Part shown: in pieces, positions 1-64,000 of the stretch | How positions within the stretch are numbered: position 1 is the first letter of the stretch | Layout of the letters: every line of letters starts with the position of its first letter | Source of the DNA: Ascidia mentula | Taxonomy: Eukaryota; Chordata; Ascidiacea; Phlebobranchia; Ascidiidae | DNA: 64,000 bases | Direction: 5' to 3' | Assembly: GCA_947561715.1 (NCBI GenBank) | Contig: OX387205.1 | Span: 4,531,001 to 4,595,000 of the forward strand | Program-made: the position numbers and the translations under genes | The notes under the pieces: model-generated | The model's input: the letters and a program-made list of their open reading frames with translations, nothing else | What the model was told of the DNA's origin: nothing | Databases searched by the model: none

Positions 1-439
1 TTTGTCTTCTATTTCGGTAACACAATATTGTTTCCCAACCGGTCCGCGTTAATTTTTACCCAATTTCCCAATACTTGTTTTTCCCATAATTAATTTCTTA
101 ATGCCAAGAGCATGTTTCAACCATATTACATTATTATTTTTTTTTGCATTACAGTAACGTATTATGTTTATTACGTTTTACTTAGAGTTGTTTAATAAAT
201 TTATCAGTCCGCACAGTGTGCAACAAGGTTGGGAACCACTGCTCTAACATATAAAGGAGAGAATATTATATATAATGTTACACCATCGAAAATGCGACAC
301 TTCAAAATAAATAAACAAAACTTGTCTTTATTGCAATAATATTTGGAATTGCTCTTATTTTTTCCACGTAGACTTGTTTTTCATCTAAATGCACTGGTGA
401 AAGTTACGATAACGTATAATAATTTTGTATTTACAACAG
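1..439. other. Probable upstream PFAS intron, no exon recognised
   Basis: AT-rich sequence with short homopolymers. The PFAS exon carrying the catalytic Cys is not visible here, so this is most likely intron sequence. Confidence 0.4.
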
Positions 440-1914
440 CAAGCAGCCACCCGTGTACCTCGCCCCGAATGCTTCGAATCGTTTCGAATCCCGATTTGTG
501 TCGGTGAAAATCGAATCCAGCCACTCAATTATGATGAAAGGAATGGAGGATTCGATACTTGGGGTGTGGGTTGCCCATGGTGAAGGCAAGCACACAAACA
601 GCTCATATCAAATTTTATGTTAAACCTAAAGCATTTATTTTGCTAAAGTCCCATCAGTGAGGCTCATGCAAACATAAAAAGCGACTACAATTGTTTAATT
701 CCTTACTTTGAAGTGTAATACTGATGCTACCCACACTCAGCATGTTGGCTGAAACTGTATTAATGTATTCGTGCCACTGAAATGCAATATATTATTTTTG
801 TTAGTAGGCGTTGCATATCAGGGATGTACAACTCAAATGAGGACGCGTGATAAAATATTTCACACCATTCGGTCGCATGGCCCCTGCCACTGTTTAACGT
901 AATTATTAGTATTTTGAAAACACTATTTGGACGCGTCAATAACTTGAAAGAACTTTGAACAGTTTGTATACAATGAAAAGTGTTTAAAAGCCATTATAAG
1001 AGCCATTACAAATTAAAAGCCATTATAACATAACAGAAAACATACCGTTGGGTTTTACGCCTGCCATTTTTCAACCGATGGGGTTTTAAATTTGTGTGCC
1101 CTGTTGTATATTATCTCACTGCCAGTATGGCTTTCAAACTGACTCCAATTTTATGTACATGTAAGTACCGCCAGAAGATATTATTCTTAACGTTAATTAC
1201 GTAATAATATGTCGGCCCCATACCCATTTTCACCAGAGATTAATCTCTTTGCTTGATGACGAGTATGGTATCAGGTTGTCATTGAACGCAGTATATTTCT
1301 ACCTTTCAATTCTCTGTTCCGCAATGCCAGTCAATTTTGCGGCCTTTTTAGCAGTTGTGTGCATCGGTAGCAACAAATTTTAATTAGTTTACTTCGGAGT
1401 TTTGGTTTGTATACCCGGTCAGTAATACACCAAACTATATGGCGTACTTTAAAAGTAATCCAGCGCTCTTTTCTTGGCGTTTATTCCATCATTTGTTCAG
1501 GTCGTTTTCAAATTCAAGGTGATGCTTTGTTGGACAGCTTGACTAGAAGTAAATGTGTTCCTCTACGTTACGTAGACCATGACGGTAGAGCAACCGAACG
1601 ATATCCCCTTAATCCAAACGGATCACCGCAAGGTAAAACTACTTCTTGTGTTGATTTACACATAAACGCTTCGTGTCAATTGTAGAGACACACAAGTTGT
1701 AGGGGCAATTTAGCATCCATGCCTAATTTGACTATTTTTAGGGCTTGCTGGCCTATGTTCTGCCGATGGACGTCATCTTGCTGTAATGCCACATCCGGAA
1801 AGATGCTTTAAATTGTGGCAGTTTCCATGGAAACCGGCGTCCTGGCAACACATGCCACAATCTCCGTGGCTAAGAATGTTCCAGAACGCTCTTATTTGGT
1901 GCAATAAAAACTAA
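440..1914 (+). CDS. PFAS: Phosphoribosylformylglycinamidine synthase, last three exons (3' end of gene)
   Basis: PFAS (FGAM synthase) uses ATP and glutamine to convert FGAR to FGAM in cytosolic purine synthesis. Three exons of its C-terminal glutamine amidotransferase domain are visible: about 440-585, 1501-1632 and 1742-1914 (stop TAA 1912-1914). Exon one encodes the family pattern [10 protein letters not shown] followed by G-V-W-V-A-H-G-E-G. Exon two encodes R-Y-V-D-H-D-G and Y-P-L-N-P-N-G-S-P. Exon three encodes [10 protein letters not shown] and M-P-H-P-E-R-C-F, whose His and Glu are the glutaminase triad partners of a Cys that must lie upstream of the window. The end reads [10 protein letters not shown], as in other PFAS. 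Phases join cleanly (G|GT, then G|GG). The first intron has a GC donor. The start of exon 440 is inferred from the CAG acceptor. The order of residues leaves little doubt about identity. Confidence 0.93.
586..1500 (+). other. PFAS intron with GC-AG splice sites
   Basis: The exon ending GGTGAAG at 585 is followed by GCAAGC rather than GT, and the next exon begins after TTGTTCAG at 1500. Joining there restores the conserved H-G-E-G-R-F of the glutaminase domain in frame. AAG|GCAAG is the usual form of rare GC donors. No other gene is seen in this 915-bp intron. Confidence 0.8.
1903..1908 (+). promoter_or_regulatory. Possible polyadenylation signal AATAAA of PFAS
   Basis: AATAAA lies within the last codons of PFAS, just before the TAA at 1912. 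Overlap of a poly(A) signal with the stop is possible in compact genomes, but a later AT-rich site could be used instead. Confidence 0.3.
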
Positions 1915-1982
1915 ATTAAGTTTTTGTATACTTCTTCACTGCGTCGCAATTTGCAATTGATGTTTCATAAATTGTCAATGCT

Positions 1983-2641
1983 GTGACCCTAAATTGTGTC
2001 AAGACGAATCAATGCTTTTTACCTAAAATTGTGTTGCACCCATTTGCAATATTTCCCTGTTTTGTAGTTAACAATACAAAACACGTCTACTGTCGATTTG
2101 ATTTCTGTTTCAACGCAGCAAACTACAGCTGTCATTGTGTTAATCGTTTCGACTTCGATTCGCAACAAATAAGCTGCGTTCAAAACTTACATGGTTGTTG
2201 GTGGGCAAAATCGGGAATACAAAAGGTATTCCAAGTAATGGAAAGGAGTCCGAAATCGCCTAAAACAAACATCAGTTACGTTTTGCGAACCGAAGAGAAA
2301 ACCAGCCAGCGGAACGACATTCATCCCACAGGAACGTCGTTGAAAGTCGGTCCTATGTAAAGTACAAGTGTTTGCAAAGCTTTACGTTAGATCTCGTGGA
2401 ATATCCAGCCCTCATCTTTCGACAGGCAAAAATAATATTACTTTCATGCTCTGTCTTTTGGTTTGCTTTATGGAGTCGGTCATTTATAATATTCGACTTA
2501 ACTGATTTTTGGTATAGTTGGTTGCGTTTAGCTGCAGCGGAAGGGATACACCGACCCTGTGATGTTTATATTAATATAGAACCTAATTACTGCGTGTTTT
2601 CGAATGATTATTTCAATTTGAAGAAACAAGAATGGCCATAA
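1983..2641 (+). other. Unassigned open frames downstream of PFAS
   Basis: Two overlapping open frames (1983-2360, 125 codons; 2372-2641, 89 codons) follow PFAS. The second contains a hydrophobic stretch rich in Leu, Phe and Trp at about residues 22-48, which could be a membrane segment. Neither matches a family I know, and neither has a convincing splice context. They may be chance frames in AT-rich DNA. Confidence 0.15.
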
Positions 2642-3226
2642 TTTGCATTTTGGACTGATGTCGTGTTTTTTGTATGACATCTTTTCCAAAAGTATTGCTT
2701 AACGGTTGGATCATTGTTTAAGCGTCGGCTCTGTTGGTGTGCCTTTTTCCCGTTGTTAACCCTGATACTCAAATAACTCCCAAGTCACTGTAACACTTTG
2801 GGCGTCTGAGGACTATTTCAGTTATTTATGTCTTTAGTCAACCCAAGCACAATGTTGGTTAGTTGAATTTCAAGAAACGAGATGTTAGTAAGTTTAGGCG
2901 AAGTCTACCAACACGCCATGATGGCAAAGGCGCACCGATTTAATATTTTTCCTATTTTTAAACCTCGAAGTGTTGCAGTTACCTTTTAAGCTATGTTTTT
3001 TTGGCAGTAGGCCTTCTTCTTTCGTCAGCAATAGTACCAATAATGGTTTAGTGAGCTGACCTAATAGGTGTCATCAGTGCAGTTTTGGTGACGGCTGCGA
3101 TCTTTAGCAAGCTAAATAGCCGTGCAAGACTTTTACTTTGTGGTGATTGTATTACTTTTGATTTGAGTTTCTGTGGAACCAAATACTACAAAAAATTGCA
3201 AATTAAATATGAAAAAGTCGAAATTT
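2642..3226. other. Intergenic stretch without recognised features
   Basis: No gene, RNA or clear repeat was recognised between the open frames after PFAS and the first dispersed-repeat copy. Confidence 0.4.
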
Positions 3227-4610
3227 CAAAACGTTTTGTAGTGGGTAGAGTTTTTAGCTTAAAATACTTTTCATCAAAACATGCATCGCAAAAAAACGTT
3301 CGGTCCGCGCTGAATGTCCAAAGAGCGTTACGAAATTCTAATGAAATAGAACGCCACGCACCTGGAAAAGTTAAAATCTACTTCGGCGTCCTCGCGCAAC
3401 TCAGAAATTCAGAAAAATGTTTTTATTGGCATTATTTTTACTTTTCAAGTGGTGGTAAATTTAATTTCGATTTAAACAAATCGGTGCCTGTTGCAATTGG
3501 AAAATCCAATGTTTTTCGTTAACATTCCAAAAGACCTGCTGTCGAAATAACTAAGCAGCCAAACAGTAGAGATATACTTCAAATCAAAACACACACCACA
3601 GGATTGACGTTATTCCAATCCATCGTGTGTGTGTTTTTCTTTTTCCTGAAACGTGGAAGTTAGGTATTATCTTTGGGCACAAAAGACGCAACACTTATTG
3701 AACTGAGGCAAAAGGTAAAACCTGCATTTAATGTTTGGCTGGTCTAGTTGGTTATAGTTTTCGTATCCCTTTTTATAAAACTAGTTGAATATTCGCCCAG
3801 CAGTGGCTTTGGGCAGGCATTCTGGAAATACTTTGTTTATTTTTCTACTCGTATATGTGTACTGGAACCCAGCAACTGCGCGCTTTAGATTTAAATTTAT
3901 TTTGGAACTAGCCTGGTTTTCAACGACTGCCATAAAACCATATAAACTTAGTTTTACGGTAATTTTATTAGGTGCATAGGAGTGTATAATTGTGTATTGG
4001 AAAGCCAAATCTACATAATTGGACTTATAGTCCATGCTCGCAAGTAGAATCATAACTTTGGCATCCACATTAAGAGCCATTTTATTGTATCTTAAATTTT
4101 AGAATTTGATGTTCAAGGATACTTTTCAATTAGAAATATATCAGTAGTCGACCCGTTTAAATCTTTGGTTTCGAATGTAGCGTTCACCGTTATAAGTTAC
4201 TCGCAAATGTTTTCCATAGGCAATAACTGTCTTGTATGTCTATGATAATATCACACAATCTATTATCCAAATTTCAAAACGTTTTGTAGTGGGTAAAGTC
4301 ATAATTAGCTTAAAATACTTTTCATCAAAACATGCATCGCAAAAAAACGCAAATCGGTGCTTGTTTGCAATTGAAAAATCCAGTGTTCTTCCCCTGACAT
4401 TCCAAAAGACCTGCTTCCGAAATCACGAAGCAGTGAAACAGTATAGATATTTTTGCTTCCAATCAAACACACACCATATGCGATTGACGTTATTGCAATC
4501 GCGTGGGTATTATTCCATTTCCTGTGAACGGGAACACCACGCAAAACGTGGCAGGCCACGGTTAGGTATTGTCTTTAAGCACAAAAGACGCAATGCTTAT
4601 TGAACTAAAG
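3227..4610. repeat. Two copies of a dispersed non-coding repeat (R1)
   Basis: A block that begins near TTTTGTAGTGGGTAGAG and contains CATGCATCGCAAAAAAACG occurs at about 3235-3700 and, shortened, at about 4275-4600. Further copies lie at about 6463-6940, 8350-8835 and 18170-18440. The first copy continues into a second module at 3720-4080 that is also found at 5030, 6944, 8838 and 21275. Open frames inside (for example 3085-3522) change between copies and are not conserved, so I read this as a non-coding repeat duplicated along with the fucosyltransferase locus. Confidence 0.7.
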
Positions 4611-4729
4611 TAACATAGTATGTAAGGATTGTGGTAATCTGTTTTTAATACATTATGAAATTATATTGTTGGTCCGTTTTTGTTTGAACTGGGCTGTTGT
4701 TGGTGTACGTTATATAATTTAGTTTCAAG

Positions 4730-4909
4730 CAGTGGTGGGCTTCAGCCGGTTCGCACCGGTTCTGTAGAACCGTCTCACAAAATGTTATGAGATCAGCGAA
4801 CCCGTTAGCATTACTGGTTACTGTCAATGGATTTTTGCAACAGAACCGGCTGAAAAATATGACTTTTGTGATAGAACCAGCTGACAAAAAATTTTGAATC
4901 CCACCACTG
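4730..4909. mobile_element. Non-autonomous hAT-type MITE (180 bp)
   Basis: The element starts CAGTGGTGGG and ends CCCACCACTG, a perfect 10-bp terminal inverted repeat, with further inverted similarity inward (CCGGTTC, AACCGG). It is flanked by GTTTCAAG (4722-4729) and GTTCCAAG (4910-4917), an 8-bp target duplication with one mismatch. CAGTGGTG-type ends and 8-bp duplications are typical of hAT elements. No transposase is encoded. Confidence 0.85.
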
Positions 4910-5869
4910 GTTCCAAGTATAGGTTCAAATTTTATGATATTTTTTAAAACATAATAAATTAGATTGTATAGCTTGTACGATGTGATATCAAATTGGTGGC
5001 GCTGAACAGGAAAACATTTATCTGCATTTAATGTTCGACTGGTCTAGTTTATATCAGTGTTCATAGGTTTTTGGCAAACTAGTTAAATATTCGCCCAGCT
5101 GCGGCTTTGGGCAGGCATTCTGGAAATACTTTTTTCTACTCGTATTTGTGTACTGGAACGCAGCAACTGCCCGCTTTAGATTTAAATTTAATTTGGAATG
5201 TAGCCTGTGGTTGTCAACGACTGCAATGAATTCCTAAAAACCTAGTTTAAGGTTATTTTAATAGGTACAAAGGAGCGTATAATTCTGTATTGGCAAGCCA
5301 TATCAATAATTGGACTTATAGCCAATGCTCACCAATATCAATACATTTTGTTTTTGTATTCAAAGCCATTTTATTGGATCTTAAATTTTTTAGATTAAGG
5401 TGATCAAGAATATATTTTAAATAGATATATGTCAGTTTTTGAAACCTTTGTTTTGAATCTAGAGTCACGCCTTGCAAGACACAAAAGCTTAAAACTTACC
5501 AGTTCCGCAAAATTGTGTTTGATCTCCAATCATCCGTTACACGCCACTAGGGCGTAGTTCAATTCGCCAGCCTTGTGGAACTTAAAATAAGACGTTTTGT
5601 TGAGTTGGTTGAACTTCGGGAAGCAAGTTAATGTAAAGCTTTTCAGCCTGTATTATGAAGCAACAAGCCTTTAATTCACGTCAGCAGATTTGTACTCAGA
5701 AAAAATCGATTTCGTTTGTATAGTTTAAGAAAATACAACAAAAAAGCAGTAATTTGACGTCACAGAGAGAAAAAGACATTTCGCAACCGAGGGCTAGATT
5801 CTTCTGGAGTTAAAAAGCAAGTCTGTAAAGCTTTTACTTTTATTTGAAGAAACATCGTTTGAATTAGTG

Positions 5870-6236
5870 ATGAGGAGACCATTGCACTTAATCTTAATAT
5901 CACTTTGTTTAGCAACCGTTTTCTTGCTCGGATATATTTTTCAAAAAACAGCCAAATTGCACCATTTGAAAGGTAGACCAACTGTGTGTGTTTTTATGTT
6001 TGAGCTAAGAACATCACTGTTGCTAATTTATTGTTTGAATCGACTGTACAGTTCCATTTAAAAAAATCATGTAACCCATTTTCTTACTTTAACCATTTGA
6101 AGAGACATCGACTCATCGCATGTTTCGATAAAAGTAGGGTCACAAAAAAATGTACATTTTTTTCTTTAAATTACAGATTCTGCTTTGGACACAAGGACAG
6201 CCAAAACAATCGCACCGCAACCAATTGAACGCCAAG
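5870..6236 (+). CDS. Orphan fucosyltransferase exon 1-2 cassette, copy 1
   Basis: Exon 1 (5870-5972, 103 bp) encodes an N-terminal signal anchor: Met-Arg-Arg-Pro, then about 18 hydrophobic residues, then a basic stem. It ends in AAAG|GTAGAC, phase 1. Exon 2 (6177-6236, 60 bp) follows TTACAG, encodes a short stem rich in Ala, Thr and Pro, and ends CAAG|GTTCGG, phase 1. Lengths and phases equal those used by FUT-A and FUT-B. No catalytic exons follow before the next cassette, so this is either an alternative 5' end that splices to the FUT-A exon at 11109 or a non-functional duplicate. The open frame and all four splice sites are intact. Confidence 0.6.
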
Positions 6237-7700
6237 GTTCGGAAATAAGTATTCTGTAAAACTAATTATACATAGACCAAGAAGCATATACACTTATTCC
6301 AGGCAAGGCAGCATCCGCCGATAGTAAATGACAATAGTTTGGCACCTACCGAGCCGGTTACTGAAACTCCGCAAATTACCATCCGGATATACTACTGTCA
6401 TGAATGGGCATGCTGATGATGGCTCATAAAATCACGATAGGCTTCTTATTACGCATTACGTTTTGTAATAGGTAGAGTTTTTAGCTTAAAATACTTTTCA
6501 TCAAAACATGCATCGCAAAAAAACGTTCGGTCCGCGCTGAATGTCCAAAGAGCGTTACGAAATTCTAATGAAATAGAACGCCACGCAACTGAAAAAGTTA
6601 AAATCTACTTCGGCGTCCTCGCGCAAATTAGAAATTCAAAAAAATGTTTTTATTTTTACTTTTTAAGTGGTGGTAAATTTAATTTCGATTTAAACAAATC
6701 GGTGCCTGTTGCAATTGGAAAATCCAATGTTTTTCGTTGACATTCCAAAAGACCTGCTGTCGAAATAACGAAGCAGCCAAACAGTAGAGATATACTTCAA
6801 ATCAAAACACACACCATAGGATTGGTGTTATTTCAATCTATCGCGTGGGTGTTTTTCTTTTTCCTGAAACGTGGAAGTTAGGTATTATCTTTGAGCACAA
6901 AAGACGCAACACTTATTGAACTGAGGCAAAAGGTAAAACCTGCATTTAATGTTTGGCTGGTCTAGTTTATAAGAGTTTTTATATCCCTTTTTATAAAACT
7001 AGTTGAATATTCGCCCAGCAGTGGCTTTGGGCACGCATTCTGGAAATACTTTTTTCTACTCGTATTTGTGTACTGGAACCCAGCAACTGTAGCCTGGTTG
7101 TCAACGACTGCAATGAATTCATAAAAACCTAGTATAAGGTTATTTTATTAGGTATACAGGAGCGTATAATTCTGTATTGAAAAGTCATATCAATAATTGG
7201 ACTTATAGCCAATGCTCACCAATACCAATACCTTTGGCTTCTATATTCAAAGCCATTTTATTGGATCTTAAATTTTTTAGATTTAGGTGATCAAGAATAT
7301 GTTTTAAATAGATATATGTCAGTTTTAAAAACCTTTGTTTTGAATCTAGAGTTACAGACCTTGCAAAACACAAAAGCTCAAAACTTACCAGTTCTGTATA
7401 ATTGTATTTGATGTCCAATCATCCGTTACACGACACTAGGGCGTAGTTCAATTCGCCAGCCTTGTGGAACGAAAATAAGACGTTTTGTTGAGTAGGTTGA
7501 ACTTCAGGAAGCAAGTCAATGTAAAGCTTCTCAGCCTGTTTTTTGTGAAACAACAAGCATTTAATTCACGTCAGCACATTTGTACTCAGAAAAAATCGAT
7601 TTCGTTTGTATAGTTTAAGAAAATACAACAAAAAAGCAGTAACTTGCCGTCACAGAGAGAAAAAGACAACGCCCAACCGAGGGCTAGATTCTTGTGGAGT

Positions 7701-7708
7701 TATAAAAG
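7701..7708 (+). promoter_or_regulatory. Possible TATA box of cassette 2
   Basis: TATAAAAG lies 53 bp before the ATG at 7761. The aligned site of the other cassettes reads GTTAAAAA, so this TATA-like match is specific to copy 2. The transcription start is not known. Confidence 0.25.
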
Positions 7709-7760
7709 CAAGTCTGTAAAGCTTTTACTTTTATTTGAAGAAAAATCGTTTGAATTAGTG

Positions 7761-8128
7761 ATGAGGAGACTATTGCACTTAGTCTTAATCACACTTTGTT
7801 TAGCAACCGTTTTCTTTCTTGGATATATTTTTCAAAAAACAGCCAAATTGCACCATTTGAAAGGTAGACCAACTGTGTGTGTTTTTATGTTTGAGCTAAG
7901 AACATCACTGTTGCTAGTTCGTTGTTTGAATCGACTGTACAGTTCCATTTAAAAAAAATCATGTAACCCATTTTCTTACTTTAACCATTTGAAGAAACAT
8001 CGACTCATCGCATGTTTCGATAAAAGTAGGGTCACAAAAAAATGTACATTTTTTTCTTTAAATTACAGATTCTGCTTTGGACACAAGGACAGCCAAAACA
8101 ATCGCACCGCAACCAATTGAACGCCAAG
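7761..8128 (+). CDS. Orphan fucosyltransferase exon 1-2 cassette, copy 2
   Basis: Exon 1 (7761-7863) and exon 2 (8069-8128) have the same lengths, phases and splice sites as copy 1. The protein differs at a few positions (for example Leu for Pro after the initial Met-Arg-Arg). It encodes a type II signal anchor followed by a stem peptide. No exons 3-8 occur before the next cassette at 9661. It could splice onto the exon at 11109 as an alternative first exon, or be a duplicate without function. Confidence 0.6.
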
Positions 8129-9660
8129 GTTCGGAAATAAGTATTCTGTAAAACTAATTATACATACACCAAGAAGCATATACACTTATTCCAGGCAAGG
8201 CAGCATCCGCCGATAGTAAATGACAATAGTTTGGCACCTACCGAGCCGGTTACTGAAACTCCGCAAATTACCATCCGGATATACTACTGTCATGAATGGG
8301 CATGCTGATGATGGCTCATAAAATCACGATAGGCTTCTTATTACGCATTACGTTTTGTAATAGGTAGAGTTTTTAGCTTAAAATACTTTTCATCAAAACA
8401 TGCATCGCAAAAAAACGTTCGGTCCGCGCTGAATGTCCAAAGAGCGTTACGAAATTCTAATGAAATAGAACGCCACGCAACTGAAAAAGTTAAAATCTAC
8501 TTCGGCGTCCTCGCGCAACTCAGAAATTCAGAAAAATGTTTTTATTGGCATTATTTTTACTTTTCAAGTGGTGGTAAATTTTATTTCGATTTAAACAAAT
8601 CGGTGCCTGTTGCAATTGGAAAATCAAATGTTTTTCGTTAACATTCCAAAAGACCTGCTGTCAAAATAACGAAGCAGCCAAACAGTAGAGATATACTTCA
8701 AATCAAAACACACACCATAGGATTGGCGTTATTTCAATCTATCGTGTGGGTGTTTTTCGTTTTCCTGAAACGTGGAAGTTAGGTATGATCTTTGAGCACA
8801 AAAGACGCAACACTTATTGAACTGAGGCAAACGGTAAAACCTGCATTTAATGTTTGGCTGGTCTAGTTTATAAGAGTTTTTATATCCCTTTTTATAAAAC
8901 TAGTTGAATATTCGCCCAGCAGTGGCTTTGGGCACGCATTCTGGAAATACTTTTTTCTACTCGTATTTGTGTACTGGAACCCAGCAACTGTAGCCTGGTT
9001 GTCAACAACTGCAATGAATTCATAAAAACCTAGTTTTACGGTTATTTTATTAGGTATACAGGAGCGTCTAATTCTGTATTGAAAAGTCATATCAATAATT
9101 GGACTTATAGCCAATGCTCACCAATACCAATACCTTTGGCTTCTATATTCAAAGCCATTTTATTGGATCTTAAATTTTTTAGATTAAGGTGATCAAGAAT
9201 ATGTTTTAAATAGATATATGTCAGTTTTAAAAACCTTTGTTTTGAATCTAGAGTTACAGACCTTGCAAAACACAAAAGCTCAAAACTTACCAGTTCTGTA
9301 TAATTGTATTTGATGTCCAATCATCCGTTACACGACACTAGGGCGTAGTTCAATTCGCCAGCCTTGTGGAACGTAAAATAAGACGTTTTGTTGAGTAGGT
9401 TGAACTTCAGGAAGCAAGTCAATGTAAAGCTTCTCAGCCTGTTTTGTGAAACAACAGGCCTTTAATTCACGTCAGCAGATTTGTACTCAGAAAAAATCGA
9501 TTTCGTTTGTATAGTTTAAGAAAACACAACAAAAAAGCAGTAATTTGACGTCACAGAGAGAAAAAGACAACGCCCAACCGAGGGCTAGATTCTTCTGGAG
9601 TTAAAAATCAAGTCTGTAAAGCTTTTACTTTTATTTGAAGAAAAATCGTTTGAATTAGTG

Positions 9661-12600
9661 ATGAGGAGACCATTGCACTTAGTCTTAATCACACTTTGTT
9701 TAGCAACCGTTTTCTTTCTTGGATATATTTTTCAAAAAACAGCCAAATTGCACCATTTGAAAGGTAGACTAACTGCGTGTGTTATTATGTTTGACCTAAG
9801 AACATCACTGTTGCTAATTCGTTGTTTGAATCGACTGTACAGTTCCATTTAAAAAAATCATCTTACCCATTTTCTTACCTTAACCATTTGAAAAAACATC
9901 GACTGATCGCATGTTTTGATTAAAGTAAGGTCACAAAAAATGTACAATTTTTTCTTTAAATTACAGATTCTGCTTCGGACACAAGGACAGCCAAAACAAT
10001 CGCACCGCAACCAATTGAACGCCAAGGTTGGAAAATAAGTAATATGCAAAAATAGTTGTACACTCTTTCAGTACATAGACCAAGAAGCATATACACTTAT
10101 GCCAGGCAAGGCAGCATCCGCCCATTGTATGCTATTATCATGGATTATGTTATTTATGCTATTATCATGGATTATGTTATTTATGCTATTATCATGGATG
10201 GGCATGCTGATGATGGCTCATTCAGAAAATCACGATGGGCTTCTTATTACGGGCTAATGTATAATTTCATAAGGCAAGTAAGCATCCCACACACTTTTAA
10301 AGTCCATACTTGATGACCTCAGCTGCAATATCAACAAAAGTATTGTGGTCACGGGGTATGTTGTGGTCAAGGTACACTGTTAACTTGTCCGGCGCAACCT
10401 TCACATAACGTAGTGATCTTAACCTTCATCAGACAGAACAGCTAAATTGCTTGATTGGCCGGATCGCTTCACTGCGCATCGTTGAGTTTACACAGGCTTC
10501 GTAGCCCAGGCATTGCAACCTGCGTATTATGGGCGATCCTGCAAATCATTCGGTTGCATGAAACATTGCTGCGTTATTTAATTATCATGGCAGAGATCGT
10601 ATATTTGAAGGTTGCCTGTCAAAGTGATTCGAATGCGCACCAGTGTACTTCGGACACGATATACGCCGTGAAGTCACTGAGCTCCTGTAGCTCAGTTGGT
10701 ATAGCGTTGGACCTGATCCAGCAAGGCTAAAATGCTTCAGAGCCTGTGAAGCTAATGATCCATGACAACTTGTGTATAAAATAACATGCTCCGGGTTAGG
10801 TTTAAATCACAGTACTGGGCACACAGGCAACTGCTCTACCGACTTAGCTACGGGAACTTAAAAGGTTAAGTTGGCATACTGTGATCAAGCGAATAAAACT
10901 CCATCCCACTAGCAAGTTAATATAGGATATCTCCATCGCATGCAAGGGCAGAATTACACTACTGCTAATTTGTTTACTTGGCAATATGCTATCGTGTAAC
11001 CACTTATGGCTAAAAAATATCCTTTTCTTCAACCACAAAGAAGGACTGACCTGTAATACTTTATTTCCGTGAGAGTTTGATCATTAAATTGCAACCGTTT
11101 GCTTACAGCTCCTCACCGCCAGCCCGTTATTCTCTTGTGGGTTCCACCTTACGCTGAAATCAAATGGACGTTGCCAGAAACCGCCATATGCGGTGGTGGG
11201 TGTGTAATTACCAAAGATAGGAGTTTGTACAATCAGAGCGATGCCGTTGTATTCTTTATGAAAGCAACCGACACCGCGTCATTGCCAGACCCTGCTACAC
11301 ACTCGAGGTATGATCAACATACATGTAGGCAAAATGGGTCATTTATGACAGAACCACACGATTTTATCATACAGGGATGGGAAGGTGTACGTATGGTGGT
11401 GTGAGGAGAATCCTTGGACCGTGCGCAACTATTACCACAAATCTCTGACGGAATTTAACGGTTACTTTAACTGGACGATGCATTACAAAAGTGATTCTGA
11501 CGTACTTGCTACCCTTATACCACATACGGCTCGTGACTGGCTGCTCCGTCGGATGGGAAGGTAATCTTGCAATAAAATTTGTGCACTCACGACTTCGAGC
11601 AAATAATCTTTGAGCGCAATGGTTCACTATCTGGCTGAAAGGCTGAAACAAATGTTTTTTAGTTTTTTTAACCACTTCAATCACGCACGGGTGCTGCAAT
11701 GTACAACTGGCAGCTTATGATTTCCCAGGCCGTTTAGTAGTCATAAGATTATAGTCAATCATTTTTATGCCCATTTGTTTTTAATAATCAGAGGTGACGA
11801 AGTCTTTCACAAAACCGTTGCTCCAGGGTTTAAAGACGAGGAATTCGAAACGGCATTTTCCCTTTTGCGTGAGGTGAATTCGTCTAACTGACCATGCCAT
11901 AAACTTAACCCATGGCTATAAAGTTTATACCCTTCTCGTTTGATAAAACAGGAAAAGAAAAATACAGCAGTAATCGTCGTCAGTGACTGTGATATAACAA
12001 AGGGGGCTCGGGAAAGAATGGCTTTCGCCAAGCAAATGGAATCGATGAACAGCTTGGAAATATTTGGTTCATGCAATGGAAAAAAGCTTCCAACGAGCAA
12101 CACTGCATTCCATAAAGTACTTCGAAAATACAAGTAAGTTTTTAGAGGTGGTTTAAATTGTCCTCTTTTTTGGGGGGGCGGGGGGGGAGGATAAAATAGT
12201 TTTTTCCTAATGTATCTTTTATATAGTTGTTTTTGTGCCAATCTCTATATGCATCTCAGATTCTACATGGCTTTCGAAAACGTCAAAGGTTGCAACGATT
12301 ACGTCACAGAGAAATTTTGGATCAACTCTTTGTACGTTGGATGCGTGCCGGTAGTTTGGGGCCCGAAAAAGGCGGACGTGGCCCGTCTGGCTCCACCAAA
12401 CTCCTTCATACACGCAGCGGATTTCGATTACGATGCAAAACGACTGGTGGAATATTTAAAAGAAGTGGACAGGAATGAAACTAAATACAAAAGTTTCTTC
12501 GAGTAAGTTTTTGTGCAACTCCTTTGACTTTTGTTTTCTAACATTTGTTTTGTATTATTAGATGGTGGAAAGAACCGGGATTTTATCCAGTACTGAACAT

Positions 12601-12778
12601 TCGGGAGCCCCCAGAAAAACGCGACGTAGTTTCTGACGAAGCGCTGGGCTACCAAGTCAGCGCACATTGTCATCTATGTAGGAAACTTTACGACAAAGAA
12701 CATTTGGGGAAATCAAAAGTGATCGAAAATCTTGCTGAGAATTTTTACGGCAAAGAAGACCCAGCCTGCTACGCATGA
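9661..12778 (+). CDS. FUT-A: alpha-1,3-fucosyltransferase family protein (GT10), complete, 8 exons
   Basis: A Golgi type II enzyme of family GT10, expected to transfer fucose from GDP-fucose to GlcNAc in glycans; the exact acceptor cannot be read. Exons: 9661-9763, 9967-10026, 11109-11307, 11375-11560, 11792-11873, 11952-12133, 12260-12502, 12562-12778. All introns are GT-AG and all phases agree, giving 423 residues, normal for the family. Residues about 6-24 are the signal anchor; 35-54 form the stem. Exon 4 holds the acceptor-side motif W-W-C-E-E-N-P-W and F-N-W-T-M-H-Y with S-D-S-D-V. Exon 7 holds the GDP-fucose signature F-E-N-V-K-G-C-N-D-Y-V-T-E-K, then G-C-V-P-V-V-W-G-P and A-P-P-N-S-F-I. 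Exon 8 ends with a Cys-rich tail. The start is the only ATG before the anchor; further exon 1-2 cassettes lie upstream at 5870 and 7761. Confidence 0.93.
10128..10200 (+). repeat. 27-bp minisatellite, about 2.7 copies, in FUT-A intron 2
   Basis: A 27-bp unit starting TATGCTATTATCATGG is present twice in full and once in part. It is absent from the matching intron of FUT-B. Confidence 0.85.
10330..11060. repeat. SINE-like segment with truncated tRNA-like ends in FUT-A intron 2
   Basis: The segment matches 22610-23440. Near 10679 (+) it has GCTCCTGTAGCTCAGTTGG, a tRNA 5' half with box A, broken off after about 36 bases. Near 10855-10795 (-) it has a second tRNA-like sequence with TAGCTAAGTCGGTAGAGC (box A-like) and a weak box B. 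Related sequence occurs at about 33690-33900. This suggests a tRNA-derived SINE; neither end folds into a full tRNA here. Confidence 0.5.
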
Positions 12779-13377
12779 CCTACACCCAGTTGACATAACA
12801 TTTCTGCAATCTTACAAACTCATTCATGCGATGATGCAAGAAGCCCACAAGTTCCATTTAACTGCAATAGTTTCAGCACTTACACCATTGTTTTTTGATA
12901 AAGTTAAGGGATTGGGTTTAAAATATCCAACCGGTTAAAAAATGTGACCACGCGTAAATGCCATATTCACTGGAACATTTAAGTTTACTGCAACACAACG
13001 CTTAGAAAAGTGCAACTATATCTACCCCAGATGCGCATTTTTTGTGTTGAATAAGTAACTGACGATTCCCATGAGACTAAATATATTTCCCGATCAGGTT
13101 TAACCATATTTAAGCAATTGTTTGTGTTTGTATTATTGCGAAAAAAAAGTGATCGCAAGGTCTTGTTGTACAGATCATCACATTCCTAACTAGACGTGAT
13201 TTATGCATGATTCGAAGTGCATTGAAGTCATTGTTTAACGCATAATTGCGCACATTGGCTGCAGTGAGTTTCGACTTTTCTTCTGCCGAAATAAATGTTT
13301 CAGCACTGTTTACTCACTTTGTCTTGCATGTGCGCGCTGTGTCTTATGATTGCGTAGAACAGAAACCAGAGTGGTTA
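12779..13377 (+). other. FUT-A 3' untranslated region with AATAAA at 13290-13295
   Basis: This stretch has no coding feature and is closely matched by 25453-26050 downstream of FUT-B. Both copies keep CCGAAATAAATG about 500 bp after the stop, the best candidate for the poly(A) signal. Confidence 0.4.
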
Positions 13378-14270
13378 ATATAAAAACATTTATAAAAAAT
13401 CGTGGATCACCCACTGACGATTTGAATTGGTTTGGGATTAAAGCGTTAAAATTCTTTTAAATGGTGATAACTAGGACTGGCCTAGATTTCAACTTAATCA
13501 GCCAAGCAAGATGTTTTTTTGAATATATATATTTCGCCCATGCGGCATCCTCAGTATTCTGAAAACAACAACAAGAGTAATCGTAGTGATTAGCATCCAT
13601 GGCACACATCAAGACTAACGTGTACATATCCTGTACCAAACCAAGTAAAAACACACAAGCACAGCAGCAGTTGAACTGTAGCAACGAAAAACGTTGTTGC
13701 GTCAGCGGTTTGCTCGCGTGTGCAAAGATAACATTTGCAGGCACCACACCAGTGGCAGATGGATTAAAACGGTTTAACATATTAAAATGTAAATAGAAAA
13801 TGTAAATAAAAAATAAAAACAATAAGAAAACGTTGTGTTTATCGTATCCTGGGCAACACCATGCGTTGAATGTCAACTGTTGCATTGGTTATGGCCTGCC
13901 ATTTCGACTCGCAAACGTCGAGTGTTCTGCAGCAAGGTTGTTCGACAATCCATCCAGCCACTGGTGTGGTGCCTGCAAATGTTATCTTTGCACCCGCGAG
14001 CAAACCGCTGACGCAACAACCTTTTTCGTTGCTACAGTTTAATTGCTGCGGTGCTTGTGTGTTTTTATTTGGTTTGGTGCAGGATTGCGGTCTGGAGGTT
14101 AAGTGTGTACATGTTAGTATTGATGTGTGCCATGGATGCTAATCACTACGATTACTCTTGTTGTTGTTTTTAGAATACTGAGGATGCCGCATAGGCGAAA
14201 TATACATATAAAAAAAAAAACTTGCTTGGCTGATTAAGTTGAAATCTAGGCCAGTCCTAGTTATTACCAT
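13378..14270. mobile_element. Foldback element with about 300-bp inverted arms (PLE tail type)
   Basis: The arms at about 13463-13770 and 13950-14270 are inverted copies of each other, starting with ACTAGGACTGGCCTAGAT. The element is flanked by CAGAGTGGTTA at 13367-13377 and 14271-14281. The paralogous segment near 26040 carries a single GGAGTGGTTA and no element, so the insertion is younger than the segmental duplication. The arms contain ACTGAGGATGCC...GGCGAAATATA, which also occurs downstream of the Penelope-like GIY-YIG frame at 41.2 kb; I therefore infer an inverted dimer of a PLE 3' end. Confidence 0.75.
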
Positions 14271-14281
14271 CAGAGTGGTTA

Positions 14282-15500
14282 AAAACAACTTAGGCGCAGC
14301 GTCTTTTCCCCTAACGGCTAATGAAAAACACCCGAATTTGGAATGCTTGTAGGAGCTTTTTTGTCATCGAAATTTAGACTTGTAAAGCCAGTAATCTATC
14401 TCAAATACTTAAAAAGCTAGGGCTGTCCATGCTTTGTGTATTAGGTCGGTTAATGATGTCACTTTCGATTTTTATATATTTTTATGACTTTAGTAATTTT
14501 CCAAAGACAAATAAACTGTGATAAAGACTTTTTGCGTAACAGGTGAAAAGTAGAATTTAATGAACGTAATTGTGCCGGAAGGTCAGTCCAAAAAATTCAT
14601 TATGCCTCAACAACTTACGACTGGAACGACTCTGGTAATGTTGATTTTAGCTCCCTTTTCGGGCACACAGCGGTAGGCTATACGAAATCGGTACACGTTG
14701 TTATCGATCTATGCAAAGCGAGTTGTGGCCCGCTATTTATTTTTACATCAAACAGTCTTCATTCTTGTCAACACGATCCATGCCCATTAACTGAGGTGTC
14801 TGTTTTCGATTTTATGAAGCTTGTGCATCATTTAAACACAAATGATATTTTCTATAACATACTTGCTCAAGGAATATAAAGGATATGCTTAAATGAATTT
14901 TAAAACGTAAGGAGGATATATTGATCCACTTCGAGCATTGTGGACGTTCATGACCACACAGTTAAGGTTCGGTAATCGCCCGTGAAAGGATGGAATTGCA
15001 GGGTACTAGGCTTCCCTGACAATTTGACCCGATGATGCTAGCGCAATGAGTCTTAATGAAGGTCGGCTTACCTATTGGCAAGTTGCCATTGTATTGTCTG
15101 TTCACCTGTGCTCTCGGCTGAGATGCGGGCAGGCAGAAAAATCCCAATTATAGTTTATTAATCGAATCGAAATCAGAATTAGTCTTGTTCAAAATAGAAT
15201 CGAATCAAATAGCATAGCATGGAATAGAATAGAATAGAATAGAATATTGATTCGGGACACACCGGGCCATTTTGAATTGGGTATATTGTAGTCAAAGGTG
15301 GGTAGGCGCACAATTTTCCTGAGCACATAGTTCGTTTTTATGGCTACATTTGCACGAACGAGGCCTTACTGGTCGACATGCGCAACTAATCGTGTTTGTT
15401 TCGTGAAATATTGTTGTCTTGCATAAATTCTGACGACAACGTATGATTCCGTGCGTTGTTGTTTAACTTTTGATGAAGTTGATTTGGTCGAACATTCGAG
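14282..15500. other. Non-coding duplicated segment with a short AATAG array (15216-15245)
   Basis: No gene is seen. The stretch is matched by 30246-32480, where the short AGCAT/AATAG tract has expanded to 925 bp. A possible small ORF on the minus strand (14962-15147) is not preserved as such in the paralog. Confidence 0.5.
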
Positions 15501-16753
15501 CATACGTTGGCAAATAAGTATGACAATCCAACCATAAAACCGATGTTGCAGTTTATCATTTCTGGGCAGCCTACAGCTTTATATAATATGCTAGCGCTGG
15601 CACCAAATCCTGTCGCTGGTAGAAGAGACATTTTCTATGGATGTTTATCGTGTCACGTGATCTCAGTTCGCCTACGGATCTCATTAAAACACCACAGAGG
15701 AAATCTAGGTATTTCGAATTTATTAATGCCGAGATATATTTGTTTACTACATTAACAGCGGTTGTTTCCATTTTATTCTTGTCGCAAATTATTACATTTC
15801 TTCAATATAAAATGATAGTATTGTAGCGACTACAGCGTATTTATCGAACCGTGACATGCGTCGATTGCCCGTCATTCTGATTTGTTGGCGCTTGAATAAA
15901 CATCGACACAGTATATTCATTTAATGAAACTTAGGCAATGATAGAACAGAAGTTCCTATTGCACTTATTTGACGACATTTTTTTTGTAATTGGAGTGACA
16001 AAATTTTCAATTAAATTAATTGAGCAAAGAATATATGTCACTATATAAGACTGGTTCGTTTTTTGTATGTGGTCATTTCTGATATGAAATGCTCAAACAT
16101 TTACTTAATCAACATTTTCTACTTTATAGAAATAAGATACGATACTAATCTGTAATACTAATGCCTGCGTGCCAAATATCAATACATTAAGTGACAAAGT
16201 GGACATGTATGGAACTAATATCCAATTACTTGTTGTTATAATTGGAAACGGCTTAGAAATGACTCCAAAACGATTAGACAATAAATCAGAGTTTCCTGGT
16301 TTTTGCAAGTGTTCTGCTACACTTGGGTTGTTCTGCTTCACGTTCCACTGAATATTGCACACTGGCATCAAAAATGCGTTCAAGCGCGTTCACAGTCTTT
16401 TCTCCTCTCTGGTTCACTTAACGTGCACAAAGCCAAGATCAATGTTGTGTTTCTTGAGTGGTAGCCACAGTTTGTAAACTTTGCTTTGCCAAAATGATGG
16501 TCATTATAAGGAAACTTTTCGCTGTGTTTATCATCTCTATTATTTTAACGCGTTAGTTCAGACCTGTTATTTGTTTTTTTTGCTTGTCCGCTTTTGTGAG
16601 CTCAGTCACAACTCAGCCAGTACGTTCACAGCACTGATAAAGTTTTCTAAACGTTTCCTCATGACGATAAGCATATTGGCCTTGGCTTTTCTATCCCAAT
16701 ATTTATAGTCACAGGACATTCCAGCTACTTGACCTAATTTTTTTTTTATTCAG
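15501..16753 (+). other. Stretch before ST1 without recognised exons
   Basis: The acceptor at 16753 requires an upstream ST1 exon, but no sulfotransferase P-loop sequence could be found here. A short frame at 15641-15826 has a hydrophobic segment but no recognisable family. The paralogous segment has lost this stretch by deletion. Confidence 0.3.
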
Positions 16754-17325
16754 GCAAGTTTGGTATGATTTCCTTGACGAAAAAGCAAGTATTGAAGATA
16801 TACGACAATCTTATGAAGGAGTTGATGCTGTGGCTGACATTCCAGTGTTTCATTTCTGGGAGCAACTGCTTGAAGCCTTTCCAGATAGTAAAGTACTTAC
16901 ATTTTATGCATTTGACTTTTAGTCACCGTAATCTATGGATATGGTCCAACAACACCATTCTCGTGGCGATTTAGCAACATAAACGGTTTGGTGAAATTTC
17001 GTGAGCACAATTTATATGTTTTGACGGTAAGACTTGGAAATTTTGTCAAAGTTTTTCTGTTTGTATTGATCCAAATATTCATATCTAGAAGGCACCAAAA
17101 GAGCAACTGCTCACGTATGACGTGAAAGATGGTTGGGAACCATTATGCAAATTTCTTGGCAAGGATGTTCCGAATCAACCATTTCCCAGAATGAATGTTG
17201 GGGGATTTATTGTTAAGGAACGAATGGAAGCAGATCCAACATTTCAACGCATGAAATATGAATCACTTATTTCTTTCTCTATTATTATCCTTGTACTTTC
17301 AGTGTTGCTATATTACTTCCTGTAG
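16754..17325 (+). pseudogene. ST1: sulfotransferase-like gene, broken copy
   Basis: Three exons are visible: 16754-16892, 16923-17026 and 17089-17325 (stop). The first encodes S-Y-E-G-V-D-A-V-A-D-I-P-V and ends F-P-D-S-K, as in PAPS-dependent sulfotransferases of the Sulfotransfer_4 type. The last encodes D-G-W-E-P-L-C-K-F-L-G-K, also typical of that group, and a C-terminal hydrophobic anchor of about 19 residues. The exon carrying V-I-F-T-R-R-D-E-D-D-W, present in ST2 at 32673-32816, is missing: only 30 bp separate the first two exons and their phases do not match. N-terminal exons with the PAPS-binding loop were not found. I judge it a pseudogene, though it could be a partial gene with unseen exons. 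Confidence 0.7.
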
Positions 17326-17567
17326 TTTTCACCAAGTTGATGAATTTTGAAAAGTTTGAACAATTTTCAAAAGTGAAATGTTGGGAATAATACTTATTTC
17401 CATCTCTATTATAATCCTTAGTTGTAATTTCCTTCAAATTAAAGCAGTAATTTGACGTAACAGCGAGAAAAAGACATTTCGCAACCGAGGGCTAGATTCT
17501 TCTGGAGTTAAAAAGCAAGTCTGCAAAGCTTTTACTTTTATTTGAAGAAAAATCGTTTGAATTAGTG

Positions 17568-17934
17568 ATGAGGAGACCATTGCACTTAGTCTTAATCACA
17601 CTTTGTTTAGCAACCGTTTTCTTTCTTGGATATATTTTTCAAAAACCAGCCAAATTGCACCATTTGAAAGGTAGACCAACTGTGTGTGTTTTTATGTTTG
17701 AGCTAAGAACATCACTGTTGCTAATTTATTGTTTGAATCGACTGTACAGTTCCATTTAAAAAAATCATGTAACCCATTTTCTTACTTTAACCATTTGAAG
17801 AAACATCGACTGATCGCATGTTTCGATTAAAGTAGGGTCACAAAAAAATGTACAGTTTTATCTTTAAATTACAGATTCTGCTTTGGACACAGGGACAGCC
17901 AAAACAACCGCACCGCAACCAATTGAACGCCAAG
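17568..17934 (+). CDS. Orphan fucosyltransferase exon 1-2 cassette, copy 4
   Basis: Exon 1 (17568-17670) and exon 2 (17875-17934) repeat the 103-bp and 60-bp lengths, phase 1 junctions and splice sites of the other cassettes. The protein has Pro for Thr in the stem and Gly for Arg in exon 2. It lies directly after ST1 and before a Gypsy remnant, with FUT-B exons downstream. It could serve as an alternative 5' end for FUT-B (next exon 3 at 23786) or be an inert duplicate. Confidence 0.6.
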
Positions 17935-18169
17935 GTTGGAAAATAAGTATTCTGTAATAATAATTCTACATAGACCAGTACATAGACGAGGAAGCATATA
18001 CACTTATGCCAGGCAAGGCAGCATCCGCCGATAGTAAATGACAATAGTTTGGCACCTACCAAGCAGGTTACTGAAACTCCGTAAATTACCATCCGATATA
18101 CTATTGTCATGGATGGGCTTGCTGATGATGGCTCATAAAATCACGATAGGCTTCTTATTACGCATTACG

Positions 18170-18440
18170 TTGTGTAATGGGTAGAGTTTTTAGCTTAAAA
18201 TACTTTTCATCAAAACATGCATCGCAAAAAAACGTTCGGTCCGCGCTGAATGTCCAAAGAGCGTTACGAAATTCTAATGAAATAGAACGCCACGCAACTG
18301 AAAAGGTTAAAATCCACTTCGGCGTCCTCGCGCAACTGTACACCCGACTAGGGTAATCTCAGATGTATAGTGCCATTCAAAAAATTGTTTTTATTGGCAT
18401 TATTTTTACTTTTCAAGTGGTGGTAAATTTAATTTCGATT
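18170..18440. repeat. Copy of dispersed repeat R1
   Basis: The block contains CATGCATCGCAAAAAAACG and GAACGCCACGCAACTG, as at 6.5 and 8.4 kb. It is cut off by the Gypsy remnant. Confidence 0.7.
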
Positions 18441-18667
18441 TTCCAAAATTAAAATTTTGCGAGTATAATTATTCCATAGCAAATCGGTGCTTGCTTGCAA
18501 TTGAAAAAAAAAGGTGGAAGGTGAATTAACGAAAGGTGAAAAAGAACGTGGCGTAAAAGAATACGTGATATAACAAAGCGTGCAACTTGAAAACGAAACG
18601 GAACAAGTGGGCAAATTCTTTTGCGCTACACACTCCCCCCTCTATGTCGAGGTACTCCCGTGCAGAC

Positions 18668-19141
18668 TTATGGGGAATAGCGCTGAGTGGGACGGCGATT
18701 TACGCGAAGGCGACTGGCAATTCCGTTGTCATCGCTAGAGTTCGGTGCCTGCGCATTTTCTTCGTTTTCGGTGATATTGGCCCAGGTCACCACCTGTGTC
18801 GTGGGGTCTCCCGTAGGTGGCAATGTCCGGACTTCCTCTTCCACGACTGGTCGCCCCTCCGTCTTGTCCGCCCCTCCAACTTGAGTTTGTTTGAGGCGAT
18901 TATAATGGACGACTTTTCGGTGTCCTTCTTCGTCCTCGATCTCATACGTCACGGCTGACTTGATGTCCACCACTTTGTACGGGCCTTTGAACGGAAGGTG
19001 GAATTTCCTCGCCATCCCTGGCTTCACCGCAGGGTCTGTTAAGAGAACAAAATCACCCACATTCAGCGGTTTGCCCCTTTTATGTCGGTCGTACTGCGAC
19101 GCCATGCGCCGTCTTTGTTTCCGCAACGTCTCACGGGCCAC
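18668..19141 (-). pseudogene. Integrase C-terminal domain of the decayed Gypsy element
   Basis: The 157-codon frame contains V-G-D-F-V-L-L-T-D and F-K-G-P-Y-K-V-V, the beta-barrel/GPY-type end of Gypsy integrases, followed by a low-complexity tail. It is out of frame with the preceding integrase fragment. Confidence 0.7.
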
Positions 19142-19160
19142 CTCTTCAGCTAACTGGAGC

Positions 19161-20198
19161 CTAGCGCGTAGACCTTCCAGTGGTGCCGGAATGGATCGCG
19201 CTGGGCGGGAGCACCTGTACGTAATTCCGTGTCATGGAGAGTATTGTTCGGTTGTTGCGTTCGCACGCACCGTTTCCTTGAGGATGATACGCGGTCGTCC
19301 GGGTCTTTTGGCAGCCCATCAGCCGTGCTAGCTTTCTTTGGCAGTGGCGACTGGAACGGACATAAGCCTCCACGTCGGTCCTCCAGCCGGGCCAGAAGTG
19401 TCTTTCTTCGATCTTCGAACAGGTTTTTGCCATCCCAAGGTGGCCACCGCCAAGTGGTGCGTCGTGCAAAACGGACATAATCGTTTCTCTGGTGGTTTGT
19501 GGAGTGATAAGACGGTACACACACGCGCCCGGTTGATGTAAGGTGTCACTTTTTTGATACAACAAGTTGTTATGAACGATTAATCGCCCGAATTGACCCC
19601 AAAGGTGCTTGGTCATCGTCGAGGCAGACCTAACAGTTCTGTAAGGTGGCCTCTTGCCAAGGTTTAACCACCTGAAAGCGGGGGAAATTTCGGGATCGTC
19701 GTGTGGGGCTTTACATATTTCCTCACATGACAGTCCAACACAGCGACGCAAGTCCAAGGAATAAACTTCTCCTCTACCGTTGCGACGACCGTGTGTGCAG
19801 TAAGAAGTGTTGGCCCAGAATGGCAGTGTCGGTCTTTGCTGGGCTGTGTTCACCACCTGCGATGTGGGTTGTTGACTTGGTCTAAAAGGTATGGATTTAA
19901 ACGTCCTATCGCCACCGCGTGGTCGACAACAATCTCTTGCCATATGGCCACGTACACCACAATTGTAGCAAACACTTGCGGACTTATTTGGGCGCAACCT
20001 CTGTGGTGCGGGTCGTTGGAGACCGTCGAGACCACGGCGCATGTCATCGAGCTCGTTGCGAAAGCTATCAACAGATCGCTGCACATTCGAATTAAGCTCG
20101 ACCAAAGTGTTTTTGAGTTCGACCAACTCAGGATTTCGGGTTAAACTTATTGATGTAACGGGAAGAGAGCCGTGTGACGCATCGGACTCGACGACCAT
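19161..20198 (-). pseudogene. Zinc knuckle fused by deletion to integrase fragments
   Basis: The 345-codon frame starts in the nucleocapsid region and carries a CCHC knuckle at about residues 77-90. It then passes directly into an integrase H2C2 finger (G-G-G-H-L-G...C) and to the end of the integrase core (H-P-Q-G-N-G-A-C-E-R-N). The catalytic centre and all of RT are missing between these parts, so the frame is a deletion product. Confidence 0.7.
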
Positions 20199-20238
20199 TT
20201 TAGCCCAAACACTGAAATTCCGCTGTGGGCACTTTTGT

Positions 20239-20685
20239 CTAAATGAGTTGGCGGTCCTTGAGACCCCGCAATAAAGCGAGAAGCATTACCTCATTTTTAA
20301 TGGCGGAGTCGGCTGCCCTCGGGTATGCACATGCGGCTAAAGCTTCTATGGCATACACAAAAGTTCTACCGTCTTCTTGTTGCCCTTGGATTCGGTCGAC
20401 CAACTGGCTTCTCAGCGGGCATTGGCCAGTGGGGTTTACTCCGACTGCTTTGGCTTTAGTAACTATCTCTTCAAATTGCATTTCGTTCAGATTATCGGCC
20501 CCGTTTTGAATATCCCATATAAAGTCTTTGTCAACATTTGTTAAGAAAAGGTGCTTCTTAACCTCTTCGGTAGCTTTTATGCTGGCGCAATAAGAATTAA
20601 AAACTTGTAAAAATGAGGTAAAATTGTCTCCGTTTCTGAAATGCGGGGGAGTCATGCCGATGTTAAGAGCCATCTTCCGGATCAA
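20239..20685 (-). pseudogene. Gag fragment of the decayed Gypsy element
   Basis: A 148-codon open frame with the helical, Gln- and Glu-rich composition of a retrotransposon capsid region (N-F-T-S-F-L-Q-V-F near the start). It is followed in another frame by the zinc-knuckle region. There are no intact partner genes, so it is a remnant. Confidence 0.65.
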
Positions 20686-21189
20686 GAAAAACGAACCGTA
20701 AATAAACGCTTTCCAAGGTCCTCAGGACGCTGCATTAACGGCCAACCACAAGCCTGTTCCAGCACAACGGTTAAACAATTCAATTCAATCTTGTTCATAA
20801 AAACTCTAAAAATCCCACAGACGAATCACAATCTCCCAAAAACGGTCTGTCTCGCGATTTTCTCTTAGAGTCTCGTGTAAGCCCGGTTTATCTTTTGTCT
20901 CCCCCGTCATTGGCCCAACCGTGTCACGTGAGAGGAAGGGAGCTAGCGCTGCGATATAAAATCAACGTGCGGTGACTGGTGCGTTCGAGACACTTCGTAA
21001 AAAAAATATGAATCAACACAAAACATTTAAATGAACAGGTGGAAGGTGAAATAACAAAAGGTGAAAAAGAACGTGGCGTAAAAGAATGTTTCAATTTTTG
21101 AAGTGGCGTAAAAGAATACGTGATATAACAAAGCGTGCAACTTGAAAACGAAACGGAACAAGTGGGCAAATTCTTATGCGCTACAATAT

Positions 21190-22114
21190 TATTTAAAGCA
21201 TAATAAATGAGATTGTATAGCTTGTACGATGTAATATCAAATTTGTGGCGCTGAACAGGAAAACATTTTTCTGCATTTCATGTTCGACTGGTCTAGTTTA
21301 TATTAGTGTTCATAGCCTTTTGGCAAACTAGTTACATATTCGCCAAGCTGTGGCTTTGGGCACGCATTCTGGAAATACTTTTTTCTACTCGTATTTGTGT
21401 ACTGGAACCCAGCAACTGCCCGCTTTAGATTTTAATTTAATTTGGAATGTAGCCTGGTCGCCAACGACTGCAATGAATTCATAAAAACCTAGTTTAAGGT
21501 TATTTTATTAGGTACAAAGGAGCGTATAATTCTGTATTGGAAAGTCATATCAATAATTGGACTGATAGCCAATGCTCACCAATACCAATACATTTGGCTT
21601 TTATATTTAAAGCCATTTTATTGTATCTTAAATTTTTTAGATTAAGGTGATCAAGAATATGTTTAAATAGATATATGTCAGTTATTAAAACCTTTGTTTT
21701 GAATCTAGAGTCACGCCTTGCAAGACACAAAAGCTCAAAACTTACCAGTTCTGTATAATTGTGTTTGATCTCCAATCATCCGTTGCACGCCACTTGGGCG
21801 TGGTTCGGATCGCCAGCCTTGTAGAACTCAAAATAAGACGTTTTGTTAAGTTGGTTCAACTTCGGGAAGCAAGTCATGTAAAGCTTTTCAGCCTGTATTA
21901 TGAAACAACAGGCCTTTAATTCACGTCAGCAGATTTGTACTCAGAAAAAATCGATTTCGTTTGTATAGTTTAAGAAAACACAACAAAAAAGCAGTAATTT
22001 GCCGTCAGAGAGCAAAAAAGACAATGTTCAACCGAGGGCTAGATTCTTCTGGAGTTAAAAAGCAAGTCTGTAAAGCTTTTACTTTTATTTGAAGAAAAAT
22101 CGTTTGAATTAGTG
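21190..22114 (+). repeat. Upstream module of the exon 1-2 unit before FUT-B
   Basis: Sequence from 21190 matches 4940-5870 and the tandem units at 7.0 and 8.9 kb. It is the presumed promoter side of FUT-B. No separate gene is seen; the open frame at 21545-21775 (-) recurs with changes in the other copies and is not likely to be coding. Confidence 0.6.
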
Positions 22115-25100
22115 ATGAGGAGACCATTGCACTTATTCCTAATCACACTTTGTTTAGCAACCGTTTTCTTTCTTGGATATATTTTTCAAAAAACAGCCAA
22201 ATTGCACCATTTGAAAGGTAGACCAACTATGTGTGTTTTTATGTTTGAGCTAAGAACATCACTGTTGCTAATTTATTGTTTGAATCGACTGTACAGTTCC
22301 ATTTAAAAAAAAATTATGTAACCCATATTCTAACCTTAACCATTTGAAAAACCATCGACTGATCGCATGTTTTGATTAAAGTAAGGTCACAAAAAATGTA
22401 CAATATTTTCTTTAAATTACAGATTCTGCTTTGGACACAGGGACAGCCAAAACAATCGCACCGCAACCAATTGAACGTCAAGGTTGGGAAATAAGTATTC
22501 TGTAAAAATAATTGTACATAGACCAGTACATAGACCAAGAAGCATATACACTTATGGCAGGCAAGGCAGCATCCGCCCATTGTAAATGACAATAGTTTGG
22601 GGTATATTGTGGTCAAAGTACACTGTTAACTTGTCCGGCGCAACCTTCACATAACGTAGTGATCTTAACCTTCATCAGACAGAACAGCAAAATCGCTTGA
22701 TTGGCCGGATCGCTTCACTACGCATCATTGAGTATACACAGGCTTCTTAGCCCAGGCATTGCAGCCAAGCTGGATCAGCCACTTTTTTGTCCGTGCCAAA
22801 CAAGGACCTGTGTAGTATGGGCGATCCTGCCAATCATTCGGTTGCATGAAACATTGCTGCGTTATTTAATTATCATGGCAGAGATCGTATATTTTAAGGT
22901 TGCCTGTCAAAGTGATTCGAATGCGCACCAGTGTACTTCGGACACAATATACGCCGTGAAGTCACTGAGCTCCTGTAGCTCAGTTGTGAGAGCGTTGGGC
23001 CTGGTAACCCCATGGTCTCATGAGTTCGAACCTCACCGGGAGCTTGTTTTTCGGATCTCCCTCACATTTGTCAGGAAAAAGTACCTGATCCAGCAAGGCT
23101 AAAATGCTTGGGCTACAGAGTCTGTAAAGCTCATGATTAATGACAACTTGTATATGAAATATCATTTTCCGGGTTAGGTTTAAATCACAGTAATGGGCAC
23201 ACAGGCAACTGCTCTACCGACTTAGCTACGGGAACCTCAAAGGTAAAATGGGCATACTGTGATCAAGCGAATAAAACGCCATGCAACAAGCAAGTTAACA
23301 TGGGATATCTCCATCGCATGCGAGGGCAGAATTACACTACTGCTAATTTGTTTACTTGGCAATATGCTATCGTGTAACCACTTATGCGTAAAAAATATCC
23401 TTTTCTTCAGCCACAAAGAAGGACTGACCTGTAATACTTTATTTCCGTGGCGGTTTGATCATTAAATTGCAATCGAATAAAATACAATTCGAAACTTCTG
23501 CTAGTTTCAGTGAATTCTAATACTAAGGAGGAGATTGGTGTCGCTGATTAGTAAACAATGCCAACCAGAGGGCTAGATTCGGAAAAAACTAAGGGAACAG
23601 TAATACCATATTTCATGACAGGAATCACCTCGTTCAACGGCATTGAGAAACACTCAAAGCTTAAGAATCAGAAACTGAGGATGCCAGTTCAGGCGAAATC
23701 GATTTTTTACTAATACATCAGCTGACTCAATTCAAAACTTCTGCTAGTTTCATTGAATTCTTAAATTGCAACCGTTTGTTTACAGCTCCTCAACGCCAGC
23801 CCGTTATTCTCTTGTGGGTTCCACCTTACGCTGAAATCAAATGGACGTTGCCGGAAACCGCCATATGCGGCGGTGGGTGTGTAATCACCAAAGATAGGAG
23901 TTTGTACAATCAGAGCGATGCCGTTGTATTCTTTATGAAAGCAACCGACACCGCGTCATTGCCAGACCCTGCTACACACTCGAGGTATGATCAACATACA
24001 TGTAGGCAAAATGGGTCATTTATGACAGAACCACACGATTTTATCATGCAGAGATGGGAAGGTGTACGTGTGGTGGTGTGAGGAGAATCCTTGGACCGTG
24101 CGCAACTATTACCACAAATCTCTGACGGAATTTGACGGTTACTTTAACTGGACGATGCATTACAAAAGTGATTCTGACGTACTTGCTACCCTTATACCAC
24201 ACACGGCTCGTGACTGGCTGCTCCGTCGGATGGGAAGGTAATCTTGCAATAAAATTTGTGCACTCACGACTTCGAGCAAATAATCTTTGAGCGCAATGGT
24301 TCTCTATCTGGCTGAAAGGCTGAAACAAATGTTTTTTAGTTTTTTTACGCACTTTAATCACGCACGGGTACTGCAATGTACAACTGGCAGCTTATGATTT
24401 CCCAGGCCGTTTAGTAGTCATGAGATTATAGTCAATCATTTTTATGCCCATTTGTTTTTAATAATCAGAGGTGACGAAGTCTTTCACAAAACCGTTGCTC
24501 CAGGGTTTAAAGACGAGGAATTCGAAACGGCATTTTCCCTTTTGCGTGAGGTGAATTCGTCTAACTGACCATGCCATAAACTTAACCCATGGCTATAAAG
24601 TTTATACACTTCTCGTTTGATAAAACAGGAAAAGAGAAATACAGCAGTAATCGTCATCAGTGACTGTAATAAAACAAAAGATGCTCGGGGAAGAATGGCT
24701 TTCGCCAAGCAAATGGAATCGATGAACAACTTGGAAATATTCGGTTCATGCAATGGAAAAAAGCTTTCAAAGAGCAACACTGAATTCCACAAAGTACTTC
24801 GAAAATACAAGTAAGTTTTTAGAGGTGGTTTGAATTGTCCTCTTTTTTGGGGGGATGCGGGGGGGAAGAATATTTTTTTCCTAATGTATCTTTTATATAG
24901 TTGTTTTTGTGACAATCTCTATATGTATCTCAGATTCTACATGGCTTTCGAAAACGTCAAAGGTTGCAACGATTACGTCACTGAGAAATTTTGGATCAAC
25001 TCTTTGTACGTTGGATGCGTGCCGGTAGTTTGGGGCCCAAAAAAGGCCGACGTGGCCCGTCTGGCTCCACCAAACTCCTTCATACACGCAGCGGATTTCG

Positions 25101-25452
25101 ATTACGATGCAAAACGACTGGTGGAATATTTGAAAGAAGTGGACAGGAATGAAACTAAATACAAAAGTTTCTTCGAGTAAGTTTTTGTGCAACTCCTTTG
25201 ACTTTTGTTTTCTAACATTTGTTTTGTATTATTAGATGGTGGAAAGAACCGGGATTTTATCCAGTACTGAACATTCGGGAGCCAACAGATAAACGCGACG
25301 TAGTTTCTGACGAAGCGCTGAGCTACCAAGTCAGCGCACATTGTCATCTATGTAGGAAACTTTACGACAAAGAACATTTTGGGAAATCAAAAGTGATCGA
25401 CAATCTTGCTGAGCATTTTTACGGCAAAGAAGACCCAGCCTGCTACGCATGA
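22115..25452 (+). CDS. FUT-B: alpha-1,3-fucosyltransferase family protein (GT10), complete, 8 exons
   Basis: Tandem paralog of FUT-A with identical exon lengths. Exons: 22115-22217, 22423-22482, 23786-23984, 24052-24237, 24469-24550, 24629-24810, 24934-25176, 25236-25452. Splice sites and phases all hold, giving 423 residues. The protein has the signal anchor, stem, W-W-C-E-E-N-P-W motif in exon 4, the GDP-fucose signature F-E-N-V-K-G-C-N-D-Y-V-T-E-K in exon 7 and the Cys-rich C-terminus. Exon 6 differs most from FUT-A (for example S-D-C-N-K-T-K-D). Golgi location and use of GDP-fucose follow from the family; the acceptor glycan is unknown. Intron 2 holds a tRNA-like SINE and an extra 288-bp insertion absent from FUT-A. 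Confidence 0.93.
22969..23043 (+). repeat. tRNA-like head of a SINE (tRNA pseudogene)
   Basis: GCTCCTG and CGGGAGC form a 7-bp acceptor stem (one G-T pair). TAGCTCAGTTGTGAGAGC gives a D-arm and box A; GAGTTCGAACCTC gives a T-arm and box B with one mismatch. The anticodon arm is faulty: TTGGG and CCCCA leave an 8-base loop containing TGGT, so no clean anticodon. It resembles an animal tRNA-Thr. An inverted tRNA-like sequence at about 23231-23170 closes the segment. It is not likely to be a working tRNA. Confidence 0.5.
23473..23760. mobile_element. 288-bp insertion with 11-bp target duplication in FUT-B intron 2
   Basis: TTAAATTGCAA occurs at 23462-23472 and 23761-23771 and once in FUT-A. The insert has imperfect direct repeats at both ends (AACTTCTGCTAGTTTCA at about 23495 and 23735) and an internal AACTGAGGATGCC...GGCGAAATCG motif like the PLE tails elsewhere in the window. 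I infer a short PLE-derived element with terminal direct repeats. Confidence 0.6.
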
Positions 25453-26118
25453 CCTAAACCCAGTTGACATAACGTTTCTGCAATCTTACAAACTCATTCA
25501 TGCGATGATGCACGAAGCCCACAAGTTTCATTTAACTGCAATAGTGTCAGCACTTACACCATTGTTTTTTGATAAAGTGAAGGGATTGGGTTAAAAATAC
25601 TCAACCGGTTAAAAAATGTGACAACGCGTAAATGCCATATTCACTGAAACGTTTAAGTTTACTGCAACACAACGCTTTGATAAAGTGCAACTATATCTAC
25701 CCCAGATGCGCATTTTTTTTTGTTGGATAAGTAACGATTCCCATGAGACTAAATATATTTTCCGATCAGGCTTAACCAGTATTTAAGCAATTTTTTGTGT
25801 TTGTATTGTTGCGAAAAAAAGTGATCGCTTGGTCTTGTTGTACAGATCATCACATTCCTAACTAGACGTGATTTATGCATGATTCGAAGTGCATTGAAGT
25901 CATTGTTTAACGCATAATTGCGCACATTGGCTGAAGTAAGTTTCGACTTTTCTTCAACCGAAATAAATGTTTCAGCACTGTTCAACCTCACTTTGTCTTG
26001 TGCGCGCTGTGTCTGATGATTGCGTAGAACAGAAACCGGAGTGGTTAAAAACCACTTAGGCGCAGCGACTTTTAACCTAACTGTTGATGAAAAACACCCG
26101 AATTTGGAATGTTAGTAG
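25453..26118 (+). other. FUT-B 3' untranslated region with AATAAA at 25962-25967
   Basis: No coding feature. It matches 12779-13377 downstream of FUT-A and then runs into the Gypsy insertion. Confidence 0.4.
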
Positions 26119-26253
26119 TAAAGCGTTACACAGCTTTATTCCGTTGCAAAGTTAAGAATGACTCAACGAGTCAACGCAACAGCAGCAAAAGAGAAACGCG
26201 GGGAAAAAGGCAATTAATCCGCTTCGCTAAAATGCGGTAATGTGCGCGCTACA
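26119..26253 (-). repeat. 3' LTR of the Gypsy element
   Basis: Read on the minus strand it begins TGTAGCGCGC and ends GCTTTA. It contains AATAAA (minus strand) near its end, a candidate poly(A) signal. Confidence 0.85.
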
Positions 26254-26415
26254 TAACCCCCCGCCAGAAGCGGACAACAAAATTTACAAACAAAAACTGG
26301 CAGGAGGGCGAGTAATGCGACCAGAGCGCGTGCGTTGAATAGAGTCTGGTGATAATGTTGGTTGCCCGGCGGATGGAACTCGACCCTGTTTGCAAGGCCT
26401 TCCTCGACGCGGTGG

Positions 26416-28330
26416 TTAAGCTGTTTGGACCGGTTGTGTCAGGTCGACGTGGGCAGGTTTTAAACGGTCAACAGAAACTGTCTGTTGGCGTCCACCGAAG
26501 TCCAGCGTGAAACTTTTGTGTGTTCTTGCAATGACCCGGTATGGCCCTTCATACGGAGGTGTCAAAGGCGGGCGATGTTTGTCTGTGCGCAAGAATACAT
26601 AAGCGCTAGTGTCCAATGACTTTGGAACATTTTCATGCGGATTTGAGTGACGCGACATTGGTGTCGGCAGGAACCTGCCAACAGCCGACCGCAAAGCGGG
26701 CAAAAGTTGACGCGGGGACGGTTCAGTGGGTGTTGAACCAATGAAATCGCCAGGTACAGTCAACGGTGAACCGTAAACGAGCTCAGCAGACGATGTCCCG
26801 AGATCTTCTTTTGGAGCGGTGCGGATTCCAAGCACTACCCAGGGCAGAGCGTCCATCCAATTGCTGTCGGTGAGCCGAGCCATAAGGGCACTCTTCAAGT
26901 GGCGATGGAAACGTTCGACCAGACCATTTGATTGGGCATGATAAGCCGTCGTGCGATGAAGCTTGACATTAAGAAACCTATTGAAAGATGTCCATAAATC
27001 AGACGTGAATTGTGGACCACGGTCGGAGGAAATGTCCAAAGGTACACCAAAACGCGACACCCAGTGGTAAACAAATGCCCTAGCACACGTTGGCGTGGTA
27101 GCATCAGGAAGAGGCACAGCTTCTGGCCATCTCGTAAAGCGGTCGATCATTGTAAACAAATAGGTATTGCCCTGTGAAGACGGAAGTGGACCGACTAGGT
27201 CCACATTAACATGAGCAAAACGAGCCCGTGGAGGCGGGTAGTTTTCGAGCGGTGAACGTACATGTTGTTGGATTTTCGATTTTTGACATTGTATGCAGTT
27301 GCGGGTCCATAATCCAACCTGTTGTTTCATCCCATGCCACACGAATTTGGAAGCAACTAGCTGGCGGGTGGCTCGAATAGATGGGTGCGACAAACCATGC
27401 ACAATTTCAAAAATTTTACGCTGCCAAGACTTGGGTACAATGGGGCGTGGGACGTTTTTAGAGACATCACAGAGTATGGTGTTGTCGGAAATACCATACT
27501 GTATGTCTTGCAACTTGAGATTGGTCACAGCCGTGCGGTATGCTTGAACTTCCGGATCAAGCTGCGCGGTTGCTAAAGCGGAGTAATCCAAGTCCAAAGG
27601 AAATTCAATGGAGTCGATGGAGGCGCGGGATAGAGCATCTGCGACCTGATTTTGCTTTCCTTTGATGTATCGCACATCGGTAGTGAACTCGGAAATGGCG
27701 GTCAAATGACGCTGTTGTCGCGCAGACCAAGGTTGGGAAACTTTTGTGAAGGCAAAAATCAACGGTTTGTGGTCAGTGTAAGCCGCAAAACAGCGACCTT
27801 CCAGAAAGTAGCGAAAATGTCTGATGGACAAATGCAAAGCGAGAAGTTCTCTGTCAAATGCACTATACTTTACTTCTGGTGGTCGAAGACGTTTACTGAA
27901 AAATGCTATCGGTTGCCAGACACCATCAATGAATTGCTGCAACACTGCTCCAACCGATGTTTGTGACGCATCAGTAGTGAGGGCAGTTGGCGCTTGAGGC
28001 AGAGGGTGGTGTAAAAGCGTCGCGCGCACAAGTGCTGCCTTCGCTTTTTCAAATGCTGAAGTCAGGCGATTGCTCCAGAACGAGTTGTGTTGCTTTGCCC
28101 GAAAACGCCTCATAGATTGGGGACATGATGCGCGCTGCGTTTGGTATGAACCTGTGGTAGAAATTTATCATACCCGCGAATTCCTGAAGGCCCTTGATGG
28201 TTGTAGGACGAGGAAACTGCTGGATTGCTTTCACTTTGTGAGGCAACGGACACGCACCATGCATATTGACTCTGTGACCGAGGAAATCAATTTGGTCAAC
28301 GCCAAACTGGCACTTTGATGACCAGACCAT
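26416..28330 (-). pseudogene. pol: Gypsy Pol, RNase H and integrase part, frame-shifted from RT
   Basis: Two frames (28330-28049 and 28113-26416) carry the RT connection, RNase H (T-T-D-A-S, F-D-R-E-L-L-A, Y-T-D-H-K-P) and integrase. The integrase has an H2C2 finger, and D, D, E in N-V-D-L-V-G-P, S-S-D-R-G-P-Q-F and N-G-L-V-E-R-F. All three acidic residues are present. A frame shift near 28.1 kb separates RT from RNase H. Confidence 0.85.
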
Positions 28331-29339
28331 GATCTGCCAACCGTGTAAAAAGTCGTTTTAAATGGTTGTAGTGATCAGCAGGTGTTTTGCTTGCTACTAA
28401 GATGTCATCGAGGTACACAAATACAAAATCAAGAGACTGGCAAACTGTGTCCATTAAACGTTGAAATGTTTGGGCGGAATTTTTTAACCCAAATGGCATG
28501 CGCAGAAATTCAAAAAGACCGAAAGGTGTAATTACCGCCGTTTTGGCAACATCCGCGGGGGCAACTGAAACTTGGTGGTAGCCACGCACAAGGTCGATTT
28601 TGGAAAAAATGGTAGATCCTGCCAAACTTGCTGAAAAGTCCTGAATGTGAGGAATAGAATAACGATCTGGCAGAGTAACAGCATTTAATCGCCTGTAATC
28701 TCCACACGGCCTCCAACCGCCTGTAGATTTTGGAACCATGTGTAGTTGCGAAGCCCAGGGGCTGGACGAGCGTCTGACAATCCCCATTTTTAACATATTG
28801 GCGAACTCATTTCTTGCCAAAGTGAGTTTCTCAGGAGGAAGGCGCCGAGCACGCGCGTGAACTGGAGGTCCACTTGTTGTTATGAAATGCTGCACTCCGT
28901 GCCTGGGGAGCAATTCAGAGAAGTGAGGCGCTGTAACTGCGGGAAATGCGGCCAGCAAACGCGCGTAATCGCACTTGTCTGAGGTGAGAACATTTATGCG
29001 TTGAAATAAAGATCCGGCTTTTCGAATAGGAAAACTTGCAAACGTTTGTGCGCTGACCAAACGCTGTCGTTGAAGATCAACTAACAAAGAATGTGCTCTC
29101 AAGAAGTCGGCGCCGAGCAATGGCCTGGAGACATCCGCCAAAACAAAATTCCATTTAAACTTCCCAGCGGGCAAATTAAGCGAGATTAGACGTGAGCCGT
29201 ACGTCCGAATACGGCTGCCATTCGCAGCCACAAGGGTTTTGCCGGGCCTGTTCGTGTGGCGCTCAAAGCGAGTCGGTGGAAAAACACTGATTTCTCCCCC
29301 CGTGTCGACAAGAAAATTACGCCCAGATATGCGGTCCAT
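28296..29339 (-). CDS. pol: Gypsy Pol, protease and reverse transcriptase part
   Basis: The 347-codon frame begins with an aspartic protease site F-L-V-D-T-G-G-E-I (about residues 9-17). It continues to RT motifs [23 protein letters not shown] (motif A Asp), M-P-F-G-L-K-N-S-A and V-Y-L-D-D-I-L-V (active site). The frame then breaks; RT continues in another frame at 28330-28049 with F-L-G-H-R-V. The break argues against activity of this copy. Confidence 0.85.
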
Positions 29340-29381
29340 TAAAAAAAAAGAGGCTGCTCGTTTTGCCGGCCGTCGCAGCCG

Positions 29382-30050
29382 CTAAAGACGGTCGGCTTGC
29401 TCGTTTCCCCGAAACGCACATGAAGGACAACACTGACGTGCGTTTTTACCGAAACGACGGTGGTAAAAGCATAATGTTTGAGCGTTTCTTACTTGTTGTG
29501 GTGTAGTAGTACTGAACTTCGAGCGTCGCACCTTTAATACCGCGTATTCCTCGTCTTTTCTACTAGCCAAGAGCAGAGCATCCGCCTGTTGCGCTAAAAC
29601 GCGAGCACAAGGAAAATCCTTTCCAGCCAAACCCGTGCGTACGGCAGCGGGCATCTTCTCCAGGAACAATTCTTTGAACAAAAAACAAGGTTCCTCACTC
29701 CCAAGCAACGCCAGCATTTCGTCCATTAGGGCAGTTGGCAGCCGGTCACCTAAAGTTGGCATGTGGAGTAAGTGTTGAGCTCTTTGTGACGGTGTTAAAG
29801 TAAAAGTAGTCAGCAATCGCTTCTTAATTGCTGCATACTTGTCTTCATGCGGCGGTTGTTCAAGTAAATCAATCAAACGACTTGCTGTGTTCTGATCGAG
29901 AGCTGACACAACGTAAAAGTACTTGGTTTCGTCAGCTGTCACTTTCTTCAAAGCAAATTGAGCTTCCGCTTGCTGGAACCAAACACGTGGCTGCGACATC
30001 CAAAATGTGGGGAGTTTAATAGCCACAGCGTTTTGATCACTACCATCCAT
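29382..30050 (-). CDS. gag: Gypsy Gag protein
   Basis: 222 codons starting at an ATG about 57 bp inside the 5' LTR. The N-terminal half contains P-T-F-W and P-R-V-W-F-Q-Q-A-E-A-Q-F, the capsid motif of this Gypsy group. It would form the particle. The C-terminus has Cys residues (C-F-Y-H-R-R-F-G...A-R-Q-C) that look like one zinc knuckle. The frame ends just before pol starts in another frame at 29339. Confidence 0.8.
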   Translation of the reverse strand: MDGSDQNAVAIKLPTFWMSQPRVWFQQAEAQFALKKVTADETKYFYVVSALDQNTASRLIDLLEQPPHEDKYAAIKKRLLTTFTLTPSQRAQHLLHMPTLGDRLPTALMDEMLALLGSEEPCFLFKELFLEKMPAAVRTGLAGKDFPCARVLAQQADALLLASRKDEEYAVLKVRRSKFSTTTPQQVRNAQTLCFYHRRFGKNARQCCPSCAFRGNEQADRL

Positions 30051-30107
30051 CTTAACTTGAAATTTATGTCAAGAAATATACGTTTCTGACTCGTCGGGGT
30101 CACCACT

Positions 30108-30241
30108 AAAGCGTTACACAGCTTTATTCCGTTGCAAAGTCAAGAATGACTCAACGAGTCAACGCAACAGCAGCAAAAGAGAAACGCGGCGAAAAAGGCA
30201 ATTAATCCGCTTCGCTAAAATGCGGTAATGTGCGCGCTACA
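30108..30241 (-). repeat. 5' LTR of the Gypsy element
   Basis: It differs from the other LTR by about two substitutions and a 1-bp length change, indicating recent insertion. Confidence 0.85.
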
Positions 30242-30245
30242 GTAG

Positions 30246-31255
30246 GAGCTTTTTTATCAGCGAAATTTAGACTTGTAAAGCCAGTAATGTACCTCAGACA
30301 GCTAAAGAGCTAGGGCTGTCATGCTTTGTGTATTAGGTCGGTTAATGATGTCACTTTTGATTTTTATATTTCCATGACTTTAATAATTTTCCAAAGACAA
30401 ATAAACTGTGATAAAGCCTCTTTGCGTAACAGGTGAAAAGTAGAATTTAATGAACGTAATTGTGCCGGAAGGTCAGTCCAAAAAATACATTATGCCTCAA
30501 CAGCAACAACCTGCTCAAAGCAACTTGGAAATATTCTGCATGACCTTTGTTCCAACAGAATATCGAGTCTTTCCAAGTTGCCTTGATTGAGTATTTGTTT
30601 GGGGAGGGCGTCAGAGGGATTGCGCTTATACATGACTTGACTCGAATGCTGTTAAACTTACGACTGGAACGACTCTGGTAATGTTGATTTTAGCTCCCTT
30701 TTCGGGCACACAGCGGTAGGCTATACGAAATCGGTACACATTGTTATCGATCTATGCAAAGCGAGTTGTGGTCCGCTATTTATTTTTTACATCAAACAGT
30801 CTTCATTCTTGTCAACACGATCCATGCCCATTAACTGAGGTTTCTGTTTTCGATTTTATGAAGCTTGTGCATCATTAAAACACAAATGATATTTGTTATA
30901 ACATACTTGCTCAAGGAATTTAAAGGATAAGGGTAAATGAATTTTAAAACGTAAGGAGGATATATTGATCCACTTCAAGCATTGTGGACGTTCATGACCA
31001 CACAGTTAAAGGTTCGGTAATCGCCCGTGAAAGGATGGAATTGCAGGGTACTAGGCTTCCCTGACAATTTGACGCGATGATGCTAGCGCAATGAGTATTA
31101 ACGCAATGAGTATTAATGAAGGTCGGCTTACCTATTGGCAAGTTGCCATTGTATTGTCTGTTCACCTGTGCTCTCGGCTGAGATGCGGGCAGGCAGAATA
31201 ATCCGAATTATAGTTTATTAATCGAATCGAAATCAGAATTAGTCTTGTTCAAAAT
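30246..31255. other. Non-coding duplicated segment with an extra 155-bp hairpin insert
   Basis: It matches 14350-15240 except for about 30502-30656, which is absent there. The insert starts with an imperfect hairpin: GCAACTTGGAA and ATATTCTG pair with CAGAATAT and TTCCAAGTTGC across about 16 bases. No gene was recognised. Confidence 0.5.
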
Positions 31256-32180
31256 AGCATAGCATAGCATAGCATAGCATAGCATAGCATAGCATAGCAT
31301 AGCATAGCATAGCATAGCATAGCATAGCATAGCATAGCATAGCATAGCATAGCATAGCATAGCATAGCATAGCATAGCATAGCATAGCATAGCATAGCAT
31401 AGCATAGCATAGCATAGCATAGCATAGCATAGCATAGCATAGCATAGCATAGCATAGCATAGCATAGCATAGCATAGCATAGCATAGCATAGCATAGCAT
31501 AGCATAGCATAGCATAGCATAGCATAGCATAGCATAGCATAGCATAGCATAGCATAGCATAGCATAGCATAGCATAGCATAGCATAGCATAGCATAGCAT
31601 AGCATAGCATAGCATAGCATAGCATAGCATAGCATAGCATAGCATAGCATAGCATAGCATAGCATAGCATAGCATAGCATAGCATAGCATAGCATAGCAT
31701 AGCATAGCATAGCATAGCATAGCATAGCATAGCATAGCATAGCATAGCATAGCATAGCATAGCATAGCATAGCATAGCATAGCATAGCATAGCATAGCAT
31801 AGCATAGCATAGCATAGCATAGCATAGCATAGCATAGCATAGCATAGCATAGCATAGCATAGCATAGCATAGCATAGCATAGCATAGCATAGCATAGCAT
31901 AGCATAGCATAGCATAGCATAGCATAGCATAGCATAGCATAGCATAGCATAGCATAGCATAGCATAGCATAGCATAGCATAGCATAGCATAGCATAGCAT
32001 AGCATAGCATAGCATAGCATAGCATAGCATAGCATAGCATAGCATAGCATAGCATAGCATAGCATAGCATAGCATAGCATAGCATAGCATAGCATAGCAT
32101 AGCATAGCATAGCATAGCATAGCATAGCATAGCATAGCATAGCATAGCATAGCATAGCATAGCATAGCATAGCATAGCAT
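31256..32180. repeat. Perfect AGCAT pentanucleotide array, 185 copies
   Basis: 925 bp of uninterrupted AGCAT. On the minus strand it reads ATGCT, free of stops in all three frames, which creates long artificial frames of Met-Leu-Cys-Tyr-Ala. The paralogous site at 15.2 kb has only a few AGCAT and AATAG units. The true copy number may differ because such arrays are hard to assemble. Confidence 0.97.
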
Positions 32181-32480
32181 AATGATTCGGGACACACCGG
32201 GCCATTTTAAAGTAGGTATATTGTAGTCAAAGGTGGGTAGGCGCACAATTTGCCTGAGCACATAGTTCGCTTTTTTTGCTACCAGGCATTGTATGAACTG
32301 TTCTTCTTGCATAAAGTTACGAGATTTTGATTCATTTGCACGAACCAGACCTTACTGGTCGACATGCGCAACTAATCGTGTTTGTTTCGTGAAATATTTT
32401 TGTCTTGCATAAATTCTGACGACAACGTATGATTCCGTGCGTTGTTGTTTAACTTTTGATGAAGTTGATTTGGTCGAAGC

Positions 32481-33315
32481 AACTGCTTGAAGCCTTTTCA
32501 GATAGTAAAGTATTTTAGCGCCTTTCATAACTAATATTAATTGTGACAAAGAGTTCCACACCACAGTGCAGAGTAAGATTTTAGGGCTAAAATTACACAA
32601 TACACTAACTATAGGTGCGTGTGACACGTATCTTTGATATACTAGAACTCCCAAATATCAATCAAAATACAGGTAATATTTACACGTCGAGATGAAGATG
32701 ATTGGGTGAAAAGTTCACAAGCGCAACTGAGAGCTTATAAGGACGATATTTTCTCAGCTTTCTCGTGGTTTTGTCACCAACTGGGTGGAGCTTCTTTAGA
32801 TTCATGTCTCACTTCAGTAAGAATTTTTAAAAATGTATGCCTTTATTAAACAAAGTGGACTTAAAATTGTGTGTCCCTGTGTTTTAGTCACCGTAATCTA
32901 TGGATATGGCCCAACAACACCATTCTCGTGGCGATTTAGCAACATAAATGGTTTGGTGAAATTTCGTGAGCACAATTTGTATGTTTTGACGGTAAGATTT
33001 TGTCAAATGTGTATGTTTTTGACGATAAATTTTGTCAAATTTTTACTGTTTGTATTGATCCAAATATTTATATCCTAGAAGGCACCAAAAGAGCAACTGC
33101 TCACATATGACGTGAAAGATGGTTGGGAACCATTATGCAAATTTCTTGGCAAGGATGTTCCGAATCAACCATTTCCCAGAATGAATGTCGGTGGATCTAT
33201 TGTTAAGGAACGAATAAAATCAGATCCAACATTTGAACGCATGAAATATGAATCACTTATTTCTATCTCTATTATAATCCTTGCACTTTCAGTGTTGCTA
33301 TATTACTTCCTGTAG
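32481..33315 (+). pseudogene. ST2: sulfotransferase-like gene, broken copy
   Basis: Visible parts: the end of one exon (about 32481-32510), exon 32673-32816 encoding V-I-F-T-R-R-D-E-D-D-W and a helical segment, exon 32888-32991 encoding Y-G-Y-G-P-T-T-P-F-S-W-R, and exon 33079-33315 with D-G-W-E-P-L-C-K-F-L-G-K and a C-terminal membrane anchor. The upstream part is gone: sequence jumps from GATTTGGTCGAA (15.5 kb equivalent) straight into the exon found whole at 16754-16892. The first and second complete exons do not join in phase, unless an exon is unseen. ST2 keeps the exon ST1 lost, and lacks the part ST1 keeps. Family: PAPS-dependent sulfotransferase, likely Sulfotransfer_4. Confidence 0.7.
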
Positions 33316-34299
33316 TTTTTACCCGAGTTGATGAAAAAGTTTGAACAATTTTTAAAGTGAACTGTTGGGAATATTACTTATTTCCATCTCTGTTATATTT
33401 CTTGCCAATGCTGCGTTGTTACTTTATTTTCTTTAAATTGTAACAAGAGAAATTTTGCAACAAATTTAAAAGCTACAAAAAACAAATCATCTATTTTATT
33501 TACGTGCTTATATCATACTATGATACTTGTTGCCAAGCTCGAATAAAACACAGCATACAGGCTATGGTGAAACGCCGTTCTTTTTGCTGCTTTACAAATT
33601 TTACGAGATTTACGAATTTACAAACAAAAGAAGTTTTACGAATTTACTTAAAGATATCTTCATTCATTTAGGTTTGGCTTTTTTCATCGATCCGACTTGC
33701 TAGGAAAAAGTGGGTGATCCAACTAGGCTGCAATGGCTGCGCTGCGAAACATGTAAACCTAATGATTGCGATAAAATAGCTGTGATCGCCAAGTAAGGTC
33801 CTGCGCAGTGGGGCGATCCTGCCAATTATGAGATTGCATGAAACATTACTGCGCTGTCCAAATTATTAATCAACGTTCCTATTTAATAGAAGCAGGATAC
33901 GATACCTGTAATGGCAATGTGACAGTACATCATGCCTGAAACAAATCTGTGACGTAATCACCGACCTAATGTCTGATAACTTTTTCCTAACATGCTGATA
34001 TGTCTTCTATTTTCTCATGTTAGTACGTGCACAATGCCAAGATCAGTTGGATTTCCATCTAATATGGTCACAATACGCACTGTTGTCTTAATTTACATTT
34101 CAATATTTTAATGCGATGTTTATATTCACACCAATCTCTTCTGTAAATTTTTTATTAAAAATTTGTTTACGTAAAAATGAAGAGAATTTATTATGGGCAT
34201 AGTTGGAACGGTTTCCGTCCAATGGAACTTGACTCAATCTGTGCAACAATTTCATTGAACAAAAAAGGTGGGCACCCCGCCTGATGGGGTATATAGGCG
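33316..34299. other. Intergenic stretch with a SINE-like remnant at about 33690-33900
   Basis: The remnant contains GGGCGATCCTGCCAAT and TTGCATGAAACATT, shared with 10.5 and 22.8 kb. The rest has no recognised feature. ST2 and FUT-D converge here. Confidence 0.5.
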
Positions 34300-37200
34300 T
34301 CATGTGTAGCAATCTGGGGATTCTTTGCCATAAAAATGTTCAGCAAGATTTTCGATCACTTTTGATTTCCCCAAATGTTCTTTGTCGTAAAGTTTCCTAC
34401 ATAGATGACAATGTGCACTGACTTGGTAGCCCAGCGCTTCGTCAGAAACTACGTCGCGTTTATCTGCGGGCTCCCGGATGCTTAATAATGGATAAAAATC
34501 CGGTTCTTTCCACCATCTGCAAAAAAATACATTAATTCATTTTAGGTGTTGCATATTTAGAAATTCTCGTTTTTTTGTGAACTAAGCCATATTGTTATCT
34601 TGTCAATTATCAGCAGTTTTCTATAGTGTGCTGTTGCGCTGATTGAGAAAACGAGAAAACCTTCAAAAGAAGCTCTTCTTCCCACATTTCAATGGGTTGC
34701 GGTTAGTAGAATACAAGCCTAACATGTCAGTCTTTATCAGTAAGTACCAAATAATAGGTAATTTAGGAACACAAATCACGGGTTTACTCATAATTCTGAG
34801 AATAACAGTATGGGCCAGTCTTTTTATTCTCAGAACTAGGTAATATGTTTATGAAGTAATTTGTGATAGGTACGCATTTGTGTTGAGCCATCAGACCACC
34901 ATTGCAGTGACCTCATAGACCAGAACGGTTTAAACTTTTAGCATATTGTATGACGCGTGGTGTGAACTTTTGCCGGGTAATAAAGTTTCATGGAAAGCTT
35001 TTGCGTGAAGTCGCAGGCTGATTTAATTAAACAACACAATTACACAGCCGCGAGCCACTTGAAAAACTGCCCCTGTCTTAACGAATCAAACTTGATTCTG
35101 ACGATAAGTCGCCACTTTCTGTTACGGAAAAACACGACGGTAATTTTTACCTAAAAAAGCTTTTATATTCAGTGTCATTCCTTTCCACTTGTTTCAAATA
35201 CTCCGCCAGTCGTTTTGGATCGTAATCGAAATCCTCTGCGTGTATGAAGGAGTTTGGTGGAGCCAGACGGGCCACGTCGGCCTTTTTTGGGCCCCAAACT
35301 ACTGGCACGCATCCAACGTACAGAGAGTTGATCCACAATTTCTCGGTGACGTAATCGTTGCATCCTTTACCGTTTTCGAAAGCCAAAAAGAATCTAAACA
35401 AAATAGCATTTTTTAAATTAAGTCAATAGGCTCTTGTTTTTTGTTGCTTCTAGAATACTAGGGACGCCGTATAGGCGAAATATATATATTCAAACAAGCA
35501 ATATCTTGGTTGGATGATTAAGTAGCAATCTAGGCCAGTCTTAGGAATCACTTTTATGATATAATGTTTAAAGTCCTCAGTACCTTTGGAACAAGGTACA
35601 CTTACTTGTAAGCCCGCAGTGTTTGATGGAAAACCGCGTTACTTCCGGGTAGCGGTTTGCCGTTGCATGACCCAAACATATCTACGTCATATGCAGACTG
35701 CAGCTCTTTGCCAAATTTCATTCTCTCCTGGGCGCCTTTAGTGGCCCCGCAATCACTCACCACCATCACTGCAGATTTCGTTTTGTTCTGCGCAGAAAGT
35801 GCGAACATTTGCATTAACGTACCCTCGTATGGACATGTAACTTACGATAACAATAATTAAAAGAATAAGTTGCAGCATCATATCATGTCTGATCTAACAT
35901 TGAAAAAATGAGTATCTTAAGTGTAACAAAGCGGAACAATAAAGATAAATATGGGAAAGCAACAAAGACGTTCATATTTTGGTGCATTCTTGTAATTGTC
36001 TTTATAGTGACCTGGTGCTTACCCTTGATTATTCCAGTATGTGTATATTTTGTGTGACGTATATATTTCAGCTTGTTACTTATTGTGTAAGTCGTTTAAA
36101 TCGCGATATTTGCGTTACTCGATAAAACAGATTTCTTGCTATGTGCGTCACCGAAACTCTAAGTATCCAAATAAAATTGTAACTTCTTTCTTATTACGGT
36201 GAACTGATTCCGGAAATCATTCCTTAATTTTGCGTCACAACGATTTACCACCACTTGTCATAGGCTATTATGGCAACCTGTATAACCTATATTGAAATAC
36301 GTCAGTTTCCTTAAAACATAAATACATTTCGCTATTACGCATTATACGCAGTGTCTTTTTATGAATTGCTTTTTTATGGATTTTCACGTCTCTCTAAATA
36401 TGGTTTCTAATACTGCAAACTTCCAACCTTTCGTAGCATTTCGTAAACAGCTTGAAATTGTTCGTCCTTTAATCCGGGTGAAATCATTTTGTTGACAGCT
36501 TCATCCCCTCTGCAGAGTAAGCAAATAATATCATGCTTTAATGAGTAAAGATGCCTTTAAATTTACATTTTTCAGAGCCCGACAAAAAAGGTGGAGATGA
36601 TGTAAAAAAATGTTTGAAACCTTCCCATCCGACGGAGCAGCCAATCGCGAGCCGTGTGTGGTATAAGGGTAGCAAGTACGTCAGAATCACTTTTGTAATG
36701 CATCGTCCAGTTAAAGTAACCGTTAAATTCCGTCAGTGATTTGTGGTAATTGTTGCGCACGGTCCAAGGGCTCTCCTCGCACCACCATACGTACACCTTC
36801 CCATTTCTTAGCAAAATACAATGATGTTTAAATGGTAGAAGTTTAGTATTTTTTTTTCAATTTTTAAGGGTCAAAAAACAACGTTTAGGAATTGGATTTG
36901 CCACATGATGACGTCATAACGTTTTTGAAATGATAGAATTCTAGGAAATTTTCTACTCTACAACATTGCTATGGAAAAAATAAAGGATTTACACCTGTTA
37001 AAGTGTGGGGAACTCGCGAAAGCTAGTGTACTTTTTGTAATACAAAAGTCAGTCTTTTAAAAAAGAGTGCCTAATCGAAGAATTTAGTTCGTATACATAT
37101 AAAGACTGATACGGCACGTTTAATAATTTGATGAGAAAGTTTTCCGTGTTTTCTTGACGCTTCAACCCGTTGCACGTGGCGGGTTTTGTGTTGTGCCATC

Positions 37201-38715
37201 AGACCACCATTGCATTGACCTCATACACCAGAGGGGTTTAAACTTTTAGGATATTGTATGACGCGTGGTGTGAAGTTTTACCGGGTAATAAAGTTTCAAC
37301 TACCGGCACGCAACTCAACACGACAAACTGCGCCTATACTTGCTGCTACCAAAACAAATACTTAGTGACACATTTCAGATATATTATTTTCAATTTCTTA
37401 AATTTACACAAAAAAATAATTTTCAGGTTTGTGGTTTTGTCTATTTGTCCACTACAAGTAGTACATGAATATCGTATGCAAGACGAAGTTGCTATTCAAC
37501 CGCCTGAACAAAACGTTGCTGGTTACCTTAAGTGTGTAGCAGGGTCTGGCAATGACGCGGTGTCGGTTGCTTTCATAAAGAATACAACGGCATCGCTCTG
37601 ATTGTACAAACTCCTATCTTTGGTGATTACACACCCACCACCGCATATGGCGGTTTCCGGCAACGTCCATTTGATTTCAGCGTAAGGTGGAACCCATAAG
37701 AGAATCACTGGTTTGGGATGAGGAGCTGTAAACAAACGGTTGCAATGCACTGATCAAACTGTCACGAAAAAATGAGGTTAATTTAAACTTTTATTTTTGA
37801 AGCGAAAATAGAGAAATGGTGTCCTTAAATCATTGAAGCTGGTGACTGACAATGGTCTTGACGGGTAAATAGCCAGACAGGGATGAGCTGCTCTGATATG
37901 ATTTGTCAAAACACTGTGCACAACTGTCTGCAGCTCACTGTACATTATCGGCTCATGTGTTGTTTAATATTTCCATAACTTTTTCTGTTTTGTTTGTTGG
38001 ACCATGCATCGCCCAAAGTTTTCAACGGAACCTACGTTTTCAAAGTTGATTTGGGCCACTGCTTACAAATACGAGAACCCGTGTCTTGGAACCCAATAAA
38101 CCACAAAAAAATTGTACAAAAAGCCCGAAAAACAAATATGAACATGTAAATAACAAACGTTTTATATATATTTGCTTGTTGCATGTTTCGCTATCTGTTG
38201 CCGGTTAACTGTAAAGCAAAAACCTATGAAAGCTTTCCATGGAAAAAAAGTTGCAACTTTACCGTTTGTTATGACGATTGCTGTCGATGTGGAAGGAATA
38301 GTTTTTTCTCTTTCCTCAGTGATGGCCATTTTACCTGTACAAATTTCAGCAACAAGTTGGTACATTTTACATAAACGCCCTCGGTATGTTTTTGCTTAAA
38401 ATACGAAACGAATTAAGAGGTGAAAGGTGTATGAAACATTCTGTGGAAAACAAGCAAAGCATTCATTCATTGTTTATGATTAAAAAACACGAAAGGTTTT
38501 TCTTGAAAATTATGTTCAATAAACGCACAAGCAATACATACTCATCACCACACTGGGACAGCCTTACTGACAATTACCCTATGGTACTCACCTATTTTCT
38601 GACGAAAGGTCGTCGGAAAGTCTTGATGGAAATAATGTACAAATGCAATGTATAGCAGAACTGGTATAACACATAACAAACACAGCACACGAAGCCGGGA
38701 ATGCAACAATCTCAT
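34300..38715 (-). CDS. FUT-D: alpha-1,3-fucosyltransferase family protein (GT10), complete, 7 exons, minus strand
   Basis: Exons in order: 38715-38592, 37725-37527, 36806-36621, 36509-36428, 35787-35606, 35393-35151, 34516-34300. Lengths are 124, 199, 186, 82, 182, 243 and 217, and all phases agree, giving 410 residues. Exon 1 encodes Met-Arg-Leu-Leu, a hydrophobic anchor at about 8-28, and ends phase 1; a counterpart of the 60-bp exon 2 was not found and is not needed for frame. Exon 4 has W-W-C-E-E-S-P-W; exon 7 has F-E-N-G-K-G-C-N-D-Y-V-T-E-K and G-C-V-P-V-V-W-G-P. Exons 3, 4, 7 and 8 are nearly identical to FUT-A/B, whereas exons 1, 5 and 6 are clearly diverged. A Golgi GDP-fucose-dependent enzyme is inferred from the family. 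Confidence 0.92.
34794..34835. repeat. Small perfect inverted repeat in FUT-D intron
   Basis: TTCTGAGAATAA and TTATTCTCAGAA are separated by 18 bases in the last intron of FUT-D. No function is known. Confidence 0.5.
34893..35075. repeat. Intronic duplicate of 37197-37345
   Basis: Both places contain CAGACCACCATTGCA and TATTGTATGACGCGTGGTG. Both copies lie in FUT-D introns, suggesting a local duplication or a short dispersed element. Confidence 0.6.
35430..35550. mobile_element. Short PLE-tail remnant in FUT-D intron
   Basis: It contains AATACTAGGGACGCC...GGCGAAATATATATATTC and CTAGGCCAGTCTTAG, the same parts as in the foldback arms at 13.5 and 14.2 kb. Confidence 0.6.
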
Positions 38716-39625
38716 ACTGCCGAGATGCAACAATGTTACTGCCCTAAATACATGGGCTGATAACCTTTAAAATATAACATAGCTTTAAATCAGTAAAACC
38801 AGCTTTTATAAAAAACGGGATTGTGCTCAGATAGCCTGACTGCGTTTACATGTCAACAACTTGTGGTAAAAATTTTAACTGCACATTTTACAGATGCGAC
38901 AAAAATATGTAAACTAAAACTCCTATCACTCTTTATAATGCTGCTACTGTCAGAAATATACCTTACGGTTTAAGGTAGTAAGATGTGAAGTTTAATCCTT
39001 TGTTTGCAAATGGTCGACAGTGTAACCAAGCGGACTTTACTGTTTATGCTGCAGTGGGTTGTCGTAAACAAGGTACGTCTGCCGTTTGTAAACATGTGAT
39101 TCACTTTCATAACCGATGACATCACTATCTCCTCAATTTCGTGTACCCTAAACTTAATCATCGCATTACGTAAAAACATGGGGCGTTTAAAAACACACTG
39201 CGTTTACATTTTATTGTGCTTTCAAATAAATGGGAAACACTCGTATGCGCATTCGCATAACGATTAAAAACTAACGGATGCGATACTGTTACCGTTTACC
39301 CATATTGTTTGAGAAATACTGCTTAAAAGCCATAACAACAGTTTTTGCACGGGAAATTCCTCGATATTTGAGACATCATTGTGTTTTGTCGAACGCCGAC
39401 TGACAGAAAAAAAACAATTGTAACCGAATTTTAGCACGCATTGAAGTTTGCTGCTATGTGTTTAATTGTTTAGTTTGAATCATACTGATATTTAGCTTTA
39501 GATTCAAACTACTGCGATTTGTAAATGAACGACACACAGCAGTTGGTTCTTACTGAACTATACATTATTGCCACCTCGCTCTTTTGCAAGGAAACAACTG
39601 AGGAAGACCTACCCTACATTAATTC
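38716..39625. other. Upstream region of FUT-D, no further feature recognised
   Basis: This should hold the FUT-D promoter. No TATA box at a convincing distance and no other gene was recognised. Confidence 0.3.
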
Positions 39626-39650
39626 GTGACCAAAAATCCAATTGTGTATA

Positions 39651-39703
39651 AGCTGCAGACAGATGGCAACTGTTTCGACCTAAAAGGTCTCATGAGTGCA
39701 GCT
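39651..39703 (-). ncRNA. Decayed hammerhead ribozyme
   Basis: On the minus strand the sequence keeps stem I (AGCTGCA/TGCAGCT), stem II (GACC/GGTC), GAAA and the GTC cleavage triplet. The core reads CTCATGA instead of CTGATGA. This changes the essential G5, so cleavage is not expected. Flanking sequence to about 39790 matches the retrozyme unit at 54970-55253 with its middle deleted. Confidence 0.8.
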
Positions 39704-40024
39704 GGCAACCTTACGGGGAAAACAAGATGTAAACACTACGGTCAAGCAAGCTCAACCAATAGTGCCAATTTTGTTGTGGGAATAATGCAGACATCACAGC
39801 ATGTGCTGTATACACGTCTAAGGACTTGTGTTTAATAATTACTGCGTTGCGACCGCACCATACTATAAATTTTCGTTTTATAGGTTCATGCATATAGTTC
39901 CCGAATAGTTAGACACAACTTCCTTTTGATGTAACACAATCATAAGCGTAATAAGGCAAAGAATCCGGTCTAGAACTTTACACTAAACTTATTTTCAGCA
40001 GCGTTGGAACCATAGGTACAATTA

Positions 40025-40096
40025 TTTGTAAGCCCGCAGTGTTTGATTTGCTGTTGCATGATTCAAACATATCTACGTCATATGCGGACTGCAAAG
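40025..40096 (-). pseudogene. Fragment of a fucosyltransferase exon 6
   Basis: TTGTAAGCCCGCAGTGTTTGA and CATATCTACGTCATATGC match FUT-D exon 6 (35606-35787), with the middle deleted. Copies of an ACACAACTTC...AAGCGTAATA block flank it at about 39912 and 40096. It is a processed or deleted remnant of a further gene copy. Confidence 0.65.
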
Positions 40097-40289
40097 ACAC
40101 AACTTCTTTTTGATTTAACACTATCATAAGCGTAATAGGGCGAGAAACCTAGGCGCAGGGCAAACTACTTGGGGTGCCAAGGGTTGCGGTCCCCGGTTTA
40201 GAATTTGACACTAAAATTATTTTTTAATCATTGGCCTGTTCTACAACAATAGTTTGACAACAACAAAAATTGTATGAGGACCAATTTTT

Positions 40290-41300
40290 GTGCTTTGTCT
40301 AAACATAAATGCTCAAACCTGTCAAGCTTATGGGCAGTTTGGGTGTATCCTAACCAATACCCACTTAGCAGCTATGGTAGTTTACAAGCGCCCACACACT
40401 CTCGCTTGTATGCTCACCAAGTATAGAGGCATCGCTCATTGTGACGATCAAAACCCGCACAAAACAGGACTGCACCAGCCTTGCGGCCATTGCGCCCTCT
40501 GTGGGAATTTCGGCAACCACACATAATGGTTGTAAGTACCAACCAGTTATTAACACCCAGTGGGCCAATTCCACTCCGTCAGACATTGACATGTCGAAAA
40601 TATGGCATTTATATAGCTACCTGCCTTTTATGTGGTGACCAATACGTTGGCCAAACGAAAAACAAGTTTTCCACTCGATGGAACGGACATCGAGCCGTTT
40701 GGAAAACGGGAAAAGACAACGGAAATACCGACCGAGCTGCGTTGCTCCACCACTACCACGCACAACACAAGCAGTACCGACATGTTGACATGGCAAAATG
40801 CTTCAAAGTCGTCTTCGTAGAACAGCCCCCAGTGCATTTATTGGATATATGTGAAGACAAATGGTTTCACAAAATCAAGGCAAAAATTAACATCAACCCC
40901 TTATATTGCCTAATACAATGTAAGTGTCGGTTTTGTTTTTGTTTTTACTTTCGCTTACCGTTGAAGTGTCCACCAACTGTGTTGTCATTGTGACAAGCTT
41001 ATCAATGACGTAGAGTCAGATCACCGCCGACATTTTTTACCGCCATCGTTTGCAGCTTGTTGCGTTCTCCCCTTTTTTCTTTTCTTTTATGTTTTATCGA
41101 GCGTCCCTACAAACAAGCCAAAGCCGACAGTTCAGTCGCACCTTACCTAATCGTGAAATCTGATTGTCAGTTTGTAAGGTACTTTTACATTTGCATTACT
41201 GTTGGTTAACTCCGTTGTTGTGTTGTTTTTTAGCGATACTGATGATGCCTGCACAGACAGGCGAAATATATATGTCGTTAAAACTTGAAACAGACAGACG
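40290..41300 (+). pseudogene. Penelope-like element fragment with GIY-YIG endonuclease (PLE2)
   Basis: Frames at 40290-40526 and 40481-40993 carry the linker (V-V-Y-K-R-P-H-T-L, then Cys pairs P-C-G-H-C-A-L-C-G) and a GIY-YIG type nuclease: Y-I-A-T-C-L-L-C-G-D-Q-Y-V-G-Q-T, later L-D-I-C-E-D-K-W. The frame changes near 40.5 kb. No RT part is visible. A 3' tail with ATACTGATGATGCC...AGGCGAAATATA lies at 41240-41275. Confidence 0.8.
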
Positions 41301-43984
41301 ACTTGGGATTATTTATCATTTTCTGCACTTAGCAGCTAATTTCAATTGATACAGGTTATCTAAGAGTGGGCGTGGAAACAGATGGGCACTAGAAGCAGTT
41401 AAACCAAGGTCAGCACGCAATAAAATATGTGCATTGCGCGCCATAATGTACCTTTACCCGTTACAATTGTTTCACTTCACGAGACAACGCTCATATCCAA
41501 GTTCACGGAACGCTGCGCTAACGACTTTAACTACGAGCTCGTCCCAGACACGACAATTGACACAACATAAAATATCATTGTACCAAGCAGGTGAAATGAT
41601 GGTAAAATAATTAAGTAAGGAAAAAGTTGCGTAAAAGAAACGTGAATAAACCAATACAATCTTGTGAGGTGTAGTAGGTGATCGCAACTTTTACGCTACT
41701 AAATTGTCAACCTACATTTGTATATATTGAACTTTGGATTACCTGGTTGCTTGGCCTGTACTTCTGACTACCTTTGACTTATCAGTAAGATTGTAGTCAA
41801 ATGCGTTTTGTAACTTGACGTTTTACCGCCGTTAGTGCAACTCCCTGTAATAGTAGATATTCATAATTGTTACGCGTAAAGCAAATAACTCGGCTGTCAC
41901 TTTTTCCTGCCAAGTTGGAGCGAGATATGCAAAATCAAGCTCCCGGTTTGAACTTTAAATGTGAACTTATTTGTAATTACACGCTCGTATGTTTAACTAC
42001 ACAGCAATTTAAATGCAAACTGAGAGCATTTTGTTCGCCTGTTTGGGTAATACCAATTTAAAGTCGGTGTTCAGTAAATAATTGGCAATGGTGGAGATCC
42101 ATGTAAATAATTGGGATAACAATCATGAAATAAAGAAATAAACTGCGCTCGTTTTTCCGTTTCTCTTTGTTTCGTAAGTGCGTAATTGCCAAAAACCGAC
42201 AACAAACATACATTGAGGAATTATTCGCCATAAGTCGGGAGCATTGCGGCGCGAAAAGGGCATAACAAGGAAATAAATAAAGAACATTCCTTTTTTCGAC
42301 CTCTTTGCCTTCAAAACTATAATTTGACCCCTTTGTTCTGTTACGAACAATTCACCTCACAATAAAATAACACTTTCCCCGCTAAAACTAAGCACTTTAA
42401 CTAAGACATTATTCGGCTGCCTGTTTCATAATGATAGACTGCACTAGACCTGCAGTGGCGACTTCCTTTACAGAGAATGAAGCTATGAGCGATAGATTTT
42501 GTACCCACCTATCAAATTATTGGGGAGGACAATCTCCTGCTTCCGCCCCTGCGACCTCCCCCTATTATGATGACCATTTAAAGTTATGACCCTTGTTTAC
42601 ACGAACTGTTCTGAGTTATGGCTTCCGATGGCAAATGTTTTGACAACAAACCAGCATTCCGCATAATGGACTGTTTTAGCATAAAACCCGTCAACAAGAT
42701 GTTTTGATATACATAGTGCACGATAGTTGAAATGCTAATTAAGGTAAAACGCATTGCCAAGCGAATGGGCAATTCACTGCCCAAACGTAAAAATCGTTTT
42801 AACTGCGCCAGGGCTACTAAACATTTGATTTCGCCAACTTACGCTCACTGGGGAATAGATCAACTTCAGTTCGATTCTTTACCGGTTCTATTCTTTATTG
42901 TGTGGAGTTATTTGCGAGATTGTTTGGCAAACATCTGACTAACGACGGGTTATTTCTCTCCTAATACAAACCAGATAAACAAAATGTTCACATTCCTTCT
43001 TACACACATAATTTCATATTTAAACCAAATCATCAATATATTTAAGTGCAAAATTAATTCCTAGGACTGGCCTAGATCTATGCCTTTTATAAACATTTCT
43101 ATATATTTAGGTGAAGTCCAATCCAACAAATTACATTCTGACATTTCTGGCAAAAGAGCGCTGATAAGTTTGAGTCTAAAACGCTGCACTGAAGCGTATG
43201 GTTTTTGCGGAGACAGTTGATTTGAGCGGTTTCCACGATTTATATACAAATACGAAACAATAGCTTTAAGTACAGCCTTTGAAGAAATGAATGTATCAAA
43301 TAACAACTCCGTATCCTGCCTTGGGAGGGGATACGTGTGTGTATAACATAGAAAATACATTTCATGCATCGTTTACAAAGCAAATTCACTGTAAAACTTT
43401 TGTTTTCTGTTGATTGCCTTCACATATAAACCTCTATTTTGAGAAAAACTTTTTAACTAAGACTGGAAGTGATATCTGGACCTCATGGTTTCTAAAAGGC
43501 CAGACTATATTAACCTTTCGTGTGTACAGAAAGACCAACGAGACGCTAGACGACAACACTTTTTTTCCAGTCGACAAAACTTTGAACGCACATAACCCTG
43601 CCGTATCTTAATAGATTTCGATGATATTTGCACAAGTTGCATGAAATGGCATGTTGTTTCAGAAAATATTAAAAAATTTAAAAAATTCCAACGATTTTTG
43701 AAACGAATGTTAATGTACATTGTTATAAATCGGTCATAACTACTTTTATTGAACCGCAGCCACGACTATTTATACACTGTTAAAAACTACATTAAAAACC
43801 CTTACCAACAATACCAAATTTGTATAATTATTGCATCGGAATGTACGCCTACTGATCGAATATTATTCATAACCGTCATTCATAACCGTCAAATTCATAA
43901 CACTTTTCGTTATTAAGTCTTTTCCCGGGTTCATCAGAATTAATTTTAAACATATATAACATATTCTTACCTATCCCAAAATAG
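41301..43984. other. Long stretch without recognised genes; one unassigned frame 43061-43369 (-)
   Basis: The minus-strand frame at 43061-43369 (102 codons) has a protein-like composition with L-L-D-W-T-S-P-K-Y-I-E, but I do not recognise a family and splice context is unclear. Its 3' end touches a CTAGGACTGGCCTAGAT motif shared with the PLE tails. Nothing else stands out. Confidence 0.25.
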
Positions 43985-44732
43985 AAGCATGTATCTGTAC
44001 TCCACAAGTTTCTTATTTTGTCAGAGCTATGGGCTCCCCGATAGCGCCTCTAATGGCTGACGTCTTTATGAACTATCTAGTTGACACAGCCTTGGCCCGT
44101 ACCAAATTACACCTCAAGCCCAACGTCCTTCTCAGGTATGTTGACGATCTGTTTTTATCATTTTCCGATGAGCCCAAACTTAACTCTTTTTTAAAAAGCT
44201 TAATCACGTACACACAGGAATTAAGTTTACCCAAACCATAGAAACTAACTACTCCATTTCATTTCTTGATGTTCGCATTTCCAAGAAAGGTAACCTTGTC
44301 CAAACAACGACCTTCAAAAAACCAACACACACTGGGCTCTATCTAAACTGGCTCAGCTTCACCCCTCTTCACTACAAGTACAACATTGTCAATGCCTTGC
44401 TACACCGTGCATATAACATATGCAGCTCATTCCAACTCGTGCACGAGGAATTTCAGGCAATAAAGACCACCCTGCGATCCAATGGCTACCCTATGGCTTT
44501 TCTGGACCGCTGTGTTTATACTTTCCTACAGAAGCGTCACACCCAAACCCAGGTTAAAGAGACCACAAAGCAACCCCAGCAACACCTGCTTATACGACTT
44601 CCTTATCTCGGCCTTGCTTTGAACCATCTATCAAAGGAAATTCGCACGTGCGTCACCCAGCTCACACAAGGCAACACACAACTGCGTTTCTTCTTTGATA
44701 GCACCAAGCTTGGCACCTTATTTCCTCTAAAG

Positions 44733-45184
44733 TAGGGATGCACCGAAAGTTCGGTTTGCCGAATTTATTCGGCCGAAACTAAGGTTTTCGCAATTATTCG
44801 GTTTCGGCCGAATATTTCTGCAAAATTCGGCCGAAACCGAAACTTTTTTACTGCATATAACGCTGATACGCAAAGTTTAAAAAGGTTAAAATCATTGTTT
44901 AAACTGTACGAATATGTTCCTTTCATTTGTTGACTTTCACAGAAATAACAAAAAATCAACTTTAAGCAGTTGGTACAGAAGACGAGGTTATTCTTCAAGC
45001 GCCAATAAATGGCTGTATGATAGGATCAGATCTAATCCAGCACATGATTTGTTTAAATTTATTGCGTTTAAAAGAGATGGATACCAAAATTAGTTTCGGT
45101 TTATTCGGCCGAATTAATTCGGCAACTTTTGCCGAATATTCGGTTTCGGCCGAATATAAAAATAGCTGTTTCGGTGCATCACTA
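44733..45184. mobile_element. hAT-type MITE (452 bp) inside PLE1
   Basis: It begins TAGGGATGCACCGAAA and ends TTTCGGTGCATCACTA, a 16-bp inverted repeat with one mismatch. CTCTAAAG is duplicated at 44725-44732 and 45185-45192. Interior sequence repeats ATTCGGCCGAA. Removing the element and one duplicate restores the PLE1 frame exactly. Confidence 0.95.
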
Positions 45185-45431
45185 CTCTAAAGGACCGGGA
45201 ACCAACGCTAACAAGATCCAACGTTGTCTACCACGTCACGTGCTCCTGCGGTTCGTCATATATCGGCCAGACAAGACGCAACCTCATCACGAGACTCAAA
45301 GAGCATATGACGAGCCCGTCGTCGGAGGTTTGTCAACATCTTGTGTCAAATCCATCACACAGGATCGACTTTAATAACCCAACCATCCTTGGACAGATTG
45401 AAAGAAAGCGGCGCTTATCTTTTTTGGAAAC

Positions 45432-46084
45432 ATGATGTTTTTGTTGCTGCCAGGCATATTGTAACTTAATAGTCTGTTCTTCTGGCATATATAAAACGTA
45501 ACTTTATTCACCGACGTTTCGCCTGTTATTCAACAAGGCTTCCTCAAGGTAATGAGACAGGTACAGCACACAACTAACGCCAAAAAACGTGCCAACACGA
45601 AAAAGGGGATAACGCTAACACCGCTTGTAAAATCATGTGATGCATAAAAAATGGGCGGGAAAACTACAGTTACAGTAAGTTGTTATAGAGCACCGGGAAG
45701 TAAACGCACTGTTCCCTATCATTAACACAGCGATTGTTCTTTTTCTCCCGAAAAGGAGGTGGATCATACAAAGCGCCTCTTCCTAGAAGCGCTCCACATC
45801 CACAAGAACAATCGCTGTGTTAATGATAGGGAACAGTGCGTTTACTTCCCGGTGCTCTATAACAACTTACTGTAACTGTAGTTTTCCCGCCCATTTTGTA
45901 TGCATCACATGATTTTTCAAGCGGTGTTAGCGTTATCCCCTTTTTCGTGTTGGCACGTTTTTTGGCGTTAGTTGTGTGCTGTACCTGTCTCATTACCTTG
46001 AGGAAGCCTTGTTGAATAACATGCGAAACGTCGGTGAATAAAGTTACGTTTTATATATGCCAGGAGAACAGATTATTAAGTTTC
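45432..46084. mobile_element. Foldback PLE insertion inside PLE1
   Basis: Arms 45463-45740 and 45804-46083 are nearly perfect inverted copies separated by 63 bp. The right arm encodes the C-terminus of a PLE nuclease (H-T-K-R-L-F-L-E-A-L-H-I-H-K-N, then E-Q-C-V-Y-F-P) and its tail with GGCGAAACGTCGGTG-type sequence. TTGGAAAC flanks the insert at 45424-45431 and 46085-46092 and is part of the interrupted PLE1 codons. Confidence 0.88.
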
Positions 46085-46439
46085 TTGGAAACTATCCACA
46101 TCCAAAATTTTAGGCCGCTTTTAAATGCCGACACATCCTCTGTGCCACTACGACTTTTTAATATATAAACCGTGTACTTTATAATGTTTTTTAATTTTTA
46201 TTCTTTTTAGTTATTTATTTTCTTTATCGTGCACAGTGCCCTTAATTGTTTTTACCTATCACTACCACAGGCAACTCCGTTCGGCTCCATTCTTAACTAT
46301 TGCGCTTATTTAATTCCCCGCCTTTTTCTATAACTTCGCAACTTCACCGTACAATTTTTACCGATCCGCCTTCATTTGTATTGATAATGGTTGTAGAAAC
46401 AATCGAAACGTTTACATGAAGTTTTCCAGCACTGTATGG

Positions 46440-47810
46440 GCTATTCTGTTCATATTAAATATGCAGCCTTGTTGCACAGTTGGAAAAGTTAGAGCGCCGG
46501 TATGGAATTAGGGGAAATACCCGACACTTAATCCGTTGTTACCTTGTAGGTAGAAGCGGTAGAAGTCAATGTACTAGAATGGGAAATTCTGTGTCGGATA
46601 TTAAACCCTCCTTTACTTATTTTATTGTACAATAATGACCTCCCGCAAGTATCCACTTTCACAACTAAATTGTTTGCTGACGACGGGGTTCTTTCAATGA
46701 CCTCCCCATCACTTATTGACTTACAATCCCGTGTTAACGAACAACTTACAAATGTTGACAACTGGTTAAGGCACAATCGACTCAACGTTCGGAAAACAAA
46801 GTTTTCATTATTTTCCCCTTCCACCTCAACCACTAGCGATTTCACCATCACCATCGTACATGAAAAACTTTTGCGATCAGATAATATTAAGTACCTCGGT
46901 GTATACATTGATGACAAACTAACCTGGACAACATTCATTATTTGGAAAAGAAATTGTTCCAAACATGCGGCACTTTTTTTCAGTTGCGAAATTATCTTGA
47001 CGTTAAAACGTTAAGAAATGTTTACTATTCATTTGTATATTCCCATATTCAGTACACTATTGGTGCTTGGGGTGGAGGATCGGCACTCTCACTGAAAAAA
47101 CTCAACACTATTCATAATAACATACTCCGTTCCACAACCTTTAGTTCCTTTCAAAGCCACGTTACGCCATTATATAAAAAATTAGATGCCATAAAAATTA
47201 GAAACATTTACAAACTCGAACTGGCCAAGGCAACGCACGATTTCCATACCGGCAATCTACCGGCCTCCCACAACTTTTTATTTGCGTTAGTAGACACAGT
47301 GCACGATCATTTCACAAGAAATACGGGCCACAGATATGGGAGGAAACAAACCCTTCCATTAGATCGCTCTCCCGTTCATCATTTTAAAAAAATCCGCCTA
47401 TCTTTTATATCCCAGTACTAACTTTCGTTTTCATCCACCCTGTTAGCAGTCCGTTTTTCCCTTTTTCTTTCAACTCCTATTGCGTTTTTTTTTGTCCTTT
47501 TTTTCTGGTGTTTTCTTGTGTTTTTATCTACTCCACTGTACAGTCTACGCCTAAATGAACAATTTACTGCCGTAGGATCCGTTGTCGTTTCAGACCTAGG
47601 AGCGCCGCACACCGATATCACAACGTGCGATTGATCATCAGCAAGACCTACGATGATTCAACAAGCGCAACCTCCATACGATCCCGACCATCTCCAACCG
47701 AAACCACCACGTTTGGACTGTCCTCCAGACGTTTAAGGTCTGTCGATGTGAATCAAAGGAAACGTTCTTTGAATAAAATGTTAGGTGTAACAAGTGAGGG
47801 AAAGCAATGA
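46440..47810 (+). pseudogene. 5'-truncated non-LTR (LINE) reverse transcriptase
   Basis: From about 46490 the frame reads Y-G-I-R-G-N, then N-D-L-P and L-F-A-D-D-G-V (RT active site, here F-A-D-D), L-N-V-R-K-T-K-F and Y-L-G-V-Y-I-D-D-K-L-T-W. A frame shift near 46.95 kb leads into 46942-47421 with the thumb and C-terminal part (Y-S-H-I-Q-Y-T-I-G-A-W-G). The motif order fits jockey/CR1-type LINEs. There is no endonuclease part; the 3' untranslated region runs to about 47810. Confidence 0.82.
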
Positions 47811-47899
47811 AATGTTTTTACTTCATGAAATCCACCTAACCAGCAACACTTCTTTCGCGTGACACAAGTTAAACTTCAATTTCAATTTTAAATGTTACT

Positions 47900-49257
47900 A
47901 TAACAACTTTGTGTCCACGCTTCCAGTTTTAGAAAACATGTTTCGCTTTTTATTAAGCGAACTGAAAAATAAAAAAGAATGATACCGAAAGAAATTTCCG
48001 TGGCTATGGAAAAAACAGGCATATCTGAGGGAAAAGTTTTTGTCTAACAACCCAGATCCACAACCCAGAAATCAACGGGCGCGTGCACGTTACCGCAAGA
48101 GAAAGAAATATCGGAGTAATCATGAACTTATGTGATGGACCGATTTGATGACAGTAAACCAATCCAGCAAAATTTTGACAATGGACAATAAAATGCTGCT
48201 GTTGAATGGATTTTTATTCGCCCCAACGCCATCTTGGTCTAATTAAGTTTAAACGGCGGAATGGCTTTCGGCACAATCGCATATCAGGCGGTCGGAGTGG
48301 GCCAGTATATTTCCCAACAACGAGGAAAACGACCAGGGCCCTGCATGTCGTGACAATTTGTCGGAAAAAATTTAAATTCAAGAAATCTTAAGACCATCAA
48401 CCGAACAACTTCCAGAGAAAACCAAAGCGTATGTCAAAGCCATTACTGTAAAGGTCAGGAACTTAGGGAAAAAGTTGCAAAAGGTTTTGCAAAACACAAT
48501 AGCTTATCCAAAAAGTTACGCGAGAACTTAAAAAAGTTTTCAACACCAGTACACAATCAGGAGCTTGTGTTGTGTCAGTCAGACAAAGATGGTAAATTAA
48601 TAGTCATGGACTTCGACGATTATAATAAAATCATGATGAAAGAACTGAAGAAGTTTAGAAAGCTTGATATGAATTAAACCGCATTTCATAGACATGCACT
48701 CTCCGAGAATTATCAAAGCGCACAACGAAAAAACTTATCGCTGTTGCGCGTTAACTGGAAGGAGAGGGTAACTTTAAAAAAACGGACATTGCAAAGTTGG
48801 TTAACTTCATTAAAAGCAACCGCCACAGGTACCCACACATGGCCAGGCTATTTAAGGCCTTGTGGAAGCTGCGGCCTGTGTGGACACTTCAAGGGTCTGG
48901 TTTTGTGAGGCTCCACGACCAATTAAACCATATATGTGGCAATATGCAGAATATGTCATGATAAATATGTGGGACAAACTAAAAATAAGTTTTCCACCAG
49001 ATGGAACCGAGATCGACAAATGTGGAAAACTTTTAACACCAGTGCCACGGGTGGCAAAAGTGCATTACTCCGCCATATATGAAGTACTCCACCACCCAGA
49101 ATTCAGCGAAAGACCAAACTTAGCTGAATGCTACTCTGTGGTGTTTTTACAGCAACTACACATGGATCAATTGGACATATACGAGGACAAATGGCACAAA
49201 AATGTAAACGCAAAAATCAACCTCTTCTGGCACTTAGTTTCTAAATTGTTTATTTGA
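47900..49257 (+). pseudogene. Degraded Penelope-like element (PLE3)
   Basis: Several short frames are seen; the clearest (48862-49257) ends L-D-I-Y-E-D-K-W-H-K-N-V-N-A-K-I-N, closely related to the end of PLE2. Upstream pieces at 48206-48391 and 48420-48680 are RT remnants by position only. Many stops and shifts. Confidence 0.6.
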
Positions 49258-49259
49258 AA

Positions 49260-49936
49260 CCAACGTTTCTTCTGCCATCCGGCGAGACTTCTTCAGGGTT
49301 ATGTCAACAGTGAAGCATCACGCGCATAAAGCACTAAAAACGCAGGAAAAACGCAAGAAAAACAAGGAAAAGGTAATAAATACCATTGGCACCACTTGCA
49401 TCGTCACGTGAACCAGGTGTGTAGCGGGGCGTAACATTTACAACAAGTTGTTGTATACAGCTGGAAAATACACACATTGCTCCTTATCGTTTATGCAATT
49501 GTCGTTTTTATGGACGTGGAGCGTCTCCAGGAACAGACGTTTTGTATGATCGTCCTCCATCTCTAGGATTTGCACGTCATCAAAGTTAACTCGGTGAAAG
49601 AGTGTGGCAGCGTGTTTCGCCAGTGCTGTCCTCTGGCTGTTCTTCGCTGCAACGTCGCGGCGATGCTCTTTTAACCGAGTCTGTAACGTTCTCCCTGTTT
49701 CACCGATGTACGCTCCACCGCAGTCCTTGCACGGAATGTAATAGACGACGCCTTTTGGTTGGGCCGTACCCTTCTCGATAGGGTGAGACAACACCCTGCC
49801 CAGTGTTCTGTGTGGCTTAGTGTAGACCGCAATACCATAGTCCAACATCATACACCTTAGCGTGTCTGTTAAAGCCGGAACATATGGCAAAACGATCGTA
49901 CCGGTAGTTGGCGCTGTTTATGTGAGCCCCGCGCAT
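49260..49936 (-). pseudogene. Penelope-like GIY-YIG endonuclease (PLE4), 5' truncated
   Basis: The 150-codon frame (49890-49438) contains V-V-Y-Y-I-P-C-K-D-C-G-G-A-Y-I-G-E-T-G-R, R-L-K-E-H and a C-terminal F-L-E-T-L-H-V-H-K-N, a complete GIY-YIG domain of PLE type. Its 3' tail (49320-49260) reads AAGAAGTCTCGCCGGATGG and then AAACGTTGG on the minus strand. It lies tail to tail with PLE3. Confidence 0.85.
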
Positions 49937-50043
49937 GATGTTGGACTATTGCATTGCGGTCTACACTAAGCCACACAAAACTAGCAGCAAAAATCAACAT
50001 TCAAAAATTAATTTTACCGTCGGTTATGTGAGCCCCGCGCATT
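49914..50043. mobile_element. Short inverted PLE piece between 19-bp direct repeats
   Basis: TTATGTGAGCCCCGCGCAT occurs at about 49918 and 50024. Between them 49938-49977 is an inverted copy of 49809-49852 from PLE4. This looks like an inversion or template switch during PLE insertion. Confidence 0.6.
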
Positions 50044-50879
50044 TTATTTCTTTCCTTTATTTTAAATCTGTTTATCGTTGTTTCACCTGAATAAGCAATG
50101 GATGCCTGTGGTGATGAACTTAAAAGTAGGTCACTCGTTACATCTGATCAGAGCGCCGTAGCACCAGAGGTTTGTACTGTACGGTCAGTTTTATCGTTTT
50201 ATCATTGTAGCATTTATCTATTTTTAGTATACACTGCTGCTCTCCGTGTGTTGTATCAACATGTACCATTGAGAAACCTTTTCGAACCAAGTTAGCGTTG
50301 AGTTATGCAATGGCCAGCACGACTGGATGCCAGCCTTACATCCGAAGCGGCTTGTCTCAACGCGTTGTTGCAAAACTTCCCCAGTGCGACTGGCTGCGAT
50401 CCTACGGCATCGGAGGAAATTACCTTCACATTGGCGCCTGACTTTAAATAGTTTGTTGCTGATGCTGCCAGGCATACTACTTAGTAATTAAAAGCTTTTC
50501 TGGTAAAAAGAAACACTTGTTTGTTTCATGACTCCGAAGGTTTTATTCGTGCCCATGCCAATTTAAGTACCGTTGGTTGTGTATGTGCGTAAACGAAAAT
50601 GATTTGATTTCGATTGGATTCTTACTTGACAGTTTCAATGCATACATGAAATTGCGCCCATGCTACAGAGCGCTTAACAGTCATAAATAATCAAAGCAAA
50701 GTAAAGATAAAGTTGGAATTATGTAAGCATCATGCACAGAATATCCCATTGTTAAAGGCTTGCAATGCTAAACAGAGACAAAACTATGGAAAAATATAAT
50801 GTCGGTTTAGAATGTCGGCTTTAGCATTCGTCTGCAACAAAACCTAAACAATAGTTGGCCTAAATAAATAAAACATTGA
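50044..50879. other. Stretch without recognised features
   Basis: No gene or repeat was recognised. Short frames here have no family resemblance. Confidence 0.35.
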
Positions 50880-51371
50880 CATGTTTTGTTTGTTAAAAAC
50901 GTTTCAGCAAGTGCTTATGCCATCATCAGTTGAAAATGACGCGCTTGGTATATCTTCAGGATTTTAAGGAGCTGACCTGACTGACGTCACAACTCAGTAA
51001 ACGGCACAAAACACACACAAAAAAGCACATTAAACGTTGAAAAGAAATAGTGGTACAGAAGAGCTCTCGAGATTAAGTTGTGGTTGTTGCTCTTGTATGA
51101 ACAGCGATTCCATGAACAGGAGACGATACCTGTCTCTCGCCGACGCAAGGAAATTGGGGTCAATGAAATTTACTTTGTGAGTCGGGTAGTCAAGTAGATG
51201 TTTGCACACTTCCGATTGGCGATCGCAGATGTTCAGCGATGCGTGTGCACACGTTTCTTGATGATACTTAAATTCGAAAAAAGCTTCCAGCATCTGACAG
51301 GACCCCGACATTATATGGACTTTCAAAAATGCATAAAGCGCCCATTTCCCTTCGACCAATCTTAAACTCAA
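50880..51371 (-). pseudogene. Penelope-like element C-terminal fragment (PLE5)
   Basis: The frame 51371-51030 contains H-L-L-D-Y-P-T-H-K-V-N-F, then R-L-L-F-M-E-S-L-F-I-Q and a P-L-F-L-F end, matching the C-terminal part of PLE nucleases such as PLE1. The GIY-YIG residues themselves are lost. A tail with GCAAGTGCTTATGCC follows at about 50900. Confidence 0.7.
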
Positions 51372-52342
51372 TCGATAGTTTTAACTATAGATGCGTAAAG
51401 TGGTTATCCGCGAAGTTTACAAGCCTGCTTCACCTAAAACTCACCTAAGCACCGTGAAGGACACCTTTTATTTTATATACAGAATCAAAACGCTGCCAGT
51501 GAGTTCCACCTGGGCCACACTTGATTTGCCAGTCTTTTTACCAACAATTCCTCATTAACCTCATCTTGTCCTGGTCAGTGCAATGTAGCAATAGTGGTTT
51601 ACAAGGTCTAAACTAAGCCATTATAAAAAAGCTGTTTCAATTGACAGAGAAGTGCACCACCTTCCAGTTTAATGGAAACACTTACACTCAGGTTGCGCTG
51701 ATATTTAGCCAATAGTCGTAAATTATTATTTCTATATGCCTGTGCAGGAAAAAAAGGAAATGAACCAGCCAGACATGCGAGGCACACAAGCGAAGACCTG
51801 TTGTGAAGTCCAATGGCATTATAAAGCAGAAAGCACAGCATTGATTTCCCAACTAAGCTCAGGGTTAAAAATGATGCCAGACTAAATTATTTTGGAGGTA
51901 AACTCGCACAGTGCTGGAAATTATGTGTCAGCGGAATCTTTTCAGCAAAAGCTGAAGTTACTTAACGATATAAATGACCAGTTTCTTGCAATTTTTATCG
52001 TGTTCACAAAAAGTGGCAATCACAGGACCATGTATATATGTTGCATTATGGAATTTAGCTAGCGTAATTAGTAAGGGTTACGTTTTGCAACTACATAAAG
52101 AGTAGTTGGTGGGAATTTCCATTGAAGGCAATTTCGTATTTGTTTCGGGAACAAAAGCATGTGATGTGTTTGTGTTTGAGTTGCCTAAAATCCTGACCTA
52201 ACTTTAAATGCCTGCCACTAGCTCAATGGGCATAAATCTCTACCTTGTCGTACAGCAACTGGAGTTCATGTCAATAGGATGTTAGTTCTTGTGTAAATAA
52301 TAAATATACTTTCAAAAAAGTGTGAAATAGATAAATGAATAC
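51372..52342. other. Stretch with a weak tRNA-like relic at 52209-52275
   Basis: The relic reads CTAGCTCAATGGGCATAAATCTCTACC-like box A sequence and GGAGTTCATGTC as a poor box B; it does not fold as a tRNA. Nothing else was recognised. Confidence 0.3.
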
Positions 52343-52361
52343 GGTACCTTCTAATACTGCA

Positions 52362-52622
52362 GGTCCGCTAGGTCCGCTAGGTCCGCTAGGACCGCTAGGT
52401 CCGCTAGGTCCGCTAGGTCCGTCAGGTCCGCCAGGTCCGCCAGGTCCGCCAGGTCCGCCAGGTCCGCCAGGTCCGCCAGGTCCGCCAGGTCCGCCAGGTC
52501 CGCCAGGTCCGCCAGGTCCGCCAGGTCCGCCAGGTCCGCCAGATCCGCCAGGTCCGCCAGGTCCGCCAGGTCCGCCAGGTCCGCCAGGTCCGCCAGGTCC
52601 GCCAGGTCCGCTAGGTCCGCTA
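52362..52622 (+). repeat. 9-bp minisatellite GGTCCGCCA/GGTCCGCTA, 29 units
   Basis: Exactly 261 bp. Variant GGTCCGCTA units sit at both edges and GGTCCGCCA in the middle, with one GATCCGCCA. It is flanked by GGTACCTTCTAATACTGCA (52343-52361) and a copy with one change (52623-52641). One frame would read Gly-Pro-Pro like collagen, but there is no supporting gene structure. Confidence 0.95.
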
Positions 52623-52641
52623 GGTACCTTCTAATACTACA

Positions 52642-53272
52642 GGTGCACTAGATACATTCTAATGTCATAGGTCCGCATTATCCAACCTTTAATTACACGA
52701 GGGTTTGTTACATTTTCTGGCTGTTTTTTGGTCCCCTAATTAGTTACTAACGTAGCCAGATTTATTTTTCCTTTTATCGCACTGCGTCGAAATTTTTCGT
52801 CAGAAGTAAGCATCGTTATTTTGTTTGTCGTTTTTAGAGTAACAGATTTTGTTGGCAGTTCAAAAATTAAAGTTTGTATAGAGAAAAATCTATGTTTATC
52901 GGCCAAATTTTGTATGCAACCACTGTTGGCTCGATTGGTAGGTCATCTGGTTTTGTAGTGTTGGTTTCACAACGAATATTTGTTTTGGTGAATTGAAAAC
53001 GTCTTGTAGCTGGGACTACTTTTCCAGAAAAAGGCGAAATGAGCGTCATCTTATACAAGCACAGATAAATTTTGCCTCGCGGACCTAGCGGACCTTTAGT
53101 AAATATTAATTTCAACTATTGGTATCCTCAGTTTCTATGTGAATAAGACAGAAACTGATGATGCCAATAGACAAAATTAATATTTCTGTAAGAAAGATCT
53201 TATACTGGCGCTGACGGTATTTTACTCCTTTTGAAGTTCTAGGAATATAATAGATAAATGAATTAGTGGTTA
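52642..53272. other. Region upstream of FUT-C with a hairpin at 53118-53168
   Basis: TTGGTATCCTCAGTTTCT and AGAAACTGATGATGCCAA are inverted, with an ACTGATGATGCC core like the PLE tails. An isolated inverted echo of the minisatellite (CGGACCTAGCGGACCT) lies at 53080. The FUT-C promoter should be here but is not evident. Confidence 0.4.
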
Positions 53273-56200
53273 ATGAGTTCAGAAAGCATGAATTTAAGAT
53301 GTAAAATCCGTTATTTTCTGGCCATTTCAACATTAACGTGTTTAATTACAATTTCATACATCGTTGGACAAAGAAAAGATTTTGTACAACCCAAACCGTC
53401 AAAAGGTACATATTTGATTTTACTGCGTTGACAACAACTGGGACAAGTTAATTTGCCAAACGTACTCTTTTATTATAAACGCAAATCTATACCCAGAATC
53501 TCTTTGTCTAAAATTGATATGATAAATTTAAACTCAATAATGCAAGAATTTTACCTGATCTTTTTTGATGAACCTGTCGCAAGCGGCTAAATCACGCCCT
53601 ACGTACATTCACGTAGTTTGACATTGAACTGGGACTTCTTACATAAATAGTTACATGAACACAATTAACAACAACTTTTCACTACATGTGTTGGTGGATA
53701 TTATAATCCACTATTTAATTATATTTGTGAAAATATTTCTGTGTGACATGATGAACTAGCCCACCAAATGCCAATAATTTGCAACCATACATAGTTTGGC
53801 ATGCGTCAATGATATTGCTTATCGGGACGCAAAATACATTCATAGATATTAGAAATAGGCTTACCGAGTGGAACTTATGACTTAGACTTACAATTCTAAA
53901 TAGTATTTTTAACTTGTTTCATATGTAAGTGTGTTTCATTTTTTTGCCTCCCGCATCCGATGTCCAGATCGTATTAATCAACCTTCAAACATCACCATAC
54001 CACAAGAGCAGCTGGTTTTTGCTAAGCAGGCGCTTTCTATTGTTATTCACAAGGTTGAGTTGTGGTTTGGTGACTCGATTCGGACGCAGTGTGTTTCACT
54101 TTCATTTTTATTGGATAAAACGTATGACCACGTGATTGCAGTGAGACAATAGTGCTTTGAACACGCAAAAGCGCGTGAAAACCTGCGTCACATTTTTTCG
54201 TCAGAGAACAAATCCAAGCCGACGATCCTTTTGTGGGCTCCACCATTCCGCAAAATTGAGTGGATTCTTCCTGACACTGCAGAATGCGGTGGTGGGTGCA
54301 TAATCACTACAGACAGGAGTCTGTACAATCAGAGCGATGCAGTCGTTTTCTTCATGAAATCAACCAACACAAAGTCATTGCCTAATCCATCAACACATTC
54401 AAGGTTAAAAGCAATTAATAGTAAAATGTAGGAGGTAAACAAAATTATAGCAAATTTACCAACCGATTGTAAGCTAATAAATGTAGTTTTGAAATCCTAT
54501 TACCATGTTTACAGACTGATGTGGACTAATAAAATATTTTAACGTGGTATAATATATTAACTAACGGTGTACAAAGATTTCGTGTGCTTTAGAGATGGAA
54601 AAGTGTACGTTTGGTGGTGCGGCGAAAGCCCTTGGACGGTGCGTAACATGTATCACAAGTCTCTGAAAGAATTTGACGGATATTTCAACTGGTCCATGCA
54701 TTACCGAAGAGACTCAGACGTATTTGCAGCACTTATTCCCCACACATCACGTGATTGGCTTCTTCGCCGTATAGGAAGGTACAAAGGTGGATAAGTCAAA
54801 ATAGCAAACAGCACAACGCATGATACCTTTGTTTACAGGGACAAAGAGGCATTACACATTAAAACTGACATTAAAGGTTTTAGCGACGAGGAATTTGAAG
54901 AAGTATTTAAAACATTAAGAGAGGTACGGATGCATATAACTGAAAGACAAACAACAGTTAATAACAATTGATAAGCAATGTGGAGCCAATAATATGAACT
55001 TGTGTATAAGCTGCAGACAGATGGCCACTGTTTCGACCTAAAAGGTCTCATCAGTGCAGCTGGTGTGACTGGCAGACGACTTTGCTGACCAAACGGCCAA
55101 GCAAAGACTTCCACTTTGTGGTGACTATACAGTCACCGTCATCCGTTGGGCACCAAACTAGGTGCAACCTTACGGAGCAAACAAGGTGGAAACACTACGG
55201 CCAAGCAAGCTCAACCAATAGTGCCGTCAGGCCCCGTGTCACAATAATCATATGATAAGCAATGTGGAGCCAATTATATGAATTTGTGTATAAGCTGCAG
55301 ACAGATGGCCACTGTTTCGACCTAAAAGGTCTCATCAGTGCAGCTGGTGTGACTGTCAGACGACTTTGCTGACCAAACGGCCAAGCACCAACCAACGGAT
55401 GACGGTGACTGCATAGTCACCACAAAGTGGAAGTCTTTGCTTGGCCGTTTGGTCAGCAAAGTCGTCTGACAGTCACACCAGCTGCACTGATGAGACCTTT
55501 TAGGTCGAAACAGTGGCCATCTGTCTGCAGCTTATACACAAAGTTAATAACAATTGTTTGAATGCAATCATACAATTATAACCAATTCATGCCAATAGAG
55601 TTTCTGCAAACCAAAATTGATTAAAATCCAAAGCTAAAACTTAGATATTACTTTATTATTTCGTTGAAGCTATACCAGACAAGCTGGACCAACTGCGGAC
55701 GCCAGGGATTGATATAAATTAGTGTCACCCAGGAAACCGTTCATAACGCAGTGGAATGTAATTTTACTGGTCAATTTTTGCTGTCCAATATTTAAATGTT
55801 AATTAATGTAAATAGGTTGGTTGGTTCATGTAGGGTAAACATTCTTTCTCCACTTTTACTTACATAGCCCATTAGGTCACCTGTAATTTTTTATAATTTA
55901 TTCCCCCCGTATCAAAATGGTTGCCCCATCCCCAAGCTATACGCTAAAATTTGTGCTGAGGATGTTTTTAGTGAAAGGCATGAGTGTTGACTTATTAAGT
56001 CTCATGTGCTTGTTTTGTCGGCAATAGCTAATCAGTGTAGACTATTCCACCTTATGAAGACTTTGCGTTGGCTGGCAAACCGTTGCCTGTCAAACTTAAC
56101 TGTACAAACTATCAAGACGAACCTTTGTGGAACAGCTTACGGCCAAGCAACTGGTTTAAAAATATTTGGTTGGCGGTAGATAATTATCACATGTAAATCA

Positions 56201-57522
56201 AATCACGCAGAGCAATGTAGCTACGTATAACCAACAATAATCTGGGTAGGCTTTGCACAAAAGCGTCGTCAAAACAGAAGAAACTGTGATAGGCAAATAT
56301 TTATAGGCTTGCACTTGATGTTGTGGGCACTCAGCAAACGAAATGCGAAGTATACAATACGCTGCGTAAATTGCAACTGATTTGCGAAAACAATGGGTAG
56401 ACGATAAATCTGTGTTGATAAACTAAAATTGATCGATCGGTATCAATGGAAGGATAATTATGTTATTACTTGCACGTATTGGGTTTTGAAGTTGTGTAAA
56501 CAAATTTTGTGATAAATTAATGCCTGCAAAATCGGTTTTACTGCATCAAGTTATAACTACGTAGTTACAATCAAAACGTCTGAAAATTGAATTTTTTAGC
56601 AGTTACATGGGCTTTACTGTTTGTTTTGAAGATTTATTAAATCGTAAGTTATGTTACATAGGTTAGAACTACATTGTTGCTTATGTTTATCTTCACGTTG
56701 CATGACCTAATAACGTCATGATATAGATGGAAGCCGTTTATGTTCACTTTAAGTGTATGACGTATTGCAGGTTGCCTGTCAACAGGTTTTCGCGGACGGA
56801 AACTTGGAAACACTGTTTCAGTGTAATATTACGAGCTAAACAGTAGCCACCTATCGTTTTATCATTCATTTGTTTGCCTTCTTATGTGTGTCACACCACT
56901 CATGAACGTAAATGATTAACGAACCATAAATCGTTATCTTGATTTGTTTCACTGAATTAAACTGCGACACTGTTATGTGCGAAGGAGAAAATGAAATCCG
57001 CGGTTTTCGTCGTGAGCGATTGTACCTCTACGAAGGGAGCAAAAGATAGAATGAAGTTTGCCCAGAAACTTGGGAAGGAATACAACTTCGAACAGTTCGG
57101 TAAATGCAACCACAAACCACTGTCAAGTAGCAATGCGGAACTTTACAAAGTTATACGAATGTACAAGTAAGGATCTTGAAACCAAAATTATTTGACTCGC
57201 AGAAAACGTCTGTTGTTCTTTTCCACCAAATCGTTTCTCTTACAATTATTTTATAAATTTCCAATGTTGTTTCATTTAGATTCTATTTTGCATTTGAAAA
57301 CACGAAGGGTTGCAACGATTACGTCACAGAGAAATTTTGGATCAACTCTTTGTACGTTGGATGCGTGCCGGTAGTTTGGGGCCCAAAAAAGGTCGACGTG
57401 GCCCGTCTGGCTCCACCAAACTCCTTCATACACGCAGAGGATTTCGATTACGATCCAAAACGACTGGCGGAATATTTGAAACAAGTGGAAAGGAATGAAA
57501 CCGAATACAAAAGCTTTTTTCG
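53273..57522 (+). CDS. FUT-C: alpha-1,3-fucosyltransferase family protein (GT10), last exon missing
   Basis: Exons: 53273-53405, 54205-54403, 54593-54778, 54839-54923, 56985-57166, 57280-57522. Lengths 133, 199, 186, 85, 182 and 243 match the other family members (one extra codon in exon 5) and all phases agree. Exon 1 encodes a signal anchor at about residues 14-27; a second Met at 53288 is in frame. Exon 4 has W-W-C-G-E-S-P-W and F-N-W-S-M-H-Y; exon 7 has F-E-N-T-K-G-C-N-D-Y-V-T-E-K and G-C-V-P-V-V-W-G-P. The donor CG|GTATTT at 57522 needs a final 217-bp-type exon, but none is visible before the BEL element. It may lie beyond the window or be lost. Intron 5 is about 2 kb and carries hammerhead repeats. 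Confidence 0.85.
55009..55061 (-). ncRNA. Type I hammerhead ribozyme, copy 1
   Basis: On the minus strand: AGCTGCA (stem I), CTGATGA, GACC/GGTC stem II with a 5-base loop, GAAA, a 4-bp stem III (including A-T next to the core) with a 7-base TGGCCAT loop, GTC, then TGCAGCT closing stem I. Cleavage is expected after the base at 55016. All core positions are canonical. Confidence 0.9.
55293..55345 (-). ncRNA. Type I hammerhead ribozyme, copy 2
   Basis: Identical in core and stems to copy 1, 284 bp away in the same orientation. Cleavage is expected after 55300. Cutting at copies 1 and 2 would release a 284-nucleotide RNA. Confidence 0.9.
55480..55532 (+). ncRNA. Type I hammerhead ribozyme, copy 3, sense to FUT-C
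   Basis: CTGATGA at 55487-55493, stem II 55494-55506, GAAA 55507-55510, stem III closed by A55510-T55524 to G55513-C55521, GTC ending at 55525, and stem I AGCTGCA/TGCAGCT. The loop TGGCCA is self-complementary. Transcription of FUT-C would include this strand. Confidence 0.9.
55542..56984 (+). other. Rest of FUT-C intron 5
   Basis: AT-rich intron sequence with no further recognised element. The acceptor GTGCGAAG at 56984 has a weak pyrimidine tract, but gives the same 182-bp exon 6 as in the paralogs. Confidence 0.5.
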
Positions 57523-58964
57523 GTATTTGTATGAAAATTACCTTTATTTATTTATTTATTATATTTGACATATTCTAAAAGTGGTGATATCTAACGTGGT
57601 AGTAAGTATTTCGTGATAATCATTCAACATGACTTTCCAAAGATCATGTCCTTAATTCCACGTTACCGAAGCATGCGCAAGGTGTATATTAAATAACCAC
57701 AAAGGAACAGTATTTAAAACTGAGTACACGGGCCGGCAGAATATCACTTGTAGTGCCATCAAAAGACCGTTCCAGCACCTCCTGTGTACGGTTCGCCCAA
57801 TAATACCTCTCCAGTGGCTGGTAAAAATGAATATCAATGATCCACATGAAGTCAAGGCGACAGTGTTTTATATCGCCATTCATCTCATTTCGTGATGACT
57901 ATAAAAGAAGCTGAGTCAGTTAAACATACTCTGTCCATTTTCCCAAATGTCACCCCTCTGTACGGTGGTGCATGCTGGCTCTAACTTGGTTTGGGAAGCT
58001 GAATTTTGGGTTGTAATTCCTTAAATGTAACGCTACAACAGTGACAAGCACGCGAACAAACCAGGTTTTACACACAAATAGGACTTATTGTCTAAAAGAC
58101 AATTGACCATACATTTGACATTTCCTTTATTTATTTACACTCTATCGTGATCACACTGTGGCATAAGAAGCATACCATGCAGACACAAACCAAAAATTGT
58201 ACTGCCTTGCTGTGTTAAAAGTGTGAACATAAATTTCCATTTGATGCTTTGATGAAACTGGTGCACGCCTGACAAAACTTCAAATACATATCTTGCCGTA
58301 TGACGGGAAAGATTATCAATGGTCATCAAGCTGCTTTGATGAGACTTAGTGGTTCGAAACAGTGATCTTATCTGCAGCTTACCTAAAACGTATCATTATA
58401 ATGTAACATCGAAAATCACTCATGCACAACCCTTGCGTCACACAGTAAACATATAATTCAATTTCCACACAATATCAATTTGGCCTTGTATGTGACATCA
58501 TAATGCAAGAGAACTTTTTTCCTTCTGCCATGCTTGGTAAAACTGAGTTGTTAGGTACCACGTGTAGCGTGCTGAATTTAATGTCAAGTTTATTTTATTA
58601 AAGCTAGAGTTGCCTTAATTCTATTTGAATAAGTTGCTGTAAAAAATATTAATCGGATTGGTTTGTTGATGTTTCGTGTGATCTGGCTCAAAACTCCGGT
58701 AAGGGTATTTTTATTAACATTGCTTAACTGGAATCTTAGTGTACGTTTTCTTCACAGAAAACCGTGTTCTTTCTTGTGTCTGTGCTCGTGTTCCGATTCT
58801 TGTACGTGTTGTCAAGTGCCTGTGCCCGTGTGGCAAATACACGCGTTTTCGGGAATTGACATTCCTTGGTGTGACGACGGCGCGCTGCCAGACGCGCAAA
58901 TTCTGTCGTTACATTAAAGTTTTCGGAGTCTTTCTGAAACAAAGTTTCCAAGAAGTTCTACTTT
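57523..58964. other. Stretch between FUT-C and the BEL frame; unassigned frame 57883-57692 (-)
   Basis: No FUT exon 8 could be found. A minus-strand frame of 64 codons (57883-57692) has a protein-like composition with Trp, Tyr and Arg but no recognised family. The 5' LTR of the BEL element should lie in the right half, but cannot be delimited because the other LTR is outside the window. Confidence 0.3.
58329..58379 (+). ncRNA. Decayed hammerhead ribozyme
   Basis: AGCTGC, TTGATGA, a damaged stem II, GAAACAG, ATC and TGCAGCT follow in the correct order. C3 of the core is changed to T and stem III is longer and mismatched. It is related to the copies at 55 kb and probably inactive. Confidence 0.7.
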
Positions 58965-61900
58965 TTGACGATCTGTGAAGAAATGGATGAGACTATATCT
59001 CCGCTTGAATCGCCGGAGCCTACACGGTTGAGACCCCTCGCCGCTCAAGTCGTACTATCCTATGACGAGATACACCGCCATGTCGACAAGCTCAACAGTT
59101 GGTATGCAGTGGCTGAGACAGGCATTTTAAATAAGGACCACTCCCTACTGCAAGTAGCTAAGTTCCAAATTAACGAATGCTACTCACAATTGCAAAATAT
59201 GTACGGAATGTATATTGCCTCTTGCGAAGACTCAGAGAACCGCGTTGTATGCGAGGACGAGTTGAAGTCCGTCGAACAATGTAAGAAGGAGTTCGAAACC
59301 AGAATTGCGGAGTTAACGCCATTCGAACTACCAAATGCATTGCCCGAACTTGTGCTACGCCCACAGCATAGGGCACCAACTGTGGCTTCAAGCCACAGAT
59401 CCTCACGGTCCAGCCGCTCACGTTCGTCTGTGGCGAGCTCATCTGCGACAGAAAGAAGTCGTCTAGAGGCAAAGGTGGAGCGAGAGTTGGCATTGATTCG
59501 TCTAAAACAGGTCGAGGAAGAAAACGATCTAGTTCAAGGGCAACGAAAGGCGGAACTTGAAAAAGCAGCTCTGGGACGAAAGGCCGAACTTGAAAGGGTG
59601 GCTCTGCAACAGAAGGCAGATTTGGAAAAGGTTGTCTTGGAAGCAGAAAGGCGGAAGTTAAAGGCAAAATACGATTTCCAGGCTGCCGATGCAAGGGCTA
59701 GAATATTGAATGAAGAACCCAATGATCTGACATCGCCGGACAAGGATCCCAACCATAGTCAGAGCCCAGAAGTAGAATTGACTTCCTCGGTGCTGGGTGT
59801 CGAAGAAGTTCCGACGACGTCTTCTGCTACCAGAGATTGTGCGTCCCTTGTCCTAAATGGGGAAGTTCCACGTGACAACGTTAGTCCTCTTGTACGTGCT
59901 CCTGTATTGAATACACACCCAGACTTGGAAATGAAAGAGAGCCCAGCTGTATTACCGTGCATCGTAAAGGCTGTTGGAGAAGGCATGAGTATGCCGAAGC
60001 CCGACCACATGACGTTCTCGGGAAAACCTACGGATTATTGGATGTTTGTACGTTACTTTGAATCGAATCTCGAATGCAAGACTCGAAGTGACGATATGCG
60101 CCTGACATTGCTTGTCAATCAATGCAAAGGAAAGGCGAGGTCTCTGATTGAACACTGTTCTGTCCTGGAGACAAAGGAAGGCTATCCAGAGGCAAGAAAC
60201 ATTCTCTACGAGAACTTCGGTAAGCCTTATATAGTCGCTAGAGCCTTCGTAGAGGAGTTGACTAATGGCCCTAACTTGAAACCTGATGATGCAGCCGGTA
60301 TCCGCGCCTATGCACAGACTATGAAGAAATGCTTGTTGGTACTCCGCCCACTTGGAAATTTTGCTGACTTAAACACTATAGATCGTTTGGTGGCTTTGGC
60401 GAAGAAGCTGCCATATGAATCGCAAAGGCTTTGGCGCCGCCGAGTTGCGCAGATTGTAAGAAAAACTGGCAGGGAGGCAGATTTCGCAGATCTTGTTGAA
60501 TTTGTCGAAGAAGAATCTGCCGTAGTGAACACTTTACCTGGCCAGTTGTGTGTGTCCCGGAAAATTGAAGAAAAGAAACGTGCTGGTAAACCCAGTGGAA
60601 GAAATGTTACCTGCGCCACTGTGACAACAAATCCAAGTTCGTCGCCTGCCCCAATATTGAGCTGTCCATGCTGCAAACGTAATCACGTATTGGAAAGATG
60701 TGAGGCGTTTGGTAAAAAATCCAAGGTTCAAAGAAGAGAGTTCCTAAGGGATAAATTTATGTGCTATAACTGTTTTGGTTATCGACACACGTCGAAGTTT
60801 TGCACAAGGCCAAGTGCATGTGCTGTTCGGGGCTGCACCCTCGCGCACCACAAATTGCTGCACGAAGATATGCCAAATCCTGTACGTTCGAGGACATACG
60901 TGCCTGCGTCGGAAAATTATAATAGAATTCCGCGCAGTGAACCCCCCAGGAGCCAGACTAACAATTCTACAGCCAGGTGCAATGCGATAAAGAACGGCCA
61001 TTCAGCGTACTTTTCGGTTATTCCGGTGAAAATTCGAGCCAATGGTCGAGAGGTCAAGACGTACGCGTTCCTCGACCAGGGATCCGATACAAGTTTTTAC
61101 GACAAAAAGTTAGCAGATCTACTTTCGATAGACGGAAGTCCGAGACAAGTTACCATGTCCAGCGTCGGGAGAAGGCCCGCAAATTACAACGGATTTAGCG
61201 CAAATTTTCGCGTTTTGTCGTTAAGTGAAGATGAAGAAATCAGTGTAGACAATGCCTTGTCTATTGACTCTATTCCAGTCGAGCCTAATCCAACCCCGAG
61301 AAATACGGAACTGAATGGTCTTCCACACCTTCAGGGATTGGAATTCCCTCAGTTGTGTAATGGTGAGGTGCTGCTACTTATTGGCACTGACGTTACGTAT
61401 GCCCATAGAGTATTGGAGATGAGAACAGGAGACCGCAAACAACCATTTGCTGCGAGAACACCGCTGAGGTGGTCTCTCGTCGGCCCGTCAATCTGTTATC
61501 CTGCCGTTGATAATATTTCAGTTAACTTCCTTAAATGTAAATCATGGAGAGAGGAATTCCAGCAAGAGCCTGATGACATTCCATTCCCAACGTCAGTTGA
61601 GGATAGGAAAGTGCTCAACATGATGAAGGACTCGGTTAAACATACCGATGGACATTTCTATTTGCCGCTTCCATGGCGAAGTGAAGTTAGTCTGCCACAG
61701 GACAGCCGTTCTATGGCTGAGCGACGGCTTTGGTCGCTGAAGAAACGCTTGTCGCGCGACCTCGTGTTAAAAGACAAGTACGTAGAGAATATTCAATGTT
61801 ACATCGACAAGGGCTACGCAGAGGAGCTCAAAGAAGAAGGACGTTCCCCTGGCAATGTGCATTGGTACTTGCCGCACCACCCGGTTCGGCATCCACGAAA

Positions 61901-63155
61901 GCCTGAAAAGGTACGCATCGTTTTTTATTGCGCAGCGCAGCATAAGGGACTGTCGCTTAACGACGCGTTGCTGCAAGGGCCCGACTTAGTAAACAGTTTA
62001 TTCGGCGTTCTGGAGAGACTCCGTATGAACAGTATCGCTTTAGTGGCGGACGTGGAAGCAATGTTCCACCAGGTCCGCGTTCAAAAACAGGACATTGATG
62101 CCTTGAGATTTTTGTGGTGGCCGGGGGGAGACTTATCTAAAACTCCTACGGTTCATCGAATGCTGGTGCACATTTTTGGCGCCACGTCGTCGCCTAGCTG
62201 TGCCACATTTTGCTTGCGGGAGACGGCCGAAAAATTCGGTGGCAGATTTGACAGAGACGTTGGGGACATCGTTCGCAACGATTTTTATATTGACGACTGT
62301 TTGACTTCAACCGATACAGTCGAACACGCTGTTGGAATTGTGGCGCAGCTATGTGACTTGCTAAAAATGGGAGGATTCCGCCTCACTAAGTGGATGTTTA
62401 ACAGTCAAAACGTCTTGGATCAAATTCCCGAGACAGAAAGGGCTAAATCGGTAACTGATGTAAATTTGGACGCCTCCGTGAAAGAGCGTGTGCTTGGCGT
62501 CTACTGGCGTGTAAAGAATGATGAATTTGGGTTCAGCATAGCTGATACAATGCAAGGCAAGAAATTCACACGTCGCAATATTTTATCTGCTGTTAATACG
62601 CTGTATGACCCGTTGGGTTTTGCGGCACCCGTTACTTTGATTGCTAAGGTGTTGCAGCAGGAAATAATTCGACAGAAATTGGGACGGGATGATGAGCTGC
62701 CAGAAGATGATGTTGAGGAATGGAGACGCTGGCTTTCCCAGCTGCCGGAGCTCGAAAAGCTAACACTTCCCCGCTGTTTCAAGCCGGCGACATTCGGTTC
62801 AGTGGCGAAGTCCGAGATGCATCACTTTTCGGATGCGTCTACTAAAGGATACGGAACCGTATCATACCTCCGGTTGGTAAACGTTAATGGTAAAGTATAT
62901 TGCTCGTTTTTATTTGGCAAGGCAAAGGTTACACCACCTAAAACCGAGAGCATTCCCAGGCTTGAACTGGCCGCTGCTGTTCTAGCGGTGAAGGCCGACA
63001 AGTGGCTTCGACGCCAATTGAAGTTGGATAACTGTACGTCCGTTTTTTGGACGGACTCGTGCGCCGTCCGGCAGGGCATATACAACCAAAGTAAACGTTT
63101 TGGTACATTTGTTGCAAACAGGTTGGCTAAAATTCATCGACAGACAAACCCTTAA
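58965..63155 (+). CDS. BEL/Pao Gag-Pol polyprotein up to RNase H
   Basis: 1396 codons; the likely start is the ATG at 58983. A charged coiled-coil region spans about residues 155-240. Two Cys-rich knuckles follow (C-C-K-R-N-H near 567 and C-Y-N-C-F-G-Y-R-H near 598). The protease site is F-L-D-Q-G-S-D-T (about 698). RT has D-V-E-A-M-F-H-Q-V (motif A, about 1028) and Y-I-D-D (about 1108). RNase H begins F-S-D-A-S (about 1286), with R-L-E-L-A-A and W-T-D-S. The usual V-F-D-C-A-A motif before motif A reads V-F-Y-C-A-A. The frame ends at TAA 63153-63155 while coding similarity continues, so this is a nonsense mutation. Confidence 0.92.
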   Translation: MTICEEMDETISPLESPEPTRLRPLAAQVVLSYDEIHRHVDKLNSWYAVAETGILNKDHSLLQVAKFQINECYSQLQNMYGMYIASCEDSENRVVCEDELKSVEQCKKEFETRIAELTPFELPNALPELVLRPQHRAPTVASSHRSSRSSRSRSSVASSSATERSRLEAKVERELALIRLKQVEEENDLVQGQRKAELEKAALGRKAELERVALQQKADLEKVVLEAERRKLKAKYDFQAADARARILNEEPNDLTSPDKDPNHSQSPEVELTSSVLGVEEVPTTSSATRDCASLVLNGEVPRDNVSPLVRAPVLNTHPDLEMKESPAVLPCIVKAVGEGMSMPKPDHMTFSGKPTDYWMFVRYFESNLECKTRSDDMRLTLLVNQCKGKARSLIEHCSVLETKEGYPEARNILYENFGKPYIVARAFVEELTNGPNLKPDDAAGIRAYAQTMKKCLLVLRPLGNFADLNTIDRLVALAKKLPYESQRLWRRRVAQIVRKTGREADFADLVEFVEEESAVVNTLPGQLCVSRKIEEKKRAGKPSGRNVTCATVTTNPSSSPAPILSCPCCKRNHVLERCEAFGKKSKVQRREFLRDKFMCYNCFGYRHTSKFCTRPSACAVRGCTLAHHKLLHEDMPNPVRSRTYVPASENYNRIPRSEPPRSQTNNSTARCNAIKNGHSAYFSVIPVKIRANGREVKTYAFLDQGSDTSFYDKKLADLLSIDGSPRQVTMSSVGRRPANYNGFSANFRVLSLSEDEEISVDNALSIDSIPVEPNPTPRNTELNGLPHLQGLEFPQLCNGEVLLLIGTDVTYAHRVLEMRTGDRKQPFAARTPLRWSLVGPSICYPAVDNISVNFLKCKSWREEFQQEPDDIPFPTSVEDRKVLNMMKDSVKHTDGHFYLPLPWRSEVSLPQDSRSMAERRLWSLKKRLSRDLVLKDKYVENIQCYIDKGYAEELKEEGRSPGNVHWYLPHHPVRHPRKPEKVRIVFYCAAQHKGLSLNDALLQGPDLVNSLFGVLERLRMNSIALVADVEAMFHQVRVQKQDIDALRFLWWPGGDLSKTPTVHRMLVHIFGATSSPSCATFCLRETAEKFGGRFDRDVGDIVRNDFYIDDCLTSTDTVEHAVGIVAQLCDLLKMGGFRLTKWMFNSQNVLDQIPETERAKSVTDVNLDASVKERVLGVYWRVKNDEFGFSIADTMQGKKFTRRNILSAVNTLYDPLGFAAPVTLIAKVLQQEIIRQKLGRDDELPEDDVEEWRRWLSQLPELEKLTLPRCFKPATFGSVAKSEMHHFSDASTKGYGTVSYLRLVNVNGKVYCSFLFGKAKVTPPKTESIPRLELAAAVLAVKADKWLRRQLKLDNCTSVFWTDSCAVRQGIYNQSKRFGTFVANRLAKIHRQTNP

Positions 63156-64000
63156 CAATGGAGACACGTTGGATCACAGCAGAATCCCGCGGATGATGCT
63201 TCGCGTGGTTTGTCGGTACGTAAGCTTATCAGCTCTCGATGGCTGACAGGTCCGAAGTTTCTCTGGCAGAAAGAAGATCAATGGCCCACCCCACCAGAAA
63301 TGAAAACACAGCTGCCCCTGGAGTTCCAGCCAGCTGAGAGGAAAAGAATTGTCGTCAACGTTTGCACACAGTCAGAGTCAACCGATCGACTGATGAATCA
63401 CTATTCATCTCTTCATAAATTAAAGACATCGGTCGCGTGGCTGTTACGATTCAAGTCATTCCTGCTTTCAAAGGTTTCAGCGAACACTGGCAAATTGACA
63501 GTGGATAAGTTAAAGAAAGCGGAATTGGAAATAATCAAGTACGTACAACGTCAGTGCTTCGCTCCTGTGATTGATATTTTGTCACATGTCGGAAGGTCTG
63601 AAAGGGAATTGCAGAAGAAACTGAAAAAGTCGAAATATGCCAGTTCGTTGGCAAAGCTTAACCCCCAGCTATTTGATGAAGTTCTGCGGATTGGGGGGAG
63701 GTTGGAGAAGGCGCCGATTGCCTTCGAGGCGAAACACCCGATCATACTGCCGTATGATCACCACTTGACAGCACTTATTATCTTGCGCCACCATCACAAG
63801 GTTGGCCACTGCGGGACTGACCACACATGGACTTCGCTGCGTCAGCGTTTTTGGATCATAAAGGGTGGCGCCGCAGTGAGGAAGGAACTCAGCAAATGTA
63901 TGATGTGTCGCAAAAGGAATGTTCGACGTTGATTGTCCTGCTGCTTCACATATGGGAGGTTCGTGGGAGAGAATGATCAGATCGATTCGTCGCATTTTAA
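63156..64000 (+). pseudogene. BEL/Pao integrase fragment with core deleted
   Basis: In the same frame as Gag-Pol: N-P-A-D-D-A-S-R-G, then the linker and the integrase zinc finger (H-H-K-V-G-H-C-G with C-M-M-C near 63895). After R-N-V-R the frame changes at about 63930 and directly reads A-A-S-H-M-G-G-S-W-E-R-M-I-R, which normally lies after the catalytic core. The segment carrying the first two catalytic Asp residues is therefore missing. The protein continues past the window. Confidence 0.85.

What the first reader, a model, noticed from the sequence alone, without database searches (positions are those of the whole stretch)
54970..55541. Canonical hammerhead ribozymes in a 284-bp tandem and inverted repeat: a likely active metazoan retrozyme in a fucosyltransferase intron
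Seen: three copies with complete core (CTGATGA, GAAA, GTC), paired stems I, II and III, and a short stem III with a self-complementary TGGCCA loop. Two are in direct tandem 284 bp apart, one is inverted. Known: type I hammerheads with short stem III occur in Penelope-like elements and in small metazoan retrozymes that form circular RNAs, and can cleave as dimers. Inference: the minus strand would yield a 284-nt circular RNA.
Basis: partly seen in the sequence, partly recalled or inferred. Interest (0 to 1): 0.88.

Follow-up and report, generated by a model that had tools for sequence, protein, structure and literature searches.

The report
Ribozyme retroelement using Penelope-type insertion
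A tiny non-coding mobile element with a self-cutting RNA has copied itself to dozens of places in this animal's genome, and the marks it leaves suggest that it borrows the copying enzyme of Penelope-like elements, probably with a circular RNA as template.

Summary
Window 54971-55541 carries three intact type I hammerheads, two on the minus strand 284 bp apart and one on the plus strand. The block is one insertion in a fucosyltransferase intron, inside a 15-bp direct repeat. I found 46 loci of this family (a lower bound). It is a metazoan (non-LTR) retrozyme, a known kind.

The new part is how it inserts. Two-armed insertions are head-to-head arrays inside duplications of about 12 bp. One end lies at unit position 12-19 and the other at 40-49, in 29 of 30 such loci and in 4 of 4 held-out two-armed loci. 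Four Penelope-like (PLE) families here show the same paired ends ("tail", 13 of 14 loci) and 12-14 bp duplications, matching two internal RT start sites published for an Anolis PLE. Opposite arms share variants at 79 of 81 sites.

I infer that a PLE protein cut both strands and primed twice on one retrozyme RNA, probably circular. Papers I read call PLEs only candidate helpers. Not shown: self-cleavage, circular RNA, or which PLE helps; retrozyme and PLE tails share no significant sequence.

The parts
54956..54970 (.). left copy of the target-site duplication AGTTAATAACAATTG
   Evidence: exact 15-bp repeat at both edges; repeats of 12 bp or more in 34 of 40 loci against 3 of 200 mismatched flank pairs
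54971..55387 (-). left arm, hammerhead sense on the minus strand, about 1.5 units, outer end at unit position 45 (site B)
55009..55061 (-). type I hammerhead, cleavage after 55016
55293..55345 (-). type I hammerhead, cleavage after 55300
55388..55391 (.). head-to-head centre of the insertion, 4 nt not explained by either arm
55392..55541 (+). right arm, hammerhead sense on the plus strand, about half a unit, outer end at unit position 16 (site A)
55480..55532 (+). type I hammerhead, cleavage after 55525; in sense orientation to the host gene
55542..55556 (.). right copy of the target-site duplication
54153..54791 (+). two open frames with matches to the fucosyltransferase N-terminal domain, upstream of the insertion (host gene)
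   Evidence: PF17039, E 2.1e-9 and 3.2e-11
56961..57565 (+). two open frames with matches to the fucosyltransferase C-terminal domain, downstream (host gene)
   Evidence: PF00852, E 2e-5 and 1.8e-30

Best explanation
It is a non-autonomous metazoan retrozyme that inserts the way Penelope-like elements do. Proposed steps: (1) transcripts of an array cut themselves at each hammerhead into 284-nt monomers, which are closed into circles (inferred from the family; not shown here). (2) A PLE protein with GIY-YIG endonuclease and RT cuts both strands of an AT-rich target about 12 bp apart, leaving 3' overhangs, often just before GTT(T) on each strand (pattern shown; enzyme inferred). (3) The two 3' ends prime reverse transcription inside the RNA, one at site A (unit position 12-19) and the other at site B (40-49), near each other in one predicted hairpin (positions shown; mechanism inferred). 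(4) Each cDNA runs through the hammerhead seam, often more than once round, giving direct repeats (reading through the seam is shown; a circle is inferred). (5) The two cDNA ends join by microhomology, giving a head-to-head centre, and gap filling duplicates the target (pattern shown).
For: Ends: 29 of 30 two-armed loci have one A and one B end, offset 28.9 +- 2.8 nt; A is on the left in 15 of 29. Held out: of 6 loci not used before, 4 are two-armed A/B with 12-bp duplications (one with a mismatch) and one is one-armed with an A end and a 12-bp duplication; the sixth has neither. Duplications of 12 bp or more: 34 of 40 loci, against 3 of 200 mismatched flank pairs. PLEs of four families here: 13 of the 14 loci with both edges assigned have an A and a B end and all 14 have 12-14 bp repeats; their proteins carry RT and GIY-YIG matches. 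Outside the 12-bp duplication: G .57, T .82, T .82, T .57 on 40 sides of 20 loci, background G .185, T .322. Primer-template microhomology at 56 outer ends 1.64 nt against 0.53 +- 0.12 shuffled, 0 of 300. Opposite arms agree at 79 of 81 shared variable sites, between loci 1496 of 2587; 0 of 5000 permutations. All 30 two-armed inserts have an arm longer than 284 nt, longest 1678; a monomer cut at the hammerhead could give only a short cDNA from A or B. Centre overlap mean 2.25 nt in the 24 of 30 loci without filler, null 0.68 +- 0.20. Published in vitro PLE data show two adjacent internal start sites that bound the tail, cutting and extension of both strands, and AT-rich targets (PMC11167929, parts 1-2 of 4 read).
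Against: Retrozyme and PLE tails share no significant sequence (P .12-.61), nor do the whole units, so the helper's recognition signal is not found. Exceptions: L019 has one end at 266; L031 and L042 lack a repeat of 8 bp; 8 loci are one-armed or complex; one held-out locus has no signature. Six of 30 centres carry 4-146 nt of extra sequence, this locus among them. Unpaired multimeric RNA instead of a circle is not excluded. The predicted minimum-energy circular fold does not show the native hammerhead. In the Anolis assay the start site did not differ between strands, and hammerhead mutants did not affect insertion (PMC11167929). In Adineta, PLE enzyme and cis signals are described as co-adapted with no cross-mobilization between families (PMC3846280, passages).
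Confidence: 0.82

Rival explanations
1. Same PLE-type twin priming, but the template is a linear multimeric transcript of an existing array, not a circle.
For: An Anolis PLE uses unprocessed RNA in vitro (PMC11167929). Reading through the seam and multi-unit arms fit uncut multimers too.
Against: Arms are built from the unit only; transcripts of arrays would be expected to carry host flank or old head-to-head centres into new copies. Opposite arms carry one variant, though a homogeneous array would do the same. The extra sequence in 6 of 30 centres was not identified.
Confidence: 0.25
2. The retrozyme is mobilized by a LINE-type enzyme, with inversions from ordinary twin priming.
For: Twin priming gives inverted structures and variable duplications (recalled; no call).
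Against: LINE priming is at the RNA 3' end; here both start sites are internal and fixed, and the A+B pairing and 12-bp spacing copy the PLEs of the same genome. No LINE was examined here, so this rests on recalled features.
Confidence: 0.06
3. A satellite-type array made by DNA-level amplification and inversion.
For: Tandem and inverted repeats with near-identical units within loci.
Against: Dispersed insertions with target duplications and two fixed ends.
Confidence: 0.02
4. The unit is the pseudo-LTR of an undiscovered autonomous PLE rather than an independent element.
For: PLE pseudo-LTRs carry hammerheads (PMC7229834).
Against: None of the 40 mapped inserts holds anything but unit copies apart from the fillers; longest frame in the reiterated unit is 81 codons. 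Not every locus of the genome was seen.
Confidence: 0.05

Closest known systems
Metazoan non-LTR retrozymes (Cervera and de la Pena 2020, PMC7229834, parts 1-4 of 6 read)
   Same: Type I hammerhead, about 170-400 nt unit, direct tandem copies, GC below 50%, no long ORF, target duplications longer than 4 bp.
   Different: In the text I read, the arrays are described as tandem copies and the mobilizing enzyme as unknown (LINEs or PLEs, PLEs a strong candidate). Head-to-head arms, a 12-bp duplication and two fixed ends are not described there; its supplement was not read.
Penelope-like elements with GIY-YIG endonuclease (PMC11167929, PMC3846280)
   Same: Inverted/tandem insertion, two RT start sites bounding a 30-40 nt tail, AT-rich target, hammerhead just upstream of the start sites.
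   Different: The retrozyme has no RT or endonuclease, its hammerhead has a real stem III, and its start sites lie 12-49 nt from the cleavage point, against about 50-120 nt in the PLEs here.
Plant LTR retrozymes (PMC7761336, passages)
   Same: Hammerhead-bearing non-autonomous element proposed to move through circular RNA.
   Different: Type III hammerhead, LTRs with PBS and PPT, 4-bp duplications, Gypsy-type helper.
Newt and salamander hammerhead repeats (PMC7229834)
   Same: Type I hammerhead with short stem III and a palindromic loop that may act as a dimer.
   Different: About 330-350 nt units, far higher copy number; ends not compared here.

Membership tests
Metazoan non-LTR retrozyme | canonical type I hammerhead in each unit | tested here: met
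Metazoan non-LTR retrozyme | unit of about 170-400 nt in direct tandem | tested here: met
   61 complete units of 283-286 nt
Metazoan non-LTR retrozyme | GC below 50% and no long ORF | tested here: met
   GC 47.5%; longest frame 81 codons in the reiterated unit
Metazoan non-LTR retrozyme | dispersed, with target duplications longer than 4 bp | tested here: met
Metazoan non-LTR retrozyme | self-cleavage and circular RNA in tissue | not testable with these tools
   no RNA data or bench assay; predicted circular fold -93.9 kcal/mol, z -3.1
Penelope-like element | ORF with RT and GIY-YIG endonuclease | tested here: not met
   no long frame in the unit; present in the PLEs of this genome
Penelope-like element | two adjacent internal RT start sites, seen as a tail on one end | tested here: met
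   29 of 30 two-armed loci, 4 of 4 held-out two-armed loci
Penelope-like element | inverted/tandem organization inside a target duplication | tested here: met
Plant LTR retrozyme | type III hammerhead and 4-bp target duplication | tested here: not met
   type I topology; duplications mostly 12-13 bp

The most novel reading that the evidence does not exclude
A two-site rule: in this genome both retrozymes and PLEs insert by priming once at A and once at B on the same RNA variant, never A+A or B+B among the assigned two-armed loci, as if the two halves of a PLE dimer each hold one strand of a tail hairpin and one end of the cut. The retrozyme would be a minimal circular RNA that mimics this docking site and rolls under both polymerases.
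Probability: 0.5. Interest if true: 0.82.

Novelty: new variant of a known kind. Interest (0 to 1): 0.66.

Why it matters
How animal retrozymes get back into DNA has been open: the review I saw says their repeats show no motif that would reveal the helper (PMC7761336, passage), and the 2020 paper names PLEs as a strong candidate only (PMC7229834). Here the insertions themselves carry a PLE-type footprint, with the PLEs of the same genome as comparison. The footprint (12-bp duplication, A+B ends, head-to-head arms) can be checked in any assembled genome with retrozymes, and the 284-nt RNA offers a small template on which to study PLE docking and double priming.

Tried and rejected
Rfam at gathering threshold found no hammerhead, and RF00163 over the whole genome found nothing; its control rang in none of 14 genomes, so this shows nothing about absence. 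Two mir families hit the inverted arms at E about 6e-7, well below their gathering scores: explained by the foldback. Sequence similarity of retrozyme to PLE tails or 5' regions was looked for and not found. Family B was favoured as helper on tail length (about 32 nt against 29 in the retrozyme; C about 40, A about 38, D about 42) and GTT targets (retrozyme 29 of 60 ends, background 22 of 178; B 8 of 15, background 7 of 45; C 6 of 26, background 9 of 75; A 1 of 8; D 1 of 4), but B against C gives P 0.086, so it stays a lead. Satellite and pseudo-LTR readings were rejected as given under rivals.

Rows left out of counts: 2 of 40 loci without a repeat of 8 bp (L031, L042) are not in the A/B count, although L042 has ends at 19 and 50. 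Of 20 fetched PLE stretches 6 were not scored for paired edges (L057 and L058, one insertion in two pieces, and L064, L066, L068, L072). Arm-to-arm unit divergence rests on 7 loci with full units in both arms. The centre-junction null left out the 6 of 30 loci with extra sequence.

Full report
What is there. Window 54971-55541 is one insertion flanked by AGTTAATAACAATTG at 54956-54970 and 55542-55556. It holds a left arm of about 1.5 units with hammerheads on the minus strand, 4 unexplained bases, and a right arm of about half a unit with a hammerhead on the plus strand. The three hammerheads are identical over 53 nt. The insertion lies between open frames that match the N-terminal and the C-terminal domain of one fucosyltransferase, all on the plus strand. 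Two of the three hammerheads are therefore antisense to the host gene and one is sense.

The family. A DNA search of the 196-Mb genome and a second search with the unit gave 46 loci, a lower bound because only 40 of 2238 and 40 of 2153 candidates were scored. I fetched 40 of them whole. They give 61 complete units of 283-286 nt. Units differ by 0.3% within an arm (39 pairs), 0.1% between opposite arms of a locus (21 pairs, 7 loci) and 2.0% between loci (1770 pairs). The hammerhead is the quietest part: 0.0019 differences per site and locus at 235-284, against 0.0141 at 63-234 and 0.0094 in the tail (31 loci); 9 of 284 circular shifts of the window reach its value.

Insertion anatomy. Direct repeats of 12 bp or more flank 34 of 40 loci, most often exactly 12 (20 loci), against 3 of 200 mismatched flank pairs. 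Of the 38 loci with a repeat of 8 bp or more, 30 are two-armed, with hammerhead sense pointing outward on both sides. In 29 of these, one end lies at unit position 12-19 (A) and the other at 40-49 (B); the side is random (A left in 15 of 29). The exception, L019, has B on one side and position 266 on the other. Six loci found later served as a test. I read only their end pieces, by eye: four are A/B with 12-bp duplications (one mismatch in one), one is one-armed with an A end and a 12-bp duplication, and one shows neither.

Link to Penelope-like elements. A GIY-YIG search found PLE-like frames, many in head-to-head pairs. I sorted the fetched ones into four families with RT and GIY-YIG matches and minimal hammerheads. 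In 14 of 20 fetched stretches both edges could be assigned: all have repeats of 12-14 bp, and 13 have one end at an A site and the other 30-45 nt further at a B site. Frangieh et al. 2024 (PMC11167929, parts 1-2 of 4 read) found in vitro that an Anolis PLE starts reverse transcription at two adjacent internal sites, that the stretch between them is the genomic tail, and that the protein cuts and extends both strands. They saw no difference in start site between strands, so the paired use seen here goes beyond, and is not predicted by, their assay.

Targets and priming. In the 20 loci with exactly 12 bp, the bases outside the duplication read G .57, T .82, T .82, T .57 on both sides. Cuts before such a motif on each strand, with 3' overhangs, would give this picture. 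Primer-template matches at the junction exceed shuffled flanks (1.64 against 0.53). Both sites fall in a predicted hairpin at 12-62, a prediction without covariation support.

One template, probably circular. Opposite arms share the variant at 79 of 81 informative sites, against 58% between loci and 0 of 5000 permutations. All 30 two-armed inserts have an arm longer than the unit, so the template was continuous through the hammerhead seam. A cut linear monomer is excluded as sole template; a circle or an uncut multimer remains. Centres join at scattered positions with 1-7 matching bases in 21 of the 24 loci without extra sequence; 6 of 30 have 4-146 extra bases.

What speaks against or stays open. 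Retrozyme and PLE tails are not alike in sequence, so the common machinery rests on geometry, target and duplication length. No LINE or LTR element was measured as control. The predicted circular fold hides the native hammerhead. Activity and circles are not shown. Family B is only a lead as helper.

Literature. Seven searches of an open-licence library listed no paper whose title or abstract opening describes this footprint for retrozymes. I read PMC7229834 (parts 1-4 of 6) and PMC11167929 (parts 1-2 of 4), and passages of PMC7761336, PMC3846280, PMC11722881 and PMC8490949; no supplement was read. Subscription papers are mostly not held, so absence from print is not established.

Host. Three of six contig-end pieces carry TTAGGG repeats, and the fucosyltransferase family is large (109 matches). 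The species was not identified.

Noticed in passing
L057/L058 (C67:6131200-6150800): A PLE of family A stands as a head-to-head array of full 2870-bp units, at least two on one side and two on the other, 99.97-100% identical; PLEs themselves may be copied from reiterated or circular RNA.
   Followed up: partly
window 49438-49890 (-): A 150-aa frame with a GIY-YIG match, probably a PLE remnant about 5 kb from the retrozyme.
   Followed up: no
L015 and L037: Two independent insertions share the same head-to-head centre (unit positions 206/236, 2-nt overlap): a joining hot spot or a common source.
   Followed up: no
window 57266-57526 and genome-wide: Fucosyltransferase family 10 has 109 matches in this genome, several clustered and some with stops, four groups of them inside the window region.
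   Followed up: no
window 31254-32181 and 52360-52625: A perfect 928-bp (ATAGC)n array, and a 9-bp minisatellite that reads as a Gly-Pro repeat in one frame.
   Followed up: no
L063 (C69:12188000-12197900): A PLE insertion sits inside a tandem array with a period of about 138 bp.
   Followed up: no
window 18668-30050 and 58965-63932: Frames that look like Gypsy-type and BEL/Pao-type retroelements by eye; not searched against a family library.
   Followed up: no
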